From: an uncultured Gemmatimonadota bacterium
GTDB taxonomy: Bacteria; Gemmatimonadota; Gemmatimonadetes; Gemmatimonadales; Gemmatimonadaceae
Assembly (NCBI GenBank): GCA_902826615.1
Contig: CADEFN010000002.1
Span: 248,001 to 312,000 of the forward strand
Direction: 5' to 3'
DNA length: 64,000 nt
Shown: positions 1-64,000 of the stretch, piece by piece
Position numbering within the stretch: position 1 is the first letter of the stretch
Layout: each line of letters starts with the position of its first letter
Program-made: the position numbers and the translations under genes
The notes under the pieces: generated by a model
The model's database searches: none
Seen by the model: the letters and a program-made list of their open reading frames with translations, nothing else
Told to the model about the DNA's origin: nothing

Positions 1-969
1 TACGTGTATGGACTGGACCGGGGCTTCATCAAGTACCGGGACTACGCCATCACCCCCAGCGAAGCACTCGGAACCACCACCATCGGCCGACGCCTGATCG
101 ACCTCTGGAACAAGACCCGCGGGCGGTATGTCATGCCGGGCGCCAAGCGCGCCGATCGCGTGGTGAACGAATTCCTCGGCTGGCAGGAGACGTTAGGCGA
201 GCGACCCTGGTTTGCCTTTCTCAATTTTTACGACGCCCACTCACCCTACGACCCGCCAGCACCGTACGACACGCTCTACCTGTCGCGGCAGCCGGTGAAC
301 CGCAGTGTCTTCAAACTGAAAAAGCGCCCGGGAAACGAGCTCAAGGATCTCGAGGCCGCGTACGATGCCGGGTTGTCGTACATCGATCGCGAGCTTGATC
401 GCATGTTCCGTGAACTGCGAGCCCGCGGTGAACTGGACAACACCCTCATCATCGTGAGCTCCGATCATGGCGAGGGGTTTGGTGAACATGGCCATACCGG
501 GCACACCACCTCCCTCTACTCCACGCTGCTGCGTGTGCCCCTGATTTTCAGGCTGCCGGGGAGCACGGTGAGCAACGTGCGTGTCGACCACGAGGTGACC
601 CTGCGAGACCTGGGCGCTACCGTCCTTGACGTGGTCAAGGCCGGGCCCGAGCGGGCACTCCCGGGTGAGTCGCTGGCACGGTACTGGGGAACGGCACCAA
701 CAGACAGCAGTGCCTCTCCGATTCTGTCCGAAGTGCGCCAGTACTACGGGGATCTCCCCGAGTGGTATCCACTGGCCACGGGCGACATGGTGTCACTCGT
801 GCGCGGTGGATATCACTACATCCGCCGCAAGTCAGGCAAGGAAGAGTTGTTCCGGTTGCGTGACGACCCGATGGAGCAACGCGATCTCGCCGCAGATTCC
901 GCGAGTGCGCCCGTGCTGCAGGACATGCGCACGGCCGTCGAATCAGCACTGAAGACAAACCCGCAGTAA
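1..969 (+). CDS. sulfatase (alkaline phosphatase superfamily), 5'-truncated by window edge
   Basis: C-terminal part of a sulfatase-type hydrolase, which would cleave sulfate esters. The reading frame is open to the left edge and the stop is TAA at 967-969. About 321 residues are visible. They include a NFYDAHSPYDPP segment and the metal-binding SSDHGEGFGEHGHTGH stretch typical of arylsulfatase-like enzymes. The N-terminal half, with the formylglycine-forming Cys/Ser-x-Pro-x-Arg motif, lies outside the window, so sulfatase versus phosphoethanolamine transferase or phosphonate hydrolase cannot be settled. The GTG at position 4 is just the first usable codon, not a proposed start. It converges on the next gene with a 4 nt gap. 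Its proximity to sulfate-activation genes supports a sulfo-sugar role by inference. Confidence 0.85.
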   Translation, partial: YVYGLDRGFIKYRDYAITPSEALGTTTIGRRLIDLWNKTRGRYVMPGAKRADRVVNEFLGWQETLGERPWFAFLNFYDAHSPYDPPAPYDTLYLSRQPVNRSVFKLKKRPGNELKDLEAAYDAGLSYIDRELDRMFRELRARGELDNTLIIVSSDHGEGFGEHGHTGHTTSLYSTLLRVPLIFRLPGSTVSNVRVDHEVTLRDLGATVLDVVKAGPERALPGESLARYWGTAPTDSSASPILSEVRQYYGDLPEWYPLATGDMVSLVRGGYHYIRRKSGKEELFRLRDDPMEQRDLAADSASAPVLQDMRTAVESALKTNPQ

Positions 970-973
970 CGCC

Positions 974-2557
974 TCAGGGCGCTGCGGGCTCCACCAGCCA
1001 ACGGTCCGAGGAGCTGCATGCGCCGCCCTCGGCCGGGCTGACATCGTCGACCGCGGGACGTGCGAGCATCGAGGAGTCGGGAGCAGCGAGCCTGACCACC
1101 TCGAAGCGCCCGAACCGCGCCGCCGCCTCGAAGCTCGCCGGATATGCCTGACGAGTACGGATGACTGACTCGAGACCACAGCCATCGCGAAACGCGCCGA
1201 CCACCACGTGAGTAATGCGCAAGCGAATCAGCTCGCGCATCACCACGGAGGGTTTCGCCGTCACCAGCCCCATCGCCGGCACACCGGTCTCGAGGGTCAG
1301 CACCCGCGGATTGGCAAAGAGGAAACGCGGGCTCTCGCCACGCGCCACGGATTGGCGCGCATACTCCATGAGCTCCTTCGCGTCAGCATGTGCCTCGAAA
1401 CCGGCCACCACCTCCGAGGATCGATCGCGCCACACCACAGTGCCCGCGAGGACAAGGCTGAGTGTTGCGACCGTGCGCAGTTGTACTGATTCGGCGGCGA
1501 GCCCAACTCGCCGCAACAGCCACAGCGTTCCCTCGAGCTGTGCCGCCACGATCACGGGGAAGAGCGGCCAGAAGTAGCGAATGTCAAAGACCCGCACCGC
1601 CAGGAGCACCACAGCGTAGACCACCGCCAGCATCGGCAACGCCGATCGTCCATTGCGTCGCAACAGGGCGATTGCGCCAACCAGCGTGAGCAGCGTGGCC
1701 ACGAGGTGGTAGATGTTGCTCAGCATACCAGGGCCAAAGGGATAGCCCTGAGCCTCCGAGATCGGGTGACGCCACTCCTTGAGCTGCTCCGCGATTGCCC
1801 CAAGCGACGGAAGCCCCGAGGCCAGGAATTGCCGCGGAATCAGCTGTGGTGCCACCGCCAGCACGGCGAGACCGCACAGCCCCCAGATGCCAAGCACGAC
1901 AAGGAGCGGTCGGCGATGCCGGGGAGGCGCAAGGAAGAGGTAGAGGAAAACCGCTACCGGAACCGCCACACCCACCACGCGGTAGGCCATGGCGCCGAAC
2001 CCCGCCATCACGACCCGTACGATGCGCCAGTTGTTCCACTCTTCAGGCGCGTCCACCTCGGCCAGCACCCACCAGCAGAAGAAGCAGAACCCGAGGTCCG
2101 ACAACACCTGCACCGATGCCCGGTCGAGCTCGAGCATGACACCGCACCACCCCACGGCGAGTGCGGCGAGCGCCGGATGGACCGCATACGACAGGCGGCG
2201 CGCCGCCATGACCAGGAAGCCGAGTGCCGACACAATCATCAGCACCCGCATCGCCGCCATCGCGTGCTCACCAAAGGTCAGCAGCGGCAGAATGGTGAGC
2301 GACAGCCCCGGTGGATATGCCCGAGGCCCGATCGTCCACGCCAGGGGCGAGTAGAGGTAACCGATATCGCCGTACGAGCGTCCGTCGGCGAGAGCGCGCG
2401 CATGCAGGATGTACTGCGCCCAATCACCACTGAAAACCGACGGCTGTTCGTTCCAGTGGGCCAGCGCGAGCAGCAGAAACGGCACCCCCGCCAGCAATGC
2501 TGGGGCAAGGGAGAACCTGTTCCGGTCGGTGGTGCTCTGCGAAGGAGGCTGGGTCAC
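974..2557 (-). CDS. polytopic membrane protein, GT-C-like glycosyltransferase
   Basis: 527-residue integral membrane protein with roughly ten or more hydrophobic segments, beginning near residue 18. The first extracytoplasmic loop carries GDWAQYILHARAL, an acidic residue followed by an aromatic stretch. This resembles the catalytic loop of GT-C enzymes (GT39/ArnT/PMT-like), which use polyprenyl-phosphate sugars. A C-terminal soluble tail of about 130 residues follows the last membrane segment. The ATG overlaps the stop of the upstream alkaline-phosphatase-superfamily gene by 4 nt, so the two are almost certainly co-translated. Known: GT-C proteins glycosylate lipids or proteins outside the membrane. 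Inferred: it works in this surface-polysaccharide locus. The donor and acceptor cannot be read from sequence. Confidence 0.75.
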   Translation of the reverse strand: MTQPPSQSTTDRNRFSLAPALLAGVPFLLLALAHWNEQPSVFSGDWAQYILHARALADGRSYGDIGYLYSPLAWTIGPRAYPPGLSLTILPLLTFGEHAMAAMRVLMIVSALGFLVMAARRLSYAVHPALAALAVGWCGVMLELDRASVQVLSDLGFCFFCWWVLAEVDAPEEWNNWRIVRVVMAGFGAMAYRVVGVAVPVAVFLYLFLAPPRHRRPLLVVLGIWGLCGLAVLAVAPQLIPRQFLASGLPSLGAIAEQLKEWRHPISEAQGYPFGPGMLSNIYHLVATLLTLVGAIALLRRNGRSALPMLAVVYAVVLLAVRVFDIRYFWPLFPVIVAAQLEGTLWLLRRVGLAAESVQLRTVATLSLVLAGTVVWRDRSSEVVAGFEAHADAKELMEYARQSVARGESPRFLFANPRVLTLETGVPAMGLVTAKPSVVMRELIRLRITHVVVGAFRDGCGLESVIRTRQAYPASFEAAARFGRFEVVRLAAPDSSMLARPAVDDVSPAEGGACSSSDRWLVEPAAP

Positions 2558-4443
2558 ACGAACAGGGAACGACCTGAGTGTTGCGGGAGCGGTGGCACAC
2601 CCAGCAGGCCAAGGATGGTTGGTGCCAGGTCCATGAGGGAAGGCGCTGAACCCAGCAACCGCTCATTCGCAAAGAGTACGCCGGGAACCTCGACGGGATC
2701 AACTACATGGTCACCGCTCCACCGGGAGCTGTTGTCCTCGAAAACCGACGTGCCTCCCCCACCCAGTGCGGTGGCGGCCGACGCGCGATAACCCGGCGCC
2801 ATGAGCGCCAGGATGTCGGGCGAGCCATCAAGAGGATCCGCGCCATAGAGGTCTCGCGTGGTCACCGCGCGTTGCACAGCGGTGGCCGCGTGCTCTTCGT
2901 CGCCCAATCCATTCAGCTGCGCAGCAAGCTCCCGCTGGACGCGGTGCTGATCGTCCGCCGGCACGATGCCGTCGCGCTCACGCCCGGCCACATTCAGATA
3001 AATGCCGCCGAGTCCGAGCGCATAGGCGCGTGTACGGCTCCAATCCACCTCAGAGAGGAATGGGGCGGCGCCGTCGCCTGACTGCGGACGGCGCACGAGC
3101 CATCCGCTCTGCTCGAGCCAGGTGTTAAGGTGCACCTGTCGCCGGTAGCTGCCGAAGCCGTGATCAGAGAGCACGACGAGGACGGTGTTGTCATCGCACG
3201 CGCGGAGCGCCTCCCCCACCTGAACGTCGCACGACTCATAGCATTCATCGATGACGTGACGCCAGGTCTCGATTTCCTCCACTCCATGTTCGCGGTTCGC
3301 TGGGTGATCGGGCTCGCCATATCGCCAGAAGAGATGCTGCACGCGATCGGGGGTGTCGAACAAACAGAACAGAAGCCCGTTGTCAAAGCGATTGAGGGTC
3401 GTGCGCAACATGCCGGATCGTTCCTGGTGCGTCAGTGCACATTGGGCCAGAAAGTCCGATTCAGTAATGCGGCCGTTCACGAGCCCCGTGTGCTCCTCGA
3501 CAAACCCTGCCGTCCCGAAAGGACCCAACGCCTGCGCTAATGTGCCCGCAAAACCCCAAGGTTCACTTATGGGGAGGAGCGGTACTTCAGGATCCATGTG
3601 TATGGCTGTCGCATACAAGCGAGGCGTAGGCGCCACGGACTGAAGAATTACCCGCACCAGCCCCCTCGCCGAGCGGAGTCTACCGGCCTTGAAGTGAAGC
3701 CTTATCCACGGACTCCATTCCCCCGGCTCCAAGGCGACACGTGCCTTCTCTCCCAGTCGAACGATGGCGCCGGACTCGGTCATTTCAACCGAGACGTCTA
3801 TCGCGGCCGGACCTGCCTCAGAGAGACGCGGGCCTTCGAGCCGCGAGCGCCACGCTGCCCCCTCGGGCCGAAGAATCGCCACGCGCTCGTTTTCGAGCGG
3901 CCGCAAAGTGGGATCGCCGGTGAATAACGTGGGAGACCCAAAGCTGCCGCGGAGGTCGGCCACACCCATGCCGCACAGAAGGGACCCCTTGATGGGATCA
4001 GGCGGGAAGGTACACGGACAGCGGATAACGGTTGACGGTATACCGCGCTTGGCCAGAGTGGTCCACAGCGTCTCACCGCGCCGCCTGTTTGCCACCGACG
4101 GCTGCCGCCAGAACCCGCCCGCCTGCATCTGCACCAACCCCTGGTCCACGGCATACGACGCCGCGTCCCGCGTCAGGAAGTCGGTAATGCCGTGTTCGGC
4201 AGGAGACAGGCCGGTAGCAAAGGTCGACCAGGCCACGGGCGTTTGCGCCGGTGCGGTGGTGGCCAACCGGGAATAGGCACCTTGCTCACGGATTCGCGCG
4301 AGATTGGGAAGGCGCCCTTCGGCCATGAGCCGCTCTGTTATCCGGGGCTCGAGGCCATCCAGCCCGATCACGATCACTCGGCGGGCTGGCAGCACCCTCA
4401 TGTCACCGAGCTCACGTGCTGCGAGCTCGGGCTGGACCAGCAC
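2554..4443 (-). CDS. type I phosphodiesterase / nucleotide pyrophosphatase family protein (alkaline phosphatase superfamily)
   Basis: 629 residues. The N-terminal VIVIGLDGLEP supplies a metal-binding Asp. The QTPVAWSTFATGLSPAEHGI segment supplies the Thr nucleophile region. The RVQHLFWRYGEPDHP and VVLSDHGFGSY segments supply the remaining metal ligands. This is the standard set for the NPP/phosphodiesterase branch of the superfamily. No signal peptide is apparent, and a large insert (about residues 190-330) separates the core elements. The GTG start at 4443 lies 6 nt after the stop of a 44-codon membrane-peptide gene, and its end overlaps the next gene by 4 nt, so this looks like a three-gene operon. 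The substrate is unknown; phosphodiester or sulfate-ester chemistry on polymer or lipid intermediates would fit. Confidence 0.85.
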   Translation of the reverse strand: MLVQPELAARELGDMRVLPARRVIVIGLDGLEPRITERLMAEGRLPNLARIREQGAYSRLATTAPAQTPVAWSTFATGLSPAEHGITDFLTRDAASYAVDQGLVQMQAGGFWRQPSVANRRRGETLWTTLAKRGIPSTVIRCPCTFPPDPIKGSLLCGMGVADLRGSFGSPTLFTGDPTLRPLENERVAILRPEGAAWRSRLEGPRLSEAGPAAIDVSVEMTESGAIVRLGEKARVALEPGEWSPWIRLHFKAGRLRSARGLVRVILQSVAPTPRLYATAIHMDPEVPLLPISEPWGFAGTLAQALGPFGTAGFVEEHTGLVNGRITESDFLAQCALTHQERSGMLRTTLNRFDNGLLFCLFDTPDRVQHLFWRYGEPDHPANREHGVEEIETWRHVIDECYESCDVQVGEALRACDDNTVLVVLSDHGFGSYRRQVHLNTWLEQSGWLVRRPQSGDGAAPFLSEVDWSRTRAYALGLGGIYLNVAGRERDGIVPADDQHRVQRELAAQLNGLGDEEHAATAVQRAVTTRDLYGADPLDGSPDILALMAPGYRASAATALGGGGTSVFEDNSSRWSGDHVVDPVEVPGVLFANERLLGSAPSLMDLAPTILGLLGVPPLPQHSGRSLFV

Positions 4444-4449
4444 ATCACC

Positions 4450-4584
4450 CTAGCGCTTGCCGAACATCCGCCCGAACAGGAGCCGGAACGCACCGACCAG
4501 GCGGCGCCAGAACATGAGGACAAAACCGGCGAAGGCCGCAAAGGCCGATGCCACGGGCATGAGTGAGTCGGGTCCGATATACAT
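4450..4584 (-). CDS. 44-residue small membrane protein
   Basis: A short reading frame that a length cut-off would miss: ATG at 4584, TAG at 4450-4452. After MYIGPDSLMPVAS comes a hydrophobic stretch of about 16 residues (AFAAFAGFVLMFW). An Arg-rich amphipathic tail ending in FGRMFGKR follows. It reads as a single-pass inner-membrane peptide with a positive cytosolic C terminus. It ends 6 nt before the GTG of the phosphodiesterase-family gene, which indicates translational coupling. The ribosome-binding site is weak. I do not recognise a family; a membrane anchor or partner for the downstream enzyme is only a guess. Confidence 0.5.
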   Translation of the reverse strand: MYIGPDSLMPVASAFAAFAGFVLMFWRRLVGAFRLLFGRMFGKR

Positions 4585-4775
4585 GAAAGTCTCGTTGCCG
4601 TTGGGGTGCTACCGGGAGGTTACCATTACCACCCAGCCATCATAAACGTCCTGCTTGCGACGTACGCAACAGGAAAAGCCGTGCCGCGGTACCGTTTCTG
4701 CAAGAACGAGACTCAACACCAAGCCCGCCAGTCCCCTGCCGTCGGGTCAAGTTTTTATAGGGCGTTCCAATCTTC
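4585..4775. promoter_or_regulatory. divergent intergenic region between the small membrane protein gene and the sulfate-activation gene
   Basis: 191 nt separate two divergent transcription units, so it should hold promoters for both. An A/T-rich island near 4749-4760 (CAAGTTTTTATAG) stands out from the GC-rich surroundings about 20 nt before the ATG at 4776. It could be a -10 region for the sulfate block. No convincing -35 partner, operator or riboswitch is visible. Confidence 0.35.
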
Positions 4776-6539
4776 ATGTCGAAAGGCGTAACTCTGTGGT
4801 TTACTGGGCTTTCCGGGTCGGGCAAGACCTCGGTGGCTCGGCGCGTACACGAACTGCTGCAGGCCCGCCACATATTGTCCGAACGCCTTGACGGAGATGT
4901 GGTCCGGCAGAGCCTTTGTCGCGACCTGGGGTTTTCCAAGGAAGACCGCGACAAGAACATCGAGCGGGTCACCTTTGTTTCCCAGGTGCTCACCCGGAAC
5001 GGTGTGGTGGTGCTGTGCTGCTTCGTTTCGCCGTACAAGGCCATGCGCGACAACGCTCGGCACCTGATCGGCGACTTTCTGGAGATCTACGTCCGCACTC
5101 CCCTCGAAGTGCTGGTCGAGCGCGATGTGAAGGGGATGTACAAGAAGGCGATGGCTGGGGAGATCCAGGGCTTCACGGGCGTGAACGATCCGTACGAGGA
5201 GCCGGTGAATCCCGAACTCGTGCTCGACACCGACAAGGAGTCGATCGAGGAGTCGGCCGCACGGGTGATCACGTTGCTGGCAGAGCGCGGCTATATCGCC
5301 CCCGATTCAGCGGCCACCGATCAGGCGGAGGCCGCCAAACGTGCGGAAGCCGCCAAGAAGACCCCGGGGCCGAGTGTGCCCCATGGCGGGGCGCTGGTGG
5401 ATCGCGAACTCAAGGGCGACGCACGCAACGAGGCACTGCAACGCGCCAAGTCGCTGCTCAAGTTCGGGCTCGACGAACGCGAGATGACCGACCTCGAAAT
5501 GATCGGCTACGGCGCGCTCTCACCGCTCACGGGCTTCATGCGCAAGGCCGACTACGACACCGTGGTCGATTCCATGCGCCTCACCGACGGGCTCGTGTGG
5601 GCCATGCCAGTGAACCTCGCGACCTCGCACGCACGCGCGAAGGACATCACGATTGGTCAGGAGATTGCGCTCACCGAGAAGGGCGGCAAGATCCTCGCGG
5701 TCATGACCGTGACCGACATGTGGACACCGGACAAAGCACGCGAAGCAACTGCGTGTTACGGCACCACTGATGTGGCCCACCCTGGCGTGGCGCGCGTCAT
5801 GAACCAGGGTGATGTTTATCTCGGCGGGCCGGTGTGGGTTATCGCACGTCCCACCGACGACACCTTCGCCCCCTGGCGGCAGACACCGCTGGAGACGCGC
5901 CGCACGCTCGACGAGCGGGGCTGGAAGACGGTCGTCGGCTTTCACACGCGCGACGCACTGCATCGGACGCACGAGTACCTCACCAAGGTCGCTCTCGAAG
6001 TGGTCGATGGCCTGCTCCTGCATCCGCCAGTTGGCGCCACCGGCGCGGACGATCTCCCCACCGACGTCCGCATGAAGACGTACGACGTGATGCGGGAGCG
6101 CTACTACCCGGCCTCGCGTGTCCACCTGTCCGTGTTCCCGGGGGTCATGCGCTATGCCGGGCCACGCGAAGCACTCTGGCATGCCATCGCACGCAAGAAC
6201 TATGGTTGCACGCACTTCATCGTTGGGCGCGACCACGCCGGCGTGGGCAACTACTACGGCTCGTACGACGCGCAGCTCCTCTTCGACCATTTCCCGGCGC
6301 ACGAACTCGGGATTGTCCCGATGAAGTTCGAGAACTCGTGGTGGTGCACCCGCACCGGCGCCATGGCCACATCGCGCACCAGCTCCGCCGGTCCCGAGGA
6401 GCGGCTGACCCTCTCCGCCACGCAAGTGCGCGCGAGGCTGCTCGCCGGAGAAGACCTGCCGGAGGAATTCACGCGCAAGGAAGTCGCGCGCATCCTGCAG
6501 GAGTGGTATCGCGAGCAGGCGCCGGCAACCAAAGCATAG
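4776..6539 (+). CDS. cysC-sat: bifunctional APS kinase / ATP sulfurylase
   Basis: 587 residues making PAPS from sulfate and ATP in two steps. The N-terminal APS kinase (about 1-175) has a Walker A GLSGSGKTS at 11-19, an FVSPYKAMRD segment near 88 and the APS-binding GFTGVNDPYEEP. An Ala/Glu/Lys-rich linker (about 178-200) leads to the ATP sulfurylase (about 205-587). The sulfurylase has HxxH in ALHRTH near 394 and the GRDHAG motif near 485. The sulfate-binding motif usually read as Q-x-R-N is H-T-R-D here, which is worth testing. The kinase-first order matches the Aquifex-like and animal fusions. It is the first gene of a plus-strand operon, and the next gene's GTG overlaps its TAG by 1 nt. 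Supplying PAPS for sulfation is an inference; assimilation is the alternative. Confidence 0.93.
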   Translation: MSKGVTLWFTGLSGSGKTSVARRVHELLQARHILSERLDGDVVRQSLCRDLGFSKEDRDKNIERVTFVSQVLTRNGVVVLCCFVSPYKAMRDNARHLIGDFLEIYVRTPLEVLVERDVKGMYKKAMAGEIQGFTGVNDPYEEPVNPELVLDTDKESIEESAARVITLLAERGYIAPDSAATDQAEAAKRAEAAKKTPGPSVPHGGALVDRELKGDARNEALQRAKSLLKFGLDEREMTDLEMIGYGALSPLTGFMRKADYDTVVDSMRLTDGLVWAMPVNLATSHARAKDITIGQEIALTEKGGKILAVMTVTDMWTPDKAREATACYGTTDVAHPGVARVMNQGDVYLGGPVWVIARPTDDTFAPWRQTPLETRRTLDERGWKTVVGFHTRDALHRTHEYLTKVALEVVDGLLLHPPVGATGADDLPTDVRMKTYDVMRERYYPASRVHLSVFPGVMRYAGPREALWHAIARKNYGCTHFIVGRDHAGVGNYYGSYDAQLLFDHFPAHELGIVPMKFENSWWCTRTGAMATSRTSSAGPEERLTLSATQVRARLLAGEDLPEEFTRKEVARILQEWYREQAPATKA

Positions 6540-7381
6540 TGTTCGCAGACCTGCAACTACACTCCACCGCTTCCGATGGGTCTGACAGCCCGTCGGAGGT
6601 GGTGCGTCGGGCCCACGCGATGGGCTTTGCGACCATTGCGCTCACCGATCACGACACGATGGGTGGCGTGCCCGAAGCACGCGACGCGGCCGCGGCGGCC
6701 GGCCTAACGCTCATCCCGGCCTGCGAGATTTCCACGCTCGACGACCAGGAGCGGCAAGTCGATCTGCTGGCCTACGGCGTGTCCGAAACTCACACCGGTT
6801 TTCAGTTTGCGTTGCGGTCGCTGCGCGATGGCCGCTTTGCGCGAGCGTGGGGCATGGTCGAGAAACTCAACGAGTTCGGCTACACCATATCGTTTGATCG
6901 TGTGGTCGAAATTGCCGGAGGCACCGAGAACCTCGGCAGACCGCATGTGGCCAAAGCGCTGGTGGAAGCGGGCCATGTGCCTGATGTGGCGTCGGCCTTT
7001 ACCCCGGAGCTCATTCTGGATGGCGGCCGATGTTACGTACAGCGGGTCAAGATCTCGCCCCGCGAAGCCATCAACCGCGTCCACGATGCCGGCGGCGTGG
7101 TGGTGGCCGCGCACCCGGGACGCACTGGCCTCACCGATGAAGAGCTGGCCACCTTCGTGTCATGGGGACTCGACGGCATCGAGGTGTACTACCCGCGCCA
7201 CGATGCCGCGGCCACGACCCGCTTTCTCGAGTTGGCCCAGCGGCTCGATGTGCTGGTGACTGGTGGCTCGGATGATCATGGGGATGTCAACGAAGGCCGG
7301 CTCATGGGTCAGGTGCGACTCGAGCACACGCATGTGGAGCGGTTGCATCGCGCGATTGCCGCTCGCCGGCACGCGACCTGA
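6539..7381 (+). CDS. PHP-domain phosphoesterase, RNase AM/YciV-like (pAp phosphatase candidate)
   Basis: 280 residues. The GTG start at 6539 overlaps the preceding stop (TAGTG), so the upstream in-frame extension is not coding. PHP metal-binding motifs are visible: LHSTASDG at 7-14, TDHD at 36-39, CEIST at 62-66, AHPGRTG near 191 and GGSDDHG near 241. Known: this branch (TrpH/YciV/RNase AM) includes enzymes that remove the 3'-phosphate from 3',5'-nucleoside bisphosphates and degrade short RNA 5' to 3'. pAp is the by-product of PAPS-dependent sulfotransfer, so translational coupling to the PAPS synthase argues that this copy recycles pAp. That assignment is inference, since the same fold could act on oligoribonucleotides. 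Confidence 0.88.
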   Translation: MFADLQLHSTASDGSDSPSEVVRRAHAMGFATIALTDHDTMGGVPEARDAAAAAGLTLIPACEISTLDDQERQVDLLAYGVSETHTGFQFALRSLRDGRFARAWGMVEKLNEFGYTISFDRVVEIAGGTENLGRPHVAKALVEAGHVPDVASAFTPELILDGGRCYVQRVKISPREAINRVHDAGGVVVAAHPGRTGLTDEELATFVSWGLDGIEVYYPRHDAAATTRFLELAQRLDVLVTGGSDDHGDVNEGRLMGQVRLEHTHVERLHRAIAARRHAT

Positions 7382-7384
7382 CCG

Positions 7385-8893
7385 ATGACCGATCCCCAGC
7401 GCCCGCGTCCGCCGATAGAACGTCGAGGAGCTCGGCCTGCCTTCAAGTGGCCACAGGAACGGCGCGCCTCGACACCAACCTCATCGCCGGCTGGCGAGAG
7501 CGAACCCGCGTGGCAGGTGTGGGGGCAACGGGCGATTCTCCTTGCCGGTGCCCTCGTCGCACTCTGGATGTTCTTCGCGCCATTGCCACCCGGTCTGACC
7601 GCCGAAGGCAAAACGGCCAGCGCAATCTTCATCTTCTGCACCGTCCTCTGGGTTACCAACGTTGTGCCCTTCGGCGTGACGGGTCTTCTGGCCATCGCGC
7701 TCCTTGGCCTCCTCAAAGCCATGAAGCCCAGCGACGCGTTCGCGGCCTTCGGCAGCTCGGCGGTGTTTTTCCTGATTGGGGTGTTCATCATCGGTGGAGC
7801 GCTGGTGGACAGCGGACTCTCCAAGCGCTGCGCCCTTCTCTTTCTGCGGCACTTCGAGAAGTCTCCGTACGCCTTTGCCAACGGCATGATGTTCGCGGCC
7901 GCGTTCGGCACCTTGTGGATGCCGAACCAGGCCACGTCGGCCATGTTGTTTCCGATCGCCGTGGAAGTTGCGCTCGCGCTGCGACTCCGGCCCCTGCAAA
8001 GCAACTACGCCAAGACCCTCTTTCTGTCGCTGGCGTGGGGCGCCATGATCGGATCCAACGCCAGTATGCTGGGATCGACGCGCGCGGCGCTCGCCCTCGG
8101 CATGTTGCAGGAGTCGTACGGCCGGTCCATCACCTTCGGCGAATGGGTGATGGCGTCGCTCCCGATGGTCGTGCTGGCCGTGGGCGTCGCGCCCTTCATC
8201 CTCCGCTGGTGTTTCCCACGCGAAGAGGTGCAGTTCGCCTCGGCGCGTGCGCTGCTCGAGAAGTCGGTGGAAGACATGGGCAAAGCCAACCGCCGGCAGT
8301 GGAGTGTTGGTATCATCGTCGTCCTCATCATTGCCGCCTGGGTACTGGTCGGAGAGCGGGCTGACCTGGCCATCATTTCCCTCCTCGGCGCCGTGCTGCT
8401 CTTCGCCTTCCGCACCATGACCTGGGAAGAAGCCGAGCGACGCATTTTCTGGAACATCGTGCTCATGTACGGCGGCGCCATCGCGTTAGGCGTGGCGATC
8501 GACAAAACCGGCGCGGCACGGTGGCTGGTCGAGCGCTACATCGGCGGGATGAGTATCCCACCGCTGGCGGCGATTGGAGGTGTGGTGCTCGGCACGCTGC
8601 TCCTGTCGGAGTTCATGAGCAACGCCGCCGCCGTGGCGGTCATGCTTCCCCTCGCCTTCAGCCTCGGCGATCGCCTCGGTGCCTCACCCGCGGCGCTCAC
8701 CCTGGCCACCTCCATCGGCGCGGGACTCGACTTCGCGCTGCCCTTCTCCTCGGCCCCGAACACCATTGTCTTTGCGTCGGGGTACCTGAAGATGATGGAC
8801 GTCGTAAAGGCCGGAGGCATCATGACGATTGCGTCGATGCTGATCGTCTTGCTGATCGCCTGGTTATGGTGGCCGATCATCGGCCTGATATAA
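7385..8893 (+). CDS. SLC13/DASS-family transporter (sulfate or dicarboxylate symporter)
   Basis: 502 residues. A polar N-terminal tail of about 50 residues is followed by roughly 11-12 membrane segments. The paired substrate-loop motifs of the divalent anion:sodium symporter family are present as WMPNQATSAML near residue 178 and MSNAAAVAV near 413. The gene begins 3 nt after the PHP gene and is followed by a second APS kinase, so it belongs to the sulfate block. Known: family members carry dicarboxylates, citrate or sulfate with sodium. Inferred: this one imports sulfate, from operon context only. Replacement of the usual Ser-Asn-Thr in the first motif means the substrate should not be assumed. 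Confidence 0.87.
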   Translation: MTDPQRPRPPIERRGARPAFKWPQERRASTPTSSPAGESEPAWQVWGQRAILLAGALVALWMFFAPLPPGLTAEGKTASAIFIFCTVLWVTNVVPFGVTGLLAIALLGLLKAMKPSDAFAAFGSSAVFFLIGVFIIGGALVDSGLSKRCALLFLRHFEKSPYAFANGMMFAAAFGTLWMPNQATSAMLFPIAVEVALALRLRPLQSNYAKTLFLSLAWGAMIGSNASMLGSTRAALALGMLQESYGRSITFGEWVMASLPMVVLAVGVAPFILRWCFPREEVQFASARALLEKSVEDMGKANRRQWSVGIIVVLIIAAWVLVGERADLAIISLLGAVLLFAFRTMTWEEAERRIFWNIVLMYGGAIALGVAIDKTGAARWLVERYIGGMSIPPLAAIGGVVLGTLLLSEFMSNAAAVAVMLPLAFSLGDRLGASPAALTLATSIGAGLDFALPFSSAPNTIVFASGYLKMMDVVKAGGIMTIASMLIVLLIAWLWWPIIGLI

Positions 8894-8944
8894 ACTTCAC
8901 AGTTCCGCCGGCCACCGCCGGACTTCCTCAGTCGAGCGACACGC

Positions 8945-9544
8945 GTGAATAACAAGGGCGCCACGATCTGGTTCACCGGTCTTCCATCCTCCGGCAAAAG
9001 CACGATTGCGCACGAGGTGTACCAGCGCCTCTACGACCGTGGCTGCGCCGTCGAACTGCTCGACGGCACCGAAGTGCGCGAAAGCCTCTCGCGTGGACTT
9101 GGTTTCTCCCGGGAAGATCGAGAGGAGAATGTGCGGCGCATCGGGTACGTGGCCAAACTGCTCTCGCGCAACGGCGTGTTGGCCATCTGTGCGGCCGTTT
9201 CGCCCTACCGCAGCACCCGCGACGAAGTTCGGAAAAACTCCTCCAACTTCGTCGAGGTCTATGTCGAGTGTCCGCTCGATCTCGCCGAGAAGCGTGATAC
9301 CGACGGCAACTATGCCAAGGCCCGCCGAGGAGAGATCGCCGAATACACGGGCATCAACTCACCGTATGAACCACCGCTGGCGCCTGAAGTCCACATCAAT
9401 TCGTCGAGCGAATCGGTGGACCAGGGGGCCTGGAAGGTGCTCAAGACTCTGGAGCTCATCGGCGTCCTGCCAGAAAACCCGGCCGCTGAACAGGGGCTGG
9501 AAGCTGAGATACGCCAACGGCTTGCCGGACTCGGTTATGTTTAG
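8945..9544 (+). CDS. cysC: adenylylsulfate (APS) kinase, stand-alone
   Basis: 199 residues, the usual length for CysC. Walker A GLPSSGKST is at 12-20, AAVSPYRSTRDEVR carries the active-site Ser region, and EYTGINSPYEPP forms the APS pocket. It phosphorylates APS to PAPS. The GTG start follows 51 nt after the transporter. It is the second APS kinase domain within 5 kb and differs clearly from the one fused to ATP sulfurylase (for example SPYR versus SPYK), so this is not a recent local duplication. Two kinases push flux towards PAPS rather than APS, which suits sulfation more than assimilation (inference). The next gene is a polysaccharide polymerase-like protein. Confidence 0.93.
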   Translation: MNNKGATIWFTGLPSSGKSTIAHEVYQRLYDRGCAVELLDGTEVRESLSRGLGFSREDREENVRRIGYVAKLLSRNGVLAICAAVSPYRSTRDEVRKNSSNFVEVYVECPLDLAEKRDTDGNYAKARRGEIAEYTGINSPYEPPLAPEVHINSSSESVDQGAWKVLKTLELIGVLPENPAAEQGLEAEIRQRLAGLGYV

Positions 9545-9641
9545 CGGCGCATTCCTTGCTCGGTGGAATGTGGAGATGGTTGCCGTGAATCGGCCTCATC
9601 AGTCCCCAGCTCAGTAGCTGGCGATCGGCACCCCGGAATCC

Positions 9642-11039
9642 ATGCGTACTTCGGCAACAGCAGCGAGAAATTGGCAGGGCGGGGCCCGAGCAGCGGGCGC
9701 TTCTTCGGTCACTCCGACCGAGAAGTCCGACTTCTCGCGCCTGTCGGTTGCCGTTGCTTGCGGCATCATCGCGACAGTATCAAACCGCGTTCACGAATTG
9801 GTTCCCGGAATGGCGTTTCTCCACCCCGCCATTCTCTTTTCGAGCGTGGCCGCCATCGCGGTCTTCCCTCAGGCGGGGCCGGCTCGCCTGCAGTTGATGT
9901 GGCAGAACAAGCACTTCCGCTCGCTGCTGCACTATTTCCTCTGGGCAGCAGCCATGGTGCCGTTTGCGCTCTGGCGAGGAGGAGCCTTTGACACCGTTAC
10001 AGGCATTTTCCTCCCGACCTTTGTGCTTTTCGGCTGCGTGCTGCTGGCCGACAGAACGGAGGCCAACCTGCGTGCAATGCAGCGGGCCTTTGTCGTCTCG
10101 GCGTTGATCCATCTGGTTGGGCTGAAAGCCATGGGTGATGGATTCATGGGACGGCTGGGCGGCACCAGTCTCGATCCCAACGACCTGGCCGCGCTCGCCA
10201 ACATTGCAGCGATGCTGGCGTTCGGCTTGGCGCTCACGAGCAAGACGACGCTCCAGAAGGTCGGCTGGCTCGTAGCCACCGGCGTACTCGTCGCCGGCGT
10301 CATGTGGACGGGCTCGCGAGGGGGCGCTTTGGCCTTCGGCGTAGGGGTGACGACGCTCATTCTGCTTCAGCCAGGCAAACGACGCGGCACCATCATCCTC
10401 GCCACGGCTGTTGCCATCCCCCTGGTGTGGGCCATCGCCCCTCAGAGCTATCGCGACCGTATCACGGGGATTGGCTCGCTGGAGAGCGACTACAACAACA
10501 CCGATTTCTGGGGACGCAAAGCGATCTGGCGGCGCGCCCGGATTTACATCTCGCGCAACCCGATTTCGGGTGTTGGTGTGCGTGGCTTCGAAACCGCCGA
10601 CGGCATGTACATGAAAGAGATCGGCATGACCGGTAAGTGGTCTGCCCCTCACAACGCGTATGTGCAGTCCACGACCGAGCTGGGAGTTCCAGGCGGCGCG
10701 CTCTTCCTTCTCATTTTGCTCACGGCGGGGCGCACCGCGCTTCGGCTCGCGCGGGTCAAACGTGGCACGACTGGTCTCACCGACCAGCGGCCCGAGTTCA
10801 TCGCCGCCATGACCTCCTTCGCTGGCGGCGCGTACTTCCTTTCGCACGCGTATTTCGTCCCGGCGTTCGCCGTAGTTGCCATGATCGGGTTCGCGGACGG
10901 AGTCGCCAATCGCAGCACCGGGACTGAAGGCCCAACGCCGGGCAGAATGCCGCAGCGCCCCGCCTCAGGTCCAGCCTGGGGCACGCCCGGATGGCGCTCA
11001 CGCCGGTACGCAGCCGCCTTCGAACGCCGCCCGACCTGA
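9642..11039 (+). CDS. O-antigen ligase/polymerase family membrane protein (Wzy/WaaL-like)
   Basis: 465 residues with about ten membrane segments. The large periplasmic loop contains GVGVRGFETADG and SAPHNAYVQSTTELG; the latter is the classic H-N-x-Y-hydrophobic motif of Wzy_C polymerases and ligases. An earlier GSRGG turn is also typical. The N-terminal 40 residues are polar. Known: these proteins join undecaprenyl-linked repeat units or transfer them to an acceptor. Polymerase versus ligase cannot be told from sequence. With no lipid A-core genes nearby, repeat-unit polymerisation of a surface polysaccharide is the better guess. Genes for glycosyltransferases follow immediately. Confidence 0.85.
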   Translation: MRTSATAARNWQGGARAAGASSVTPTEKSDFSRLSVAVACGIIATVSNRVHELVPGMAFLHPAILFSSVAAIAVFPQAGPARLQLMWQNKHFRSLLHYFLWAAAMVPFALWRGGAFDTVTGIFLPTFVLFGCVLLADRTEANLRAMQRAFVVSALIHLVGLKAMGDGFMGRLGGTSLDPNDLAALANIAAMLAFGLALTSKTTLQKVGWLVATGVLVAGVMWTGSRGGALAFGVGVTTLILLQPGKRRGTIILATAVAIPLVWAIAPQSYRDRITGIGSLESDYNNTDFWGRKAIWRRARIYISRNPISGVGVRGFETADGMYMKEIGMTGKWSAPHNAYVQSTTELGVPGGALFLLILLTAGRTALRLARVKRGTTGLTDQRPEFIAAMTSFAGGAYFLSHAYFVPAFAVVAMIGFADGVANRSTGTEGPTPGRMPQRPASGPAWGTPGWRSRRYAAAFERRPT

Positions 11040-11046
11040 TCATCTC

Positions 11047-12159
11047 GTGATGGAACCACTACGCGTCACGGCACTGATGGATACTCACATCGTGTCGGGG
11101 CCGGGTCGGCAACTGGCCGCCATCTGGCGCCCCCTCGCCGAGCGCAACGTCGACCTCCAGGTGATCACCTTTCAGCGTGCCGGACAATCCCCCGGCGCGT
11201 ATGCGCGCTTTCTGGAAGACCAGGGTATTCGCTCGGCCGTGGTGCATGAGCGCAGCCGTCTCGACCTGCGCGTCCCGACACTGGTCGCTACCCTGGCGCG
11301 GGAACACGGCGCGCACCTCATCCAGTCCCACTCCTACAAGCCGGCAGCTGTCGCCGCGCTGGCACACCGCCAGCTGGGCGTGCCCTGGATCGGGTTCTTT
11401 CACGGCATCACGCTCGAAGACCGCAAGGTGCAGCTCTACAACTGGATCGACACCCGGTTGCTGCAGCTGGCCGACGCCGCGGTGGTGGTGTCGGAAAGTC
11501 AGCGGGGCCACATCCGCAACACTCGCGGCGGTGTGCGGGTGGTCCCCAACGCGGTCCTTCCCTCTGCCGCGGTCGCGCCCGTCGAGGGCCCAGCATCGCT
11601 GCCGCCGGGTCCACGTGTGGGGGTCATTGGTCGGCTGTCATGGGAAAAGGGCGTCGATGTGTTCCTGGACGCGTTCGAGCAACTCGCGGCCCAGGGCGTG
11701 GGAGCCCACGCCGTCATTGTGGGTGATGGACCCGAGCGTGCGGCACTCGCTGCACGAGCCGCGGCGCCAGGGCTTGCCGGACGTGTCACCTTCACCGGGC
11801 ATCGTGCCGAAGTGCGGGATCTCTATCCGCAGTTTGATGTCGTGGTGCTGCCCAGTCGTTCCGAAGGCATGCCTAACGTGTTGCTCGAGGCCCTGGCCGC
11901 CGATCGGCCGGTGGTGGCAACGGCCGTTGGCGGTGTCCCCGAAATCCTGACGGATGCTCGTGCTGGTGCCATGGTCCCATCGTCGGATCCGACAGCACTC
12001 GCTGCGGCGATTGGGGATGCGCTCCGCGGCAAGTACTCTGGACCCGAGGCGACAGCGGGACGCAAAGCCACGAGCGAACGCTTTTCTCTCGCCCATCGCG
12101 CCGACGCACTCCGCACGCTGTACGACGAGGTCCTCACCCGCGCCCGCACGGCCCGATGA
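11047..12159 (+). CDS. GT4 family glycosyltransferase
   Basis: 370 residues, a GT-B enzyme retaining the sugar configuration. The C-terminal nucleotide-sugar domain shows GVIGRLSWEKGVDVFLDA and the E-x7-E motif inside SRSEGMPNVLLEALAADRP. The N-terminal acceptor domain starts with a PGRQLAA loop. GTG at 11047 and ATG at 11050 are alternative starts. It overlaps the next gene by 4 nt (ATGA) and opens a run of four overlapping genes, so it is part of the repeat-unit assembly operon. Donor and acceptor sugars are unknown. Confidence 0.88.
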   Translation: MMEPLRVTALMDTHIVSGPGRQLAAIWRPLAERNVDLQVITFQRAGQSPGAYARFLEDQGIRSAVVHERSRLDLRVPTLVATLAREHGAHLIQSHSYKPAAVAALAHRQLGVPWIGFFHGITLEDRKVQLYNWIDTRLLQLADAAVVVSESQRGHIRNTRGGVRVVPNAVLPSAAVAPVEGPASLPPGPRVGVIGRLSWEKGVDVFLDAFEQLAAQGVGAHAVIVGDGPERAALAARAAAPGLAGRVTFTGHRAEVRDLYPQFDVVVLPSRSEGMPNVLLEALAADRPVVATAVGGVPEILTDARAGAMVPSSDPTALAAAIGDALRGKYSGPEATAGRKATSERFSLAHRADALRTLYDEVLTRARTAR

Positions 12160-13283
12160 GGAAGGATAGACCACTGCGGATCGAGATGGTGACGCCCACA
12201 CTCGAGATGGGCGGAATGGAACGCCTGATTGTCTCGATGGCGCAGGCGTATCGGGCCCGTGGCCTCGATGTGCAGGTCACGGCCCTGGAATCTGCTGGCA
12301 CCCTCGGAGATGAAGCCCGCCGGCTTGGCATTCCCGTCACGGTGATCCCCACCCCCGGTCTCAAGACCAATCTCTCGGCGCCAGCACTGGCCGCTCACTT
12401 CAGGCGCCGGCAACTCGACGTGGTGCATGCGCACTCTGGGGTTTGGCTCAAGGCGGCACGGGCCGCGCGCGCGGCGGGTGTGCCGGGGGTGGTGCATACC
12501 TTCCACGGCATTGTGCAGAACGAGCCCTGGTACAACGATGTGTTGCGCCGAGTGGCAGCCTGGTCCACCGATCGTGTGGTGGCGGTGTCGGAGTCGCTGG
12601 CGGAACGGCTCGTACAGCGCTGCGGAATCAGCCGCGCCTGTGTGGAGGTCGTGATCAATGGCGTGGATACGACGCGGTTCAGCCCCGGGGAGCGCGACGC
12701 GGCCAGGGCCTCGTTAGGTGTCGAGGCGGGGGCGTTTGTGGTGGGACATGTCGCCCGCCTCGACCCCATCAAGAATCAGGCGATGTTGCTGCGGGCCTTC
12801 GCCGAATTCCACGCCGGTGCCCCGGAATCGGTGCTGGTGCTGATCGGCAATGGGGTGATGCGTGCCTCACTCGAGGCCCTGGCGGCGCAGCTCAACGTTC
12901 AGCACTCGATCCGATTTGCCGGCGAGGTGACCGACGCTGCCCCGCTCTACCGCGCCTTTGACGTTTTTGCCCTGTCGTCCGTCCTTGAAGGGACGTCCAT
13001 GAGCATCCTGGAAGCGATGGCCACCGGTATTCCGGTCGTCGCGACGGCGGTGGGAGGAACACCAGCCCTCACGCATCAGGGTCAGCTGGCGCGTCTGGTA
13101 CCCCATGACGACGCGCCCGCGATGGCTCGTGCTTTCCGCGAGCTCCGGGACGATGCCACGGGACGGGCCTCCCTCGCGGAGGCCTCACTCGATGTCGTCC
13201 GATCCACGTACTCCGAACAGGCCATGCTCGACCGGTACCTCGAGATCTACGAGGCTGTGTCTCACTCGGGAGCGCCGCGCTGA
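12156..13283 (+). CDS. GT4 family glycosyltransferase
   Basis: 375 residues with a complete GT-B layout. MVTPTLEMGGMERLI is the N-terminal glycine loop, followed by VVHTFHGIV, VARLDPIKNQ and the E-x7-E motif in LEGTSMSILEAMATG. The start overlaps the upstream glycosyltransferase by 4 nt, and the stop shares one base with the ATG of the amidotransferase gene (TGATG). It probably adds one residue of the polysaccharide repeat unit at the cytoplasmic face. Specificity cannot be inferred. Confidence 0.88.
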   Translation: MRKDRPLRIEMVTPTLEMGGMERLIVSMAQAYRARGLDVQVTALESAGTLGDEARRLGIPVTVIPTPGLKTNLSAPALAAHFRRRQLDVVHAHSGVWLKAARAARAAGVPGVVHTFHGIVQNEPWYNDVLRRVAAWSTDRVVAVSESLAERLVQRCGISRACVEVVINGVDTTRFSPGERDAARASLGVEAGAFVVGHVARLDPIKNQAMLLRAFAEFHAGAPESVLVLIGNGVMRASLEALAAQLNVQHSIRFAGEVTDAAPLYRAFDVFALSSVLEGTSMSILEAMATGIPVVATAVGGTPALTHQGQLARLVPHDDAPAMARAFRELRDDATGRASLAEASLDVVRSTYSEQAMLDRYLEIYEAVSHSGAPR

Positions 13284-15157
13284 TGTGCGGCATTTCCGGG
13301 GCGATCAGCCTTGCGTCATCCACCGGTCCATCGGTGGATGCTGTCGCACATCTCACCGATCGGCTCGCGCATCGTGGCCCCGACGGCACCGGCACCTGGC
13401 GCGCTCCCTCGGGGCGCGCGGTGCTTGGCCACCGACGACTCTCGGTGATCGATCTCGCGCTCGGTCAGCAGCCGATGGTCTCGGAGGATGGATCATGCGG
13501 GCTGGTGTTCAATGGCGAGATCTACAACTACCTGGAGCTGCGCAAGGAGCTCGAGGCAGCAGGTGAACGCTTTCGTACGGCGTCGGACACCGAAGTGCTC
13601 CTCCGGCTCCTGCTGCGCGAGGGCGAGGCCTGCCTCGATCGCCTGCTCGGCATGTTCGTCTTCTGCTTCTGGGACGACCGGACGGGACGTGCCCTGCTCG
13701 CGCGCGACCGGATGGGGAAGAAGCCGCTCTTCCATGTGCAGCACGGCGGCATTCTCTGGTTTGCCTCGTCACTCTCCGCGCTGAAGGACTCGGTGCCGGG
13801 AGCGTGGCCGGTGAACCCGCAGGCCGTCGACGACTACCTCACCCTCGGCTACATCCCCGCACCTTCCACGATCTACCAGAGTGCGGGCAAGCTGGAGGCC
13901 GGCACCATCACGACCGTGTCGGGTGGTGCCATGCAGGTGCGCCGTTTCTGGGATCCGCGGCCGGGGCCGATGTTTGGCGGCACGTATGCCGAGGCCTGTG
14001 ATGCACTCGAGGCGCTGGCCAAGGACGCCGTGCGGCTCCGGTTGCGCTCCGACGTGCCGTTAGGCGTCTTTCTCAGTGGTGGCATCGACTCGTCGCTGGT
14101 GACCGCCCTGGCCGCGAAGGAAAGTGCCCAGCCAATTCGCACCTTTTCCATTCAGTTCGATCATGCGGCCTTTGACGAATCGGCCCACGCGGCCGCCGTC
14201 GCGGCGCATACCGGCACGATCCACGAGACGTTCACGGTGCACGCCGAGGTGCTCGAGCTGATTCCTTCGCTGGCGTGGCACTATGGCGAACCCTTTGCGG
14301 ATTCGTCAGCCATTCCCACCTGGATTCTTTCGCAGCACACCCGGCAGCGTGTGACCGTCGCGCTGGGTGGCGATGGGGGCGACGAGGCGTTCCTTGGCTA
14401 CAAGTGGTATGCGACCGCCGCCTCGCTGGAACGTCTGGCGCGCTGGTGTCCGCCGGCTCTGGCGGCCGCGCTGGGTTCGGCGCTGACGCCTGTCGCGGCG
14501 CTGCCGGGTGCCGGACGACTCGCGCGAGCCCTGACCATGCTCGGCACCGCACCGGCCGGCCGGCGTTTTGCGGCCCAACGTTCGTTCATCAACGCCCACG
14601 AATCGCGCACACTGCTCGGACCCGCCCTGCAGCAGGTCCGCCGCAACAGGACGCAGAGCACCGAGGGCATGCTCACCGAACTCTACGAGCATGTGCAGGG
14701 CACTCCTACCCAGCGGATGCGGTATGTCGACTTGCGCACCTACCTGGCCGACTGCCTCCTCCCCAAGGTGGACGTGGCGTCGATGGCGCATGGGCTCGAA
14801 GCCCGGGCACCACTCCTTGATCATCGCGTCGTGAACTTCGGGCTGTCGCTGCCTGACGAGTACCTGGTGGATGCCGGCGGTGGCAAGCGCATTCTGCGTG
14901 ACGTGCTCGCCCGGCATGTGCCCCGCCAGCACTTCGAGCGCCCCAAGCAGGGATTCTCGCTGCCGCTCGCGCCCTGGTTCCGCACCACGTTGCGCCCGCG
15001 GGCGCAGGCCATGCTCGACGACGGCCCGCTGATGGACGGGGGATGGATCAATCCCGCCGGCCTGCGCGCCATCATCGATGAGCACGTGCGCGGCGGGCGA
15101 GACCACAGTCAGCGACTGTACTCACTGCTCATGCTCGACGCCTGGCTGCGCGCATGA
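13283..15157 (+). CDS. asnB: asparagine synthase (glutamine-hydrolysing) family amidotransferase
   Basis: 624 residues. Cys2 of MCGISGA is the class II glutaminase nucleophile. The N-terminal glutamine amidotransferase domain (about 1-190) includes HRGPDGTG and NGEIYNY. The synthetase domain follows, with its ATP-pyrophosphatase loop FLSGGIDSS near residue 265 and GGDGGDEAFLGY near 370. Length and motifs match the AsnB type found in exopolysaccharide clusters. Known: this family makes asparagine, but cluster-borne copies can amidate sugar acids or other carboxylates. Position between two glycosyltransferase genes, with overlaps at both ends, makes polysaccharide amidation plausible (inference). 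Ordinary asparagine synthesis remains possible. Confidence 0.9.
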   Translation: MCGISGAISLASSTGPSVDAVAHLTDRLAHRGPDGTGTWRAPSGRAVLGHRRLSVIDLALGQQPMVSEDGSCGLVFNGEIYNYLELRKELEAAGERFRTASDTEVLLRLLLREGEACLDRLLGMFVFCFWDDRTGRALLARDRMGKKPLFHVQHGGILWFASSLSALKDSVPGAWPVNPQAVDDYLTLGYIPAPSTIYQSAGKLEAGTITTVSGGAMQVRRFWDPRPGPMFGGTYAEACDALEALAKDAVRLRLRSDVPLGVFLSGGIDSSLVTALAAKESAQPIRTFSIQFDHAAFDESAHAAAVAAHTGTIHETFTVHAEVLELIPSLAWHYGEPFADSSAIPTWILSQHTRQRVTVALGGDGGDEAFLGYKWYATAASLERLARWCPPALAAALGSALTPVAALPGAGRLARALTMLGTAPAGRRFAAQRSFINAHESRTLLGPALQQVRRNRTQSTEGMLTELYEHVQGTPTQRMRYVDLRTYLADCLLPKVDVASMAHGLEARAPLLDHRVVNFGLSLPDEYLVDAGGGKRILRDVLARHVPRQHFERPKQGFSLPLAPWFRTTLRPRAQAMLDDGPLMDGGWINPAGLRAIIDEHVRGGRDHSQRLYSLLMLDAWLRA

Positions 15158-16380
15158 AGGTGCTCTGGTTGTCGCACTTCGTTCCGCACCCCCCAACGGG
15201 TCATGGGGCGCTGCAGCGCAGTCACAACCTCCTGGTGGAGGCGTGCCGCACGCACGAGGTACATCTCGTTTCGCTCGAAGCCCCCGGCGCCCATGCCTCC
15301 CGCGAAGCGCTCGAGGAATCCCGCACGATACTGCGTCAGCACGCGGCGTCGGTGAGGACCTTCCCGTTTCCGGCGAGCCGCTGGCGTCGTGGCCTGGCCG
15401 CGGGACTGGGATTCACGATGGCGCCATCGTATTGGGACCGCCTGTTCATGGTACCTGCGATGAGCGAACATGTCGCTGGTCTCGCACGGACAGGCTTTGA
15501 CCTGGTGCACGCCGACGTTGTGTTTCTCACCCACTATCTCGCCGCGCTGCGCGGGGTACCGCTGGCCCTTAATCACCACAACATCGAGAGCGATCTCCTC
15601 CGCCGGCGTGCGGCCGCAGGCAGCGGAGCGGCGCGGCTGTTCTTCACGCGTCAGGCGCGCTGGGTTGAGCAGGCGGAGCGAGCGTGGGCGCCGCGGGCCG
15701 GTGTGAACCTCGTGGTCTCCGATCTCGACGGCGAGCGACTGCAAGCCCTGGCCGGACCGGTACCGGTGGTCACGGTGCCTAACGGGGTGGACCTCGATTT
15801 CTTCGAACCGGCGGCCGGGGTGGCGCCCCAACCACACCACATGGTGTTTGCAGGTGGGATGGACTGGTTCCCGAATCGCGAGGCCATGCGGTATCTCGCC
15901 CGTGAGCTGTGGCCGGCACTCGCAGAGCATGACGGTCGGCGTCGCATGACGGTGGTGGGTCGCCAGCCTCCCGAAGAGCTGGTGCAGGCGGGCTCAGCCG
16001 ATCCACGGCTGCGCGTTACGGGATTCGTGGACGATGTGCGCCCCTACATCACCGAAGCGCCCATCTATCTCTGCCCGATCACCATCGGGGGCGGCACACG
16101 CCTCAAGATTCTCGATGCGCTGTCGATGCAACGGGCGCTGGTGTCCACCGACCTTGGTGTCGAGGGTCTTGGACTCGAGGATGGCGTGCACTATCTCCGC
16201 GCCAACACGACTGCGGAGTTCCTCGCGCAGGTCACCCGTCTGGAAGGGGACGCGTCACTCGTGGCGCGGCTTGGCGCGGCGGGGCGGGCCTTCGTCGAAG
16301 CGCGATATTCGTGGCGCGGCATCGGCCAGTCGCTGAGCGCAGGATGGCGCGCCGCCACCGCGCACCGCGTCACGACGTGA
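15154..16380 (+). CDS. GT4 family glycosyltransferase (similar to PEP-CTERM/EpsH-locus sugar transferases)
   Basis: 408 residues. The N-terminal SHFVPHPPTGHGALQRSHNL loop and the C-terminal LCPITIGGGTRLKILDALS segment, in place of a canonical E-x7-E motif, resemble the sugar-transferase subfamily common in exopolysaccharide/exosortase loci. No exosortase is in this window. The ATG overlaps the amidotransferase stop by 4 nt. The gene closes the overlapping plus-strand run begun at 11047, and 140 nt of non-coding DNA follow. Substrate unknown. Confidence 0.85.
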   Translation: MKVLWLSHFVPHPPTGHGALQRSHNLLVEACRTHEVHLVSLEAPGAHASREALEESRTILRQHAASVRTFPFPASRWRRGLAAGLGFTMAPSYWDRLFMVPAMSEHVAGLARTGFDLVHADVVFLTHYLAALRGVPLALNHHNIESDLLRRRAAAGSGAARLFFTRQARWVEQAERAWAPRAGVNLVVSDLDGERLQALAGPVPVVTVPNGVDLDFFEPAAGVAPQPHHMVFAGGMDWFPNREAMRYLARELWPALAEHDGRRRMTVVGRQPPEELVQAGSADPRLRVTGFVDDVRPYITEAPIYLCPITIGGGTRLKILDALSMQRALVSTDLGVEGLGLEDGVHYLRANTTAEFLAQVTRLEGDASLVARLGAAGRAFVEARYSWRGIGQSLSAGWRAATAHRVTT

Positions 16381-16519
16381 CCTGCGTCACGCAACAACTG
16401 TAACAAACGATCCGGAGCGAGTTGCCTCTCGTGCGACGCCACCGAAACAGGTAGTTTGGGTTCGGTTTGTCGGCCGGAGCTTTCCGGCGTGACATCACTC
16501 GAAGATCCCTCCTGCCGCC

Positions 16520-18190
16520 GTGCCGTCCAACACCGTCTCACCGCGTGGTGCTCTGCCGGCTTTCCCGCCGCACGCACGCACACGTGAGGAAACCGAGACG
16601 CTCCCCGGCGTGGGGGTAGCGGCGATTTCCGGCGCGGTGCTGCTGGTGCTCGTCGCCGGGATCATGCTCATCGGACCGTATCCGCTCACCAACGATGGCG
16701 GATCGCATGTCTACAACGCGATCGTCGCGCGCGATCTGCTGCAGCACCCTGCCGGCATCTTTTCCGGATTCGCCGAGCTTCGTCCGCTCACAGTACCAAA
16801 CTGGGGTGTACCTGTCCTGTTGTGGCCGCTGCTCGCCTTCGGGGCTGGCGCTGCCGCCAAGAGCATGGTCGTTCTCTCCCTGGTCCTCGGCGTGGCGTCT
16901 GTCGCCTGGTTCGCGAGGAGTGCAGGAGTAGACCGCGAGACCAGTGTCGCCCTCGGCCTCGTGCTTGGCAACACCTGGTTCCTCTGGGCCGGCTTCTGGG
17001 GGTTTTCGCTGTCCACCGCCCTCGCGTTCTTCTGCATCGGGTGGATCCTGCGTCATCGGCACAATCCCCGGCCGCGTGACGCTATGCTGGTGGCGCTGCT
17101 GCAAATCGCTGGTGTCGTACTTCATCCCGTCCCTTCCCTGTTTGTTGGTTTGACCTTCTGCGCCCTGTTTCTGGCCTCGCGGCGTGCGGGGGCGGCGCTT
17201 GAGAAGCCCCCGATCACCCTGAGCGGTGCGGCGGCTAGCGGCCCCATGCTGGTGGCTGCCTTTGCCGCTTCGCGCGTGACCGAGACGGGTGAGGCACCCG
17301 GTTTCTTGACGAGCGGGAAGGAGCTGCTGGAGAGTGTGGTCACCTTTCCCATGGACGCCTTCGAGACATTCCATTGGCCGCACGCCGACGGCAGGTTCGT
17401 GGCGGGAATCGGGGCGCTCGTCCTGGCGGTCGCCATGCACCGCCGCTGGCGACAGCGTTCCTGGGCCCTTGTACGCGAACCGCTCCTGGCGACGGCGGGT
17501 GTGCTACTGCTGGTGCGATTTCTGGCGGCTGATGCCCAACTGCGCGGTGCTTTCATCGATGCCAGGCTCGGCTACTTCGCCTGGGTCCTTCTCATGGTGT
17601 GGGCATTCATCGAAGCGCCGGCGCGTGTGTCGCGTACTGCCATCCTGCTCATGGTGGTGTCCAGCGGCCTCGGTGTTGCCATGCACCTTCGCGGAAGCGC
17701 CGCGATTGTGCCGCTGGTCTCCGACGTGGTGCGCGCAGCGCGCGACGCAGGGCTGGGTGAGGGCACGACGCTGGTACGGGTCCGCTTCGAACCAGGAACG
17801 AGCGAACGAGAATCCGCCGTGACGCGAGTACGTCTGCCGTATCTCCTGACGCATGCGGTGGACTGGGCGGCAGCAGAAACCAGGGCGCGGCATCTTACAA
17901 ACTACGAACTGCTGGGCACCAGCTTCGCCGTGCGCGCATCGGGTCTGCTCGACACCACGCGGGTGCTGCTCCGCTCTCTCGAAGAACCCGACTCGAGTGG
18001 TCACGCCGAGGTGTTGCCGGTGGTCATGCGAGAGCTCAGCCCCGAGGTGCTCGCGTTTGTTGGCACGCCGCCAGACGCGATCGTGGTAATGGTCGAGAAC
18101 GCCGGATACGAACGACAGGGACCGGTCGGGCCATTGCCTCCAGTGTCGTACTACCGGCGCCGCCCGATGACGGCAAGCCTCACCCCTTAG
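16520..18190 (+). CDS. large polytopic membrane protein of unknown function
   Basis: 556 residues with about ten predicted membrane segments. A hydrophilic N-terminal stretch of some 30 residues precedes the first segment, and a soluble C-terminal domain of about 140 residues follows the last. After the first membrane segment, GPYPLTNDGGSHVYNA places an Asp in the first extracytoplasmic loop, as in GT-C glycosyltransferases, but the similarity is too slight for a firm call. The GTG at 16520 is the farthest upstream start; no strong ribosome-binding site decides it. It ends in a 3 nt overlap with the convergent glycosyltransferase gene. Context suggests polysaccharide or lipid-linked sugar handling. 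Confidence 0.65.
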   Translation: MPSNTVSPRGALPAFPPHARTREETETLPGVGVAAISGAVLLVLVAGIMLIGPYPLTNDGGSHVYNAIVARDLLQHPAGIFSGFAELRPLTVPNWGVPVLLWPLLAFGAGAAAKSMVVLSLVLGVASVAWFARSAGVDRETSVALGLVLGNTWFLWAGFWGFSLSTALAFFCIGWILRHRHNPRPRDAMLVALLQIAGVVLHPVPSLFVGLTFCALFLASRRAGAALEKPPITLSGAAASGPMLVAAFAASRVTETGEAPGFLTSGKELLESVVTFPMDAFETFHWPHADGRFVAGIGALVLAVAMHRRWRQRSWALVREPLLATAGVLLLVRFLAADAQLRGAFIDARLGYFAWVLLMVWAFIEAPARVSRTAILLMVVSSGLGVAMHLRGSAAIVPLVSDVVRAARDAGLGEGTTLVRVRFEPGTSERESAVTRVRLPYLLTHAVDWAAAETRARHLTNYELLGTSFAVRASGLLDTTRVLLRSLEEPDSSGHAEVLPVVMRELSPEVLAFVGTPPDAIVVMVENAGYERQGPVGPLPPVSYYRRRPMTASLTP

Positions 18191-19203
18191 CCGGCGCGGC
18201 GCACTTCGTCGACGACGATGCGCGCGAGGTCTCCGAGCAGCCGTTCGGCGCCACCCAGCGATGCCGCAAACGCTTTGCCCTGCTCGGCCACACGCTCGCG
18301 CAGTCCCGCATCGCCCCAGGCGCGATCAATCGCCTGCCCCAGGGCCTCCGGATCACCGGGTGCGACGACGATCGCCTGCTCCGTCACCACATCGCGTGTG
18401 GCCGGGCCATCACTGATCACCAGGCACTTGCCTAACGCCATGAGCGAGAGCAGCGTACTCACGCCCGACGGATTGATGGCGGTCGTCGTGACCGGCAGCA
18501 CAATCAGACGCGCCCCCGCAGCGAGGCGCAGCCACTCTTCCGGATCAGCACCGTTGACGACGAAGCGGGCCGCCTCCGAAAAATCGCTGCGCCGGGGCGC
18601 AATCGCGATGGCTCCCATGCGCCGCAGCTGCTCGTCGTCGGGCATGGAGACAACCACCGGATAGGGGCGGTTCCGCGTCGCGGCACCAAGCGTTGGCCAG
18701 TCCCGATTGGTAATGCCACAGGCAAAGATGTAGTCGCCGTCGGTGACTTCGAGCCGCTCCACTACCTCACGCAGGTTCACCTTGAATGGTACGAACGTGC
18801 TGCGCGACGGCCCGATGCCGTACCAACGATCGTAGGCCGACAGGTCGCGCTGATGCGTCACAAAACGATCGACGCGTCGCAGCAGCCACTTCTTGAGAGC
18901 TGCCCGCTGGACTCCAAACGGCCCAACCGGTGGATTCATTACCGGGTCTGACACCACGAGTCGCGTGCGGACCCACGGCATCAGACGCAGCAGCACACAG
19001 AGCGCCAGCGTGTCGGCGACCGCGCAGTTGAGCAGCACCGCATCGGCAGTGGTGGCCATGCGTGCCAGGCGCCAGGCCGACGTCCAGCGTCCAGCCCCGC
19101 TCGCGCCGGTCTCCACTACGACGGTCTCGCAATCGGGATGGTTGAACGCGCGCAGATTGGTGATAACGCGCCAGCGGCGGAGCGTGGTGCTTGATGGGCT
19201 CAC
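18187..19203 (-). CDS. glycosyltransferase, GT-B fold
   Basis: 338 residues from a GTG at 19203. That start makes a GTGA overlap with the stop of the upstream gene, so the much longer in-frame extension, which lies opposite that gene's coding sequence, is rejected. The C-terminal half shows SGVSTLLSLMALGKCLVISDG and VAPGDPEALGQAIDRAW, a GT-B donor-domain pattern. The N-terminal half is an acceptor-type Rossmann domain with an NCAVADTLALCVLLR helix. It is translationally coupled to the secreted helical-domain protein upstream, an unusual pairing that links that protein to glycan metabolism. Specificity unknown. Confidence 0.75.
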   Translation of the reverse strand: MSPSSTTLRRWRVITNLRAFNHPDCETVVVETGASGAGRWTSAWRLARMATTADAVLLNCAVADTLALCVLLRLMPWVRTRLVVSDPVMNPPVGPFGVQRAALKKWLLRRVDRFVTHQRDLSAYDRWYGIGPSRSTFVPFKVNLREVVERLEVTDGDYIFACGITNRDWPTLGAATRNRPYPVVVSMPDDEQLRRMGAIAIAPRRSDFSEAARFVVNGADPEEWLRLAAGARLIVLPVTTTAINPSGVSTLLSLMALGKCLVISDGPATRDVVTEQAIVVAPGDPEALGQAIDRAWGDAGLRERVAEQGKAFAASLGGAERLLGDLARIVVDEVRRAG

Positions 19204-20639
19204 GTCGGCGGTCGGCGGAGCGCGAGGTACCGATAGGAGCTGGTGTAGCTCTCGTTGAACTGCTTGCTGCCCTGCAGGTAGGCGCCCTTCACACCACCCG
19301 CGAAAACCCGGTCGCCCCATTGCCGGTACTTCACGTCGCCGGTCTGCTGGTACAGCCATCCGAACGAGGTGACGAACAGAAGGTTGAGGTCCGGCGACGG
19401 GACTGCCCCACCTACATCCTCCCCCTGCGCGTTCTTCGCGCAGCGGCCCGACAGATACTTGAAGGATTGCTGCGCGTCGACCCACTGTGTCGACCAGAGA
19501 TAGTCCGTGCTTCGTTTGACAAAACGAAGAATGGCTGTGTCGGGCTTGAAGTGCGTGTGGACGCTGATCAGCTGATCGTTGAGGAGCCCAAGCATGAAAT
19601 TGAGGCTCTGGCCGCAGGTAGCGGGCCACCCCATGCTGCCGTCGGGCCGCTGAACCGACATGCTCCGTTCCACCACACGCGTGAGACGCTGATCGAGCTT
19701 GATCGCCTTGGGGCCAACGGCATTCAGACGCCAGGCGGTCAGCAGGGCTTGAATGGCCCTGGCCTGGATGCGGCTTTCCATCCATGGCGTGTTGAGCGTG
19801 TCGGCAAAGGGATATCCTCCCTGGAGCTGCTCGGCGATCCGCGCGACCGCAAACCGCGACGCCTCATCACCGGTGAGCAGATAGTGCTGCGCCACACCCT
19901 CAGGCTGGGACCAGTGCGGACTGGTGCCGTACTGGTTGGCCTCCAGGTAATTGCGGCGGTAGTTCCGAGCGATCTGTGTGGCACGCCGGAAGTAGACCGG
20001 GTTGGCCGAGCGAACCCAGAATGCGTAGTAGATGAGAGCGCGGTCATAGTAGTTCGCCCCGCTCCAATTCTCGCCATCGAGCTTCCAGTGGAAGTCCGAC
20101 CACTTCGAGAAGTTTGCCTCGTAGGCGGCAAAGGCGGGGCCCTCGGCGCGGGAATCGCTGACAGAGACCGTCGTCCCATTGATACCGGTGCCAACGAGAT
20201 AGGCCACATCGGTGGGAAGCGCCACGGCATCTGCCACGCCACGGTCGAAGCCTTCGGGCTCCCGAAATCCGGTGGTGGTGACGGGCGAGCCTAACGAAAT
20301 TGTCCCGCTTTTCCACCCGCTGGGCGGTACATCGAACATGAACTGGAGCAGTACCGACCGGAGGGTCCCATCACGGTGCAGTCCCGCGAGTGCCTGCGTG
20401 TTGCGCTGGACTTCAGCGCCCTCGACCGTCAGCCGCAGCCGATTGACCTGATCGGGCCGGACGGCTCCTGGCGGTAGCGGGATGGCGTTCGACACCACCA
20501 CGGGCCCCGACCGGCCATCGAAGCGCTGAATCCGCAGGTCGATGGGCGCGAGGGACGGTCCCTGTGCAGGGAGCCCGCGACCGAACGCTGCCAGAGCGAT
20601 GGTCGCGACCAGCCATGGAATGGAAGGCGAGCGTTTCAC
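19200..20639 (-). CDS. secreted protein, single copy of a paralogous helical domain; putative polysaccharide-active enzyme
   Basis: 479 residues starting at a GTG that gives MKRSPSIPWLVATIALAAFG, a good signal peptide with cleavage near GLPAQG. An in-frame GTG 30 nt upstream is less likely because it would fall inside a perfect hairpin. After the signal comes a beta-rich part (about 30-180) with GLHRDGTLRSVLLQF. A long helical region follows, with WSGANYYDRALIYY, EANQYGTSPHWSQ, RIQARAIQALLTAWR and NESYTSSYRYLALR. The whole mature protein aligns by eye with the C-terminal domain of the next gene upstream. Regularly spaced Trp/Tyr-rich helices resemble (alpha/alpha)n-barrel lyases and hydrolases, but I know no named family. 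Coupling to a glycosyltransferase gene supports action on a polysaccharide. Confidence 0.7.
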   Translation of the reverse strand: MKRSPSIPWLVATIALAAFGRGLPAQGPSLAPIDLRIQRFDGRSGPVVVSNAIPLPPGAVRPDQVNRLRLTVEGAEVQRNTQALAGLHRDGTLRSVLLQFMFDVPPSGWKSGTISLGSPVTTTGFREPEGFDRGVADAVALPTDVAYLVGTGINGTTVSVSDSRAEGPAFAAYEANFSKWSDFHWKLDGENWSGANYYDRALIYYAFWVRSANPVYFRRATQIARNYRRNYLEANQYGTSPHWSQPEGVAQHYLLTGDEASRFAVARIAEQLQGGYPFADTLNTPWMESRIQARAIQALLTAWRLNAVGPKAIKLDQRLTRVVERSMSVQRPDGSMGWPATCGQSLNFMLGLLNDQLISVHTHFKPDTAILRFVKRSTDYLWSTQWVDAQQSFKYLSGRCAKNAQGEDVGGAVPSPDLNLLFVTSFGWLYQQTGDVKYRQWGDRVFAGGVKGAYLQGSKQFNESYTSSYRYLALRRPPT

Positions 20640-20663
20640 GAAATGGGAATGTACCAACGCACA

Positions 20664-20693
20664 CGCCACGCCGGGAGCGTTCCCGGCGTGGCG
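20664..20693 (-). terminator. perfect hairpin after the Ig-repeat lipoprotein gene
   Basis: A 13 bp perfect inverted repeat with a 4 nt loop (GCGT): arms GCCACGCCGGGA and TCCCGGCGTGGC plus one outer C-G pair. It lies 22 nt past the stop of the minus-strand gene ending at 20715. No U-tract follows on either strand, so it may be a weak terminator, a processing site or a polarity element separating the two paralogous genes. Confidence 0.6.
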
Positions 20694-20714
20694 CGCGAGC
20701 TTTCTGTCAAGCGA

Positions 20715-23700
20715 CTACTGACGGTACGCGAGATACCGGAAGGACGACGTGTACTGCTGATTGAACTGTTTCGAGCCATTGATGAATGACCCGTTGACCG
20801 CGCCGGCAAAGATCTGGTCGGCTCGGGTTTTGTACGTGGCGTTGCCCGTACGATTGTACAGCCAGGAGTACGAGGTCACGAACAGGTTGTTCAAGTCGAC
20901 CGCGGGCACCGGGCCTCCCACGTAACCCGAGGCCTGCGAGGTACAGTTCTGCGTGATGTACTTGAAGGCGTTGCTGGCCGACAGCCACTCGGCATTCCAG
21001 AGGTAGTCGGCATTCTTCTGTACCATCGAGAGCATCCGTGGATCAGCCCGGTAGTACGTGTGCACCTTGATGAAGACATCGTTGAGCAGCCCGTTCATGT
21101 AGCTGAGGCTGTAGTCGCAGGTGTTGGGCCAGCCAAAGCTTCCATTGGAGCGCTGCGTCTTGAGGATGTCGTCGATGGCCTTGTCGATCAATGCCGGGAG
21201 GTTGAGGTTGGCCGGGCCAACCGCACCGATCCGCCATGCCGTGTACAGCGCCTGGAGCGAGCGGGCCTGAATCCGGCTCTCCATCCAGAGTGTGAACGTC
21301 GTGTCGGCGAGTGGGTACCCCCGCATTTGTTCGGCAACGCGAGCCACGGCAAACTTTGTCTTGCTGTCGCCCGACAGCAGGTAGTGCTGCTCGAGCCCTT
21401 CCACCTGCGACCAGTGTGGGGAGGTCGCGTAGGCATTTGCCTCGAGGTAATTCACCCGATAGTCCACCGCGATCGCGGTACCGCGATAGAAGTAGTCCGG
21501 GTTACCCGTGCGAACCCACATGGCATAGTAGATGAGCGCGCGATCGTAATAGTTGGCCCCACTCCAGCTGGCGCCGTCCTGATTCCAGTGCACGTTCGCG
21601 AAGTAGGCGAAATCACCTTCGTACTTGTTGAACACGCCACCCAGTGCGCGTGCGGCCGCCGACGTGATCGTCGGACCATTCAGATCGGTCTGCACCAGGT
21701 AGTTGGGGTCACTCGGCAACGCAAAGGCCGTGATGGTGGTGCGGTTGGCCGTCGGGGCCGGAATGTCGGTGGTGGTTCGTGCCTGCCCGATGACCAGGGC
21801 GCCCGTCGCCTGACCGGTGACCGGCACGTTGTTGTAGAACTGGACGAAAATCGTGCGCAACGAGCCATCTCGATGCAACCCGGTCAGCGCCTCGGCATAG
21901 ATGGACTGCTCCACCCCGTTCACGAGGACACGGAAGTTGCGCAGCTGATTGGGGAAGAGTGCGCCCTGCGCCAGCGGAATACCGTTGGAGACCAGCACCG
22001 TGCCGCTGCCGTTGTCGTAGCGCTTGATGAGCAGTGCGATGGAACCTGCCGGTGGTGGCGGCGGTGCCGGCGGCTGGGTGACGCTCACCGACGCGGACCC
22101 GCTCACACCACCAATGATGGCGGTAATCGTCGCCGAGCCCGGCGTCACGCCGGTCACCAAACCATTGGTTGCCACCGTGGCCACACCGGTGTTTGACGAC
22201 GACCAGGCCACCGTGCGGGTGAGCACGTTTCCAGCTGCATCCTTGGCCACCGCGGTACCCTGGGTGCCCTGACCCGCCTGAATGCTCGACGCGGCGAGCG
22301 AAACCGTGACGGTCGCCACCGGCGCCGGGGCCTGCGCCGTGACCGTAATCGATGCCGACGCGGTGAGGCCGGTGGAAGTGGACGCCACAATGCTCGTGGT
22401 ACCCGCCGCGACCGCAGTCACCAGACCGTTGGCGGACACCGTGGCGATAGAACTGTTCTGGGAAGACCATGTCACGGTCGCGGAAACCGGTGCGCCGCCA
22501 GCGTCCCGTACATCATCAGAGAGCTGCAGCGTTGTGCCTTGATCGAGCGTGGCCGTACTCGGAGTGACGGCGATAGTGGCCGGGGGGTTGGTGCTCCCGA
22601 TCTTTACAGTCACAGAGATCGGCGCTGCACCGCTGACCGTTCCGGACTGCGCGCGAATGTTGGCGGTGCCTGCACCGATCCCGCTCACTGTACCGTTCGA
22701 CGACACGGTGGCTACCGTCGGCGCGGAGCTGCTCCAGGATACGACTCCGGAAACAACGGTGCCGTTGGCATCCTTGAGTGTCGAGGTCGCCAGCGCGGAC
22801 CCGCCAGCGACGAGTCCCGGCTTGGAGAGCGCCACCGTTACGGAAGCGACAGCGCCCGTCGGGGCTGGTGTGGCCGAAAGGAGAGCTGCCCCAGAGACGC
22901 CGCCAGCGGTTGCCGTGATCGTGGTGGAGCCCGCGGCGAGCGCAGTGATCTGACCGGTGGCCGAGACGCTTGCGACCGTCGGCGCCGATGACGCGTAGGT
23001 GATCGTCTGCCCCGTCATCGGGGCGCCGCCCTGATCGAAGACCGAGGCCGTTGCCTGCGTCTTCTGACCGACTGTGATGCTCGCCGCATTCAGTGTAACG
23101 GTCACCGAGCCAACAATCGGCTGCGGGGCCGCGGTCACCGTCACGGACACGGTGGCTGTCTGCCCTTCGGAGAGAGCGGTGATCACCGCGGAACCCGCAG
23201 CCACACCTGTGACCTGTCCCACGCTGTTGACTGTCGCCACGGTGGGCGCGGACGAAGACCAGTCGACTACGCGGTTCTGCAGCACGTTGCCGGCCGCATC
23301 ACGCAGGACGACGGCCAAGGTCTGTGTCTGGGCCGGGTCCAGCGTTACTGACGAGGGCGAAACCGACACCGTGGCCACCGGAACAGGAGTGACCGTTGCG
23401 GTCGCACTCTTCGACAAACCAGCCGCACTTGCTGTAATGGAAGTAGTACCGGCGCTCACACCTGTCATCAGGCCGCTGTTGCTCACAGTGGCGACGCCCG
23501 GCGTCGAGGAGCTCCAGTTCACGGTAATGCCGGTCATTTGTCGACCGGTCTGGTCGCGAATGTCGGCGCTGAGCTGAGCGGTTTTGCCCTGGGCTACGCC
23601 AGGCGCGGCCGGCACGATGCTGAGCGTGGTGGGAACGGGCCGAATGACCGTCAGCGTCTGCGACGCCGTCTTTCCGCCCGAGATGGCGTTGATGGTCGTT

Positions 23701-24755
23701 GTGCCTTCGGCCATTGCCGTGACGACACCACTGGCGTTGACGGTCGCAACGGAGGGCTGTGAACTGTTGTAGGCAATCAGAGCGCCGGGGATGACTGCCC
23801 CGCTCGCGTCCAGCGCCTGCCCCGTCGCCGTAGTCGTCGCGCCGAGGGCAATCTGCGACGCCTGGAGCGTCAGGCGCACCGATGCCGTCGCCGGAGGACC
23901 CACGTTGACGAGGGCGGAACCCGTGATGCCTTCGGCTCTGGCGGAGATGGTCGCGAAGCCCTTGGTCAAACCAGTGACACGGCCAGCGCCCGACACCGTC
24001 GCGATGGCCGGAGCGCTCGTGGACCAGGTGATTTTGCGGGTCAGTACGCGTCCGGCGTTGTCGTATACCACGGCGGTGAGGGTGACTGCCCCTCCCGTCG
24101 CGATCGTCGTGGTTGTTGGAGTGACGACGATGCGGCTCGCGGCACCCTTGATGACGGACACCTGGGCCGTCGCCGATGCCGATGCGGTTGCGACACTGAT
24201 CGTGACGTCACCCGAATCACGGGCAACGAGGAGTCCGTCGCCGTCGATCATCGCCACGAGCGTGTCGCTCGTGCTCCAGGTTTGAGCCTGCGACACGATG
24301 CGAGCGCCAGCGGCGTCGCTCGAGCCAAAGAGGGCGGCAAAGCGCAGCGTGTCGCCTTCGGGGACGGCGACGATTTCCGGCTCAACCTTGAGGTTCGCGC
24401 CCGGGACGACCACGACGTTAGTGGTGTCCGCGTGACCGGCGATGGCGGCGATCACCTGGGTTCGTCCGACGGCAAACGCAGTGAATGCACCGGCGCCGGT
24501 GATGGTGCCGATCGCTTCGTCCCGCACTTTCCACGACACGGCCACGTCGCGGGTCTGGCCGAACTGGTTGGTGACCACTGCGGCGAAGGGTTTGGAGTCG
24601 CCGATCAGGATCGAGTCGTGCTGCGTTGTGACCTGGACGCGCAGGAGGTCTGCGGGTGTGGGGTCGGCCGGCGCCGTGTCGATCGCGGCCTCGGTACCGC
24701 AGGCGCCGGCGATCAGCGTGGTGAGTACCAGCCGTGCATAACGTGTGAAGCGCAT
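20715..24755 (-). CDS. secreted multi-Ig-like (Big_2) lipoprotein with C-terminal helical domain
   Basis: 1346 residues from the ATG at 24755, preceded by GGAGGA; a 69-codon upstream extension lacks such support. The N terminus (MRFTRYARLVLTTLIAGACG) is a lipoprotein-type signal. Ten consecutive modules of about 82 residues (roughly 35-870) each end in the bacterial Ig-like pattern: WSSS, then VATVS-x-G-x-VTGVAAGT, then I-x-A. A Pro-rich hinge (QPPAPPPPPAGS) leads to a domain of about 470 residues homologous to the whole mature protein of the neighbouring gene. It includes GLHRDGSLRTIFVQF, WSGANYYDRALIYY, EANAYATSPHWSQ and NQQYTSSFRYLAYR. Inferred: a surface stalk displaying a polysaccharide-binding or polysaccharide-cleaving head. 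The catalytic nature of the head is unproven. Confidence 0.8.
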   Translation of the reverse strand: MRFTRYARLVLTTLIAGACGTEAAIDTAPADPTPADLLRVQVTTQHDSILIGDSKPFAAVVTNQFGQTRDVAVSWKVRDEAIGTITGAGAFTAFAVGRTQVIAAIAGHADTTNVVVVPGANLKVEPEIVAVPEGDTLRFAALFGSSDAAGARIVSQAQTWSTSDTLVAMIDGDGLLVARDSGDVTISVATASASATAQVSVIKGAASRIVVTPTTTTIATGGAVTLTAVVYDNAGRVLTRKITWSTSAPAIATVSGAGRVTGLTKGFATISARAEGITGSALVNVGPPATASVRLTLQASQIALGATTTATGQALDASGAVIPGALIAYNSSQPSVATVNASGVVTAMAEGTTTINAISGGKTASQTLTVIRPVPTTLSIVPAAPGVAQGKTAQLSADIRDQTGRQMTGITVNWSSSTPGVATVSNSGLMTGVSAGTTSITASAAGLSKSATATVTPVPVATVSVSPSSVTLDPAQTQTLAVVLRDAAGNVLQNRVVDWSSSAPTVATVNSVGQVTGVAAGSAVITALSEGQTATVSVTVTAAPQPIVGSVTVTLNAASITVGQKTQATASVFDQGGAPMTGQTITYASSAPTVASVSATGQITALAAGSTTITATAGGVSGAALLSATPAPTGAVASVTVALSKPGLVAGGSALATSTLKDANGTVVSGVVSWSSSAPTVATVSSNGTVSGIGAGTANIRAQSGTVSGAAPISVTVKIGSTNPPATIAVTPSTATLDQGTTLQLSDDVRDAGGAPVSATVTWSSQNSSIATVSANGLVTAVAAGTTSIVASTSTGLTASASITVTAQAPAPVATVTVSLAASSIQAGQGTQGTAVAKDAAGNVLTRTVAWSSSNTGVATVATNGLVTGVTPGSATITAIIGGVSGSASVSVTQPPAPPPPPAGSIALLIKRYDNGSGTVLVSNGIPLAQGALFPNQLRNFRVLVNGVEQSIYAEALTGLHRDGSLRTIFVQFYNNVPVTGQATGALVIGQARTTTDIPAPTANRTTITAFALPSDPNYLVQTDLNGPTITSAAARALGGVFNKYEGDFAYFANVHWNQDGASWSGANYYDRALIYYAMWVRTGNPDYFYRGTAIAVDYRVNYLEANAYATSPHWSQVEGLEQHYLLSGDSKTKFAVARVAEQMRGYPLADTTFTLWMESRIQARSLQALYTAWRIGAVGPANLNLPALIDKAIDDILKTQRSNGSFGWPNTCDYSLSYMNGLLNDVFIKVHTYYRADPRMLSMVQKNADYLWNAEWLSASNAFKYITQNCTSQASGYVGGPVPAVDLNNLFVTSYSWLYNRTGNATYKTRADQIFAGAVNGSFINGSKQFNQQYTSSFRYLAYRQ

Positions 24756-25079
24756 TCGGAAGAATTCCTCCGGGGAGGTCGGCGGCCCAGCCAGCATTTC
24801 GCACCGGAGTGCGAGGAAGCTCTGTGGCTTTGCGTCCGGGTCTTTCGGCCCGTTTGCCAGTTTATCGACCCGCCTTTCCGGGGAGGAGCGGCGGTTCGTG
24901 TGGGGGTCTTGCGGGGATCTTCTACGTGCACCACAGAGACGCTCGGGCGACCCGGGGCGCAACGCGGCTAACTACGAAAAACGGGGCCAATTTGTCCTGC
25001 GATCCAGCGCACACACGAGGCACGCATGTGCGGGTCATACCGCCTGTGATCCAGCGCACCCACGACGCGACTGCCGCGT
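24756..25079. promoter_or_regulatory. 324 nt intergenic region upstream of the Ig-repeat lipoprotein gene, with a direct repeat
   Basis: Both flanking genes are on the minus strand, so this is the 5' region of the lipoprotein gene. It contains two near-identical copies of GATCCAGCGCAC(A/C)CACGA, at 25001-25018 and 25048-25065, 47 nt apart (one mismatch). They could bind a regulator. A good ribosome-binding site (GGAGGA) sits 11 nt before the ATG. No credible open reading frame, RNA gene or terminator is seen. Confidence 0.45.
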
Positions 25080-26189
25080 CTACCACACCTCCCACTGCCC
25101 ACGCGCCGCTCGCCACAGGGCTCGGACCACCGCCACCTGAATCGCGACGAACTCGTGCAAGAGGGCTCGTAAGCGGGGCAGCGCCAGCACCACCACTGTC
25201 GCCACACCAGCCGCGCCGCCCGCAATGCGCTGCATCGCGGGCGGCCACCCCTGCGCGAGCCGCCACGTCTCAACGAGGCTGCCTGCAGCGAGCGCGAGAA
25301 TAAGCGGAGGCGTGCCCAGCCGCAGTAACTTGTGGCACACAAACTGTGTGAAGATTGCGTTCTTCCACGGGCGAAGCACCTCAGGCATGAGCGCTACCAG
25401 CTGCAGAACCCCCGTCAGCGTGCGTTCTTTGCGTCTTCCTTCCTGTGCGACGTCGGGCGTACGCGTTTCTCGTGCCACCGCCGAAGCGGCAAATCCTACC
25501 CGGTAGCCGCGCAGCACCAGATCCATCGGTGTGAAGACATCGTCGAGGATCACGCCCGCGGGCAACGGACGGAACGCGGTGCGCCGCAACGCGTACACCG
25601 CGCCGGTCACACCAACCGCCGAATGCACCCGTGCCTCGTCCTCCCGAAGACGGCGCTCCATCCGCCAATACTGCCCGACGAGTGTCTTCGTCGAGCCGGC
25701 GGCCAGTTCGAGCCGCCCCGACACCGCTCCGAACGCGGGGTTGCTCATGGCGCGTGCAAGAACCATCAGCGTGTCTCGCTCAAAGCGCTGGGCTGTGTCG
25801 CACATCACAACCACGTCACAAGTGGACTGCGCCACGCCCACGTTCACCGCCCCCGGCTTGCCTGCCGGACCCTCGGCGCGGACGACGCGCGCCTGGGGAC
25901 ACAACACACGCGTCTCGCGTTCCACCTCGGCAGGGGTCGACGCGTCGAGCGCCACCACCACGTCGGGACGTCCCTCCGGCCACTCGCACGCGAGCAGGTT
26001 CTCGACTCGATCCCGCACGAGGTCGGCGGGCCCACGGGTGCACACCACGGCCGTGACTGGCCCGGGCCTCTGCTCGGCAGGCTCCACTTCGCGACCCTTC
26101 AGTCGCGAAAGGAGCGCCATCGTCAGGGGATAGCCGACCCAAGTCACAAGCAGCAGTACCGTCGAACCCAGCACCAGCAGGGTGGCCAT
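25080..26189 (-). CDS. GT2 family membrane-associated glycosyltransferase
   Basis: 369 residues from the ATG at 26189, preceded by AGGGACGA; an upstream in-frame start 60 nt earlier is less likely. An N-terminal membrane helix (MATLLVLGSTVLLLVTW) precedes a GT-A domain. The domain shows TAVVCTRGPADLV, a PAGKPGAVNVG segment, MCDTAQ in the position of the DxD motif (D-T-A here), GAVSGRLEL, and a late DDVFTPMDLVLRGY acidic motif. Two or three C-terminal membrane segments follow. This is the architecture of processive or lipid-linked-sugar GT2 enzymes. It is divergent from the epimerase gene, with 119 nt between them. Confidence 0.82.
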   Translation of the reverse strand: MATLLVLGSTVLLLVTWVGYPLTMALLSRLKGREVEPAEQRPGPVTAVVCTRGPADLVRDRVENLLACEWPEGRPDVVVALDASTPAEVERETRVLCPQARVVRAEGPAGKPGAVNVGVAQSTCDVVVMCDTAQRFERDTLMVLARAMSNPAFGAVSGRLELAAGSTKTLVGQYWRMERRLREDEARVHSAVGVTGAVYALRRTAFRPLPAGVILDDVFTPMDLVLRGYRVGFAASAVARETRTPDVAQEGRRKERTLTGVLQLVALMPEVLRPWKNAIFTQFVCHKLLRLGTPPLILALAAGSLVETWRLAQGWPPAMQRIAGGAAGVATVVVLALPRLRALLHEFVAIQVAVVRALWRAARGQWEVW

Positions 26190-26308
26190 TTCGTCCCTTG
26201 TTCGTCTATTGTTCAACTCACATGTGTCCGCGCGCCCCGCCAGTACCACCGGACGGGCCTGCAGTCGAGGGCGGCCGACGGTCGCGCCGAAAGCTCAACT
26301 ATCTCGTC

Positions 26309-27277
26309 ATGGCGTCAACAGTCCTCGTTACCGGTGGTGCAGGTTTTATCGGCTCTCACCTTGTACGCGCACTCCTCGCGCGCGGTCACACCGTGCGCGT
26401 GCTCGACAACTTGAGCACGGGATTCCGCGAGAACCTGGCCGCGGTCGAATCCGGCATCGAGTTCCTTCACGAAGACATCCGTGACGTGGACGCCTGCGAC
26501 CGGGCCATGAAAGGCGTCGACACCCTGTTCCACCTCGCCGCGCTGGCCAGCGTTTCGCGCTCCATGCGCGACCCGATCGCCACACACGAGGTCAATGTGA
26601 ATGGCACGGTTCGTCTGCTCGAGGCCGCGCGCAAACACGGGGTCCGACGGTGTGTCTTCTCCAGCTCCAGCTCCGTCTACGGTGAGACCCCTGCCCTCCC
26701 CAAGGCCGAAGACGCCGAGCCGCTGCCCAAATCGCCGTATGCAGCTTCCAAGCTCTCAGCGGAGCAGTACACGCTGGCCTACGCACGAGCGGGGCTCGTC
26801 GAGGGTGTGGCGCTACGGTACTTCAACGTGTTCGGACCGCGACAGGATGCCAACGGTCCCTACGCCGCCGTGATTCCCCTCGTGATGCGTGCCGCACTGA
26901 CACGTGGGCGCATGACGGTGTTTGGCGATGGCCTGCAGACACGCGACTTCACGTATGTCGACAACGTCGTACACGCCAACCTTCTCGCCGCCTCGGCCCC
27001 TGCCGAGCAGGCCAGTGGGCAAGTCACCAATGTGGGTGGCGGACGCCGCATCAGTCTGATGGACCTCATCAACGAGGTCGGCCGACTCTCTGGTCATCCT
27101 ATCGACATCGACTACCAGCCTCCTCGACCGGGGGATATCAAGCATTCCCTCGCCTCACTCGATCGCGCTCGTCAGGCAACCGGGTATGAGCCTCTGGTGA
27201 GCATGCAGGAGGGATTGTCGAAGACGTGGGAGTGGGCGTCGGCACAGGCTGCGGATCCCGTGGGTCATCCGGCGTGA
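26309..27277 (+). CDS. NAD-dependent nucleotide-sugar epimerase/dehydratase (extended SDR)
   Basis: 322 residues from the ATG at 26309; the 37 in-frame codons upstream do not resemble the family. Rossmann motif TGGAGFIGSH is at residues 8-17, with catalytic YAASK preceded by SSSSSVYGE, then RYFNVFGPRQ and the FGDGLQTRDFTYVDN substrate loop. The pattern is closest to UDP-glucose/UDP-GlcNAc 4-epimerases of the WbpP/GalE type. It provides an epimerised UDP-sugar for the polysaccharide. Exact substrate not determined. Confidence 0.9.
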   Translation: MASTVLVTGGAGFIGSHLVRALLARGHTVRVLDNLSTGFRENLAAVESGIEFLHEDIRDVDACDRAMKGVDTLFHLAALASVSRSMRDPIATHEVNVNGTVRLLEAARKHGVRRCVFSSSSSVYGETPALPKAEDAEPLPKSPYAASKLSAEQYTLAYARAGLVEGVALRYFNVFGPRQDANGPYAAVIPLVMRAALTRGRMTVFGDGLQTRDFTYVDNVVHANLLAASAPAEQASGQVTNVGGGRRISLMDLINEVGRLSGHPIDIDYQPPRPGDIKHSLASLDRARQATGYEPLVSMQEGLSKTWEWASAQAADPVGHPA

Positions 27278-27299
27278 CGCGCTTGGCGTTGCGCGATTC

Positions 27300-28826
27300 G
27301 TGACGGTTCCTCCTGATCCGGCTTTCGACGTCCGCCGAATAACCCCGGCCAGTCAGCGGCGCCTCGACGGCAAGCTGATTCGCGGCGTGAAGTGGTTCGG
27401 CGCCTCTCGACTTGCCGCCCAGGTCATCACCTGGGTGGTGTCCATGGCGGTCGCGCGGTTGCTGACGCCGTCGGACTACGGCCTGATCGGCATGGCCTCA
27501 GTTTTCCTCGGTGCACTCGCCATCGTTGGGGAGTTCGGGATTGGAAGCGCGGTCATGGCGCATCCCGAGTTTGACCGGAAGGACCTGGCAAGCCTGCACA
27601 GTTTGGCGTGTCTGACCGGTCTTGGCGTCGCCATCCTCGGCGCCGTCGTTGCCGTCCCGGTGGCCCGCGTCTTTGACGAACCGGCGCTCACCTGGGTCGT
27701 CATCGTGCTGGCGCTCAATCTTTTTCTTGTGGCACTGCGCACGGTTCCGCAGGCCTACATGCAACGCGAGCTGCGCTTTCGCGCTGTCGCGACGGTGGAC
27801 CTGGTGCAGTCCGTGCTGCAGGCGGCCGCCACCCTGGCGCTCGCCTACTGGGGTTTCCGGTACTGGTCTCTCCTCCTCGGTACGCTGGCGGCGAGTGCGA
27901 CCTACACGGGACTGCTGTGGATTTTTTCAGGCATCGGCTTCGGCGATCCGCGACGAGAGAGTGTCCGCTCCGCGTTTGTGGTCATTCGCAACGTGCTCGG
28001 GGCTCGTCTGGCCTGGTACGGCTTCCAGAATGCCGACTTCTTTGTCGTCGGGCGCTGGCTGGGCCGGCATGCGTTAGGCGTGTACACCATTGCCTGGAAC
28101 CTCGGGCTGTTGCCGCTGGAAAAGCTCTCCGCACTCACGTCGAATCTTGCCCCCGCCATCTTCTCGGCCGCGCGCAATGATGCCGACCTGACACGCCGGT
28201 ACCTCCTGGGCATGTCCGCCGCGTTGCTGCTGGTGACCTTGCCACCCACTGTCGGAATCGCGCTCGTCGCGCCGGACCTCATCCAGGTTGCCCTGGGACC
28301 GAAGTACCTGGAGTCGATCGTGCCACTGCGCCTGCTGTCGATCTACTGTGCCGTCCGGTGCCTCGATCCTCTCTGGTCGCAGCTGCTGGTGATCGGTGGT
28401 GAGTCGCGCCTGGTGCTACGCCTGAACCTGGTGGGGCTCCTGGTGTTGCCGCTGGCCTTTGTTTTCGCCAGCCGCTGGGGCACCACGGGAGTCGCTGCCG
28501 CGTGGATCGTGGCACATCCGCTGATTATCGTGCTCCCAATGCTGCTGCGCGTCTCGAGCCGGTATGGTGTCACACTTCGGGCCCAGCTCACCAATGCCGC
28601 ACCGGGCCTCATTGCGTGTGCCGCCATGGTGGGGACGGTGCTGACATGTCAGCAGCTGCTGCCCGCCGACGCGTCGCCACTCGTCAGGCTGCTCGCGGCA
28701 TCGGGCGTCGGGGCGCTGACGGTGGCGTCGGTACTCTGGTTCGGCTTCCGGGAGCGTACCATGACCCTCGTCAGGCTGCTGCGTCAGCGCGAGCTCGCGC
28801 CCACCGCCGACACACGTTCTGCATAG
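27300..28826 (+). CDS. Wzx-type polysaccharide flippase (WzxC/MOP superfamily)
   Basis: 508 residues with about 12-14 membrane segments. The amphipathic start, LIRGVKWFGASRLAAQVITW, then AVARLLTPSDYGLIGMASVF, is diagnostic for the WzxC/TuaB branch of polysaccharide exporters. The GTG start lies 22 nt after the epimerase stop. Known: it flips undecaprenyl-diphosphate-linked repeat units to the periplasm. Together with the Wzy-like protein at 9.6 kb it implies a Wzx/Wzy-type pathway. The chain-length and outer-membrane export components are not in this window. Confidence 0.88.
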   Translation: MTVPPDPAFDVRRITPASQRRLDGKLIRGVKWFGASRLAAQVITWVVSMAVARLLTPSDYGLIGMASVFLGALAIVGEFGIGSAVMAHPEFDRKDLASLHSLACLTGLGVAILGAVVAVPVARVFDEPALTWVVIVLALNLFLVALRTVPQAYMQRELRFRAVATVDLVQSVLQAAATLALAYWGFRYWSLLLGTLAASATYTGLLWIFSGIGFGDPRRESVRSAFVVIRNVLGARLAWYGFQNADFFVVGRWLGRHALGVYTIAWNLGLLPLEKLSALTSNLAPAIFSAARNDADLTRRYLLGMSAALLLVTLPPTVGIALVAPDLIQVALGPKYLESIVPLRLLSIYCAVRCLDPLWSQLLVIGGESRLVLRLNLVGLLVLPLAFVFASRWGTTGVAAAWIVAHPLIIVLPMLLRVSSRYGVTLRAQLTNAAPGLIACAAMVGTVLTCQQLLPADASPLVRLLAASGVGALTVASVLWFGFRERTMTLVRLLRQRELAPTADTRSA

Positions 28827-28835
28827 CCACGCGGT

Positions 28836-30053
28836 GTGACACGGCCCCGAGCGCCTCACGCGATCCCGCTCATCGCCGTCTCTGCGATCGCGATCGCCTT
28901 CGCCACGTTGTGGCCAATGCCGGGGAGCCCGGCGACCACTCAGCGCTGGTGCCTGCTCTGCGGCGACCTGGGCGGCGTCGATTTCATCAACAACGTTGCG
29001 CTCTTTCTCCCGCTGGGGCTCGCGCTCAGGCGACGGTACGCGCTGCCCACGAGCCTCCTGGCGGGCGTGGCGCTGTCACTCGCGGTCGAGGTCCTGCAAT
29101 GGCGCGTGGTGCCGGGGCGCGACGCCTCGCTCGGCGACCTTACGGCCAACACGGTCGGCACCTGGCTTGGCTCCCTTGTGTGGAGCGTGTGGCCGCTGGT
29201 CCGGCGGCCATCCCATCGCGCCGCGTGGACCGGGCTCCTGTTCTCCCTCGCGCTGTTTACGGGAGTTTGGGCCGGATCTTCATGGGCCATGCGTCCGGCG
29301 CCCATCCGGTGGAATCACTATCTCGCCTTCAATTCGCGGAGTGCCGACGTGCCCCGGTTCGAGGGGAGCGTGGAGCGTGTCCGCCTCTTTGACGTGCCGG
29401 TGTCTGAATACGATGTGATCAATGCCATCCGGTTTGGGGCAGCCTACGGACTCGGCCAGATCGACCTGCGTGCCCGGATAGGGGGGCATGCTCCCGAAGG
29501 TGGCGCCGTCGTGCTGCGTATCGCCAGCCACACCTTTGTACCAGCAGAAGTGACCGCCAGAGGAACCGACCTCGTCTTCCGGGCACGACGGAACGCGGCA
29601 ATACTCAAACTCCGTTCGCCCGTGGTGACATTCCGGCGAGCGCTCTCCGATTCTGCCAGCGAGTTCCGTTTTCAGGCGCGGGAAGGCGACATCGGCATCA
29701 CCCGAGCCGGGTCGGCCGATTCATCGGTGGTAGTGCAAGCACTCACTCCCGCTCGCTCGTGGGCGTTGTTCGGGCCCATCGAGGTACGCGACGCCACCCT
29801 CGGGCGCATTCTCGACTTTGTCTGGCCCGCGCTCCTGCTCGTCGCGGTGATGTACTTCGCCGCCCACCTGGGAAGGCCAATCGTTGCCGCTGCCGCGGTG
29901 TGGACCCTGGGTGTCGTCTCGATGGTGATGGGGTTCGGGCCGCCGTTGCCGCTGCAGGGGCTCGCCGGGCTCCTGGTCGGGGCGTGGGCCGGCGTCAGGC
30001 TGGCCGCAGGGCGCCCAGTGTCAAACGATCTCGAAGCGAGTCGAACGGGCTGA
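28836..30053 (+). CDS. VanZ-like membrane protein with inserted extracytoplasmic beta domain
   Basis: 405 residues. The N-terminal VanZ-like part (about 1-125) has DFINNVALFLPLG and EVLQWRVVPGRDASLGDLTANTVG, the usual conserved core. After a membrane helix near 140 comes a soluble, beta-rich domain (about 160-300). It resembles LamG/concanavalin-type sugar-binding folds in pattern (FEGSVERVRLFDVPVS). Three more membrane helices end the protein. VanZ-like genes with such domains occur in exopolysaccharide loci; their role is not known. It lies 9 nt after the flippase gene, and its last 33 nt overlap the convergent GNAT gene. Confidence 0.75.
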   Translation: MTRPRAPHAIPLIAVSAIAIAFATLWPMPGSPATTQRWCLLCGDLGGVDFINNVALFLPLGLALRRRYALPTSLLAGVALSLAVEVLQWRVVPGRDASLGDLTANTVGTWLGSLVWSVWPLVRRPSHRAAWTGLLFSLALFTGVWAGSSWAMRPAPIRWNHYLAFNSRSADVPRFEGSVERVRLFDVPVSEYDVINAIRFGAAYGLGQIDLRARIGGHAPEGGAVVLRIASHTFVPAEVTARGTDLVFRARRNAAILKLRSPVVTFRRALSDSASEFRFQAREGDIGITRAGSADSSVVVQALTPARSWALFGPIEVRDATLGRILDFVWPALLLVAVMYFAAHLGRPIVAAAAVWTLGVVSMVMGFGPPLPLQGLAGLLVGAWAGVRLAAGRPVSNDLEASRTG

Positions 30054-30977
30054 GAAAAGCGCGTGGTCCCCTTCACTCGCCGCCACCCACGCCGAGTATC
30101 GGGGTGGCATTCGCCTGAAGCCTGCGGCGGCGAGCATCTCCCAGGAGGCATCGCCGATGGAGGGCACGGTCACAATCCCGCGCCCACCTTCATATCCCCA
30201 GCGGCCGGCAGCAGCCACGAGTTGCTTGAGCGCGTGGGCAGTCGCGGCGGGTGAAAGGGCCAGACGTTCCAGCTGGACACTCGTGACATGCGCGTCGCGT
30301 GTGCGCAGCACGCTCCGAACGACTGAGGCCGACACCAGCACTTCACCGTTTGCGTCGTGGGACACCAGTGCAGTGCGTCCGCGCGGGTCGTGGGCCGAAT
30401 GTGTGTGCTCCGCTGCGGCACGTGCGGGAACCAGCACGTGGGCGGGCACCGGTCCTTCGCCAGCCACACCCTCGCGGACATCCGGGGCTTCGATCGCCGG
30501 TATTCCCATGGCCGCCGGGACACACTCCATCACCCGTTCGAGCCGCATGCCCGCTGCCTGGTAGTCGGCCGCGAGGGCGTCGTGCACCTGGGTGGCATGT
30601 TCACCAAAGCGAAGCAGCGGCATCCGCCGGTCGGCCGCTTCGCGAACAATCCGCTGGCGCAGCACACGACCGATACCACGTCCGCGCAGCGAGGTGGCCA
30701 CGGTCATGAATGATTTGATCGCGATCCAGCCGTGCCATCCATCCACTCGCGCCTGACGTGGCGTGAGGGCGGCAAATGCGACGCAGCGGCCGTCCTGCCA
30801 TCCTGTCACCGTCAGCGCTGGCGGACCACCCCAGTCCCCAAGCTGCCATTGCAGGTAGGGCACATCGTACACCAGGCAGGGTGGCGGCCACTCGTGCTGC
30901 ATGAGGGCGCTCCCTGCCTGAATGATTTCGCCGGGGACCCGGCCGGCATCCACGCGCCAGGTCAGACCATCGCTCAC
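30021..30977 (-). CDS. GNAT-fold acyltransferase, apparently two tandem GNAT-like halves
   Basis: 318 residues. The chosen GTG at 30977 makes a GTGA overlap with the ligase stop; starts farther upstream fall inside the ligase gene. The first half holds the acyl-CoA pyrophosphate loop SLRGRGIGRVL near residue 100. The second half (VQLERLALSPAATAHALKQL, then GFRRMPPRYSAWV) looks like a second, degenerate GNAT repeat, as in MshD- or Fem-type enzymes. Known: GNAT proteins transfer acetyl or other acyl groups, and Fem-type relatives transfer aminoacyl groups. Inferred: being the last gene of a ligase/carrier-protein operon, it may take the aminoacyl group from the carrier protein and pass it to a sugar, lipid or peptide. 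Plain N-acetylation is the simple alternative. Confidence 0.75.
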   Translation of the reverse strand: MSDGLTWRVDAGRVPGEIIQAGSALMQHEWPPPCLVYDVPYLQWQLGDWGGPPALTVTGWQDGRCVAFAALTPRQARVDGWHGWIAIKSFMTVATSLRGRGIGRVLRQRIVREAADRRMPLLRFGEHATQVHDALAADYQAAGMRLERVMECVPAAMGIPAIEAPDVREGVAGEGPVPAHVLVPARAAAEHTHSAHDPRGRTALVSHDANGEVLVSASVVRSVLRTRDAHVTSVQLERLALSPAATAHALKQLVAAAGRWGYEGGRGIVTVPSIGDASWEMLAAAGFRRMPPRYSAWVAASEGDHALFSARSTRFEIV

Positions 30978-32134
30978 CGGAACTCGGGAGCCCCCTGCAT
31001 CACCTTCGGCCATCGCGACTTGTCCATCCCGTGCTGCTGCGCGAACGAATGCACCCACCGCTCCAGACCAAAGGCGATACAGACGCTGTGCATGGCGGCC
31101 TCACCCTCGATCTGGATGTTGAAGGCACGCCCGAAGAAGTCGGAGTGATAGTTGAGGCTGCCGACCGCCAGTTTGCTCTCGTCAGGCAGCAACGCTGCAA
31201 TTTCGTATTTGGTGTCGGAGCTGAGCTGGAAATACGTCTTGGCCACCGCGTCGGGCGCCAGGAAGAAGGGATCGGACGCCGTGCGAATCTCGGCGGCGAA
31301 CTCGTGGGCGTCGAGAAAACGCGAGACCATCTCGATACCCTTGGCGCGTTCTGACAGGACCCAGTCACGCGACCCCATCAGCACGACCTCACGCATGGTG
31401 AAGTCCCAGAGCCGCCGCAAGTCGGTGATGTTGGACGACTCGTAGCGAAAACACTTGCCGCACACCCCGTAGACCGTTCCCGCTGCGGGCAGGGTCTCGT
31501 CGGCATGCAATGCGTAGGTGTGGTAACAGACGGCCGGGCTCAGCCCTGCCTCGGGGCGTGTCATGCTCGACAGCGCGTTGTCTTCCACGTCGGTGAGCGC
31601 GTGATGCCGCTCGCGGAACCCTTCGATGAGAGCGCTGTCCTCTTCGAGGTGTGTCGCAAAGGTGACCATGTGCGGGAACGACCGGAAATAGTCGCACCGC
31701 GACAACGTCTGCGTCGGGATCAGGGTCGGGACGCGCGCCGGTTCGGCGTTGAACGGCGTGCCCATTTCTTCGAACACCCGATCGAAATACCGGAAGAGCT
31801 GCAGGGCGGTGCCACGCAGTGCGGCCTGTCCGCGACCAAGGAACGACACGCCATCGGGCAGCGGTGTCGGCACAAACCGCGGCGCGTCCATGGCCGGGCT
31901 GCGATACACGATCGTCCGCTCCAACGAGCGCAAGCCGCGCTGAACTTTCTGCGCCACCTGCCCCACCCGCGTCACCAGCTCCGGTCCTTCCGTTTCAGGA
32001 GCTTCGAAGGTGATGGACTGCGGCGTGTCGAAACGCGGTGCCGTGAGCCCGCGCGAGATATGCACCACCTGCTTGAGGATCTCTTCCTGCACCATCTCGT
32101 TGGCCGGTGCGGCCAGGGACACGGTATGCCTCAT
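30974..32134 (-). CDS. amino acid:[carrier protein] ligase (seryl-tRNA-synthetase-like, class II aaRS homologue)
   Basis: 386 residues with a class II synthetase catalytic core and no tRNA-binding arm. Motif 2 appears as VCGKCFRYESSN followed by RLWDFTMREVV, and motif 3 as FGLERWVHSF near the C terminus. Cys residues in SRCDYF and VCGKCF are candidate zinc ligands. Known: such proteins, first characterised in Bradyrhizobium, activate an amino acid (Gly or Ala) with ATP and load it on the phosphopantetheine of a small carrier protein instead of tRNA. The cognate carrier gene is immediately upstream with a 4 nt ATGA overlap, which strongly supports the call. An N-terminal extension of about 60 residues compared with the core is notable. 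The amino acid cannot be read from sequence with confidence. Confidence 0.88.
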   Translation of the reverse strand: MRHTVSLAAPANEMVQEEILKQVVHISRGLTAPRFDTPQSITFEAPETEGPELVTRVGQVAQKVQRGLRSLERTIVYRSPAMDAPRFVPTPLPDGVSFLGRGQAALRGTALQLFRYFDRVFEEMGTPFNAEPARVPTLIPTQTLSRCDYFRSFPHMVTFATHLEEDSALIEGFRERHHALTDVEDNALSSMTRPEAGLSPAVCYHTYALHADETLPAAGTVYGVCGKCFRYESSNITDLRRLWDFTMREVVLMGSRDWVLSERAKGIEMVSRFLDAHEFAAEIRTASDPFFLAPDAVAKTYFQLSSDTKYEIAALLPDESKLAVGSLNYHSDFFGRAFNIQIEGEAAMHSVCIAFGLERWVHSFAQQHGMDKSRWPKVMQGAPEFR

Positions 32135-32367
32135 GCATGCTCCGACTGCAGCTGCGCGATCAGCTGGTCAATGGCAATCACGGTGCGGCATTCCACAAAG
32201 CGATCGTCGGGAATGGTGACTTCGAATGCCGTTTCCAGCTCGAGCAGCAGTTCCAGGGCGCCGATCGATTCGAAGCCCGCCTCAAAAAAATCCTGCTCGG
32301 GCGTGAGCGACGGCAGCCGTCCAATGCGACAAATGAGTTGTGTGATCGTTTCGGTACGTTCAGCCAC
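32131..32367 (-). CDS. acyl/aminoacyl carrier protein
   Basis: 78 residues, four-helix carrier-protein size. The Ser of GFESIGALELLLELE (near residue 34) is the phosphopantetheine attachment site, in place of the usual D-S-L triad. Acidic helix II and the TVIAIDQLIAQL helix IV match the family. GTG at 32367 is preferred; a TTG 3 nt upstream is possible. The start overlaps the acyltransferase gene by 8 nt and the stop overlaps the ligase ATG by 4 nt. It is expected to hold the amino acid activated by the ligase; a phosphopantetheinyl transferase must act in trans. Confidence 0.88.
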   Translation of the reverse strand: MAERTETITQLICRIGRLPSLTPEQDFFEAGFESIGALELLLELETAFEVTIPDDRFVECRTVIAIDQLIAQLQSEHA

Positions 32368-33142
32368 CAATGGGTCCCCCTGTTTGCAGTCCTGACGTGT
32401 CCGGAATGGACTGGCTTGCCGGGCGTGGAGTCACGGCTGCCTGCGGCCCGAGCGCCGCAATTCGGCGCGCCGGATTTCCCGCCACCACCACCCCGGCAGC
32501 CACATCTGCCGTCACCACCGAACCCGCGGCCACCACACTTCCTTCGCCGATGGTGACACCCGGAAAGATGATGCTATGCCCGCCAATCCAGACATTTCGC
32601 CCGATCGTGATGGGCCGGACCTGGTCCGGGTCGGGGGGCGCGCCGGTGAGCCGAGCGGCCGGGTCGCTGGGGTGCCCCGGGGAGTCGAACATCCAGACAT
32701 TGCCCGCGATACGGCAGTCTTCACCGATATCGATCCGTTTCCCGACCGTGAACATGCAGGCATGACCGATACCCGTCCGGTCGCCGATCTTCAGCGTGGG
32801 CCTTTCGGAGAAGCGCGACGCAAAGAGAAAGCTCGATTTGCCGTCGACCGTCACGTCGTCACCCAGCTCGAGCACACCGGTGCCCTGGACAAAGTGCACA
32901 AAGACCCCCGTCCGAAGATTGCGTCCGTATGATGTGCAGTAACCCTTGAATAGGGGCTCGGCGATAAAAACCCGTCGAAAGGTGTAGATGCCGGTGCGTA
33001 TGAGACCGTAGACGCCGGCCATGACCCGGGCGAGGGGGTGTGGGACAGGGACTCCGAACGACCGGAGGCCCCGGTACACCGAACGCGCGGCGGCCGCCCA
33101 TGGGGCGTCGGATGTGGCGATCTGCCGCCTGAGGGAGCTCAC
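32360..33142 (-). CDS. left-handed beta-helix (hexapeptide) O-acyltransferase
   Basis: 260 residues. Hexapeptide repeats run from about 95 to 225, with a catalytic-type His in DSPGHPSDP near 158 and the closing IGRNVWIGGHSIIFPGVTIG and VVAAGSVVTADVAAGVVVAG segments. This matches maltose/galactoside/NodL-type acetyltransferases of surface polysaccharides. A helical N-terminal stretch of about 70 residues precedes the first coil, and a Pro-rich tail follows it. GTG at 33142 starts the operon; it is transcribed away from yggT. It may O-acetylate the polysaccharide or, given the downstream carrier protein, use a carrier-bound acyl group (inference). Confidence 0.85.
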   Translation of the reverse strand: MSSLRRQIATSDAPWAAAARSVYRGLRSFGVPVPHPLARVMAGVYGLIRTGIYTFRRVFIAEPLFKGYCTSYGRNLRTGVFVHFVQGTGVLELGDDVTVDGKSSFLFASRFSERPTLKIGDRTGIGHACMFTVGKRIDIGEDCRIAGNVWMFDSPGHPSDPAARLTGAPPDPDQVRPITIGRNVWIGGHSIIFPGVTIGEGSVVAAGSVVTADVAAGVVVAGNPARRIAALGPQAAVTPRPASQSIPDTSGLQTGGPIGG

Positions 33143-33355
33143 GACGAAACCGGGGCCCCGTTCAGGGGTCGATCGTGCGTCGTTCCCGGATATGTCATCG
33201 ATGTCACTATCCGTTGGCCTGCAAAGGAGTTAACCGCGTCACGGTAGCCGAACCGGCGCCGGTTTGCCAGTGCCCGAAAGTCGGTGTCCGACCCACCATG
33301 ACCCGCCCACTCGGGTGGCTTGTACGGAGGGGAGCGGAGTGCCAGACTCCACAGC

Positions 33356-33949
33356 ATGGGTGCAATCGCTGGAATCTTCGACCTCGTGCTGGGTGTCGCA
33401 CGGCCGCTCCTCTTTGGCGCCGCGGCGGCGCTGAGCGTGGTCGCAGGTATTGACTGGCTCGTGCGAACACGCCGAATCAGCCCCTTCAGCGCCCTCGCCC
33501 GCTTTTCCCGCGACCGGGTTTCTCCCCTGTTCAAGCCAGTGGAAACTCGAATCGTGCGGGCGGGAGGCAATCCGCAGAGCGCTCCATGGTGGACACTGGC
33601 TCTTGCCGTGATTGGCGGCATCATCTTCCTCTCGCTTCTCGAATTCATCCGCGACCAGTTCCTCATGGGAATGGCCGCTGCCCAGGGAGGTACTCAAGGC
33701 GTGATTTACGTGCTGCTTCGGTGGACCTTCCAGATTCTGAGGCTCGCGCTGATGGTCCGCGTCATCTCATCGTGGATCCAGGTGTCGCCCTACTCCAAGT
33801 GGGTGCGGTGGGCATTTGTACTCTCAGAGCCCATTCTCGGGCCTTTGCGCCGCGTCATTCCTCCCCTGGGCATGGTAGACATCTCGCCGATTGTGGCCTT
33901 CTTCGGCTTGTCGCTGGTGGAGAGCCTGGTGCTGGGTCTGGTGCGGTAG
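33356..33949 (+). CDS. yggT: YggT family membrane protein
   Basis: 197 residues from the ATG at 33356. Two YggT-like halves: an N-terminal helix pair, then RWTFQILRLALMVRVISSWI and EPILGPLRRVIPPLGMVDISPIVAFFGLSLVESLVLG, which is the family signature. Known: YggT proteins are small inner-membrane proteins of poorly defined function, linked to osmotic stress and division genes. The adjacent DUF167 (YggU) gene 9 nt downstream is the common partner, which supports both calls. Confidence 0.88.
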   Translation: MGAIAGIFDLVLGVARPLLFGAAAALSVVAGIDWLVRTRRISPFSALARFSRDRVSPLFKPVETRIVRAGGNPQSAPWWTLALAVIGGIIFLSLLEFIRDQFLMGMAAAQGGTQGVIYVLLRWTFQILRLALMVRVISSWIQVSPYSKWVRWAFVLSEPILGPLRRVIPPLGMVDISPIVAFFGLSLVESLVLGLVR

Positions 33950-33958
33950 GTCGACCCG

Positions 33959-34258
33959 GTGACTCTGGTGGTCAGCGAACGGGCACAGGGGGTCGTGCGC
34001 TTCTCCGTTCGTGTGGTACCGCGGGCTTCGGCCACGGCAGTCACCGGTGTCACCGACGGGGCCCTCAAGGTGCGTCTCGCCGCGCCTCCGGTGGATGGGG
34101 CAGCAAACGAGGCCCTCGTGGCCTTTCTGGCTGAATCGTTAGGCCTGCGATCACGCGCGGTGGCGCTCGTGTCGGGGCACACCTCGCGGCTCAAGGTGGT
34201 CGAGGTGACGGGTGCGACGCCGGCGCAGGTGCGTCTGCTCGGCGAGGGAACCCGGTAG
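33959..34258 (+). CDS. yggU: DUF167 / YggU family protein
   Basis: 99 residues starting with GTG. The conserved core is VRVVPRASATAVTGV, then LKVRLAAPPVDGAANEALVAFLAESLG and ALVSGHTSRLKVVEV. This matches the YggU/DUF167 family almost end to end. Function is not established. It forms a two-gene unit with yggT. Confidence 0.92.
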   Translation: MTLVVSERAQGVVRFSVRVVPRASATAVTGVTDGALKVRLAAPPVDGAANEALVAFLAESLGLRSRAVALVSGHTSRLKVVEVTGATPAQVRLLGEGTR

Positions 34259-34353
34259 CGCTTGCCGTGGTTCTCTCGTGTGACGATCATACGGTGACAA
34301 CGGCTTTCGTGGCGATTTACCGGCAACTTGCGGCCACGTTAAACAAACGCTAA

Positions 34354-34393
34354 AGCGCCAGCTCGGCGCTCATGGCGGCGGGCTTCTTTTTTT
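34354..34393 (+). terminator. terminator-like hairpin with T7 tract directly before metH, with a competing hairpin
   Basis: Stem AGCTCGGCGCT/GGCGGCGGGCT (34360-34370 with 34374-34384, one mismatch, two G-T pairs, CAT loop) is followed by TC and seven T (34387-34393). The metH ATG begins 6 nt later. The overlapping alternative hairpin AGCGCC/GGCGCT (34354-34359 with 34365-34370) cannot form at the same time. This is the geometry of a terminator/antiterminator pair, so transcription attenuation of metH is plausible. The 95 nt before it match no riboswitch consensus I know. A simple terminator for yggU is the alternative. Confidence 0.55.
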
Positions 34394-34399
34394 GACCTC

Positions 34400-37300
34400 A
34401 TGTCTTCCTCGGCACGGCTGGACCAGCTTCCCCTGCGCTCCGCATACCTCGACGCCCTCGCACGCGGAGTCCTGGTGTACGACGGGGCCATGGGCACCAG
34501 CATCCAGCGTTTTCAGCTGACGCCGGCGGACTTTGGTGGCGCGTCGCTGGAGGGATGCAACGATCACCTGGTGCTCACGCGGCCCGACGTGATTCAGGCG
34601 ATTCACGAGTCCTTCCTCGCCGTGGGCTGCGACGTGGTGGAGACGTGCACGTTCCAGAGCACGCCACGCCGTCTGGAGGAGTGGGGAATCGGGGAGAAGG
34701 TCGAAGCCGTGAACGTGGGAGCCGCGCGTGTGGCGCGTGCCGCTTGTGACAAGTACGCGACGCCTGAACGACCGCGGTTTGTCGCGGGCTCCATCGGCCC
34801 CACGGGAATGCTGCCGTCGAGCAGTGATCCGGCCCTGAGCCAGATCACCTTTGACGAGCTGGCGCAGAACTACTACGAGCAGGCCAAGGCCCTCGTCGCA
34901 GGCGGTGTGGATGTCCTGCTGGTCGAGACCGCACAGGACATCCTCGAGGTCAAGGCAGCAATTGCCGGCTTCCGGCGCCTGTTTTTCGAGCAGGGTTTCC
35001 GCGTGCCGGTGCAGGCGCAGGTCACCCTGGATACGAGCGGGCGCATGCTCCTGGGCACCGACATCGCCAGCGCGATGACGACGCTCGAGGCCCTCCCGGT
35101 GGATGTGATCGGGCTCAACTGCTCGACCGGCCCCGAGCACATGCGTGAGCCGGTGCGATACCTCTCGCAGCACGCCACCCGCTGGCTGTCGGTGATCCCC
35201 AACGCCGGGCTGCCGCAGAATACGGGGACGGGCGAGGCGATCTACAATCTCGAGCCGGCGCCGATGGCCGAGATGCTGTCGGGGTTTGTGCGTGAGTTCG
35301 GCGTGCGGATCGTGGGCGGGTGCTGCGGCACGTCACCGGAGCACCTGCGGGCGCTCAACCAGGCCATCGACGCGTTAGGCGTGCGGTCGACGGGCGCCGC
35401 GGCGCGGGGGGCCCCCCCCGAAAAACAGAATGAGATCAGCCCACCTCACGGGCAAGAGCATTCTGTCCCCGATCGTACCACTCCGTCCCCGACCGCCCCG
35501 CGGCCCCATGTCGCCAGGGCCTCGTCGGCCATGCGCGCCATTACCCTGCATCAGGACCCGCCCCCGCTCCTCGTCGGCGAACGGGTGAACTCCCAGGGCT
35601 CCCGCAAGGTCAAACGCCTGCTCCTCGCTGACGATTACGACGGCATCCTCGGCGTCGCCCGCGAACAAGGTGAATCCGGCGCGCATGTGCTCGATGTCTG
35701 CGTCGCACTCACCGAGCGCGGCGACGAAGCCGAGCAGATGTCCGCCGTCGTCAAGCTCCTCTCGATGAGTGTGGAGCAGCCCCTGATGATCGACTCCACC
35801 GAGGCGAACGTCATCAAGGCCGCCCTCGAACACGTGCCCGGCCGCGCGATCATCAATTCCATCAACATGGAAAATGGCCGGCAGCGCATCGATAGTGTCG
35901 TGCCCCTGGCCATCGAGCACGGCGCCGCGCTGGTCGCGCTGACCATCGACCCCGTCGGCATGGCGCGTACCCGGGAACGCAAACTCGAGGTAGCGCGCGC
36001 CATTCACGAACTCGTCGTGGGCGAATACGGCATGCAGCCGTCGGATCTCATCTTCGACGCGCTCACCTTCACCCTCGCCACCGGCGACGCCGAATGGATC
36101 GACTCGGCCAAGGAGACCATCGAGGGGATCCGGCTCATCAAACGTGAGTTGCCGGGGGTGCTCACCATCCTTGGCGTCTCCAATGTGAGCTTCGGGCTGG
36201 CCCCTGAAGCACGGGCCGTGCTCAACTCGGTCTTTCTGCACCACTGCGTGCAGGCCGGACTCGACTCGGCGATTGTGAACCCCGCACACGTCACACCGTA
36301 CGCCGAGATCTCGGCGGCCGATCGTGAGCTGGCCGACGACCTCGTGTTCAACCGGCGCCCCGACGCCTTGCAGCGCTTCATCTCCGCGTTCGACGGCGCT
36401 GAAAAGAAGCTGGGGGGCGAAAACGAAAAGGCTGATCCCACCGAGGGCATGTCGCCCGACGAGCGTGTGCACTGGATGATTGTGCATCGCAAGAAGGAAG
36501 GGATCGAAGCCGCCCTCGACGCCGCGGGCGTGCGCGAGGCGCCGGTCCGCGTGCTCAACAACGTCCTGTTGCCGGCCATGAAGGAAGTCGGAGACAAGTT
36601 CGGCGCGGGTGAGCTCATTCTGCCATTCGTGCTGCAGAGCGCCGAGGCCATGAAAAAGGCGGTGAAGCACCTCGAGCAGTTCCTTGAAAAAGCCGAGGGA
36701 TACACAAAGGGCAAGGTGGTGCTGGCGACGGTGTACGGCGACGTGCATGACATCGGGAAGTCGCTGGTCAACACCATTCTCTCCAACAACGGCTACACCG
36801 TGTTTGACCTTGGCAAACAGGTGCCGGTCAACACCATCATCGAAAAGGCGCAGGAAGTTGGCGCTGACGCCATCGGGCTCAGCGCATTGCTGGTCAGCAC
36901 GTCCAAGCAGATGCCGTTGTGTGTGCAGGAGCTCGATCGCCGCGGGATTCAGGTGCCGGTGCTCATCGGCGGCGCGGCCATCAACCGGCGCTTCGGGCGA
37001 CGCGCGCTTTTTGTCGATGGCGAACGTCCCTACGAGAGCGGGGTGTTCTACTGCAAGGATGCCTTTGAAGGCCTGGAGACCATGGACCGGCTCCAGGATC
37101 CTCAGCAACGCGCCGCGTTTGTGGCCAAGGGGCTGGACGAAGCCCGCACCGACGTGTTCCTGCACACCGCCGTCGGCAAAGACAAACTCGGCGGAGATAT
37201 GGCCGGTGAGCGGAGTGCCACCACGCGTCTGACCGAGCTGCCCCGTGCCCCCTTCGGCGGGGTGCGCGTGGAACGGGACATCCCGTTAGGTGAAGTGCTC

Positions 37301-38008
37301 GACCTCCTCGACCTCGACGAACTCTTCCGGTTGCAGTGGGGCGCGCGTGGCTCTGGCGACGCCTTCGAGCGCACCGTGCGCGAGGAGTTCGAACCCACCC
37401 TGGCGCGTCTCAAGGCCGAAGCCCTGCGCGATGGCTGGCTGCAGCCGCAGGCGGTGTACGGCTACTTCCCGGCGCGGGCCGAAGGCAACTCGGTGGTGGT
37501 GTACGACCCGGCCGCACTCGAATCAGATGGTGGCTCGCTGCGTGAACTGGGACGATTCGCCTTCCCGCGCCAGGAAGGACGCGACCGTCTCTGTCTTGCC
37601 GACTACTTCCGCGACGGCGACGACGCGCTCGATGTCGTGGCGCTGCAGGTGGTCACGGTCGGGAAACCTGCCACCGAGCGATTCGACGTACTCCAGGGTA
37701 ACAACGAGTACAGCGAGGCCTTTTACGTCCATGGCATTGCAGTCGAAGCCGCCGAAGCCACGGCGGAGTGGATGCACCGCCGCATTCGCCGGGAACTGGG
37801 ACTCCCGGACGGACGAGGCAAGCGCTACTCGTGGGGGTACGGGGCCTGCCCCGACCTCGATGATCATGCCCTCGTCTTCAAGCTGCTGCCCGCCGCCGAT
37901 GCGTTAGGCATGGTACTGACCAGCGCTTTCCAGCTCGTGCCCGAACAGTCCACCGCCGCGATCATCGTCCATCACCCCGAAGCGAAGTACTACGCGGTGC
38001 GAGGGTAG
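34400..38008 (+). CDS. metH: cobalamin-dependent methionine synthase
   Basis: 1202 residues, the full four-module MetH. The homocysteine-binding barrel (about 1-330) has zinc Cys in GLNCSTGP near 240 and GGCCGTSPEH near 307. The pterin-binding barrel (about 385-650) starts at LLVGERVNSQGS. The cobalamin cap and Rossmann domain (about 685-930) has the base-off motif DVHDIGK near 780 with its axial His. The SAM-binding reactivation domain (about 945-1202) is present. It transfers a methyl group from methyltetrahydrofolate to homocysteine. Residues about 333-380, between the first two barrels, are unusually long, low in complexity and of odd DNA composition (separate entry). It is followed 6 nt later by a homocysteine methyltransferase/MTHFR gene, giving a complete methylation unit. 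Confidence 0.97.
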   Translation: MSSSARLDQLPLRSAYLDALARGVLVYDGAMGTSIQRFQLTPADFGGASLEGCNDHLVLTRPDVIQAIHESFLAVGCDVVETCTFQSTPRRLEEWGIGEKVEAVNVGAARVARAACDKYATPERPRFVAGSIGPTGMLPSSSDPALSQITFDELAQNYYEQAKALVAGGVDVLLVETAQDILEVKAAIAGFRRLFFEQGFRVPVQAQVTLDTSGRMLLGTDIASAMTTLEALPVDVIGLNCSTGPEHMREPVRYLSQHATRWLSVIPNAGLPQNTGTGEAIYNLEPAPMAEMLSGFVREFGVRIVGGCCGTSPEHLRALNQAIDALGVRSTGAAARGAPPEKQNEISPPHGQEHSVPDRTTPSPTAPRPHVARASSAMRAITLHQDPPPLLVGERVNSQGSRKVKRLLLADDYDGILGVAREQGESGAHVLDVCVALTERGDEAEQMSAVVKLLSMSVEQPLMIDSTEANVIKAALEHVPGRAIINSINMENGRQRIDSVVPLAIEHGAALVALTIDPVGMARTRERKLEVARAIHELVVGEYGMQPSDLIFDALTFTLATGDAEWIDSAKETIEGIRLIKRELPGVLTILGVSNVSFGLAPEARAVLNSVFLHHCVQAGLDSAIVNPAHVTPYAEISAADRELADDLVFNRRPDALQRFISAFDGAEKKLGGENEKADPTEGMSPDERVHWMIVHRKKEGIEAALDAAGVREAPVRVLNNVLLPAMKEVGDKFGAGELILPFVLQSAEAMKKAVKHLEQFLEKAEGYTKGKVVLATVYGDVHDIGKSLVNTILSNNGYTVFDLGKQVPVNTIIEKAQEVGADAIGLSALLVSTSKQMPLCVQELDRRGIQVPVLIGGAAINRRFGRRALFVDGERPYESGVFYCKDAFEGLETMDRLQDPQQRAAFVAKGLDEARTDVFLHTAVGKDKLGGDMAGERSATTRLTELPRAPFGGVRVERDIPLGEVLDLLDLDELFRLQWGARGSGDAFERTVREEFEPTLARLKAEALRDGWLQPQAVYGYFPARAEGNSVVVYDPAALESDGGSLRELGRFAFPRQEGRDRLCLADYFRDGDDALDVVALQVVTVGKPATERFDVLQGNNEYSEAFYVHGIAVEAAEATAEWMHRRIRRELGLPDGRGKRYSWGYGACPDLDDHALVFKLLPAADALGMVLTSAFQLVPEQSTAAIIVHHPEAKYYAVRG
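35406..35495 (+). repeat. homopolymer and inverted-repeat insert inside the metH linker
   Basis: A G6-C8 run (35406-35419) is followed by an 8 bp inverted repeat, ACAGAATG (35425-35432) and CATTCTGT (35459-35466). Then come two direct copies of a GTCCCCGA(T/C)CG sequence (35466-35476 and 35485-35495). It stays in frame and encodes a Pro-rich linker. The composition differs from the surrounding gene. It resembles a REP-like palindromic element that landed in a tolerant interdomain linker, but this is a reading of pattern only. Confidence 0.45.
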
Positions 38009-38014
38009 CCGACC

Positions 38015-39859
38015 ATGTCCCGCCTGCTTGCTCCCGATTCGGTGATTGTCTTTGATGGTGCCATGGGCACCATGTTGTACGCACGTGGCGTGTTCATCAA
38101 TCAGTGTTACGACGAGCTCAACCTGCGTGCACCGGACCTGGTGCGGGATGTGCACGCCGCCTACGTCGCCGCCGGTGCCGAAGCCCTCGAAACCAACTCG
38201 TTCGGCGCGAATCGCTTCAAGCTCACACCGTTCGGGCTGCAGACCGAAGTGGCGGCCATCAACCGCACCGCGGCCACGCTGGCCCGTGACGCCGCGGGAC
38301 CCGACCGGATCGTGGCCGGCGCGGTTGGACCGTTAGGCATCCGGCTCGAACCCTTCGGCCCCACTTCGCACGCCGAAGCCCGCGAAGCGTTCGCGGAGCA
38401 GATGCAAGCCCTGCGCGATGGCGGTGTCGACTGCTTCTTGCTCGAGACCTTTGGTGATCTGGAGGAGATTCTCGAGGCCATCAAGGCCGCCCGCGAGGTT
38501 GCCCCCGGCGTCCCGGTCATCGCCCAGATGACCATCGGGCTCGACGGAGTGTCGCCGTATGGCGCCACCCCCGAAGACATGGCGCGCGCCCTCGATGCCG
38601 CCGGCGCCGATGTCATCGGCCTCAACTGCTCGGTCGGCCCTCAGATCATCCTCGAGGCCATCGAGAAGATGGCCACGGTCACCACCCGCAAGCTTTCGGC
38701 CATGCCTAACGCCGGGATGCCTCGCGAAGTGGGAGGCCGTCATATGTACATGGCGTCGCCGGAGTACATGGCCACCTACGCCCGTCACCTCGTGCAGGGT
38801 GGCGCGCGTATTGTGGGTGGCTGCTGCGGTACCACTCCCGATCACATCAAGGCCATGGTCGAGGGGATCCGTCCCCTGGTGCCACGCCTGCATCTCCCGG
38901 TCGCGGCACCGCCTAAACCGGCAGTGCCGAACGAGCCCGCGCGCCCGGCGGGAGCCGAGCCGGTGCCCTTTGCCGAACGCTCGCGTTTTGCCGGTAAGCT
39001 TGCACGCGGCGAGTTTGTCACTTCGGTCGAGATCGTCCCGCCGCGCGGCGTCGATGCCTCGCGGATGCTCCGGGACGTGGCCTCCCTCAAACTCGCCGGT
39101 ATCGACGCCGTCAATGTGCCTGACGGCCCGCGTGCGCAGAGCCGCATGGGGGCGATGCTCTGCTCGGTGCTGATTGAGCAGCAAGTGGGCATCGAAACCG
39201 TGTGCCACTACGCCTGCCGCGATCGCAACCTGCTCGGCATGCTCAGTGACTTGTTAGGCGGGGCGGCCATCGGGTTGCGGAATATTCTGCTCATCACGGG
39301 CGACCCGCCCAAGATGGGGCCCTATCCCGACGCCACGGCCGTCTTCGACATCGATGCCATCGGGCTCACCAACCTCGTACGCAACCTCAATCACGGCCTC
39401 GACCCGGGTGGCAACAGCATCGGCGCTCCGACTCGTTATGCCATCGGCGTGGGGGTGAACCCGGCCGCGGTCGATCCGGCGCACGAACGCCGCCGCTTTG
39501 CGTGGAAGGTGGACGCCGGCGCGGAGTACGCGATCACGCAGCCCGTGTTCGACACGAGACAACTGGAGCGGTTCCTGCGCGAAACCGAGGAGAACCGTAT
39601 CCCCGTCATCGCCGGCATCTGGCCCCTCGTCTCGGTGCGTAACGCCGAGTTCCTCGCCAACGAGGTCCCCGGTGTGGTGGTGCCTGACGAGGTGATTGTA
39701 CGGATGCGCCGCGCCAATGACCAGTCGCGCGAACATGCGGTCCAGGAAGGCATTGCCATCGCGCGCGAAATGCTCGAACGTGTCCGCGGCGCTGTGCAGG
39801 GTGCGCAGGTCTCGGCGCCGTTCGGGAAGGTGGACCTGGCACTGAGCGTTTTTGCCTGA
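38015..39859 (+). CDS. metF: bifunctional homocysteine S-methyltransferase / 5,10-methylenetetrahydrofolate reductase
   Basis: 614 residues. The N-terminal homocysteine methyltransferase barrel (about 1-290) has zinc Cys in GLNCSVGP near 205 and GGCCGTTPDH near 268. A Pro-rich hinge leads to a MetF-type reductase (about 325-614) showing SVEIVPPRG, ITGDPPKMG and AGIWPLVS. It would reduce methylene-THF to methyl-THF, the co-substrate of MetH. It starts 6 nt after metH, so the two are co-transcribed. The family resembles YitJ-like fusions. Why a second homocysteine methyltransferase domain sits beside MetH is unclear; SAM or S-methylmethionine may be its donor. Confidence 0.93.
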   Translation: MSRLLAPDSVIVFDGAMGTMLYARGVFINQCYDELNLRAPDLVRDVHAAYVAAGAEALETNSFGANRFKLTPFGLQTEVAAINRTAATLARDAAGPDRIVAGAVGPLGIRLEPFGPTSHAEAREAFAEQMQALRDGGVDCFLLETFGDLEEILEAIKAAREVAPGVPVIAQMTIGLDGVSPYGATPEDMARALDAAGADVIGLNCSVGPQIILEAIEKMATVTTRKLSAMPNAGMPREVGGRHMYMASPEYMATYARHLVQGGARIVGGCCGTTPDHIKAMVEGIRPLVPRLHLPVAAPPKPAVPNEPARPAGAEPVPFAERSRFAGKLARGEFVTSVEIVPPRGVDASRMLRDVASLKLAGIDAVNVPDGPRAQSRMGAMLCSVLIEQQVGIETVCHYACRDRNLLGMLSDLLGGAAIGLRNILLITGDPPKMGPYPDATAVFDIDAIGLTNLVRNLNHGLDPGGNSIGAPTRYAIGVGVNPAAVDPAHERRRFAWKVDAGAEYAITQPVFDTRQLERFLRETEENRIPVIAGIWPLVSVRNAEFLANEVPGVVVPDEVIVRMRRANDQSREHAVQEGIAIAREMLERVRGAVQGAQVSAPFGKVDLALSVFA

Positions 39860-39868
39860 CGAGTCATC

Positions 39869-40558
39869 ATGCGACTCCTGCTCACCGAGGACGACTCGGC
39901 CATCGCGCGGAGTGTGGCCCAGTTCCTCCGTCAGCAGGGCTTTGCGGTTGACGCCGTCACCAGTGGCGAAGACGCCCTGGTCCAAGCCGAGCGCAACACC
40001 TACGACGCCATCCTGCTCGACGTGCAGCTCCCGGGGATTGATGGCTACGCGGTGTGTCGGCAGCTGCGCGCGCGCGGTGTGCGGAGCCGCATCGTCATGG
40101 CGACCGCGCGCGACGGGGTGGAGGACCGCATTACCGGACTCGACCTCGGGGCCGACGACTACCTGGTCAAGCCCTATGCGTTAGGCGAACTGGCCGCCCG
40201 GCTGCGCGCGGTCCTCCGCCGCCCAAGCGAGCTGCAGCCGGTCGTTCTGCACGTCGGCGACCTCGCCCTGGACACGGGAACACGGGTGGTCACACGGGGC
40301 GCCCGACGCGCCGAACTCACCAACAAGGAGTTTGCCGTCCTGGAGTACCTCATGCGGCATGCCGGCGAGGTGGTCACGCGCGAACGCATCGGGGCCAGTG
40401 CCTGGGACGACAACTTCGATCCCGCGAGCAACGTGATCGATGTGTTTATCGCGCGGCTGCGCCGAAAGATCGATCACGAGGGAGAAACGCCGCTGCTCTC
40501 GACCATCCGCGGTGCGGGCTACCGGCTTGGACCCGCCCCTGCTGGCCGACCACGATGA
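39869..40558 (+). CDS. OmpR/PhoB-family response regulator
   Basis: 229 residues. The receiver domain has the acidic pocket EDD at 7-9, phospho-acceptor Asp51 in AILLDVQLPGIDGY and Lys near 104 in YLVKPYALGEL. The winged-helix DNA-binding domain follows (about 125-225) with NVIDVFIARLRRKID and the IRGAGYRL end motif. Its stop overlaps the start of the sensor kinase gene (ATGA). It lies directly upstream of a heavy-metal efflux operon, so control of that operon by metal stress is likely, as in CzcRS/CusRS (inference). It begins 9 nt after the MTHFR gene, so read-through from the methionine operon is possible. Confidence 0.95.
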   Translation: MRLLLTEDDSAIARSVAQFLRQQGFAVDAVTSGEDALVQAERNTYDAILLDVQLPGIDGYAVCRQLRARGVRSRIVMATARDGVEDRITGLDLGADDYLVKPYALGELAARLRAVLRRPSELQPVVLHVGDLALDTGTRVVTRGARRAELTNKEFAVLEYLMRHAGEVVTRERIGASAWDDNFDPASNVIDVFIARLRRKIDHEGETPLLSTIRGAGYRLGPAPAGRPR

Positions 40559-41883
40559 AGAGTGCACCGAGAGTCCGGCGTCGCCTGACGGCCTGGTACG
40601 GGCTCAGTGCGATGGTCCTGCTCTTCGCGGCGTTGCTGGCGGTGCGCCAATTCACACGACAAACTCTCCGCAACGAACACAACGCCGCCACCACCCGGTC
40701 GGCGGAGCTGGTGCGCGCCTTTTTCCGCGCCGAACTCACCGAGTACCGGCAGGTCGACGTCACCGTGGCTCATCTGGCGTCGGAGCTGGTGTTTGCCGGA
40801 ATCGGCATCGACTTCCTCAAGCCCGACGGCACGCTCTTCGCCTCAGCCCGGCGCCCGCTGCGTGAAGCCGAGCCGCTCCCACCGGTTGCGGTGCTTGCTC
40901 TGCCCCTCGAGGAGCAGCTGGCACCGAACTGGATGCTCCGTCTCCGCATCTCTACGGCCTCTCTTGCCACCGCTCAGGCGCGCATCGACCGGCTGACCCT
41001 CCTCGCCGTCCCGCTGGTGGCAGCACTCGCCGCCTTCGTGGCCTGGCTCACCACCGGCCGGGCCCTCGCGCCAGTGCGCACCATGGCCGCCGCGGCTGAC
41101 AAACTTCAGGCAGCTGGCACCGGACGCCTCCCCGTCGCCGATCCCACCGACGAGTTCGGACGCCTCGGGAATGCCTTCAACCGGCTGCTGGAGCGGCTCG
41201 ACGCCGCACTCGCGCAGCAGCGCCGTTTTCTCGCCGACGCCGCCCATGAATTGCGCACTCCCATCGCCCGGATGCGCAGTGAATCGGAGGCACGACTCGC
41301 CGCACCACCAGGTGCTGATGACCGCCTGGCGCTGGAGCGTGTTCGGGACGAACTCGGCCACACCTCGCAGCTGATTGATGAGTTGCTGTACGTGGCGCGG
41401 AGTGACGCCGACGCCCTCCCCGTGCAGGCGGCACCGCTTTTTCTCGACGATGTCGTGTCGGATGTGGTGGCCCGGTTCGGCACGGAAGCCCGCGCACGCG
41501 GTGTGACCTTCGATCTCACCGCACTCCGCGAGGCGCGGATTGCCGGCGATGCCACCTTGCTGCAACGACTGGTTGGTGTGCTCGTCGATAACGCCGTACG
41601 GTACTCACCCGAGGGCGGGACCATCGCGGTGAGTGTCGGGCCGGACGCCGGCCGAGTCTTGCTCCGCGTGGATGACGCCGGCCCCGGCATTCCGCCGGAC
41701 GAACGGGAGATGGTCTTCCATCGCTTCTACCGGGGGCAGGCGGCGCGCGCCATCGCTCCCGAAGGCACCGGACTCGGCCTGGCCATCGCTGCGGACGCCG
41801 CAGCACGGCACGGGGCCCACATAACCCTGAGCGAGAGCCCGCTTGGCGGTGCGGCCCTGCTCGTCTCCTTCCCGGCCGCCTAG
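40555..41883 (+). CDS. sensor histidine kinase (QseC/CzcS-like)
   Basis: 442 residues from the ATG that overlaps the regulator stop; the long upstream in-frame extension is the other frame of the regulator gene. Layout: membrane helix near 15-35, periplasmic sensor of about 115 residues, second membrane helix near 150-170, HAMP linker, dimerisation helix with phospho-acceptor His231 in DAAHELRTP, then a GHKL ATPase with NAVRYSPEGG, DDAGPGIP and GTGLGLAIAADAA. The short sensor loop is of the type used to sense periplasmic metal or cationic signals, but no obvious metal-ligand cluster is visible. It pairs with the preceding regulator. Confidence 0.94.
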   Translation: MKSAPRVRRRLTAWYGLSAMVLLFAALLAVRQFTRQTLRNEHNAATTRSAELVRAFFRAELTEYRQVDVTVAHLASELVFAGIGIDFLKPDGTLFASARRPLREAEPLPPVAVLALPLEEQLAPNWMLRLRISTASLATAQARIDRLTLLAVPLVAALAAFVAWLTTGRALAPVRTMAAAADKLQAAGTGRLPVADPTDEFGRLGNAFNRLLERLDAALAQQRRFLADAAHELRTPIARMRSESEARLAAPPGADDRLALERVRDELGHTSQLIDELLYVARSDADALPVQAAPLFLDDVVSDVVARFGTEARARGVTFDLTALREARIAGDATLLQRLVGVLVDNAVRYSPEGGTIAVSVGPDAGRVLLRVDDAGPGIPPDEREMVFHRFYRGQAARAIAPEGTGLGLAIAADAAARHGAHITLSESPLGGAALLVSFPAA

Positions 41884-41905
41884 GAATTCATCTTCGGTTC
41901 ATGTA

Positions 41906-41927
41906 CGCGTGGTAATCTCACCACGTG
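41906..41927 (+). promoter_or_regulatory. hairpin covering the start codon of the efflux outer-membrane gene
   Basis: CGCGTGGT (41906-41913) pairs with ACCACGTG (41920-41927) through eight base pairs, one of them G-T, around a 6 nt loop. The right arm contains the GTG start at 41925. In RNA this would hide the start codon and could lower translation of the first efflux gene relative to the next two, or respond to some factor. No Shine-Dalgarno sequence is evident just upstream. Confidence 0.35.
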
Positions 41928-43136
41928 CCGATACGACCAATATTTCTCGCACTGATGCTGGCGCAGCATCTCGGGGCGCAAACCACCCCGCTATCGCCGG
42001 CCGAGGCCCTCCGCATTGCGCGCGAAAAGAGCCCGCAGCTCCTGGTCGCCGCCGGGCGCCGGCAGGTGGCCGAGGGGCGCGGCCGCACGGACGGAGCATT
42101 TCCCAATCCTGTCGCCGAGTGGCGTCGCGAGAATTACTACAGCGACATTGCTCCTGACATCTTCGCGACGCTGCAGGTTCCCGTGGATCTCACCGGACGC
42201 CGGCTCGCTCTGCGCCAGGCGAGTGGACTGGCGTCGCAACGTGGACGCGCCGATTCCGCCTGGGTGGTACGTGCGCTCGAAGTGCAGGTGTTGCGCGCTT
42301 ACTGGCGCTCGACACTGGCGTCGGAACTCGCAGGCATCGCTCGCGCCGAACGTGAGGCCAGGGAGCGCACCGCCGTCTTCGACGATCAGCGCTTCCGTGA
42401 GGGCGCGGTGGCCGAGGTGGTGGCGATGCGCACCCGGCTCGAGGCCGATCGGGCGCGTGTGAGCGAAGCGACTGCCATGGCCGATGCGGCGCGGGCCCGT
42501 GCCGAGCTCGCGCTCACGTTAGGCATCGCGCCGCACGACCTGGGATCGCTGGTGCCGCTCACCGCCCCGGCTTCTGCGGCAGCACCAGACACCACGTGGC
42601 AGGCCGTTTCGTCGCGGCGGCACGACCTCGGCGTGGCGCGCCTGGCGCTCGCCGAGGCCGAACGTCGATGGCGCGCCGAATCGCGCGGTGTTATCGGCGA
42701 TCTCAATATCGTGGGAGGCTACAAGGGCACTGGCGGGCTGGCCACCGGAGTGCTCGGCGTGCTGCTCCCGTTGCCGCTCTTCAATCGCAACGAAGGACCG
42801 CGCGAGCGCTCGCGCGGCGAATACACCCTCGCTCGTGCCGACCTGATGGAGGCGGAACAGCGCGCCCGCGGCGAAGTCGGCGCTGCCGCCCAAACGCTGG
42901 AGGCCCTGCTACTCGCGGGGCGCAATGGAGCTGCCACCCTGGATGATCGCGCCGCCGAAGTGGCGGCCATTGCCGAAGCCGCCTATCGCGAAGGTGGCCT
43001 AACACCCATGGAACTGATTGAGGCGCAACGCGCCCGAGCCGATGCACGCGCCGCCGCCGCCCGCTGGATGGCCGACACACAGCTCGCTCTCATCGAACTG
43101 CGGCGCGCAACGGGCGCCCCACTGCTTCCGGACTGA
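41925..43136 (+). CDS. czcC: TolC-like outer-membrane efflux protein (CzcC/CusC type)
   Basis: 403 residues. The N terminus (MPIRPIFLALMLAQHLGAQ) is a signal peptide; two long helical hairpin repeats with Ala/Arg/Glu-rich coiled coils follow. The start LSPAEALRIAREKSPQLLVA is the usual first repeat of outer-membrane factors. It forms the exit duct of a tripartite RND pump with the next two genes. It is shorter than E. coli TolC-type CusC but in the CzcC range. GTG start at 41925, partly masked by a hairpin. Confidence 0.88.
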   Translation: MPIRPIFLALMLAQHLGAQTTPLSPAEALRIAREKSPQLLVAAGRRQVAEGRGRTDGAFPNPVAEWRRENYYSDIAPDIFATLQVPVDLTGRRLALRQASGLASQRGRADSAWVVRALEVQVLRAYWRSTLASELAGIARAEREARERTAVFDDQRFREGAVAEVVAMRTRLEADRARVSEATAMADAARARAELALTLGIAPHDLGSLVPLTAPASAAAPDTTWQAVSSRRHDLGVARLALAEAERRWRAESRGVIGDLNIVGGYKGTGGLATGVLGVLLPLPLFNRNEGPRERSRGEYTLARADLMEAEQRARGEVGAAAQTLEALLLAGRNGAATLDDRAAEVAAIAEAAYREGGLTPMELIEAQRARADARAAAARWMADTQLALIELRRATGAPLLPD

Positions 43137-43139
43137 TCG

Positions 43140-44339
43140 ATGTCACGATTCCCCTTTGCGCTCCTGGTGCTGCTCTCGGCCTGTGGCACCTCCAGCGAAA
43201 CACCGCCGCCACCCGCAGAAGCTGCTGGTGTTTTGCCAGACACGGCGTACCTCTCTGAACAGACGGTCAAGATCGCTGGGTTCACGCTGGCGACGGCAAC
43301 ATCGGCCCCGTGGCGCGATCTCGTCACTGCCCCTGCGCGTGTGGCGCTTGACCCTTCGGCAACCGAACCGATCGGCTCCATCGTCGAGGGACGTATCACC
43401 AAGGTCTATGTCATGCCCGGTGATCGCGTCGCGCGCGGTCAGGTACTGGTCGCCATCCACTCGCACGAAATGATGGACGCCCGCGCCGAACTGGGTCGTG
43501 CAAAGGCAGAACTGGCGTCGGCTCAATCACATCAGCGGGTGGCGACAAGTGCGGCGGCGCGTGCCGAGCGTCTCTTTGCCCTCAAGGCACTCTCGGCGGC
43601 CGACCTCGAACGCGCGCGCGGCGATCGCGAGGCGGCCGACGCCAACGTGGAGAGTGCCACAGCCATGCTCACCCGCGGCGACGCCCTGGTCGAACACCTC
43701 GTCGGCACTGGGGCACTGCCACCCGGCTACGACGAACATTGGGTGCTGATCCGCGCCCCCATCGCCGGTCAAGTGGTGAATCGTCACATCGAACCGGGCA
43801 ATGTGGTCCTCGTGGGCGCGCCACTCGTGACGGTGAGCCGCACGTCATCGCTGGTGCTCATTGCCCAACTCCCCGATGCAGCCGCCAGCGCGCTGAGACC
43901 CGGGGCCACGGTCTCGTTTGTCACATCGGCCACGGGGTCGCAGTCGTTTGCGGCTCGGGTGACGCGGATCTTCCCGTCGGTCGACACACTCACGCGCACC
44001 ATCGAGGTGCACGCGGCCATCGTTGATCGTCAGGCGTCGCAGCTGCGGGCCGAAATGTTCGCGACCGCCGAACTCTCCGGCGGTGCCAGCTCCCCCGCCG
44101 TCACCGTGCCTCTCTCAGCGCTACAGCCATTTGATGGGGACACTGCGGTGATTGTGGCCCAGCCCCGTGACGGAGGGCTCTTTCTCGAAGTGCGGGCCGT
44201 TCGTGTCGGGCGCCGCTCACGCGACCGCGCCGAGGTGCTGAGCGGCGTCGAGGCCGGGGTGCAAGTCGTTGAAGGAGGCGCCGCCGTCGCGCGCGCGGAA
44301 CTCCTCAAACGACGCGGGGGAGGCGAGGCAGGCCACTGA
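43140..44339 (+). CDS. czcB: RND efflux periplasmic adaptor (membrane fusion protein), lipoprotein
   Basis: 399 residues. Signal peptide with lipobox LLSAC, so the protein is predicted to be lipid-anchored. A barrel-sandwich hybrid half-motif GSIVEGRITKVYVMPGDRVARGQVLVAI is near 80-107. A coiled-coil hairpin (about 110-175), a second lipoyl half and a beta-barrel domain follow. It links the inner-membrane pump to the outer-membrane duct. It begins 3 nt after the outer-membrane gene and overlaps the pump gene by 1 nt (TGATG). No His/Met-rich metal-binding tail is visible, so the metal is not indicated. Confidence 0.92.
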   Translation: MSRFPFALLVLLSACGTSSETPPPPAEAAGVLPDTAYLSEQTVKIAGFTLATATSAPWRDLVTAPARVALDPSATEPIGSIVEGRITKVYVMPGDRVARGQVLVAIHSHEMMDARAELGRAKAELASAQSHQRVATSAAARAERLFALKALSAADLERARGDREAADANVESATAMLTRGDALVEHLVGTGALPPGYDEHWVLIRAPIAGQVVNRHIEPGNVVLVGAPLVTVSRTSSLVLIAQLPDAAASALRPGATVSFVTSATGSQSFAARVTRIFPSVDTLTRTIEVHAAIVDRQASQLRAEMFATAELSGGASSPAVTVPLSALQPFDGDTAVIVAQPRDGGLFLEVRAVRVGRRSRDRAEVLSGVEAGVQVVEGGAAVARAELLKRRGGGEAGH

Positions 44340-47300
44340 TGCGACGCCTCTTCGAGTTCTCTCTTCGCAACCGCCTGTTCATCATTGGCGGCGTGCTGAC
44401 CATTATCGGCGCAGGATTGTTTGCGGTCATGCGCGTCCCCTTCGACGCCTTCCCCGATCTGACGGGGACAAGGGTCGAGGTGATTACCGTGGCGCCGGGC
44501 ATGGCGCCCGAGGACGTCGAACGGCTCGTGACCTTCCCCATCGAGTCGTCGCTCATGGGCCTCCCGGGCGCGAGCGAGGTGCGTTCCGTCTCCAAGTTCG
44601 GGCTCTCGCTCATCACCGTCCCCTTCCCCGACGACGTCGACATCTACTTCGCCCGTACCCTGGTGCAGCAGCGGCTTGGCGACGCGCAGGGCATGTTGCC
44701 GTCCGGAATCGAGCCATCGTTAGGCCCGATTTCGACACCGATGGGAGAACTGTATCAGTATGTCCTGACGTCAGACTCCCTGACCCTCACCGAACTCACC
44801 ACGCTGCACAACACCGTCGTGCGGCCACGTCTTCGCACGGTCAGCGGCGTCTCGGAGGTGAACTCATGGGGCGGGCTGACCGAACAGATCCATGTGGTGG
44901 TCGACCCGATGCGGCTGGCCGCACGCCGTCTCACGCTCGCCGATGTGAACCGCGCCCTCGCGGAGAACAACCTCACCTTCGGCGGAGCGTACGTTGAACA
45001 GGGAGGCGAGCGCTTCACGGTGCGTGGGATGGGACGTGTGGAGCAGCGCAGCGAACTCGAACAGGTGGTCATCGGCGCCTTCAACGGGACAGCCATTCGC
45101 ATTCGCGACGTGGCAACTGTCGCTATTGGTGCGCTGCCGCGTGCCGGTGCCGTGACCCGTGATGGCGCGGGCGAAGTGGTGAGCGGGATGGTGCTCAAAC
45201 TGCGTGGTGCAGACTCACGCCGGGTGATCCGCGATGTGCGGGCACGGATGGACGAGATCCGTACTGCCCTCCCCGCGCATGTGCAGGTTGTTCCCTTCTA
45301 CGACCAGACCGATCTGGTGAGCCGCACCACGCGGACCATCATCAAGAACCTGGTGGAGGGAGGGCTACTGGTCATCGCGGTGCTGTTCCTCTTCCTCCGG
45401 AACGTCCGGGCCTCCTTGATTGTGGCCTCGGTCATTCCGCTCTCCATGCTCATGGCCTTCGTGGCGATGTACCTCTTCGGGTACTCGGCCAACCTGATGA
45501 GCCTGGGGGCACTCGACTTCGGCCTGATTGTCGATGCGTCTGTGGTGATGGTGGAGAACTTTGTTCGGCGCCTTGAGCGCGGAAGACCACCGGCGGATCA
45601 ACGCAGGGCCCTGTTTGTCTCGGCGGCGACGGAAGTGGGGCGCCCGATCCTCTTCGGCATTGCCATCATCGTCGCGGTGTACATCCCCATCTTCACGCTC
45701 GATGGCATGGAAGGCCGGATGTTCAAGCCGATGGCCTTCACGGTGGTCACCGCTGTGCTTGGATCTCTCCTTCTCGCGCTGACCTACGTGCCCGCCATCT
45801 CGGGCTGGTTGCTCGACCACGCCGAGGAAAAGCCGGCGCGTTTGTTCGAGGCCATTCGTGACCGCTACGAACGAGCCCTCGACTGGACGCTGGCGCGCGG
45901 CGTCGCGGTGGTGTCGGTCGCGGTGGTCCTGGTCGCGGCGGCGGTCGGCTCGCTCGCCTTCATCGGCACGGAATTCATGCCACGACTCGATGAAGGTTCT
46001 ATCCTCATCACGACTCGCCGGCTGCCGTCCATTTCCCTCGCTGAGGCCACCCGCATTTCCACGCAGGTGGAGCAGATCGTCAAGCGCTTTCCCGAAGTGA
46101 TTACGACGGTGACCAAGGAAGGTCGGCCCGATCTCGCTACCGAAGCGATGGGGCTTTTTGAGGGCGATCTCTACGTGATTCTCAAGCCGCGCGACGAATG
46201 GACCACCGTGTCGGAGCCCGACGAGCTGGTCGCGGCCCTCGACTCGGCGCTGAAGCCCGTGCCAGGTGTCGAGGTCTCATTCACGCAGCCAATGGCCATG
46301 CGGCTCGATGAGGCCGAAAGCGGCATCCGGACCGACCTCGGCGTGAAGGTGGTCAGTCCCGATATCGAGCGGAACAACGCCATCGCCGAGCGGATTCTGC
46401 GTGTCATCGAGTCGGTACCGGGCAATGCCGATGCGTCGGTGGAAGTGTCGGAGGGCTCGGGACAGATCGCCATTCGTGTGCAGCGGGACCGGCTGGCTGC
46501 CTACGGACTTTCAGTGGCCGACGTACAGGAGGGGCTCGAACTCGCGCTGGGGACACGTGTGGCAACCGAGCTGGTCGATGGCCCACGCCGCGTCGGGATT
46601 GCGGTTCGGTATCCCGACGAGCAGCGGCGCGACGCTGACGCCCTCGAGCGACTCAGCATCCGCACTCCTGCAGGTGCGCTCGTCCCGTTAGGCACGGTGG
46701 CCAGCGTCATTCGCACTACCGGCCCCGAACTGATCGGCCACGAGGATGGACAGCGCCGGGCCCTGGTGCTGAGCAACGTGCGCGGGCGTGACCTGGGAGG
46801 ATTTGTCTCCGACGTGCGAGCACGCGTGGCGCAAGAGGTGGCCCTGCCCGCGGGAGTTTATCTCGAATGGGGCGGGCAGTATGAAAACCAGCAGCGAGCC
46901 ATGAAGCGGCTGATGATGGTGGTGCCGCTCGCCCTGCTCCTCATCTTTCTGCTCCTCTTCGCCTCGTTTGGGTCGGTGCCACAGTCGGTGCTGGTGCTGA
47001 CCAACGTGCCCTTCGCGCTGGTCGGTGGGATTGCGGTGTTGTGGCTGCGTGCCCTCAACCTCAACCTGTCGGCGAGTATCGGGTTCATCGCGCTCTTCGG
47101 CATTGCCGTGCTCAACGGGGTGGTCATGGTGTCGTACATGAACGCCCTGCGGTTGGAGGGTCGGAGTCTCATGGACGCTGTCCGACACGGTGCCATCGAC
47201 CGTCTTCGTCCCGTGCTCATGACTGCCCTGGTGGCCTCGTTAGGGTTTGTGCCCATGGCCCTGTCCACCAGCCCGGGGAGTGAGGTCCAGCGCCCCCTGG

Positions 47301-47467
47301 CGAGTGTGGTGATCGGTGGGCTCGTCACGTCGACGGTCCTGACGCTCTTCGTGCTGCCCACCCTCTACCTCGCGCTGTCGCAGTGGCTGGCGGCGCGCGG
47401 CGAGGACGACAACCAGCTCGCCTGGCAGACACCCCGCCTCCAGCCGATCCCGCGTCCCGAGGCATAA
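44339..47467 (+). CDS. czcA: heavy-metal efflux RND transporter, CzcA/CusA family
   Basis: 1042 residues, full RND length with 12 membrane helices and two large periplasmic loops. The N terminus MRRLFEFSLRNRLFIIGGVL is typical. Helix 4 carries ALDFGLIVDASVVMVEN (about 391-407), the Asp/Asp/Glu proton-relay signature of the heavy-metal subclass. This form (D-F-G-x3-D) is the one seen in zinc/cobalt/cadmium-type pumps more than in copper/silver pumps. It exports metal ions from the periplasm or cytoplasm using the proton gradient. Specificity is an inference. It is the last gene of the czcCBA-type operon. Confidence 0.94.
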   Translation: MRRLFEFSLRNRLFIIGGVLTIIGAGLFAVMRVPFDAFPDLTGTRVEVITVAPGMAPEDVERLVTFPIESSLMGLPGASEVRSVSKFGLSLITVPFPDDVDIYFARTLVQQRLGDAQGMLPSGIEPSLGPISTPMGELYQYVLTSDSLTLTELTTLHNTVVRPRLRTVSGVSEVNSWGGLTEQIHVVVDPMRLAARRLTLADVNRALAENNLTFGGAYVEQGGERFTVRGMGRVEQRSELEQVVIGAFNGTAIRIRDVATVAIGALPRAGAVTRDGAGEVVSGMVLKLRGADSRRVIRDVRARMDEIRTALPAHVQVVPFYDQTDLVSRTTRTIIKNLVEGGLLVIAVLFLFLRNVRASLIVASVIPLSMLMAFVAMYLFGYSANLMSLGALDFGLIVDASVVMVENFVRRLERGRPPADQRRALFVSAATEVGRPILFGIAIIVAVYIPIFTLDGMEGRMFKPMAFTVVTAVLGSLLLALTYVPAISGWLLDHAEEKPARLFEAIRDRYERALDWTLARGVAVVSVAVVLVAAAVGSLAFIGTEFMPRLDEGSILITTRRLPSISLAEATRISTQVEQIVKRFPEVITTVTKEGRPDLATEAMGLFEGDLYVILKPRDEWTTVSEPDELVAALDSALKPVPGVEVSFTQPMAMRLDEAESGIRTDLGVKVVSPDIERNNAIAERILRVIESVPGNADASVEVSEGSGQIAIRVQRDRLAAYGLSVADVQEGLELALGTRVATELVDGPRRVGIAVRYPDEQRRDADALERLSIRTPAGALVPLGTVASVIRTTGPELIGHEDGQRRALVLSNVRGRDLGGFVSDVRARVAQEVALPAGVYLEWGGQYENQQRAMKRLMMVVPLALLLIFLLLFASFGSVPQSVLVLTNVPFALVGGIAVLWLRALNLNLSASIGFIALFGIAVLNGVVMVSYMNALRLEGRSLMDAVRHGAIDRLRPVLMTALVASLGFVPMALSTSPGSEVQRPLASVVIGGLVTSTVLTLFVLPTLYLALSQWLAARGEDDNQLAWQTPRLQPIPRPEA

Positions 47468-47614
47468 CGGGGGCAAGGTCGCACCGGGCGCCGTGAGGAT
47501 GTTACTTTCGGCGTCAGACGCGCGTGTCGGCTGAGGGGTACGCTCCCCGGCGAGCACCCGCGCCCGCACAGAGCGCCTGCCCGTTTCACGCCCCCCGCAC
47601 TCCCGACGAAGGTC

Positions 47615-48757
47615 ATGTCCGCACTCACCATCTTCTCCGAAGAAGAGAATCTCTTTCGCGACGCTGTGACCGGTTTTGCCGAGGACGTGGTGCGGCCCCG
47701 CGTCGCCGACATGGAGCGCAACGCAAAGCTCGACCCGGCCGTGATCACCGCCTCCTTCGAACTGGGCCTGATGGGCATAGAAGTGGCGGAAACCTGGGGT
47801 GGCTCCGGCGGCTCCCTGACCATGGTCACGATCGCGGTTGAAGAGATCAGCAAGGTCGACGCCTCGGCCGCCATTCTCGTGGATGTCCAGAACACCCTGG
47901 CTGAGTATCCCTTGCGCTCCTTTGCCACCGACGCACAGAAGCAGCAGTACCTCACCCGGCTGACGTCAGACACCGTGGGCGCCTATGCCCTGAGCGAAGC
48001 CGGGTCGGGATCCGATGCCTTTGCGCTGGCAACACGTGCCGTGCACGACGGGGACCACTGGGTGCTCAATGGACGCAAGATGTGGATCACCAACGGCGCC
48101 GAGGCCGGGATCTTCATCGTGTTTGCCAATACCAACCCTGCTGCAGGCTACAAGGGGATCACGGCCTTCATCGTTGAAAAGGGCTTCCCCGGCTTCACGG
48201 TAGGCAAGAAGGAAGACAAACTTGGCATTCGCGCCTCGAGCACGGTGGAACTGCTTTTCGACAACTGCCGTGTGCCGGCAGCGAATGTGCTCGGCCCGGT
48301 CGGTCAGGGGTACAAGATTGCCATCGACACCCTCAACGTGGGACGCGTGGGCATTGGCGCCCAGATGATCGGGATTGCGGGCGGCGCACTGCGCGCTGCG
48401 ATTACCTACATCAAGGAGCGGCAGCAGTTCGGCAAGACCATCGCCGATTTCCAGGGCGTGCAGTTCCAGGTGGCGCAGGCCGCCACGGAACTCGAAGCGG
48501 CACGGCTCATGGTCTACAATGCCGCGCGACTCAAGGATGCGGAGCAGGACATTGCGAAAGAAGGGGCGATGGCCAAGCTCCTTTCGTCGCAGGTGTGCGA
48601 GCGTGTGACCTCGTTGTGCGTGGAGCTCTTCGGCGGGTACGGCTACACCCGCGACTTCCCGGTCGAGAAGTTCTATCGGGACGCCAAGATCGGCACCATC
48701 TACGAGGGAACCTCCAACATGCAGCTGCAGACCATCGCCAAGCAGTTGCTGCGGTAA
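47615..48757 (+). CDS. acyl-CoA dehydrogenase
   Basis: 380 residues, the family's usual length. FAD-contact segments YALSEAGSGSDAFAL and WITNGAEA, the RVGIGAQMIGIAGGAL helix, and the catalytic Glu in IYEGTSNMQLQTIAKQLL near 365 are all present. The pattern is that of short-chain/branched-chain dehydrogenases acting in fatty-acid or branched-chain amino-acid breakdown. No electron-transfer flavoprotein gene is adjacent. It stands alone between two convergent or independent units, with 147 nt upstream likely holding its promoter. Confidence 0.94.
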   Translation: MSALTIFSEEENLFRDAVTGFAEDVVRPRVADMERNAKLDPAVITASFELGLMGIEVAETWGGSGGSLTMVTIAVEEISKVDASAAILVDVQNTLAEYPLRSFATDAQKQQYLTRLTSDTVGAYALSEAGSGSDAFALATRAVHDGDHWVLNGRKMWITNGAEAGIFIVFANTNPAAGYKGITAFIVEKGFPGFTVGKKEDKLGIRASSTVELLFDNCRVPAANVLGPVGQGYKIAIDTLNVGRVGIGAQMIGIAGGALRAAITYIKERQQFGKTIADFQGVQFQVAQAATELEAARLMVYNAARLKDAEQDIAKEGAMAKLLSSQVCERVTSLCVELFGGYGYTRDFPVEKFYRDAKIGTIYEGTSNMQLQTIAKQLLR

Positions 48758-48763
48758 CGCGCG

Positions 48764-49096
48764 TCAGCCCACAAAACGGATGACGGCGACCGCAGCGACC
48801 AGGGCCGCCAGCAGCATCAGGGCGCGCTTTCTTCGCGCCGCGGTGAACTCGCGCAGGGCCACCGGGTCGAGCCAGTAACGCCCGCCCTCGGCAGGGCGAA
48901 CCACACCAGCCCCGCTCAGTCGCTCGAGCCAGAACGTGCCGAAGATTCGTCCCGTGGGTGGTGTGATCGCCCGCTCGGGCGACGTAGCCCCTGCGCTATG
49001 GAACGCGCGGATCATCCGCAGACCCGCCGTCCGGAACACAATGGCCGCGACGCCGACAACAGGAGCGACCAGCCGCAACAGGTCGATGAGCCGCAT
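48764..49096 (-). CDS. small two-helix membrane protein of unknown function
   Basis: 110 residues from the ATG at 49096, which shares one base with the stop of the DUF423 gene (TGATG). An N-terminal hydrophobic helix (LIDLLRLVAPVVGVAAIVF) and a C-terminal one (ALMLLAALVAAVAVIRFVG) flank a soluble stretch. That stretch has FGTFWLERLSGAGVVRPAEGG, which looks like a small winged or hairpin region. No family recognised. It is co-translated with DUF423 and ends 6 nt from the convergent acyl-CoA dehydrogenase stop. Confidence 0.65.
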   Translation of the reverse strand: MRLIDLLRLVAPVVGVAAIVFRTAGLRMIRAFHSAGATSPERAITPPTGRIFGTFWLERLSGAGVVRPAEGGRYWLDPVALREFTAARRKRALMLLAALVAAVAVIRFVG

Positions 49097-49470
49097 CAGC
49101 GCCCCACGGGCCGCATGGCACTCCAGGCAAGAAGCACCCATCCGGCGATAAAGCAGACCCCACCGATCGGCGTAATGGCGCCTAACCAGCGCGTGCCTGT
49201 CAGCACCAGCGCATAGAGCGAACCGGAAAAGAAGAGCGTACCCGCGACAAAGAGCCAGCCGGCGGTTTCGGCGCGCGGGCCCGCACGTTCGGCCAGTGCC
49301 GCCACCAGGAGGAGCGCCAGTGCGTGGTACATCTGGTACCGGGCCGCGGTCTCGAAGGTGACCAGCTGCGACGGTTCGAGTCGGGCCCGAAGGGCGTGCG
49401 CTCCAAATGCGCCGGCCGCAACACTGATGGCAGCCGACAGGGCGCCGAGAAGCAGAAACAATCGTGGCAT
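49096..49470 (-). CDS. DUF423 family membrane protein
   Basis: 124 residues from the ATG at 49470. Four membrane helices with the family pattern: LLGALSAAISVAAGAFGAHALRA near the N terminus, FETAARYQMYHALALLLVA, FVAGTLFFSGSLYAL and ITPIGGVCFIAGWVLLAW. This is the widely conserved YwdK/DUF423 protein of unknown function. It is divergent from the nitrilase gene, with 61 nt between. Confidence 0.92.
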   Translation of the reverse strand: MPRLFLLLGALSAAISVAAGAFGAHALRARLEPSQLVTFETAARYQMYHALALLLVAALAERAGPRAETAGWLFVAGTLFFSGSLYALVLTGTRWLGAITPIGGVCFIAGWVLLAWSAMRPVGR

Positions 49471-49531
49471 GGGCCTGAATCTATTGGCAAACGCTTGCGA
49501 GAGCGGGCACCCGGCGCACATCGTCCCCCGC

Positions 49532-50464
49532 ATGACCGTAACACGCGTGGCAGTGGTGCAGGGAGAAAGCGACGGCGACTTCGGGGCGGCTTTGGCACGC
49601 ACCCGCACCCTCGCAGCCGACGCGGCCGCAAGGGGCGCCCAGCTCGTGGTCTTCCCCGAGACGTGGATCCCCGGCTACCCGGTCTGGTTTGATGTCTGCC
49701 GCGATACCGGGCTCTGGGATCATGCCCCAACCAAGGCCCTGCATGCTCGTTATGCGGAGGCGTCCGTGGACGTGGCGGGGGCCGAAGGACGCGCCCTCAG
49801 CGAGGTGGCGCGTTCGCTCGCCATAACCCTGGTCATCGGCGTCAGTGAACGGGTGACATCTGGCCCGGGGCGTGGCACGCTCTATAACTCGCTGCTCACC
49901 TACGGCCCCGACGGCTCGCTGCTCAACCACCACCGCAAACTCATGCCTACACACACGGAACGTCTGGTGTGGGGCCAGGGTGATGCCGACGGTGTGCGCG
50001 CCGCCGACACGCCGGTGGGTCGCGTGGGCGGGCTGGTCTGCTGGGAACACTGGATGCCCCTGGCTCGTCAGGCGCTGCATGAGAGTGGCGAGGACATTCA
50101 TGTCGCGGCATGGCCAGGGGCGCATGAACGCAACCAGATCGCCTCACGCCAATACGCCTTCGAGGGACGCTGTTTTGTGCTGGTGGCGGCATCGGTGATG
50201 CGTGCGTCGTCTTTGCCGCCGGGTTTCGAAGTGGATCCGGCTCGTGTCCGGTCACCAGACCAGTGGGTGATCGGCGGCGGCAGCGCCATTATTGGTCCCG
50301 ATGGATTCTACCTCGCAGAGCCCGTGTTCAACGAATCCACCACCCTGTTTGCCGACCTCGATCTCGCGCGTATCCGTCAGGAGCAGATGTCACTCGACGT
50401 GACTGGTCACTACAGTCGGCCTGATGTCCTGACACTCCACGTCACACGGGGACGTCGCAGCTGA
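49532..50464 (+). CDS. nitrilase (carbon-nitrogen hydrolase family)
   Basis: 310 residues from the ATG at 49532; the in-frame upstream extension overlaps the divergent gene and lacks similarity. The catalytic triad is visible: Glu43 in VVFPETWIPGYP, Lys136 in HHRKLMPTHTE and Cys170 in GLVCWEHWMPLAR. C-W-E-H-W-M-P is characteristic of true nitrilases (nitrile to acid plus ammonia) rather than amidases. The natural nitrile is unknown, and no aldoxime or cyanide-related gene is nearby. Confidence 0.92.
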   Translation: MTVTRVAVVQGESDGDFGAALARTRTLAADAAARGAQLVVFPETWIPGYPVWFDVCRDTGLWDHAPTKALHARYAEASVDVAGAEGRALSEVARSLAITLVIGVSERVTSGPGRGTLYNSLLTYGPDGSLLNHHRKLMPTHTERLVWGQGDADGVRAADTPVGRVGGLVCWEHWMPLARQALHESGEDIHVAAWPGAHERNQIASRQYAFEGRCFVLVAASVMRASSLPPGFEVDPARVRSPDQWVIGGGSAIIGPDGFYLAEPVFNESTTLFADLDLARIRQEQMSLDVTGHYSRPDVLTLHVTRGRRS

Positions 50465-50495
50465 ACGCCGCGACGCTCTCTCACTCTGCCAAACA

Positions 50496-50984
50496 ATGGA
50501 CGAACGCACCTTTATTGTCGATCAGCTGCGCCGGATGCACACCAGCAATGCCTGGCATGGCCCCTCGGTCAGGGAAGCGCTCGAGGGCGTAACCGCCGAC
50601 ATCGCGAGCCGCAAAATTCTTCCCAGCGCACACACGATTTACGCGCTGACGCACCACGTGGCGGCCTGGGTTGGCGAGGTTAGGCACCGGCTCGAGGGCC
50701 GCGCGCCGCAATCGCCTGACGAGGGAGACTTCCCCGCACCGTCCGACCGTCTTCCGGATATCGAATGGCAGGCCATGCTCGCGCGTCTCGATGCGGCGCA
50801 CGCGCGCCTCGCCGAGGCGATCCTCAACCTCGAACCCGCCCGGCTCGACGACCGGGTGGGGGAGGATGCGGAGCCATCGTTAGGTACGGGGCACACCGTG
50901 CGGGCGATGTTGCATGGCGTCATCCAGCACGACGCCTACCATGCGGGGCAAATCCTGATGCTCAAGCGAGCGCTCCCAGCCTGA
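50496..50984 (+). CDS. DinB-like four-helix-bundle protein
   Basis: 162 residues. The fold signature is a His near residue 53 in LTHHVAAWVGEV and the pair in IQHDAYHAGQILMLKRAL near the C terminus; together they form the usual three-His metal site of the DinB/YfiT superfamily. Known relatives act as thiol-dependent transferases or have no known role. It follows the nitrilase gene by 31 nt on the same strand and ends in a strong hairpin shared with the convergent peptidase gene. Confidence 0.87.
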   Translation: MDERTFIVDQLRRMHTSNAWHGPSVREALEGVTADIASRKILPSAHTIYALTHHVAAWVGEVRHRLEGRAPQSPDEGDFPAPSDRLPDIEWQAMLARLDAAHARLAEAILNLEPARLDDRVGEDAEPSLGTGHTVRAMLHGVIQHDAYHAGQILMLKRALPA

Positions 50985-50994
50985 GGGAGCGCTC
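50968..50994. terminator. bidirectional hairpin between convergent DinB-like and M61 genes
   Basis: A perfect 10 bp inverted repeat, GAGCGCTCCC (50968-50977) and GGGAGCGCTC (50985-50994), with a 7 nt loop. It overlaps the last codons of the plus-strand gene and ends 6 nt before the minus-strand stop. The symmetric position suggests termination in both directions, though no U-tract is present. Confidence 0.6.
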
Positions 50995-51000
50995 CGCGCG

Positions 51001-52812
51001 TCAGCTTCCTGTGCGGCCCGTCAAGAGTCCGCGCCGCACACGCAATGCCTTCGGCGACGCCGCCCGATCCCAGGTGAGGCGCTGCTCCGTACGCACCGCC
51101 ATCTGCACACGCATCGGGAGCGACAGCTCGCGGCCATCCCGCTTGAGCCTTACCTGCACTGTCTGACCCTCCGACCGCGAGTGCCGCGCGCGAAAGCGCT
51201 CACCAAACCCCTCGGTCACCGGCACATCGCCAATCGACACCAGCACATCTCCGGGTTTCACCCCCGCGAGTTGCGCCGAACTTCCGCTGTCCACGGCGGT
51301 CACCACCACGCCTGACGAGTCCTGCGACGTGAAGACCCCGATGCGCGGTTCACGTGTGCTGTCCACGCGCTGCCGAATCCCCGCAAGGGCAAGCACGCGC
51401 TCATAGGGGAATGGCTCGCGTCCATCGATATGGTTGGCGTTGAAGTCGGCAAAGCTGTTGCCCTTCGTTGCCCTCGACACTGCAGCCCACCACTCCTGCG
51501 TGGTGAAGCCCTTTCCCTGCTTGTAACTCGAGCGGTACACGTCACGCATCACATCGTCGAGCGACGCGGCATTGTCAGTCGCATCACGAATCATCACGTC
51601 GAGCAGGAATCCGGCCGTCGAGCCCTTGGGATAGTAGATGTATCCGGTGCCGTCGGGTGGATGAATCCAGGTGGAGAGCGACGCATCCTCCAGCGCCACC
51701 GCCGGCGCGGCCGCCACCTCCTCCATCTTCCCCTGCACCAGGGCCAGGAACTCCGTGGAGTCGATGATCCCGCCTCGCAGCTGCACCACGTCAGCGTAAT
51801 AGTCGGTGATCCCTTCACTCACCCAGAGCAGCGGCGTCGGCTGTGCGCGGTCGTATCGGTAGGGCCACATCTCCGCGGGGCGCATGCGTTTCACATTCCA
51901 CGCGTGGAAGATCTCGTGCGCGGTGATACTCGGCAGGAACGGATTGCCAATGATGAAGGGGGAGTACACCCCTACATGTGAGTTGCCGTGTTCGAGTGCA
52001 CTGGCGCCCTCCGACGCGTCGTCGAAGACGAGGAGATTCGTGTACGTGTCGAAGGGTGTCTCCCCGAACACGTTGCTCATTGGGGGCACCATTCGCGTGA
52101 GCTGGTCCCACAACGTCTTGCGATCGTCCCCGGCAAAGCGCTCGGCCGGATAAGTGGCGAGACGCATCCACCGGCCCTGCACCTGCGCCGAGTCGAGGTC
52201 GAAGGCCCCAACAAAGAATGGCATGTCGACCAGATCGTGGTAGTCCGGCGCCGTGTACTCGCGCGAGGCACCACCGCCGTTCATGCCCGTCGCCACCTTC
52301 CACCCCTCGTCCGTCCGGATTGTCACCTTCGCCGGGAAGAGTGCGGGACGCCCTTCAGGAGCGAGGAAAAGATTGGTGCCGTTGAAGAACGCGAAGTCGG
52401 GCTTCGACCATGCCATGGCATTGTCGAGTGAGTCGGCGCGATAGTCGAATCGCACCACCACCTGCTTTGCCCCATTTGCCTGTACGCGCCAGGTGTCGTA
52501 GTCGAGTTTGTCCCATGTCAGGGCCTTGCCATCGCCCTGCGCCTCGAAGGCCGAGACGTGGCGCGCGAAGTACGAGAGCTCGTAGGCGCCGGGTGTCCAG
52601 GCCGGGAGCGACAGCAGCAGCGGCTCGCGGCTCTTCACACTCATGGTCATGCTCACCTTGAGCGTCCGCTGCACCGCCGTGGCGCGGGTAAACTCCACGC
52701 TGTAGGCGACGTCTGAGACCACAGCAGACACATCGGGCCGTGGCTCCGTACGCTGGGCAATCCCGGTGCGAACGACGACGAGCAAGAGAGCAGACAGGAG
52801 CGAAAAGCGCAT
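51001..52812 (-). CDS. M61 family metallopeptidase (glycyl aminopeptidase-like) with PDZ domain
   Basis: 603 residues from the ATG at 52812, which gives a clear signal peptide (MRFSLLSALLLVVVRTGIAQ); the 73-codon upstream extension is unlikely. An N-terminal beta domain (about 30-200) is followed by the zinc site AHEIFHAWNVKRMRP near 298 and the downstream Glu in VSEGITDYYADVV. A C-terminal PDZ domain (about 495-590) has GVVVTAVDSGSSAQLAGVKPGDVLVSIGDVP. This is the standard M61 architecture; the enzymes cleave peptides with N-terminal Gly or Ala. It is periplasmic or secreted, and divergent from the DUF4349 gene. Confidence 0.93.
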   Translation of the reverse strand: MRFSLLSALLLVVVRTGIAQRTEPRPDVSAVVSDVAYSVEFTRATAVQRTLKVSMTMSVKSREPLLLSLPAWTPGAYELSYFARHVSAFEAQGDGKALTWDKLDYDTWRVQANGAKQVVVRFDYRADSLDNAMAWSKPDFAFFNGTNLFLAPEGRPALFPAKVTIRTDEGWKVATGMNGGGASREYTAPDYHDLVDMPFFVGAFDLDSAQVQGRWMRLATYPAERFAGDDRKTLWDQLTRMVPPMSNVFGETPFDTYTNLLVFDDASEGASALEHGNSHVGVYSPFIIGNPFLPSITAHEIFHAWNVKRMRPAEMWPYRYDRAQPTPLLWVSEGITDYYADVVQLRGGIIDSTEFLALVQGKMEEVAAAPAVALEDASLSTWIHPPDGTGYIYYPKGSTAGFLLDVMIRDATDNAASLDDVMRDVYRSSYKQGKGFTTQEWWAAVSRATKGNSFADFNANHIDGREPFPYERVLALAGIRQRVDSTREPRIGVFTSQDSSGVVVTAVDSGSSAQLAGVKPGDVLVSIGDVPVTEGFGERFRARHSRSEGQTVQVRLKRDGRELSLPMRVQMAVRTEQRLTWDRAASPKALRVRRGLLTGRTGS

Positions 52813-53013
52813 TGCCGAAACCCGGTGAGGACTCCGTAAACTAACGCCCCACCACTCATCGCCCCGCCGACTCCGATACGGCGGGAGTGCGAATGCCTGG
52901 GGTGTCAAAGGCCCACTTACTGGTCCCGATGTGCAAGATTTCCTGAACCCGACGTCTCCTTGTTGCCCGGAGGCATGAAGCCGCCGGTGCACCCTCGTCC
53001 GGAGCCTGATTCC

Positions 53014-53922
53014 ATGAACGCCCTGAACCAACGCCGTCTCCCCCTCGCGGTCTTCTCCTTCCTGCTCCTTGGTGCCTCCTTGGCGGCGTGCGCCAATGAA
53101 CGTGGAGCTACGGCCGAGTCTCCTCCAACTGGGGAGGTCGCCATGGCGCCTGCAGTGGCACCTGAGATGGCGTCGGCTCGTGGGTTTGCGGTGGAGTCAA
53201 AGGTCGCCGCCGATCAGGTCCAGCAGCCCCCTCGCGGGCAGGTCAGCGACGCGGTTGTCCCCAGCATGATCATCCGCAACGGCAACGTCTCCATTCAGGT
53301 GGACTCGATGGAGCTGGCGGTGACGGCAGTCCGCGCCCTGGCCAGCCGTCTCGGGGGCTACGTCGGCAACGTCTCGACGAGCACGGGAGAGTACGCAGTT
53401 CGCAGCGCCACCCTCGAGCTCAAGATCCCGTCAGCGCGGTTCGATGAGGCCCTCTCGGGGATGGCGCCGATTGGCAAGGTGGAACAGAGCAACTCCACGG
53501 CCGAAGATGTTGGCGAGGAGTTTGTCGATCTCACGGCGCGTGTCTCCAACTCGCGGCGGCTCGAAGAACGGCTGATCACGCTGCTGGCAACTCGTACGGG
53601 AAAACTCGAAGACGTTCTTGCCGTCGAGCGTGAGTTGGCGCGCGTCCGTGAGGAGATCGAGCGCGTGGAGGGACGCATGCGCTTTCTCAAGTCGCGGGTT
53701 TCGATGAGCACCCTCTCCGTCACGGTTCACGAGAAGGCGCCCATTGTTTCGCCAGACAACCCGGGCCAGAACGTCATCGCTGACGCGTTCAGGAACATGT
53801 GGCGGAACTTTGTCACCTTCATCGCCATGATCATCAGCTCTCTGGGTGTGATCATTCCGATCGTTGCCCTGCTCACCCTTCTGGGCTGGTGGTGGCGGCG
53901 CGGTCGACCCAAGGCCTCATAA
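53014..53922 (+). CDS. DUF4349 domain lipoprotein
   Basis: 302 residues from the ATG at 53014, with CGGAG about 10 nt upstream. The lipobox LAAC gives a lipoprotein. The conserved DUF4349 core (about 95-265) includes MIIRNGNVSIQVDSMELAV, GGYVGNVSTSTG, a Glu/Arg-rich coiled coil (VERELARVREEIERVEGRM) and a C-terminal membrane helix (IIPIVALLTLLGWWWRRG). Lipid anchor plus C-terminal helix places it across the envelope face of the inner membrane. Function unknown; a role in envelope stress or signalling is sometimes suggested for the family. Confidence 0.87.
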   Translation: MNALNQRRLPLAVFSFLLLGASLAACANERGATAESPPTGEVAMAPAVAPEMASARGFAVESKVAADQVQQPPRGQVSDAVVPSMIIRNGNVSIQVDSMELAVTAVRALASRLGGYVGNVSTSTGEYAVRSATLELKIPSARFDEALSGMAPIGKVEQSNSTAEDVGEEFVDLTARVSNSRRLEERLITLLATRTGKLEDVLAVERELARVREEIERVEGRMRFLKSRVSMSTLSVTVHEKAPIVSPDNPGQNVIADAFRNMWRNFVTFIAMIISSLGVIIPIVALLTLLGWWWRRGRPKAS

Positions 53923-54054
53923 GCTGCTACGCGCACCGCAGTCAAGGTCTCCCGGAGGCCCGAGGGTTCAATATCGACGGCTGTAACCTCTGGCCGAATG
54001 GCCCGTAATATTGGAAGCTTGAGGGCGCTCTACCCAACGCCCTGGCCCTGAACC

Positions 54055-54606
54055 GTGTCTCTGTTCTTCCTGTCGTGTTTCGTCATCGGCGCCGTGGTGC
54101 TCCTCCTCCAGGTGGTCCTGGGAGCCTTCGGTGCCGATGGTCATGTAGAGGCCTCACACGAAATCGGTCACGAGGGCCTCGACCTTCTGAGTGTCCGCGC
54201 CCTTGCCGCAGGTGCCGGGTTCTTCGGCCTCGCGGGCTATGCCGCACAACGCAGTTTGGGCGCCGTGGCGGGAGTGGCGGCGGGGTTGGTCGCGGGAACC
54301 GCGGCGGCGTACTCGATCGCGCGTCTCATGCGCGGCATGCGTCGGCTCGAAGTCGACAAAAGCTTTGACATCAATCGCGCGATCGGAGTGCAGGGCCGCG
54401 TACACCTCGGCATCCCCGCTTCGCGCAGCGGAGCGGGCAAGGTGCACCTGATTGTGCACGATCGCCTCATGGAACTCGACGCCGTCACCACAGGCCCGGA
54501 GATTGCTTCGGGCAGTGACGTGCTGGTCACCGATGTGGTGTCGTCCGACACCGTGGTAGTAGCGCACGCCCAACCTCTTCTGAGCGAGATCAGCGATGTC
54601 CAGTAA
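54055..54606 (+). CDS. NfeD/YuaF-like membrane protein, flotillin partner
   Basis: 183 residues. GTG start, two membrane segments in the first 85 residues, then an OB-fold-like beta domain (about 115-180) beginning IGVQGRVHLGIPASRSGAGKV. This is the layout of YuaF/NfeD proteins that accompany flotillins. The last 11 nt overlap the start of the flotillin gene, so the two are co-translated. Known: the pair organises membrane microdomains and influences fluidity. Confidence 0.8.
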   Translation: MSLFFLSCFVIGAVVLLLQVVLGAFGADGHVEASHEIGHEGLDLLSVRALAAGAGFFGLAGYAAQRSLGAVAGVAAGLVAGTAAAYSIARLMRGMRRLEVDKSFDINRAIGVQGRVHLGIPASRSGAGKVHLIVHDRLMELDAVTTGPEIASGSDVLVTDVVSSDTVVVAHAQPLLSEISDVQ

Positions 54607-56305
54607 CGTGTACGCCCTGCTGCAGAGCATACCCGATCTTACCAACATCCCATGGGTCGCGATCGGAGCGCCAACACTTGCGGCGGCGGCGGTGGGCGGC
54701 ATCGTGCTGCTCTTTGTCTCGCGTTATCGTCGCTGCCCGGCCAACAAGGTGCTGGTGATCTCGGGGCGCGTTGGTGGTGATGGCGCCGCCAAGTGCATTT
54801 CTGGCGGTGGCGCCTTTGTGTGGCCCGTCATCCAGGAATACGCCTACCTGGGCCTGGAACCCATCCAGATCGACATCCCGCTCAAGGACGCGCTATCACT
54901 GGAAAACATCCGTGTGGCGGTGCCAAGCGTCTTTACGGTGGCCATCGGCACCGAGGCCGAAGTGCGCGGCAACGCTGCCGTGCGTTTGCTGGGCCTGACC
55001 CACGAACAGATCAAGCGTCAGGCGCAGGACATCATCTTCGGCCAGTTGCGGCAGGTGATTGCGTCCATGCGCATCGAGGAGATCAATCGCGATCGTGAGG
55101 CGTTCCTGCACCGGATCCAGACGTCACTCGAGCCCGAGCTCAAGAAGATCGGCCTGGTGCTGATCAACGTGAATATCACCGACCTCAAGGACGATTCAGG
55201 CTACATCGACGCGATCGGCAAAAAGGCCGCGGCCATTGCCATCCAGCAGGCCCGCGGCGATGTGGCCGAACAGGAGAAAACCGGTGAAGTTCGCGTGGCC
55301 GAGGCCGAGCGCGAGCGTTCGGTGCAGGTGGCCAATGCACAGAAGTTCCGCGAGATCGGAATGCGCGAAGCCGATCGGGAGAAACTCGTGCGCCTGGCCG
55401 AGCTGGAGAAGGAACAGCGCGTCGGCGAAGAAACAGCGGCCTTCCAGCGTGAGGCCCTCGTCAAGCAGGCCGAACGCGAGCAGTCGGTGCGGATGGCCGA
55501 GCTGGACAAGGAACAGCGGATCGGTGAGCAGCGTGCCGCGTTCGAACGCGACGCCCAGATCAAGGACGCCGAGCGTGCCCGTCGTATTGCCGTCGCCGAG
55601 GCGGAACAGAAGGCCATCGAGGGTGAGGCCACTTCGCAGGCACTGATCGCAACTACACGTTCACAGCTGCAGGTGCGTGAGGCGGAGGCCTACCAGGTTG
55701 CTGAAACGCGCAAGCGCGAGGCCGAAGCCGGTGTGCAGGAAGCGCAGAATCGCGCACTGGCACGGGCCGCTCTTGCCGACGCCGAGCGGGTGGAAGCCGA
55801 ACAGCGTGCCAAACTCGAGGCCACAGCCAAAGCGGCAAAGGCCACCACGATTGTTGAAGCTGAAGCCGCCGCCGAGAAGGTGCGCATCGGGGCCGAGGCC
55901 GAGGCCCGCGCGATTTTCATCAAACTCGAGGCAGAGGCCCGTGGTCAGTACGAGATCCTCTCGCGCAAGGCCGAGGCAATGAAGGAGCTGGTGGCGGTGG
56001 CAGGTGGTGCCAACGAGGCGTTCAAGCTGTTGATGGTCGAGCACCTCGATACACTCGCGGAGACTTCGGCCAAGGCCATCTCCAATATCAAGTTTGACAA
56101 GGTGGTGGTGTGGGACAGCGGCAATGGCCAGGGCACGGGAGGTGCCAGCGGCTTTTTGCAGAGCATGGCCAAGACCCTGCCTCCGATGATGAACGTGTTG
56201 CAGGACATTGCGGGGGTGGAGCTGCCTAACGTGCTTTCGCGTGTGGCGCCACCTGCTGAGACCACCACACCCGCAATTCCTTCAGCGGCGGAGAAAGGGG
56301 CGTAA
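54596..56305 (+). CDS. floT: flotillin
   Basis: 569 residues. An N-terminal membrane hairpin (about 22-45) and a PHB/SPFH domain (about 45-210: VLVISGRVGGDGAAKCISGGG, IQIDIPLKDALSLENIRV, RIEEINRDREAFL) precede a very long Ala/Glu-rich coiled coil (about 215-470). The coiled coil contains two exact-length 33-residue repeats, at 261-293 and 294-326. A C-terminal tail (about 475-569) has Gly- and Pro-rich patches. Known: bacterial flotillins scaffold functional membrane microdomains. The coding end overlaps the convergent lipoprotein gene by 24 nt. Confidence 0.95.
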   Translation: MSSNVYALLQSIPDLTNIPWVAIGAPTLAAAAVGGIVLLFVSRYRRCPANKVLVISGRVGGDGAAKCISGGGAFVWPVIQEYAYLGLEPIQIDIPLKDALSLENIRVAVPSVFTVAIGTEAEVRGNAAVRLLGLTHEQIKRQAQDIIFGQLRQVIASMRIEEINRDREAFLHRIQTSLEPELKKIGLVLINVNITDLKDDSGYIDAIGKKAAAIAIQQARGDVAEQEKTGEVRVAEAERERSVQVANAQKFREIGMREADREKLVRLAELEKEQRVGEETAAFQREALVKQAEREQSVRMAELDKEQRIGEQRAAFERDAQIKDAERARRIAVAEAEQKAIEGEATSQALIATTRSQLQVREAEAYQVAETRKREAEAGVQEAQNRALARAALADAERVEAEQRAKLEATAKAAKATTIVEAEAAAEKVRIGAEAEARAIFIKLEAEARGQYEILSRKAEAMKELVAVAGGANEAFKLLMVEHLDTLAETSAKAISNIKFDKVVVWDSGNGQGTGGASGFLQSMAKTLPPMMNVLQDIAGVELPNVLSRVAPPAETTTPAIPSAAEKGA

Positions 56306-59101
56306 CCCTTCAGGGGCCCGCCCGGCAACACTGTCGGGCGGGGGCACGATTCTCCCAGAGGTCGAGATGACCGACGAGTAGTCCAGCTCGATCACGGCAT
56401 CGGCATGGCGATGGGCGGCCGTACTGACGTCGCGTACCCGGATGAACACTCGCGGCGCCGGTGTACCCGCCACTGGTACCCGCGTGAACCGGACCTGCAC
56501 ATCACGTGTAGCCGAGAAGTCGCCGGGGATGGATAGTGTTCGCGGAGACACGGTGGCGACGGTGGTGTCACTACTTTCAAACACAACCGTCAGCGAGTCC
56601 AGGGAGCGAACACGCGGCGTTCCGTCGGGGTCGCGGCGCTCTGCGCGCAGACTCCATCGGGTGAGCGAGTCGGTGGCTATACGAACCGGGGAGAGGGCCA
56701 GGCGTGGCGTGCCCACGAGTACCTGCACCGAGTCGGGCTCCAGTCCGGGAGCGCTCGCGACCACCCACGCCGTACCTGTACGCAAACCAGCAATAAAGCG
56801 GAGGTTTGCCGGTGGGACGAAGGGACCGGTCCGGAAGGTCGGCGGCGATACCGTGACGACCGTGGTATCGGTGACCCGGAGCTGGATCTCGGATTGCGTC
56901 GGAGCCGCATCGAACGTAAAGGACACGGGCGTCGCGTTGGTAACCTGCCGTTGTCCCAGCGCGATGCGAGAGGCGAACCGGTCGAGCAGAACCATCCGCA
57001 GCTTGTTTGGCAGGACCTCGATTGGCGGCGTTGTAAAGCTGCCAGCCCAAGGCCGCGGACTGGTGAAGGTGAGCGTGGCTGTTCCGCGTCGGAGTCCGGT
57101 GACCGTCACTTCGCCACTGTTCGCATCGCGACCATCCGACACGGTAACCCGCACACGGCCTTGCTCAACCCGCAGCACGGTCGGGTCACTCGAACGGACA
57201 TCGACCGGGATCGAGTCCTCAATGGCGGGCTGGCGCACTAACGCCCGGTTGCGCACACTGACGCCAATCGTTGTCGGCGCGCCAGCAATGACCGAGGCCG
57301 GTGGGCTGTCGGGACCGAACCGCGCAGAGTCGAGGGTGAGTACCAGCGTATCGCCTCGCAGACCAGGCCCCCACGCTACGATGGTGTCGGTTCCGACCTT
57401 CAGTCCCTTCCACGCGATGTTTCGCCAGGCTTGTAGTTCGTTTGTCGCCACAAAGATCGACTCGGGCCACGTGGCGATTGATGGATTCGTACGCGAGAAT
57501 CGAACCGTGGTGGGCTGGGCGGGAAACCGATCGGGCTGGTAATACACGATGTCCGAAAGACCGGCCGCGTGGCGCTCGTTGTTCGTGGGTGTCAGCGCGA
57601 CACTGTAGCGGCTGTAGATCATGCTGCCGCTGCGAATCGTTACCGGAACGGAGTCTGTGGGCTGGCCCGACACGCGAAGCACCAGATGCGCGGTGCGTCC
57701 CGGGTCGGCGGTGAGGAAGAAGGCGTAGATATCAGCCCCAGGCCGGAGTTGCCCGCCGAGTATTGTGGGCATCGCAACGGCGGTGGTGTCGGTGGAAAAG
57801 AGGTCGTACGTGACCGGTGCCTCGATCCGCATCACGCGCCCATTGGTCGCCTCGTAAAAGCGCCAGCGGAATGACGCGTTGCGACCTGCGACGGGATTCG
57901 CCGCTGCGAAGTCACGCCTGACCACCAACGGAGACACGCGCACCGGAATTCGGCGGGTCACTGTCCCAGGGACACGAATGAGCAGCGCTGTGACTCCCGG
58001 ACGCAATCCTATTGGGGAAGGAAGCACGTCCGATCCAAGGCCGCCTCCAAAGCCGACCGGCGCGAAATCCGAGATCGAGGCCGCTGCGCGCGTGATACGC
58101 GCGATGGTAGTATCCTCGATCGCGAAGGAGACGGGTCCCTGATCGTTCTCCGCGATGGGGTCGATCCTCATGAACCGGCCCTCCACTGGACTGGCCGCTA
58201 CCCCGGTGTAGATGGTGTCACTCGGTACGGTAATCCGTGCACGCGCTCGCACGTCCAACACGGTGATCGCACTGGCCGCGTCGATCGTCGCCCGGATGGT
58301 GTCCACACCAGGACTCTGTGGCGTGAACCAGGCATAGAAATAGAGACCGTCGTTGCTGATGCTATCCACCGGCGTTCCGCGTGAACTGGACCATCGTGGC
58401 ACCCGCCCCTCGAGGCTCACCCGCCGCCGATTGCGGTCCGCGGGCGCCGCACGCAGTCGCATCGGGCGCGTCGCGGCCGCGATCGTGTCGGACGGGGACA
58501 CCACGACACTGGCGAGCTCCAGGCTCACGCGTACCTGAGCAGAATCTCGACCACCCACCTGATCCTGCACATGGACGGTTGTTGTCCCCAACCCCATCGC
58601 CACCACCGTGCCGGACTGGGCGACTCGTACCACGTTGGTGTCGCGAACGGTCCAGATGAAGTCAGCCGTTTGTCCCGGGATGGGACGCGTTTGCGTGGCC
58701 GTCAGCCGAACGGTGTCGCCGAAGAAGACGAGGTCTGCACTCCCCGGGGCAATCCGCAGGCCGGATCGATGTGCCACGGTCACGCGCGCAGAGTCGCTCC
58801 CGCCGCCACGCTCCGTGACCACCACCCAGGTTGCGCCGTTTCGTCGCGCCAGAACGTCGCCCGCCGCCGAAACTCGTGCCACACTCGTATCACGAGAGGT
58901 CCAGGTGAAACTCGGAGGAAAACGCGGGTCAGGGTTGCTCACCGTCGCGGTCGCCCGCACCGAGTCCCCAATGGTATCGAATTCCAGCACCGGCACACCG
59001 ACACGCACCACGTACACCGGCGGGATCAGATCAGGCTGTGTGGACTCCGAACACGCTCCTAGAGCCAACCATGTTACCAGGGGAGTCCATACGCGGCGCA
59101 T
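56282..59101 (-). CDS. very large Ig-like-domain lipoprotein
   Basis: 939 residues from the ATG at 59101, which has GGTGAG eight bases upstream; another ATG lies 6 nt earlier. Lipobox LALGAC. The N-terminal part (about 30-200) has two recognisable bacterial Ig-like modules (WTSRDTSVARVSAAGDVLARR and WTVRDTNVVRVAQSG). The rest is made of diverged beta modules, each with a variant of DTTVATVS or SIAT. No catalytic domain is seen at the C terminus, unlike the Ig-repeat protein at 20.7-24.8 kb. Likely a surface adhesin or structural stalk. It ends inside the 3' end of the flotillin gene (24 nt overlap). Confidence 0.75.
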   Translation of the reverse strand: MRRVWTPLVTWLALGACSESTQPDLIPPVYVVRVGVPVLEFDTIGDSVRATATVSNPDPRFPPSFTWTSRDTSVARVSAAGDVLARRNGATWVVVTERGGGSDSARVTVAHRSGLRIAPGSADLVFFGDTVRLTATQTRPIPGQTADFIWTVRDTNVVRVAQSGTVVAMGLGTTTVHVQDQVGGRDSAQVRVSLELASVVVSPSDTIAAATRPMRLRAAPADRNRRRVSLEGRVPRWSSSRGTPVDSISNDGLYFYAWFTPQSPGVDTIRATIDAASAITVLDVRARARITVPSDTIYTGVAASPVEGRFMRIDPIAENDQGPVSFAIEDTTIARITRAAASISDFAPVGFGGGLGSDVLPSPIGLRPGVTALLIRVPGTVTRRIPVRVSPLVVRRDFAAANPVAGRNASFRWRFYEATNGRVMRIEAPVTYDLFSTDTTAVAMPTILGGQLRPGADIYAFFLTADPGRTAHLVLRVSGQPTDSVPVTIRSGSMIYSRYSVALTPTNNERHAAGLSDIVYYQPDRFPAQPTTVRFSRTNPSIATWPESIFVATNELQAWRNIAWKGLKVGTDTIVAWGPGLRGDTLVLTLDSARFGPDSPPASVIAGAPTTIGVSVRNRALVRQPAIEDSIPVDVRSSDPTVLRVEQGRVRVTVSDGRDANSGEVTVTGLRRGTATLTFTSPRPWAGSFTTPPIEVLPNKLRMVLLDRFASRIALGQRQVTNATPVSFTFDAAPTQSEIQLRVTDTTVVTVSPPTFRTGPFVPPANLRFIAGLRTGTAWVVASAPGLEPDSVQVLVGTPRLALSPVRIATDSLTRWSLRAERRDPDGTPRVRSLDSLTVVFESSDTTVATVSPRTLSIPGDFSATRDVQVRFTRVPVAGTPAPRVFIRVRDVSTAAHRHADAVIELDYSSVISTSGRIVPPPDSVAGRAPEGLRPFLRR
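56317..56342 (+). terminator. hairpin after flotillin gene
   Basis: CCCGCCCG (56317-56324) pairs with CGGGCGGG (56335-56342) across a 10 nt loop, 12 nt past the flotillin stop. It lies within the C-terminal codons of the convergent lipoprotein gene. No U-tract, so confidence is moderate. Confidence 0.45.
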
Positions 59102-59276
59102 GAGCATTCTCACCAAACGAGGTCTGCGCAACTTGGACAAAGGTCAGCTGATTCCGCAATTGGCGGATCGGATAGTGCGACGCATAGCGCACGCCTCATG
59201 TGTCGCCACATATTCACCGTCACGGTTGCTCCAGGCGACCTCATCAGGCTGTCGTCTTACTCCACCACCATTCCCG

Positions 59277-60944
59277 ATGCGATTTACCACCTGTGCGGCG
59301 TTGTTCATCACAAGTGTGGCAGGGGCCCAAACGCCCGCTGCCGACCTCATCGTCACCAACGCCCGCATCTACACCGTCGACCCCAACCGCCCCTTCGTCG
59401 AGGCCATGGTCGTCAAAGACGGCCGGGTCACCTTCACGGGGTCGGCCCGACTCGCGATGTCGTACAAGGGCGGCGCCACCCGTGTGATCGACCTCGACGG
59501 CCGCACCGTCATCCCAGGCATGATCGACTCCCATGCCCACATGGGTGGTCTCGCCTCCGGCCTCCGCACCGTCGACCTCACCGGCACTACCTCCTACGAC
59601 GAAATCATCGCCCGCGTCGCCGCTCGCGCAAAGGAAATGCCCGCCGGCAGCTGGATCGTGGGACGCGGCTGGGATCAGAACGACTGGGCCGACACACGCT
59701 TCCCGACACACGACGCCCTGTCACGCGCAGTACCAAACCATCCGGTGTATCTGGTGCGTGTCGATGGGCACGCTGCGCTGGTGAATACCACAGCCATGCG
59801 CCTTGCCGGTGTGACCGCAGCCAGTGCCGACACACGCGGTGGACGCCTCGAGCGCAATCCGGACAAATCGCCCACCGGTGTCCTGATCGACGACGCCATG
59901 AGTTATGTGGGCAGCAAAATTCCCCCCGCCTCCGCCGCCGACATCCGCACCTCCATGCGCGCCGCCATTGGCGAGGCCAACAAATGGGGCCTGACGAGTG
60001 TGCACGATGCCGGCGTGAGCCAGGGAGAGATCGGGATCTACGACGAGATGGCGAAAAGCGGCGATTATCCACTGCGCCATTACATCATGGTGCAACCCGA
60101 CGATTCGTCCCTGGCCGCGTCGTTCCGCCGCGGACCGCAACGCGGGCTCCACAACGGGCGGCTCTGGATCACGGCCATCAAGGCGTACGCCGACGGCGCG
60201 TTAGGCTCCCGTGGCGCCGCGCTCCTCGAACCCTACAGCGACGACCCGCACGCCAATGGGCTCATCCGCATCGCGCCCGAACGCCTGCAGGACGTGGCCA
60301 CCCGGGCGCTGAGGAATGGCTTCCAGCTCAACACCCATGCCATCGGCGATCGCGCCAATCGCATGGTCCTCGACGCCTACGAAAAGGCGATCGCCACCGT
60401 CCCGTCAGGCGATCACCGTTTTCGCATTGAACACGCGCAGATCATCCACTCCGAAGACATTCCTCGCTTTTCGCAGCTTGGTGTCATTCCCGCCATGCAG
60501 GCCTCGCACCAGACCAGCGACATGTACTGGGCCGGCAATCGCCTGGGACAAAGCCGCTTGTTAGGCTCCTACGCCTGGCGGTCGCTGCTCAATACCGGCA
60601 TCGTCATTCCCAATGGCTCCGACTTCCCTGTCGAGATGGTGAATCCCCTCATCTCCTTCCACGCCGCCTTCTCGCGCCAGGACGCGAAGAACTGGCCCGT
60701 GGGCGGGTGGCTCCCGCAGGAGGCGATGACCCGTGAAGAAGCCCTCAAGTCGATGACCATCTGGGCCGCCTGGGCCGGCTTCATGGAGAAGGAGGTCGGC
60801 TCGCTCGAACCGGGCAAGTACGCCGACTTTGTGGTCCTCGATCAGGACATCATGCAGATCCCCGCCGAGCTGGTGCTCAAGACCCGTGTCCTGTCGACAT
60901 GGCTGGGCGGGAAGTCCGTGTTCGAATCAGTCACTCGCCAGTAA
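59277..60944 (+). CDS. YtcJ-like metal-dependent amidohydrolase, exported
   Basis: 555 residues from the ATG at 59277; the much longer upstream in-frame stretch lies opposite the divergent lipoprotein gene and is rejected. Signal peptide MRFTTCAALFITSVAGAQT. Amidohydrolase metal motifs: IDSHAHMGGL near 83, VGRGWDQNDW, KAYADGALGSRGAALLEPY near 305, THAIGDRANRMVLDAY and EHAQIIH. The C-terminal beta-sandwich (LEPGKYADFVVLDQD) is intact. This is the amidohydrolase 3 branch (YtcJ/NfdA-like), of broad or unknown substrate. The next gene begins 7 nt later. Confidence 0.92.
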   Translation: MRFTTCAALFITSVAGAQTPAADLIVTNARIYTVDPNRPFVEAMVVKDGRVTFTGSARLAMSYKGGATRVIDLDGRTVIPGMIDSHAHMGGLASGLRTVDLTGTTSYDEIIARVAARAKEMPAGSWIVGRGWDQNDWADTRFPTHDALSRAVPNHPVYLVRVDGHAALVNTTAMRLAGVTAASADTRGGRLERNPDKSPTGVLIDDAMSYVGSKIPPASAADIRTSMRAAIGEANKWGLTSVHDAGVSQGEIGIYDEMAKSGDYPLRHYIMVQPDDSSLAASFRRGPQRGLHNGRLWITAIKAYADGALGSRGAALLEPYSDDPHANGLIRIAPERLQDVATRALRNGFQLNTHAIGDRANRMVLDAYEKAIATVPSGDHRFRIEHAQIIHSEDIPRFSQLGVIPAMQASHQTSDMYWAGNRLGQSRLLGSYAWRSLLNTGIVIPNGSDFPVEMVNPLISFHAAFSRQDAKNWPVGGWLPQEAMTREEALKSMTIWAAWAGFMEKEVGSLEPGKYADFVVLDQDIMQIPAELVLKTRVLSTWLGGKSVFESVTRQ

Positions 60945-60951
60945 CCCATCC

Positions 60952-61329
60952 ATGTCCCCACTTCTTCTGATCCGCGTCGCCCTCCTCTCGGGCGTGCTGT
61001 TGTTTGGCGCTGTGGTGTTCTTCATGCGGCGCTCGGGCGACCCGCTCCCCACCGTTCCGGCCCAGGCAGAGTCGCTGGCGTGGATTGGCCGCGGACTCTG
61101 GATGGTCGCCAGCATCGGCACCTTCCTCCTCTGGCGCGCCCGGCAGCAGGCCGAATCGGTCGCGAAAAAGCAGCAATGGAGCATCATCGGGTACGCCATG
61201 GGCGAAAGCGTGGCGCTCTTTGGCGGGGTTGTCTGGTACCTCACCGGCACGCCGGTCTGGTACGTCCCTGGAGTCCTCTTTCTCGCCGCCCTCTTCTTTG
61301 TCTTCCCGGCGCGCCTGACGGACGGGTGA
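60952..61329 (+). CDS. small four-helix membrane protein of unknown function
   Basis: 125 residues from the ATG at 60952. Four hydrophobic stretches: LLLIRVALLSGVLLFGAVVF, WIGRGLWMVASIGTFLLW, WSIIGYAMGESVALFGGVVW and VLFLAALFFVFPARL. GYAMGESVALFGG is a conspicuous conserved-looking core. No family named with confidence. It is co-transcribed with the amidohydrolase gene and followed by a large hairpin. Confidence 0.75.
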   Translation: MSPLLLIRVALLSGVLLFGAVVFFMRRSGDPLPTVPAQAESLAWIGRGLWMVASIGTFLLWRARQQAESVAKKQQWSIIGYAMGESVALFGGVVWYLTGTPVWYVPGVLFLAALFFVFPARLTDG

Positions 61330-61331
61330 GT

Positions 61332-61382
61332 CCGGGCTGGGCCGAGCGGGTAGGCGCCCCGCTCGGCCAGAACGAGCCCGGG
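61332..61382 (+). terminator. two-tier perfect hairpin
   Basis: Inner stem GGCCGAGCGGG (61340-61350) with CCCGCTCGGCC (61358-61368), 11 bp, loop TAGGCGC. An outer stem CCGGGCT (61332-61338) with AGCCCGG (61376-61382) flanks it. It starts 2 nt after the stop of the small membrane protein gene and is probably its terminator. There is no U-tract. Confidence 0.55.
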
Positions 61383-61559
61383 CGTCCCGCATTCCCGCCT
61401 GAACAATCGATGGAAATGCGTTGACCTCCCGCCCCGGCCCTTCGTCTATGTGACGGAGGCGAGACGCTCGCGCGTATTCTACCTCACGTACTTCGGGACT
61501 CCGCAAACCGACCGCGCGCGTCGGCTGCAGCAGAGCGGAACCCCATCTTCCTGAACGAC

Positions 61560-62627
61560 ATGTTTCCCACGGCGTCCCTCGATTTCCTCAAGCGACTCCT
61601 CGATACCCCAGGGCCCTCTGGCTTTGAGGCAGCCCCCGCTCGCGTCTGGCGAGATGGCGTCTCCAGCTTCTCCAGCGTCTCGGTCGATGTGCTGGGCAAC
61701 AGCCTGGCGACGGTCGAAGGAGGGGGCGGGCCCACCGTCATGCTGGCAGGCCACATCGACGAAATCGGAGTGATCGTCACGTACATCGATGACGCGGGCC
61801 TGGTCTACATCGCCGGCATCGGCGGATGGGACACGCAGGTGCTGGTAGGGCAGCGGATCAGGTTCGCCGGCCCCGGGGGAGACGTGCTCGGGGTGGTGGG
61901 CAAAAAGCCGGTCCACCTGATGAAGCCCGAGGAGCGCGAGAAGGCCTCCAAGATGACCGAGCTCTGGGTCGATATTGGCGCGACCACCCGGGACGAAGCC
62001 GCGGCGCTCCTGCACATCGGCGATCCCGGTGTGATCGACGCCCGCCTCATCGAACTTCCCAACAATCGCATCGTCTCCCGCTCCATCGATGACCGCATCG
62101 GAGCCTTTGTGATTGCCGAAGCACTCCGTCGCTATTCGGAGAATCCTGGCGAAGCTCGTGTGGTCGCCGTCGCGACGACCCAGGAGGAGATTGGCTTCCA
62201 TGGGGGTGGCGCCCTGCCCGCGGCAGCACGCCTCATTCCGGCGATGGCCATCGCGGTCGACGTCACCTTTGCCTCCGATCATCCAGGCGTCGAAAAGAAG
62301 GAGCATGGCGACCATCGGCTGGGCGGGGGCCCGGTACTGGCCCGCGGATCGGTGATTTCACCGGTCGTCTTCGGGATGATGAAGGAGTCGTGTACGGCCC
62401 TCTCCATCCCCTACTCGGTGCACGCCGTGGCGCGCGACACCGCCACTGACGCGGACTTCATCCACCTCGCGCGCGAGGGCGTCGCAACAGGGCTGGTCTC
62501 CATCCCCAATCGGTACATGCACTCACCGAATGAGATGGTGAGTCTGGACGACGTCGATCACGCGGCTACCTTGATCGCGGACGTGTGCCGTCGGGTGACC
62601 CGCGCGACGGACTTCACCGTCCGGTAG
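61560..62627 (+). CDS. M42 family metallopeptidase (aminopeptidase)
   Basis: 355 residues. Metal and catalytic motifs of M42: GHIDEIG near 67, RSIDDRIGAFV near 176, TTQEEIGFHGG near 208 (catalytic Glu), VDVTFASDHPG and PNRYMHSPNEM near 327. Known relatives are cytosolic dodecameric aminopeptidases. ATG at 61560, about 230 nt after the previous gene, of which the first 53 nt are a hairpin and the rest likely promoter. No signal peptide. Confidence 0.93.
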   Translation: MFPTASLDFLKRLLDTPGPSGFEAAPARVWRDGVSSFSSVSVDVLGNSLATVEGGGGPTVMLAGHIDEIGVIVTYIDDAGLVYIAGIGGWDTQVLVGQRIRFAGPGGDVLGVVGKKPVHLMKPEEREKASKMTELWVDIGATTRDEAAALLHIGDPGVIDARLIELPNNRIVSRSIDDRIGAFVIAEALRRYSENPGEARVVAVATTQEEIGFHGGGALPAAARLIPAMAIAVDVTFASDHPGVEKKEHGDHRLGGGPVLARGSVISPVVFGMMKESCTALSIPYSVHAVARDTATDADFIHLAREGVATGLVSIPNRYMHSPNEMVSLDDVDHAATLIADVCRRVTRATDFTVR

Positions 62628-62652
62628 TCCCTCCCCGAGACGAGCTTCCCCC

Positions 62653-64000
62653 ATGCTCACCGCCCCACGGCGCGCCTCGGCGCGCCTTCTTGTGCTGGCT
62701 GTTTCCCTCACCGCATGCTCCGGCAGCCAAGGCGCGGCGGGCAACTCCGCCGCTAGCTCCGGCTCCGGCGCCAGCAGTGGCACCGCCGCGCGTATCGACG
62801 CCATCGCAGCCAACGTCCTGAAAAGCGGCCACGTCGCCGGCTTCTCCATCGGGGCCATGAAAGGCAATGACACGATCGCCATGAAGGGCTATGGCTCTGC
62901 CGACCTCGAACTCGACGTCCCGACCCCCTCGCATGCGATCTACGAAATCGGGTCGGTCACCAAACAGTTCACAGCGGCCGCCATCATGCAGCTGCGCGAC
63001 GACGGCAAACTCAACCTCGACGACGACTTCACCAAGTACGTCCCGGGATATCCCACCAAGGGGAACACGATCAGCGTGCGGCGGCTGCTCGACCACACGT
63101 CTGGCATCAAGGGCTACACCGAGATGCCGAAGTTCGGCGAAATCCTCGCGCTCGACCTCCCACGCGACACGCTCATCGCGATGTTCCGGAACGCGCCGTT
63201 CAACTTCAAGACCGGCGATGCGATGATCTACAACAACTCGGCGTACTTTCTGGCCGGGCTCGTGATCGAGAAGGTGTCCGGCATGTCCTACGCCGACTAT
63301 CTCCAGAAGACCTTCTTTGACAAACTGGGGATGAAGGACACCCACTACTGCTCCGAAGCGAAGATCATGAAGGGCAAGGTGAAGGGGTACGACATGAACC
63401 CCGACAGCACCCTGCGCAACAAGCGCTTCCTCGCCCACGTCTATCCCTACGCCGCGGGCTCCATCTGCTCGTCGGTCAACGACATGGTCACGTGGAATCG
63501 CGCCCTGCACAACGGCAAGGTCCTTTCCCCGGCCAGCTACACCGAAATGATCACGCCAGGCGTGCTGAACGATGGCACCAAACTCCGCTATGGCACGGGG
63601 CTCGCCATGCGGGATAAAAGTGGTCACCGCCTCATCGAACATGGCGGCGGCATCAACGGGTTTGTGTCGGCATCGGGGTATTATCCCGATGATTCGCTCA
63701 CCGTGGTGGTGCTGCTCAACACCGCCGGCATCGTGTCAGCCGACGACGTGGCCGACTCCGTGGCGACGGCAATCCTCGGACGCACGGAAACGAAGGATTC
63801 CGTGTTTGCGGGCGACCTCGCGACGCTCACGGGCACCTTCGGCGGCGTCGACCGAGGCGGGAACGCCAACTTCACCGTCAAGGCCGAGGGCACGTCGCTG
63901 GTACTTACCAACTCTCAGTCACCAAGGGTGGACACCCTGCGCTTTGCCGGCGGCAACATGTGGCGGCGTGGCGAAGGGACCCTCACCTTCGACATGAGTG
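62653..64000 (+). CDS. class C beta-lactamase-related serine hydrolase, lipoprotein, 3'-truncated by window edge
   Basis: 449 residues are visible before the right edge. Lipobox LTAC after an Arg-containing N terminus, then a Gly/Ser/Ala-rich linker (about 25-45). Catalytic Ser101-x-x-Lys104 in EIGSVTKQF, Tyr193-x-Asn195 in IYNNSAY, and HGGGINGF as the third (KTG-like) element. This is the beta-lactamase/transpeptidase-like family that includes esterases and D-peptidases. The reading frame is open at 64000, and a lipocalin-like C-terminal domain seems to begin near residue 395. It follows the M42 peptidase gene by 25 nt, suggesting a small peptide-degradation operon. Confidence 0.9.
   Translation, partial: MLTAPRRASARLLVLAVSLTACSGSQGAAGNSAASSGSGASSGTAARIDAIAANVLKSGHVAGFSIGAMKGNDTIAMKGYGSADLELDVPTPSHAIYEIGSVTKQFTAAAIMQLRDDGKLNLDDDFTKYVPGYPTKGNTISVRRLLDHTSGIKGYTEMPKFGEILALDLPRDTLIAMFRNAPFNFKTGDAMIYNNSAYFLAGLVIEKVSGMSYADYLQKTFFDKLGMKDTHYCSEAKIMKGKVKGYDMNPDSTLRNKRFLAHVYPYAAGSICSSVNDMVTWNRALHNGKVLSPASYTEMITPGVLNDGTKLRYGTGLAMRDKSGHRLIEHGGGINGFVSASGYYPDDSLTVVVLLNTAGIVSADDVADSVATAILGRTETKDSVFAGDLATLTGTFGGVDRGGNANFTVKAEGTSLVLTNSQSPRVDTLRFAGGNMWRRGEGTLTFDMS

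Follow-up and report, generated by a model that had tools for sequence, protein, structure and literature searches.

Two genes of a Gemmatimonadota bacterium encode secreted proteins that share a domain of no named family, one free and the other carried on a lipoprotein stalk, amid genes for exopolysaccharide synthesis. What does this domain do, and what governs its tethered form? Gemmatimonadota are abundant in soil, and their matrix biology has been little studied. We analysed a 64,000-nt stretch from an uncultured member of the Gemmatimonadaceae (contig CADEFN010000002.1, positions 248,001 to 312,000), hereafter the window.

A shared domain in free and stalked forms

On the minus strand, a c-di-GMP-I riboswitch is followed by the gene for a 1346-residue lipoprotein (20715–24755), the gene for a free secreted protein (19200–20639) and a gene for a GT4-type glycosyltransferase (18187–19203; Pfam Glyco_trans_1_4, 2.5e-6). 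The lipoprotein begins with MRFTRYARLVLTTLIAGAC, in which we assigned the lipobox LIAGAC by eye rather than with a predictor, continues into a stalk of ten Big_2 stretches (E 2.6e-79), matching the ten-module Ig-like stalk of a first-pass annotation, and ends with the family domain (20718–22058, minus strand). The free protein has a GTG start, 479 residues and a signal peptide ahead of its domain (19203–20561); an alternative upstream GTG at 20669 would make it 489 residues long. Residues are numbered here along the domain, which comprises free-protein residues 37–489, so that adding 36 gives free-protein numbers.

The two copies are about 51.4–52% identical from end to end over 449 columns with 3 gaps. 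BLASTP scored the pair at 479 bits and the best of 1000 shuffles at 28.9 bits, bearing out the earlier claim that the free protein and the lipoprotein C-terminus are paralogous throughout. Only these two places in the 5.9 Mb source genome match the family domain. Searches of Pfam, NCBIfam, PHROGs and PDB sequence, whether run with one protein at a time or with a profile of the family, matched no family; one hit to SIP (PF04954) at E 0.16 was dismissed as chance.

The stop codon of the free gene (TGA, 19202–19200) overlaps the glycosyltransferase start (GTG, 19203–19201) in a GTGA sequence, making the translational coupling that the first-pass annotation read here plausible. A G+C-rich inverted repeat sits between the stalked and free genes and lacks a T-run, so lipoprotein, free copy and glycosyltransferase may be read from a single transcript. 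Upstream of the stalked gene lies a GT2-type glycosyltransferase (25080–26189, minus strand) with homologs near relatives elsewhere. Exopolysaccharide genes lie on the plus strand to either side: a Wzy_C ligase/polymerase, GT4s and an asparagine synthase-like gene (9642–16380), a set that recurs beside relatives, and an NAD epimerase, a Wzx flippase and a VanZ-like gene (26309–30053).

A predicted toroid linked to PL26

To place the domain structurally, we modelled it with AlphaFold2 from an alignment of ten sequences (pLDDT 86.6, pTM 0.90). The model comprises a beta domain (about residues 1–116) and twelve main helices arranged as a complete (alpha/alpha)6 toroid (134–448). On the minus strand of the free gene, these parts correspond to 20226–20561 (domain residues 1–112) and 19215–20162 (134–449). 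The unit had been described as helical; it is not only helical, because the beta domain of ~115 residues stands at its start.

The solved structures that resemble the toroid are mostly sugar enzymes, with sugar-active (alpha/alpha)6 enzymes as the top matches at Z 20–24 (Foldseek, VIA). Cellobiose/AGE epimerases lead (Z 23.9 over 301 residues), ahead of GH105 (23.1) and GH88 (22.7), and GH76 structures are among the best Foldseek matches. The 2-epimerases share the toroid at 7–14% identity, whereas our family is secreted, carries an extra N-terminal domain and has no universally conserved His pair. Since epimerases, hydrolases and terpene cyclases are all found on the toroid fold, the fold alone leaves the reaction unfixed. 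A viral structure library returned a single match below 1e-3; it was to an unnamed protein from a phage, and its rmsd was poor.

The architecture as a whole points to polysaccharide lyase family 26. In the exo-rhamnogalacturonan lyase PcRGLX (PDB 5xqg/5xq3; YetA-like, PF19501), as in our model, an N-terminal beta domain precedes an (alpha/alpha) toroid, and among the matches listed PcRGLX (5xqg) was the sole one to span model residues 1–452 (Z 19.8, 400 residues, 14% identity). When the N-terminal domain was folded alone (pLDDT 80), its three best structural matches were all PcRGLX, at Z 7.0–7.4, a middling value by itself.

Sequence profiles point the same way, by an indirect route. Neither protein, nor anything else in the source genome, matches PF19501 (PcRGLX_1st) above its curated cut-off, and this Pfam family is absent from the sampled members of the same bacterial family and order and present in other Gemmatimonadota. 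Against seven PL26-like proteins from those other Gemmatimonadota, the family profile aligns over 226 toroid columns (hhalign probability 97.3%, E 2.2e-11); these proteins in turn match PcRGLX at E 6e-10 and thereby form the bridge between the two. The YYD motif (171–173), R264 and KxF (433, 435) align with their conserved residues. Weak family-profile matches in a scan of the phylum (G207:C99, G202:C92, G203:C24 and G207:C314) fall in some of the genomes or contigs that bear PL26-like proteins.

The likeness has clear limits. About 20–60 residues separate the N-terminal domain from the YYD helix in the family, as against ~370 in the PL26-like protein A7; the central beta domain of PL26 (roughly 300 residues) is not present between N-terminal domain and toroid; and we saw no YYD in the part of PcRGLX that aligns to the PL26-like proteins. 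Because of the missing central domain and the unseen YYD, profile and sequence comparison place the family in the PL26 (PcRGLX/YetA-like) superfamily as a distant branch and not as a PL26 member. The first-pass annotation could not assign the domain to a named family, nor could the databases searched, but the domain is no orphan.

Conserved residues and candidate chemistry

We counted conservation over 28 members from Gemmatimonadota, Alphaproteobacteria and one viral contig. Y172, R264 and Y369 are kept in all 28, D173 and N393 in 27 of 28, and K433 and F435 in each of the 27 members where they are present. The putative pocket residues are common to the free and stalked copies. Counted on the secondary structure of the model, D173, R264, N393 and K433 stand at the starts of inner helices 2, 6, 10 and 12; the conserved polar residues lie at inner-helix N-termini or just before them, and mean conservation is higher at inner than at outer helix starts. 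Going by the known layout of such toroids, these residues would cluster in one pocket. A near-invariant polar set at the position where toroid enzymes have their active sites argues for catalysis.

Which chemistry such a pocket would perform is the harder question. A hydrolase in place of a lyase is a less likely reading: a glycoside hydrolase of a new (alpha/alpha)6 type, or a GH88/GH105-like unsaturated-uronyl hydrolase that uses Asp173, would then act on the exopolysaccharide. GH105, GH88 and GH76 are among the closest folds; the GH88/GH105 enzymes (Z 21–23) and GH76 mannanases have in common with the family both the toroid and a single conserved Asp where an inner helix starts, a place that D173 fills in 27 of 28 members. 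The family has no sequence match to these enzymes, however, and no universal second carboxylate, the candidate D391 being kept in 23 of 28, and it is the PL26-like proteins that come nearest by sequence profile. As for the two conserved catalytic His of the AGE epimerase superfamily, H226 is kept in 24 of 28 members and H216 in 12 of 28, with no universal pair within the toroid. We favour lyase-type cleavage, with the proviso that PL26 chemistry is not to be assumed, since D173 is the sole near-invariant carboxylate and YYD is unseen in the aligned part of PcRGLX.

Relatives and their genomic neighbourhoods

Relatives in Gemmatimonadota and Microvirga mostly sit in exopolysaccharide loci. Among about 19 non-phage loci, ~12 lie among exopolysaccharide genes, with Wzy_C, Wzx, GT2, GT4, AsnB, exosortase EpsH with DUF3485, and Poly_export (polysaccharide export) as neighbours, and an ABC exporter in one Microvirga genome; L072, L075 and L080 have no obvious exopolysaccharide locus. 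The source window holds much of this neighbour set. Some relatives carry ricin-type lectin repeats, and one (L061) ends in a Gly/Asp-rich repeat tail that looks RTX-like.

Exopolysaccharide clusters frequently code for an enzyme that cuts the polymer (PMC9075953). AlgL, PslG, the PelA hydrolase domain and BcsZ are likewise polymer-cutting enzymes encoded within synthesis loci (PMC8829089, PMC9075953), but they belong to other families and are not known in an Ig-stalked lipoprotein form.

Phage-type relatives stand beside terminase or portal genes in three places: L064 (Aminobacter), L065 (a viral contig) and L084 (a weak match). The 49.8 kb IMG/VR contig of L065 carries two tandem, strongly diverged copies (3744–6769) upstream of its terminase and portal genes. 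GenBank phage records held no match to the family. Phage-borne copies in such positions would be expected of an enzyme that cuts exopolysaccharide.

These surroundings bear on whether the target is made by the cell or by others. It strikes us as very improbable that the proteins scavenge polysaccharide of foreign origin, from plants or algae (rhamnogalacturonan, for example, or a sulfated glycan), and sit in this locus by chance. Rhamnogalacturonan is the PL26 substrate, and sulfatase and sulfate-activation genes do lie inside the window. Yet relatives in two phyla are surrounded by the exopolysaccharide gene set of the window, we recognised no genes for uptake or sugar catabolism next to them, and the phage-borne copies fit a polymer of the host.

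The first-pass annotation had interpreted the domain as a new family of polysaccharide enzymes or glycan-binding proteins acting on the product of this locus. Its observations are confirmed, and this interpretation is partly supported: by an unnamed family, a fold of carbohydrate enzymes, putative pocket residues kept in both copies, soluble and surface-bound forms, and relatives that recur in exopolysaccharide loci. To this our analysis adds the tie to PL26, the set of conserved residues, relatives borne by phages and, most of all, the riboswitch for c-di-GMP.

A c-di-GMP-I riboswitch before the stalked gene

The aptamer (RF01051; 24868–24778, minus strand; Infernal 62.9 bits, gathering 35, E 6.2e-10) is the nearest element to the stalked gene, with 22 nt from aptamer to ATG. 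As read from the sequence, the intervening short expression platform (24777–24753, to the end of the start codon) holds a GGAGG ribosome-binding site (24771–24767) and the ATG (24755–24753). It is the one c-di-GMP-I riboswitch found in the 5.9 Mb genome, where 150 of 316 first-look candidates were scored.

The arrangement recurs directly upstream of seven relatives: L066 (at 19044), L067, L070, L071 (at 10238), L074 (at 7258), L077 and L079. Together with the source locus this makes eight places in which the riboswitch stands 20–30 nt 5' of the family gene; for L070 the distance is to a short Big_2 lipoprotein ORF that precedes the family gene, possibly through a frameshift, and for L066 the N-terminal domain alone is present on the contig. 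A probable ninth case is L092, whose lipoprotein gene, lectin-repeat-like, is cut off by the end of its contig. A GGC segment is present in each of the nine aligned aptamers; its mapping to Vc2 position 20 (G for c-di-GMP, not cGAMP) is our own assignment. A gap of 20–30 nt offers room for a ribosome-binding site and is too short for a terminator, from which we infer that the riboswitch controls translation of the stalked gene. The Vc2 switch acts by translational control (PMC9262584).

The riboswitch is not exclusive to this protein family. In 14 family-bearing genomes we found 17 riboswitches, 8 of which precede family genes, and Rfam searched at relaxed settings, with the regions that precede twelve other relatives and the free copy itself, yielded no real riboswitch. 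Across the same bacterial family, 123 of 179 genomes carry c-di-GMP-I riboswitches, up to 8 per genome, and the others that we inspected precede different, mostly lipoprotein-like genes. Judged by this distribution, the riboswitch-preceded family genes form part of a broader regulon of surface proteins under c-di-GMP.

Such a regulon invites a reading without enzymology, in which a catalytically dead toroid holds the exopolysaccharide, the stalk presents it, and the whole serves as a glycan-binding or polymer-anchoring adhesin under c-di-GMP control. The Ig-like stalk and lipid anchor would suit this role, as would the diverse lipoproteins behind other riboswitches of the same genomes and the Cap adhesin of Bacillus thuringiensis, a surface protein whose gene directly follows a c-di-GMP riboswitch that controls it (PMC4933901). 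Cap is a Firmicute adhesin, whereas the Gemmatimonadota protein bears an enzyme-like domain on its Ig stalk. The near-invariance of polar residues across 28 members, at the position of a toroid active site, speaks against a binding-only protein, and we regard one as improbable.

A model for matrix cutting under c-di-GMP

We give about an even chance to the following overall reading: the two proteins are PL26-like extracellular enzymes that cut the exopolysaccharide of their own locus, probably as lyases, with translation of the stalked form set by c-di-GMP. They would represent a compact branch of the PL26 superfamily in which a PL26-type N-terminal beta domain is joined straight to the toroid. 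Catalysis, lyase chemistry and substrate are our readings of these data. Cleavage, most likely of the polymer made by the surrounding genes, would probably proceed by beta-elimination, with Y172, D173, R264, Y369, N393 and K433 lining the pocket. In the matrix, the free form would do the cutting; the stalked lipoprotein would work at the cell surface, where it could trim, release or remodel polymer as this leaves the cell. Through the riboswitch, c-di-GMP would control translation of the stalked gene and possibly that of the downstream free copy and glycosyltransferase, so that matrix building and matrix cutting would be tied to one signal. AlgL, PslG, the PelA hydrolase domain and BcsZ are not known to be under riboswitch control.

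A broader generalization falls somewhat short of even: that these are members of a new lyase family, related to PL26 but distinct, whose members in Gemmatimonadota cut exopolysaccharide while tethered to the surface and gated by c-di-GMP riboswitches, and whose phage members serve as depolymerases of the same kind of polymer. If true, this would add a new carbohydrate-active family, extend c-di-GMP riboswitch action to matrix remodelling, beyond adhesion or motility only, and supply depolymerases for otherwise uncharacterised soil exopolysaccharides. The locus offers a testable unit of a defined RNA switch, a surface enzyme and an adjoining polymer locus.

Further features of the window and of a related genome

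Genome G064 carries two tandem family genes (L074, 7258–12058), the first of which follows its c-di-GMP riboswitch; more copies occur in other places, among them two on the 1.1 Mb replicon that score identically.

In the source window, positions 1–9544 adjoin the exopolysaccharide genes and encode a sulfatase, a bifunctional ATP sulfurylase/APS kinase, a sodium:sulfate symporter and a second APS kinase. This suggests a sulfated polymer, though no sulfotransferase was identified. On the minus strand at 30021–33142, genes for a GNAT protein, a stand-alone class II aminoacyl-tRNA-synthetase-like protein, a carrier-protein-like ORF (32131–32367) and a hexapeptide acyltransferase are consecutive, a row that may load an amino acid onto a carrier for decoration of the polymer.

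A second riboswitch in the window is of a class named after the alpha-proteobacteria. This SAM_alpha element (RF00521; 34299–34373, plus strand; 39.8 bits, cut-off 36) lies directly 5' of the gene at 34400 (1202 aa); we take the proteins encoded at 34400–38008 and 38015–39859 to be parts of methionine synthase.

Follow-up and report, generated by a model that had tools for sequence, protein, structure and literature searches.

Riboswitches of the SAM-II class (SAM_alpha, RF00521) with intrinsic terminators have been known since 2005 (Corbino et al., 2005; PMC1273637). In Sinorhizobium meliloti, high SAM was accompanied by an increase in a short metZ RNA and a decrease in the metZ mRNA (Scheuer et al., 2022; PMC9373788). 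In a study of proteobacterial regulons, SAM_alpha was found only in the Rhizobiales and Rhodobacterales, with metY as its core target (Leyn et al., 2014; PMC4239095). These papers and the others cited below by PMC number are represented here by portions of their text. No SAM-II control of metH appears in the portions available of the three papers above or of PMC10907184, an open-access and partial coverage that is no proof of absence, and PMC9481103 is among the literature matching both SAM-II riboswitch and metH. Within the open-access literature searched, likewise partly covered, no report was found of SAM-II in the Gemmatimonadota, including control of metH there, or of SAM-II with threonine synthase.

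The locus considered here lies in a 64,000-nt stretch of DNA (the window) from an uncultured Gemmatimonadota bacterium. We propose, with a probability of roughly 0.88, that the leader of metH in this stretch is a SAM-II riboswitch whose expression platform terminates transcription and which serves the metH operon as an OFF switch; SAM binding and termination are both predicted from the sequence. The device would very probably halt metH expression when cellular SAM suffices.

The metH leader

The features on which this reading is based are as follows.

34262-34290, + strand: probable metH promoter suggested by the sequence; -35-like TTGCCG (34262-34267), 17-nt spacer, -10-like GATCAT (34285-34290)
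34299-34373, + strand: match to the SAM-II (SAM_alpha, RF00521) aptamer over the full model, 1-79; 39.8 bits (cmscan)
34308-34313 (CGTGGC) with 34333-34338 (GCCACG), + strand: aptamer P1 from the Rfam alignment; all six pairs present in the window, with 98.7% of cells paired in 51 leaders
34322-34324 (GGC) with 34357-34359 (GCC), and 34330-34332 (GCG) with 34348-34350 (CGC), + strand: aptamer pseudoknot P2; 98.0% and 99.3% of cells paired
34354-34359 (AGCGCC) with 34365-34370 (GGCGCT), + strand: putative antiterminator hairpin with a 5-nt loop (34360-34364); -9.9 kcal/mol, conserved in the 51 leaders
34360-34370 with 34374-34384, then T7 at 34387-34393, + strand: predicted intrinsic terminator; -15.3 kcal/mol, z -3.48, T tract in 50 of 51 leaders
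34400-38008, + strand: metH, B12-dependent methionine synthase, 1202 aa (Pfam; TIGR02082, 1070.8 bits, cut-off 1010.85)
38015-39859, + strand: bifunctional homocysteine S-methyltransferase / methylenetetrahydrofolate reductase, 614 aa (Pfam; NF006396, 722 bits, cut-off 453)

The methyltransferase/reductase gene begins 6 nt after metH, a spacing that suggests co-transcription as the second gene of an operon. A response regulator and histidine kinase pair, recognised by eye at 39869-41883 of the window, begins 9 nt past this operon and is perhaps read through from it.

The aptamer match (75 nt) abuts the terminator and lies on the same strand as metH. Its score exceeds the gathering cut-off of 36 by just 3.8 bits, with an E-value of 1.7e-5 over the window and of 5.5e-8 over 201 nt. 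In the alignment L1 GAUUU, UUGC, CCACG, UUAAACAA and CGCUAAAG agree with the RF00521 consensus, the conserved segments L1 GAUUU, UUGC and 3' GCUAAA being identical to it, and all six P2 pairs are present in the window. The aptamer sits in the leader of a gene of the methionine/SAM pathway, and the second copy in this genome precedes homoserine dehydrogenase. The original prediction, which had seen no known riboswitch consensus upstream of the hairpin, was mistaken on this point; SAM had been among the signals it considered, and the match above the gathering score favours that choice. No cobalamin or SAH riboswitch was matched by Rfam in the window, where the only family besides RF00521 was a c-di-GMP-I riboswitch (RF01051) far off on the minus strand (24778-24868, 62.9 bits). 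Cobalamin sensing by the metH leader was considered and rejected, there being no Rfam match for it.

The terminator stem, 11 positions long and interrupted by a single G.G mismatch at 34366/34378, carries a CAT loop (34371-34373), and 6 nt (34394-34399) separate the T7 tract from the metH ATG at 34400. Taken alone, this 25-nt hairpin is far stabler than its own shuffles (z -3.48, 0/200). No such excess stability is seen for the 47-nt stretch (z -0.78) or for the 106-nt leader (z 0.17), and the pseudoknot-free minimum-energy fold of the whole leader is a different structure that lacks P1. A generic terminator scan gave 5 sites against 4.7 expected and passed over the metH hairpin, probably because of the mismatch; the scan was not used as evidence. 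The strong evidence for a real terminator is comparative, the predicted hairpin with its T tract being found in 50 of 51 distinct leaders from the family.

The left arm of the terminator includes 34365-34370, the right arm of the alternative hairpin, and this strand is therefore common to both. Similarly, the GCC at 34357-34359 closes the pseudoknot with 34322-34324 and also lies within the left arm of the antiterminator. The pseudoknot, the antiterminator and the terminator thus share strands and would exclude one another in a chain, which is the arrangement of an OFF switch. The original prediction was correct about the presence and position of the hairpin, of the T7 tract and of the alternative hairpin; the last of these can now be described more sharply as an antiterminator whose left arm would be removed by the 3' strand of the pseudoknot.

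Proposed switching between the two hairpins

Partition functions were calculated with the aptamer in either state. When P1 was held and the P2 bases were left free, the probability of the antiterminator was 0.99-1.00 for 3' ends from 34371 to 34381 and 0.89 at 34383. When the bases of both P1 and P2 were held, the antiterminator fell to at most 0.02 and the terminator reached 0.99 at 34383. For the full transcript at equilibrium with P2 free, the terminator was favoured over the antiterminator (0.76 vs 0.24), so that read-through at low SAM, the ON state, must be kinetic. Shared strands, conservation and folding with P2 free or held all point to a mutually exclusive terminator and antiterminator tied to the sensor, and in this way bear out the earlier suggestion of an attenuator with exclusive hairpins before metH.

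On the proposed mechanism, RNA polymerase would start near 34297, just past the box pair at 34262-34290. P1 would fold first, and stable closure of P2 would require SAM, as is known from another SAM-II RNA and assumed to hold here. At low SAM, 34357-34359 would remain free and AGCGCC would capture GGCGCT once it emerges, occupying the left arm of the terminator, and polymerase would continue into metH. At high SAM, P2 would keep 34357-34359, the antiterminator would not form, the hairpin at 34360-34384 would fold and transcription would end at the T7 tract, which lies 7-13 nt upstream of the ATG.

Conservation of the leader in the family

A search of 99 genomes of the family for MetH gave some match in 95, from which the 59 orthologues of the same MetH type, at roughly 71% identity or above, were used, more distant MetH-like matches being left out. 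The closest named MetH matches come from Gemmatimonadetes/Gemmatimonadaceae metagenome assemblies and reach 84% identity at best. The SAM-II core motif was found before metH in 48 of the 59, a count that rests on a looser motif than the strict one used at first, which missed many leaders. Ten more were recovered by the family covariance model (65-80 bits) and one was cut by a contig end; the element is present in 58 of the 58 orthologues with a leader available. The reading of 14 motif-less metH leaders as losses was rejected, since all 14 match the family model R1, and the 13 of them that were inspected (all but L038) have TAATCC in place of TAAA. R1 was built from 51 leaders including that of the window, and its score for the window is for this reason no evidence. 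These 51 distinct leaders were obtained by dropping identical leaders, leaders without the TAAA...GCTAAA motif, three distant relatives (L052, L053, L070) and one leader whose aptamer was cut by a contig end (L143).

Across the 51 leaders, 98.2% of cells were paired in P1, P2 and the terminator, as against at most 43.9% when the alignment was slid by 1-3 columns, although for P2 this conservation is partly due to selection because GCTAAA belongs to the motif by which the leaders were chosen. The corresponding values for the antiterminator were 94.9% and at most 71.1%. The 5-bp core of the antiterminator is complete in 40 of the 51 (shuffles: mean 13.8, maximum 24) and incomplete in 11; L135, L138 and L171 fit poorly. 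The T tract was missing from a single leader, and the terminator was stabler than the antiterminator in 51/51.

Several base changes affect both partners of a pair. The P2 pair 34322-34359 changes on both sides, from G-C to A-U, in 7 leaders, and a change of GCC to GCT in the shared strand goes together with GGC to AGC in L1 and GGCGC to AGCGC downstream. CCGCC accompanies GGCGG in related leaders; the three CCGCC/CCGCT leaders all come from one genus and may represent a single event. For P1, P2 and the terminator only two pairs change on both sides, and neither this count nor the number of pair types rises above shuffles. For the antiterminator the covariation score was reached by 0/500 shuffles, whereas the same two measures were reached by 57 and 435 of 500. 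Judged from the aligned leaders, covariation is real but modest. The original prediction had named covariation among related metH leaders as a check and had taken leaders of close relatives without the paired hairpins as grounds for abandoning it; the hairpins proved to be conserved in the family leaders.

Alternative explanations

The box pair falls in the gap between the DUF167 gene, which ends at 34258, and the aptamer. Of the 51 aligned leaders, 27 have TTGCC in the 60 nt that precede them, compared with 3.5 in shuffles, and the two-box score is 8.6 compared with 6.9. The location of the boxes between the upstream gene and the aptamer suggests that metH most likely has its own promoter upstream of the aptamer, and the earlier view that transcripts arrive from upstream is probably wrong. 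This bears on an explanation in which the hairpin is a plain terminator of the upstream yggT-DUF167 transcript, metH is transcribed from a promoter of its own beyond the T tract and the match to the aptamer model is a relic. Such a terminator would suit the co-directional upstream genes ending where they do, but it would leave just 6 nt between the T tract and the ATG for the start of metH transcription, it is at odds with a box pair upstream of the aptamer, and it does not sit well with the family-wide conservation at metH of the aptamer and of the two hairpins. We consider it extremely unlikely. Equally improbable in our estimation is an attenuator that responds to a different signal from SAM, be it SAH, cobalamin or the translation of a leader peptide. 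MetH does use cobalamin and makes methionine, and the L3 loop of such elements is altered in 15 of 298 genomes, in which ligand or affinity could have shifted. The leader of the window, however, is matched only by RF00521 and, weakly, by RF01726, the window contains no cobalamin or SAH riboswitch match, L1 GAUUU, UUGC and GCUAAA agree with the SAM-II consensus, and the SAM-II RNA of A. tumefaciens is described in the available part of the source as unresponsive to SAH or methionine (PMC1273637).

It could also be argued that the same SAM-II aptamer acts here mainly on translation, the hairpin beside the ATG blocking the ribosome and not transcription. Between the end of the hairpin and the ATG there are 15 nt, occlusion of the ribosome site is the mode of action of the well-studied metX SAM-II (PMC10907184, as far as the text available goes), and four other SAM-II copies of the order (L008, L009, L011, L026) end at a start codon with no terminator. 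Against this, the T tract is kept in 50/51 leaders whereas its distance from the start codon varies among relatives, and no Shine-Dalgarno-like 4-mer precedes the metH ATG. This last observation agrees with the original prediction, which had found no obvious ribosome-binding site, but by a crude test 4-mers of this kind show no enrichment before starts relative to the inside of genes in the window (10/42 ORFs vs 10/42 background), so that their absence before metH tells little. Control mainly at translation seems to us very unlikely, and a SAM-II riboswitch acting through termination is the reading retained in what follows.

SAM-II elsewhere in the genome and phylum

RF00521 matches 202 of 298 sampled genomes of the phylum, 174 of them above the cut-off, and none of 14 control genomes. 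The genome containing the window has two copies, and no third was detected with a model derived from relatives. The copy outside the window (L002; G000:C2:190962-191036) scores 28.1 bits, below the cut-off, and is followed by a terminator-like CCCCGA...TCGGGG-ATTTTTT and then by the homoserine dehydrogenase gene. Other copies in the phylum precede metX (a target based on matches below the cut-off), metF, a second metH type, the methyltransferase/reductase fusion, panB, cysH and threonine synthase. The copy at cysH (phosphoadenylyl-sulfate reductase; L269) is in a genome of the same genus. At L008, L009, L011 and L026 the gene whose start codon abuts the aptamer is the methyltransferase/reductase fusion (Pfam-checked in L009), and the missing terminator suggests that control there is probably translational.

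The product of panB, ketopantoate hydroxymethyltransferase, is a methylene-folate-using enzyme of vitamin B5 synthesis. This gene follows SAM-II directly in six Gemmatimonadaceae genomes (G024, G210, G190, G127, G317 and G321; loci L003, L007, L017, L021, L229 and L235), and the scores of these copies are among the highest obtained for SAM-II in the phylum. A second, divergent match lies at 1785-1888 of L003, about 0.2-0.3 kb from the one at panB. No panB match was found in the genome containing the window, 30 panB loci from the family search (L176-L205) showed no SAM-II motif, and among 40 further panB loci RF00521 was present at 3, one of them (G228) about 1.5 kb away.

The L3 variant UAAUCC for UAAA occurs in 15 of 298 genomes from three genera, before metH in two (L122, L123, L127, L142, L148, L150, L152, L163, L165, L167) and before threonine synthase in the third, which belongs to another family of the order (L246-L248). 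Where scanned, the variant lies below the Rfam cut-off, with a match in 11 of 14 sources at 22.9-31.4 bits. In solved SAM-II the L3 adenines make an A-minor twist with P1 (PMC12434664, in the part available), and the A lost in the variant would correspond to A37 of that structure in our own alignment by eye. SAM-II may be the main SAM sensor of much of the Gemmatimonadota, acting mostly through transcription termination on targets (metH, metF, metX, homoserine dehydrogenase, cysH, threonine synthase and a separate panB copy) wider than those reported in proteobacteria, with UAAUCC suggesting that the loop packing on P1 can be built stably in a second way; we regard the case for and against this broader picture as evenly balanced.

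Comparison with described systems

The SAM-II long loop family (RF01726) has the same fold class, but the metH leader scores 21.6 bits against its cut-off of 44 and is not a member. The proteobacterial SAM_alpha regulon shares with the Gemmatimonadota the targets hom and metX; in the part of the source available hom, metA, metX, metC and metW are named and metH is not (Leyn et al., 2014; PMC4239095). At S. meliloti metZ, as here, SAM binding is predicted to form a Rho-independent terminator, although the phylum and the gene differ and that system is experimentally supported whereas the present one is predicted from the sequence (Scheuer et al., 2022; PMC9373788, in part). A previously unexplained hairpin becomes a directly testable mechanism, one that would link metH, which depends on cobalamin and feeds SAM synthesis, to SAM itself in a phylum that has received little study. 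The 51 natural variants of a terminator/antiterminator pair that shares a strand with the aptamer are good material for the study of signalling from pseudoknot to terminator. The nearest likeness is to the elements of Corbino et al. (2005; PMC1273637, as far as available), which have P1 and a P2 pseudoknot with conserved L1 and GCUAAA before a methionine gene, and an intrinsic terminator between P2 and the ORF that was predicted to form an OFF switch. Those elements are from alpha-proteobacteria and a few others, whereas the one described here belongs to the metH operon of a member of the Gemmatimonadota and has a conserved antiterminator that shares a P2 strand and can be traced in 51 leaders. 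It is a device of known type, in a phylum for which no report was found, and its expression platform is clear and conserved.
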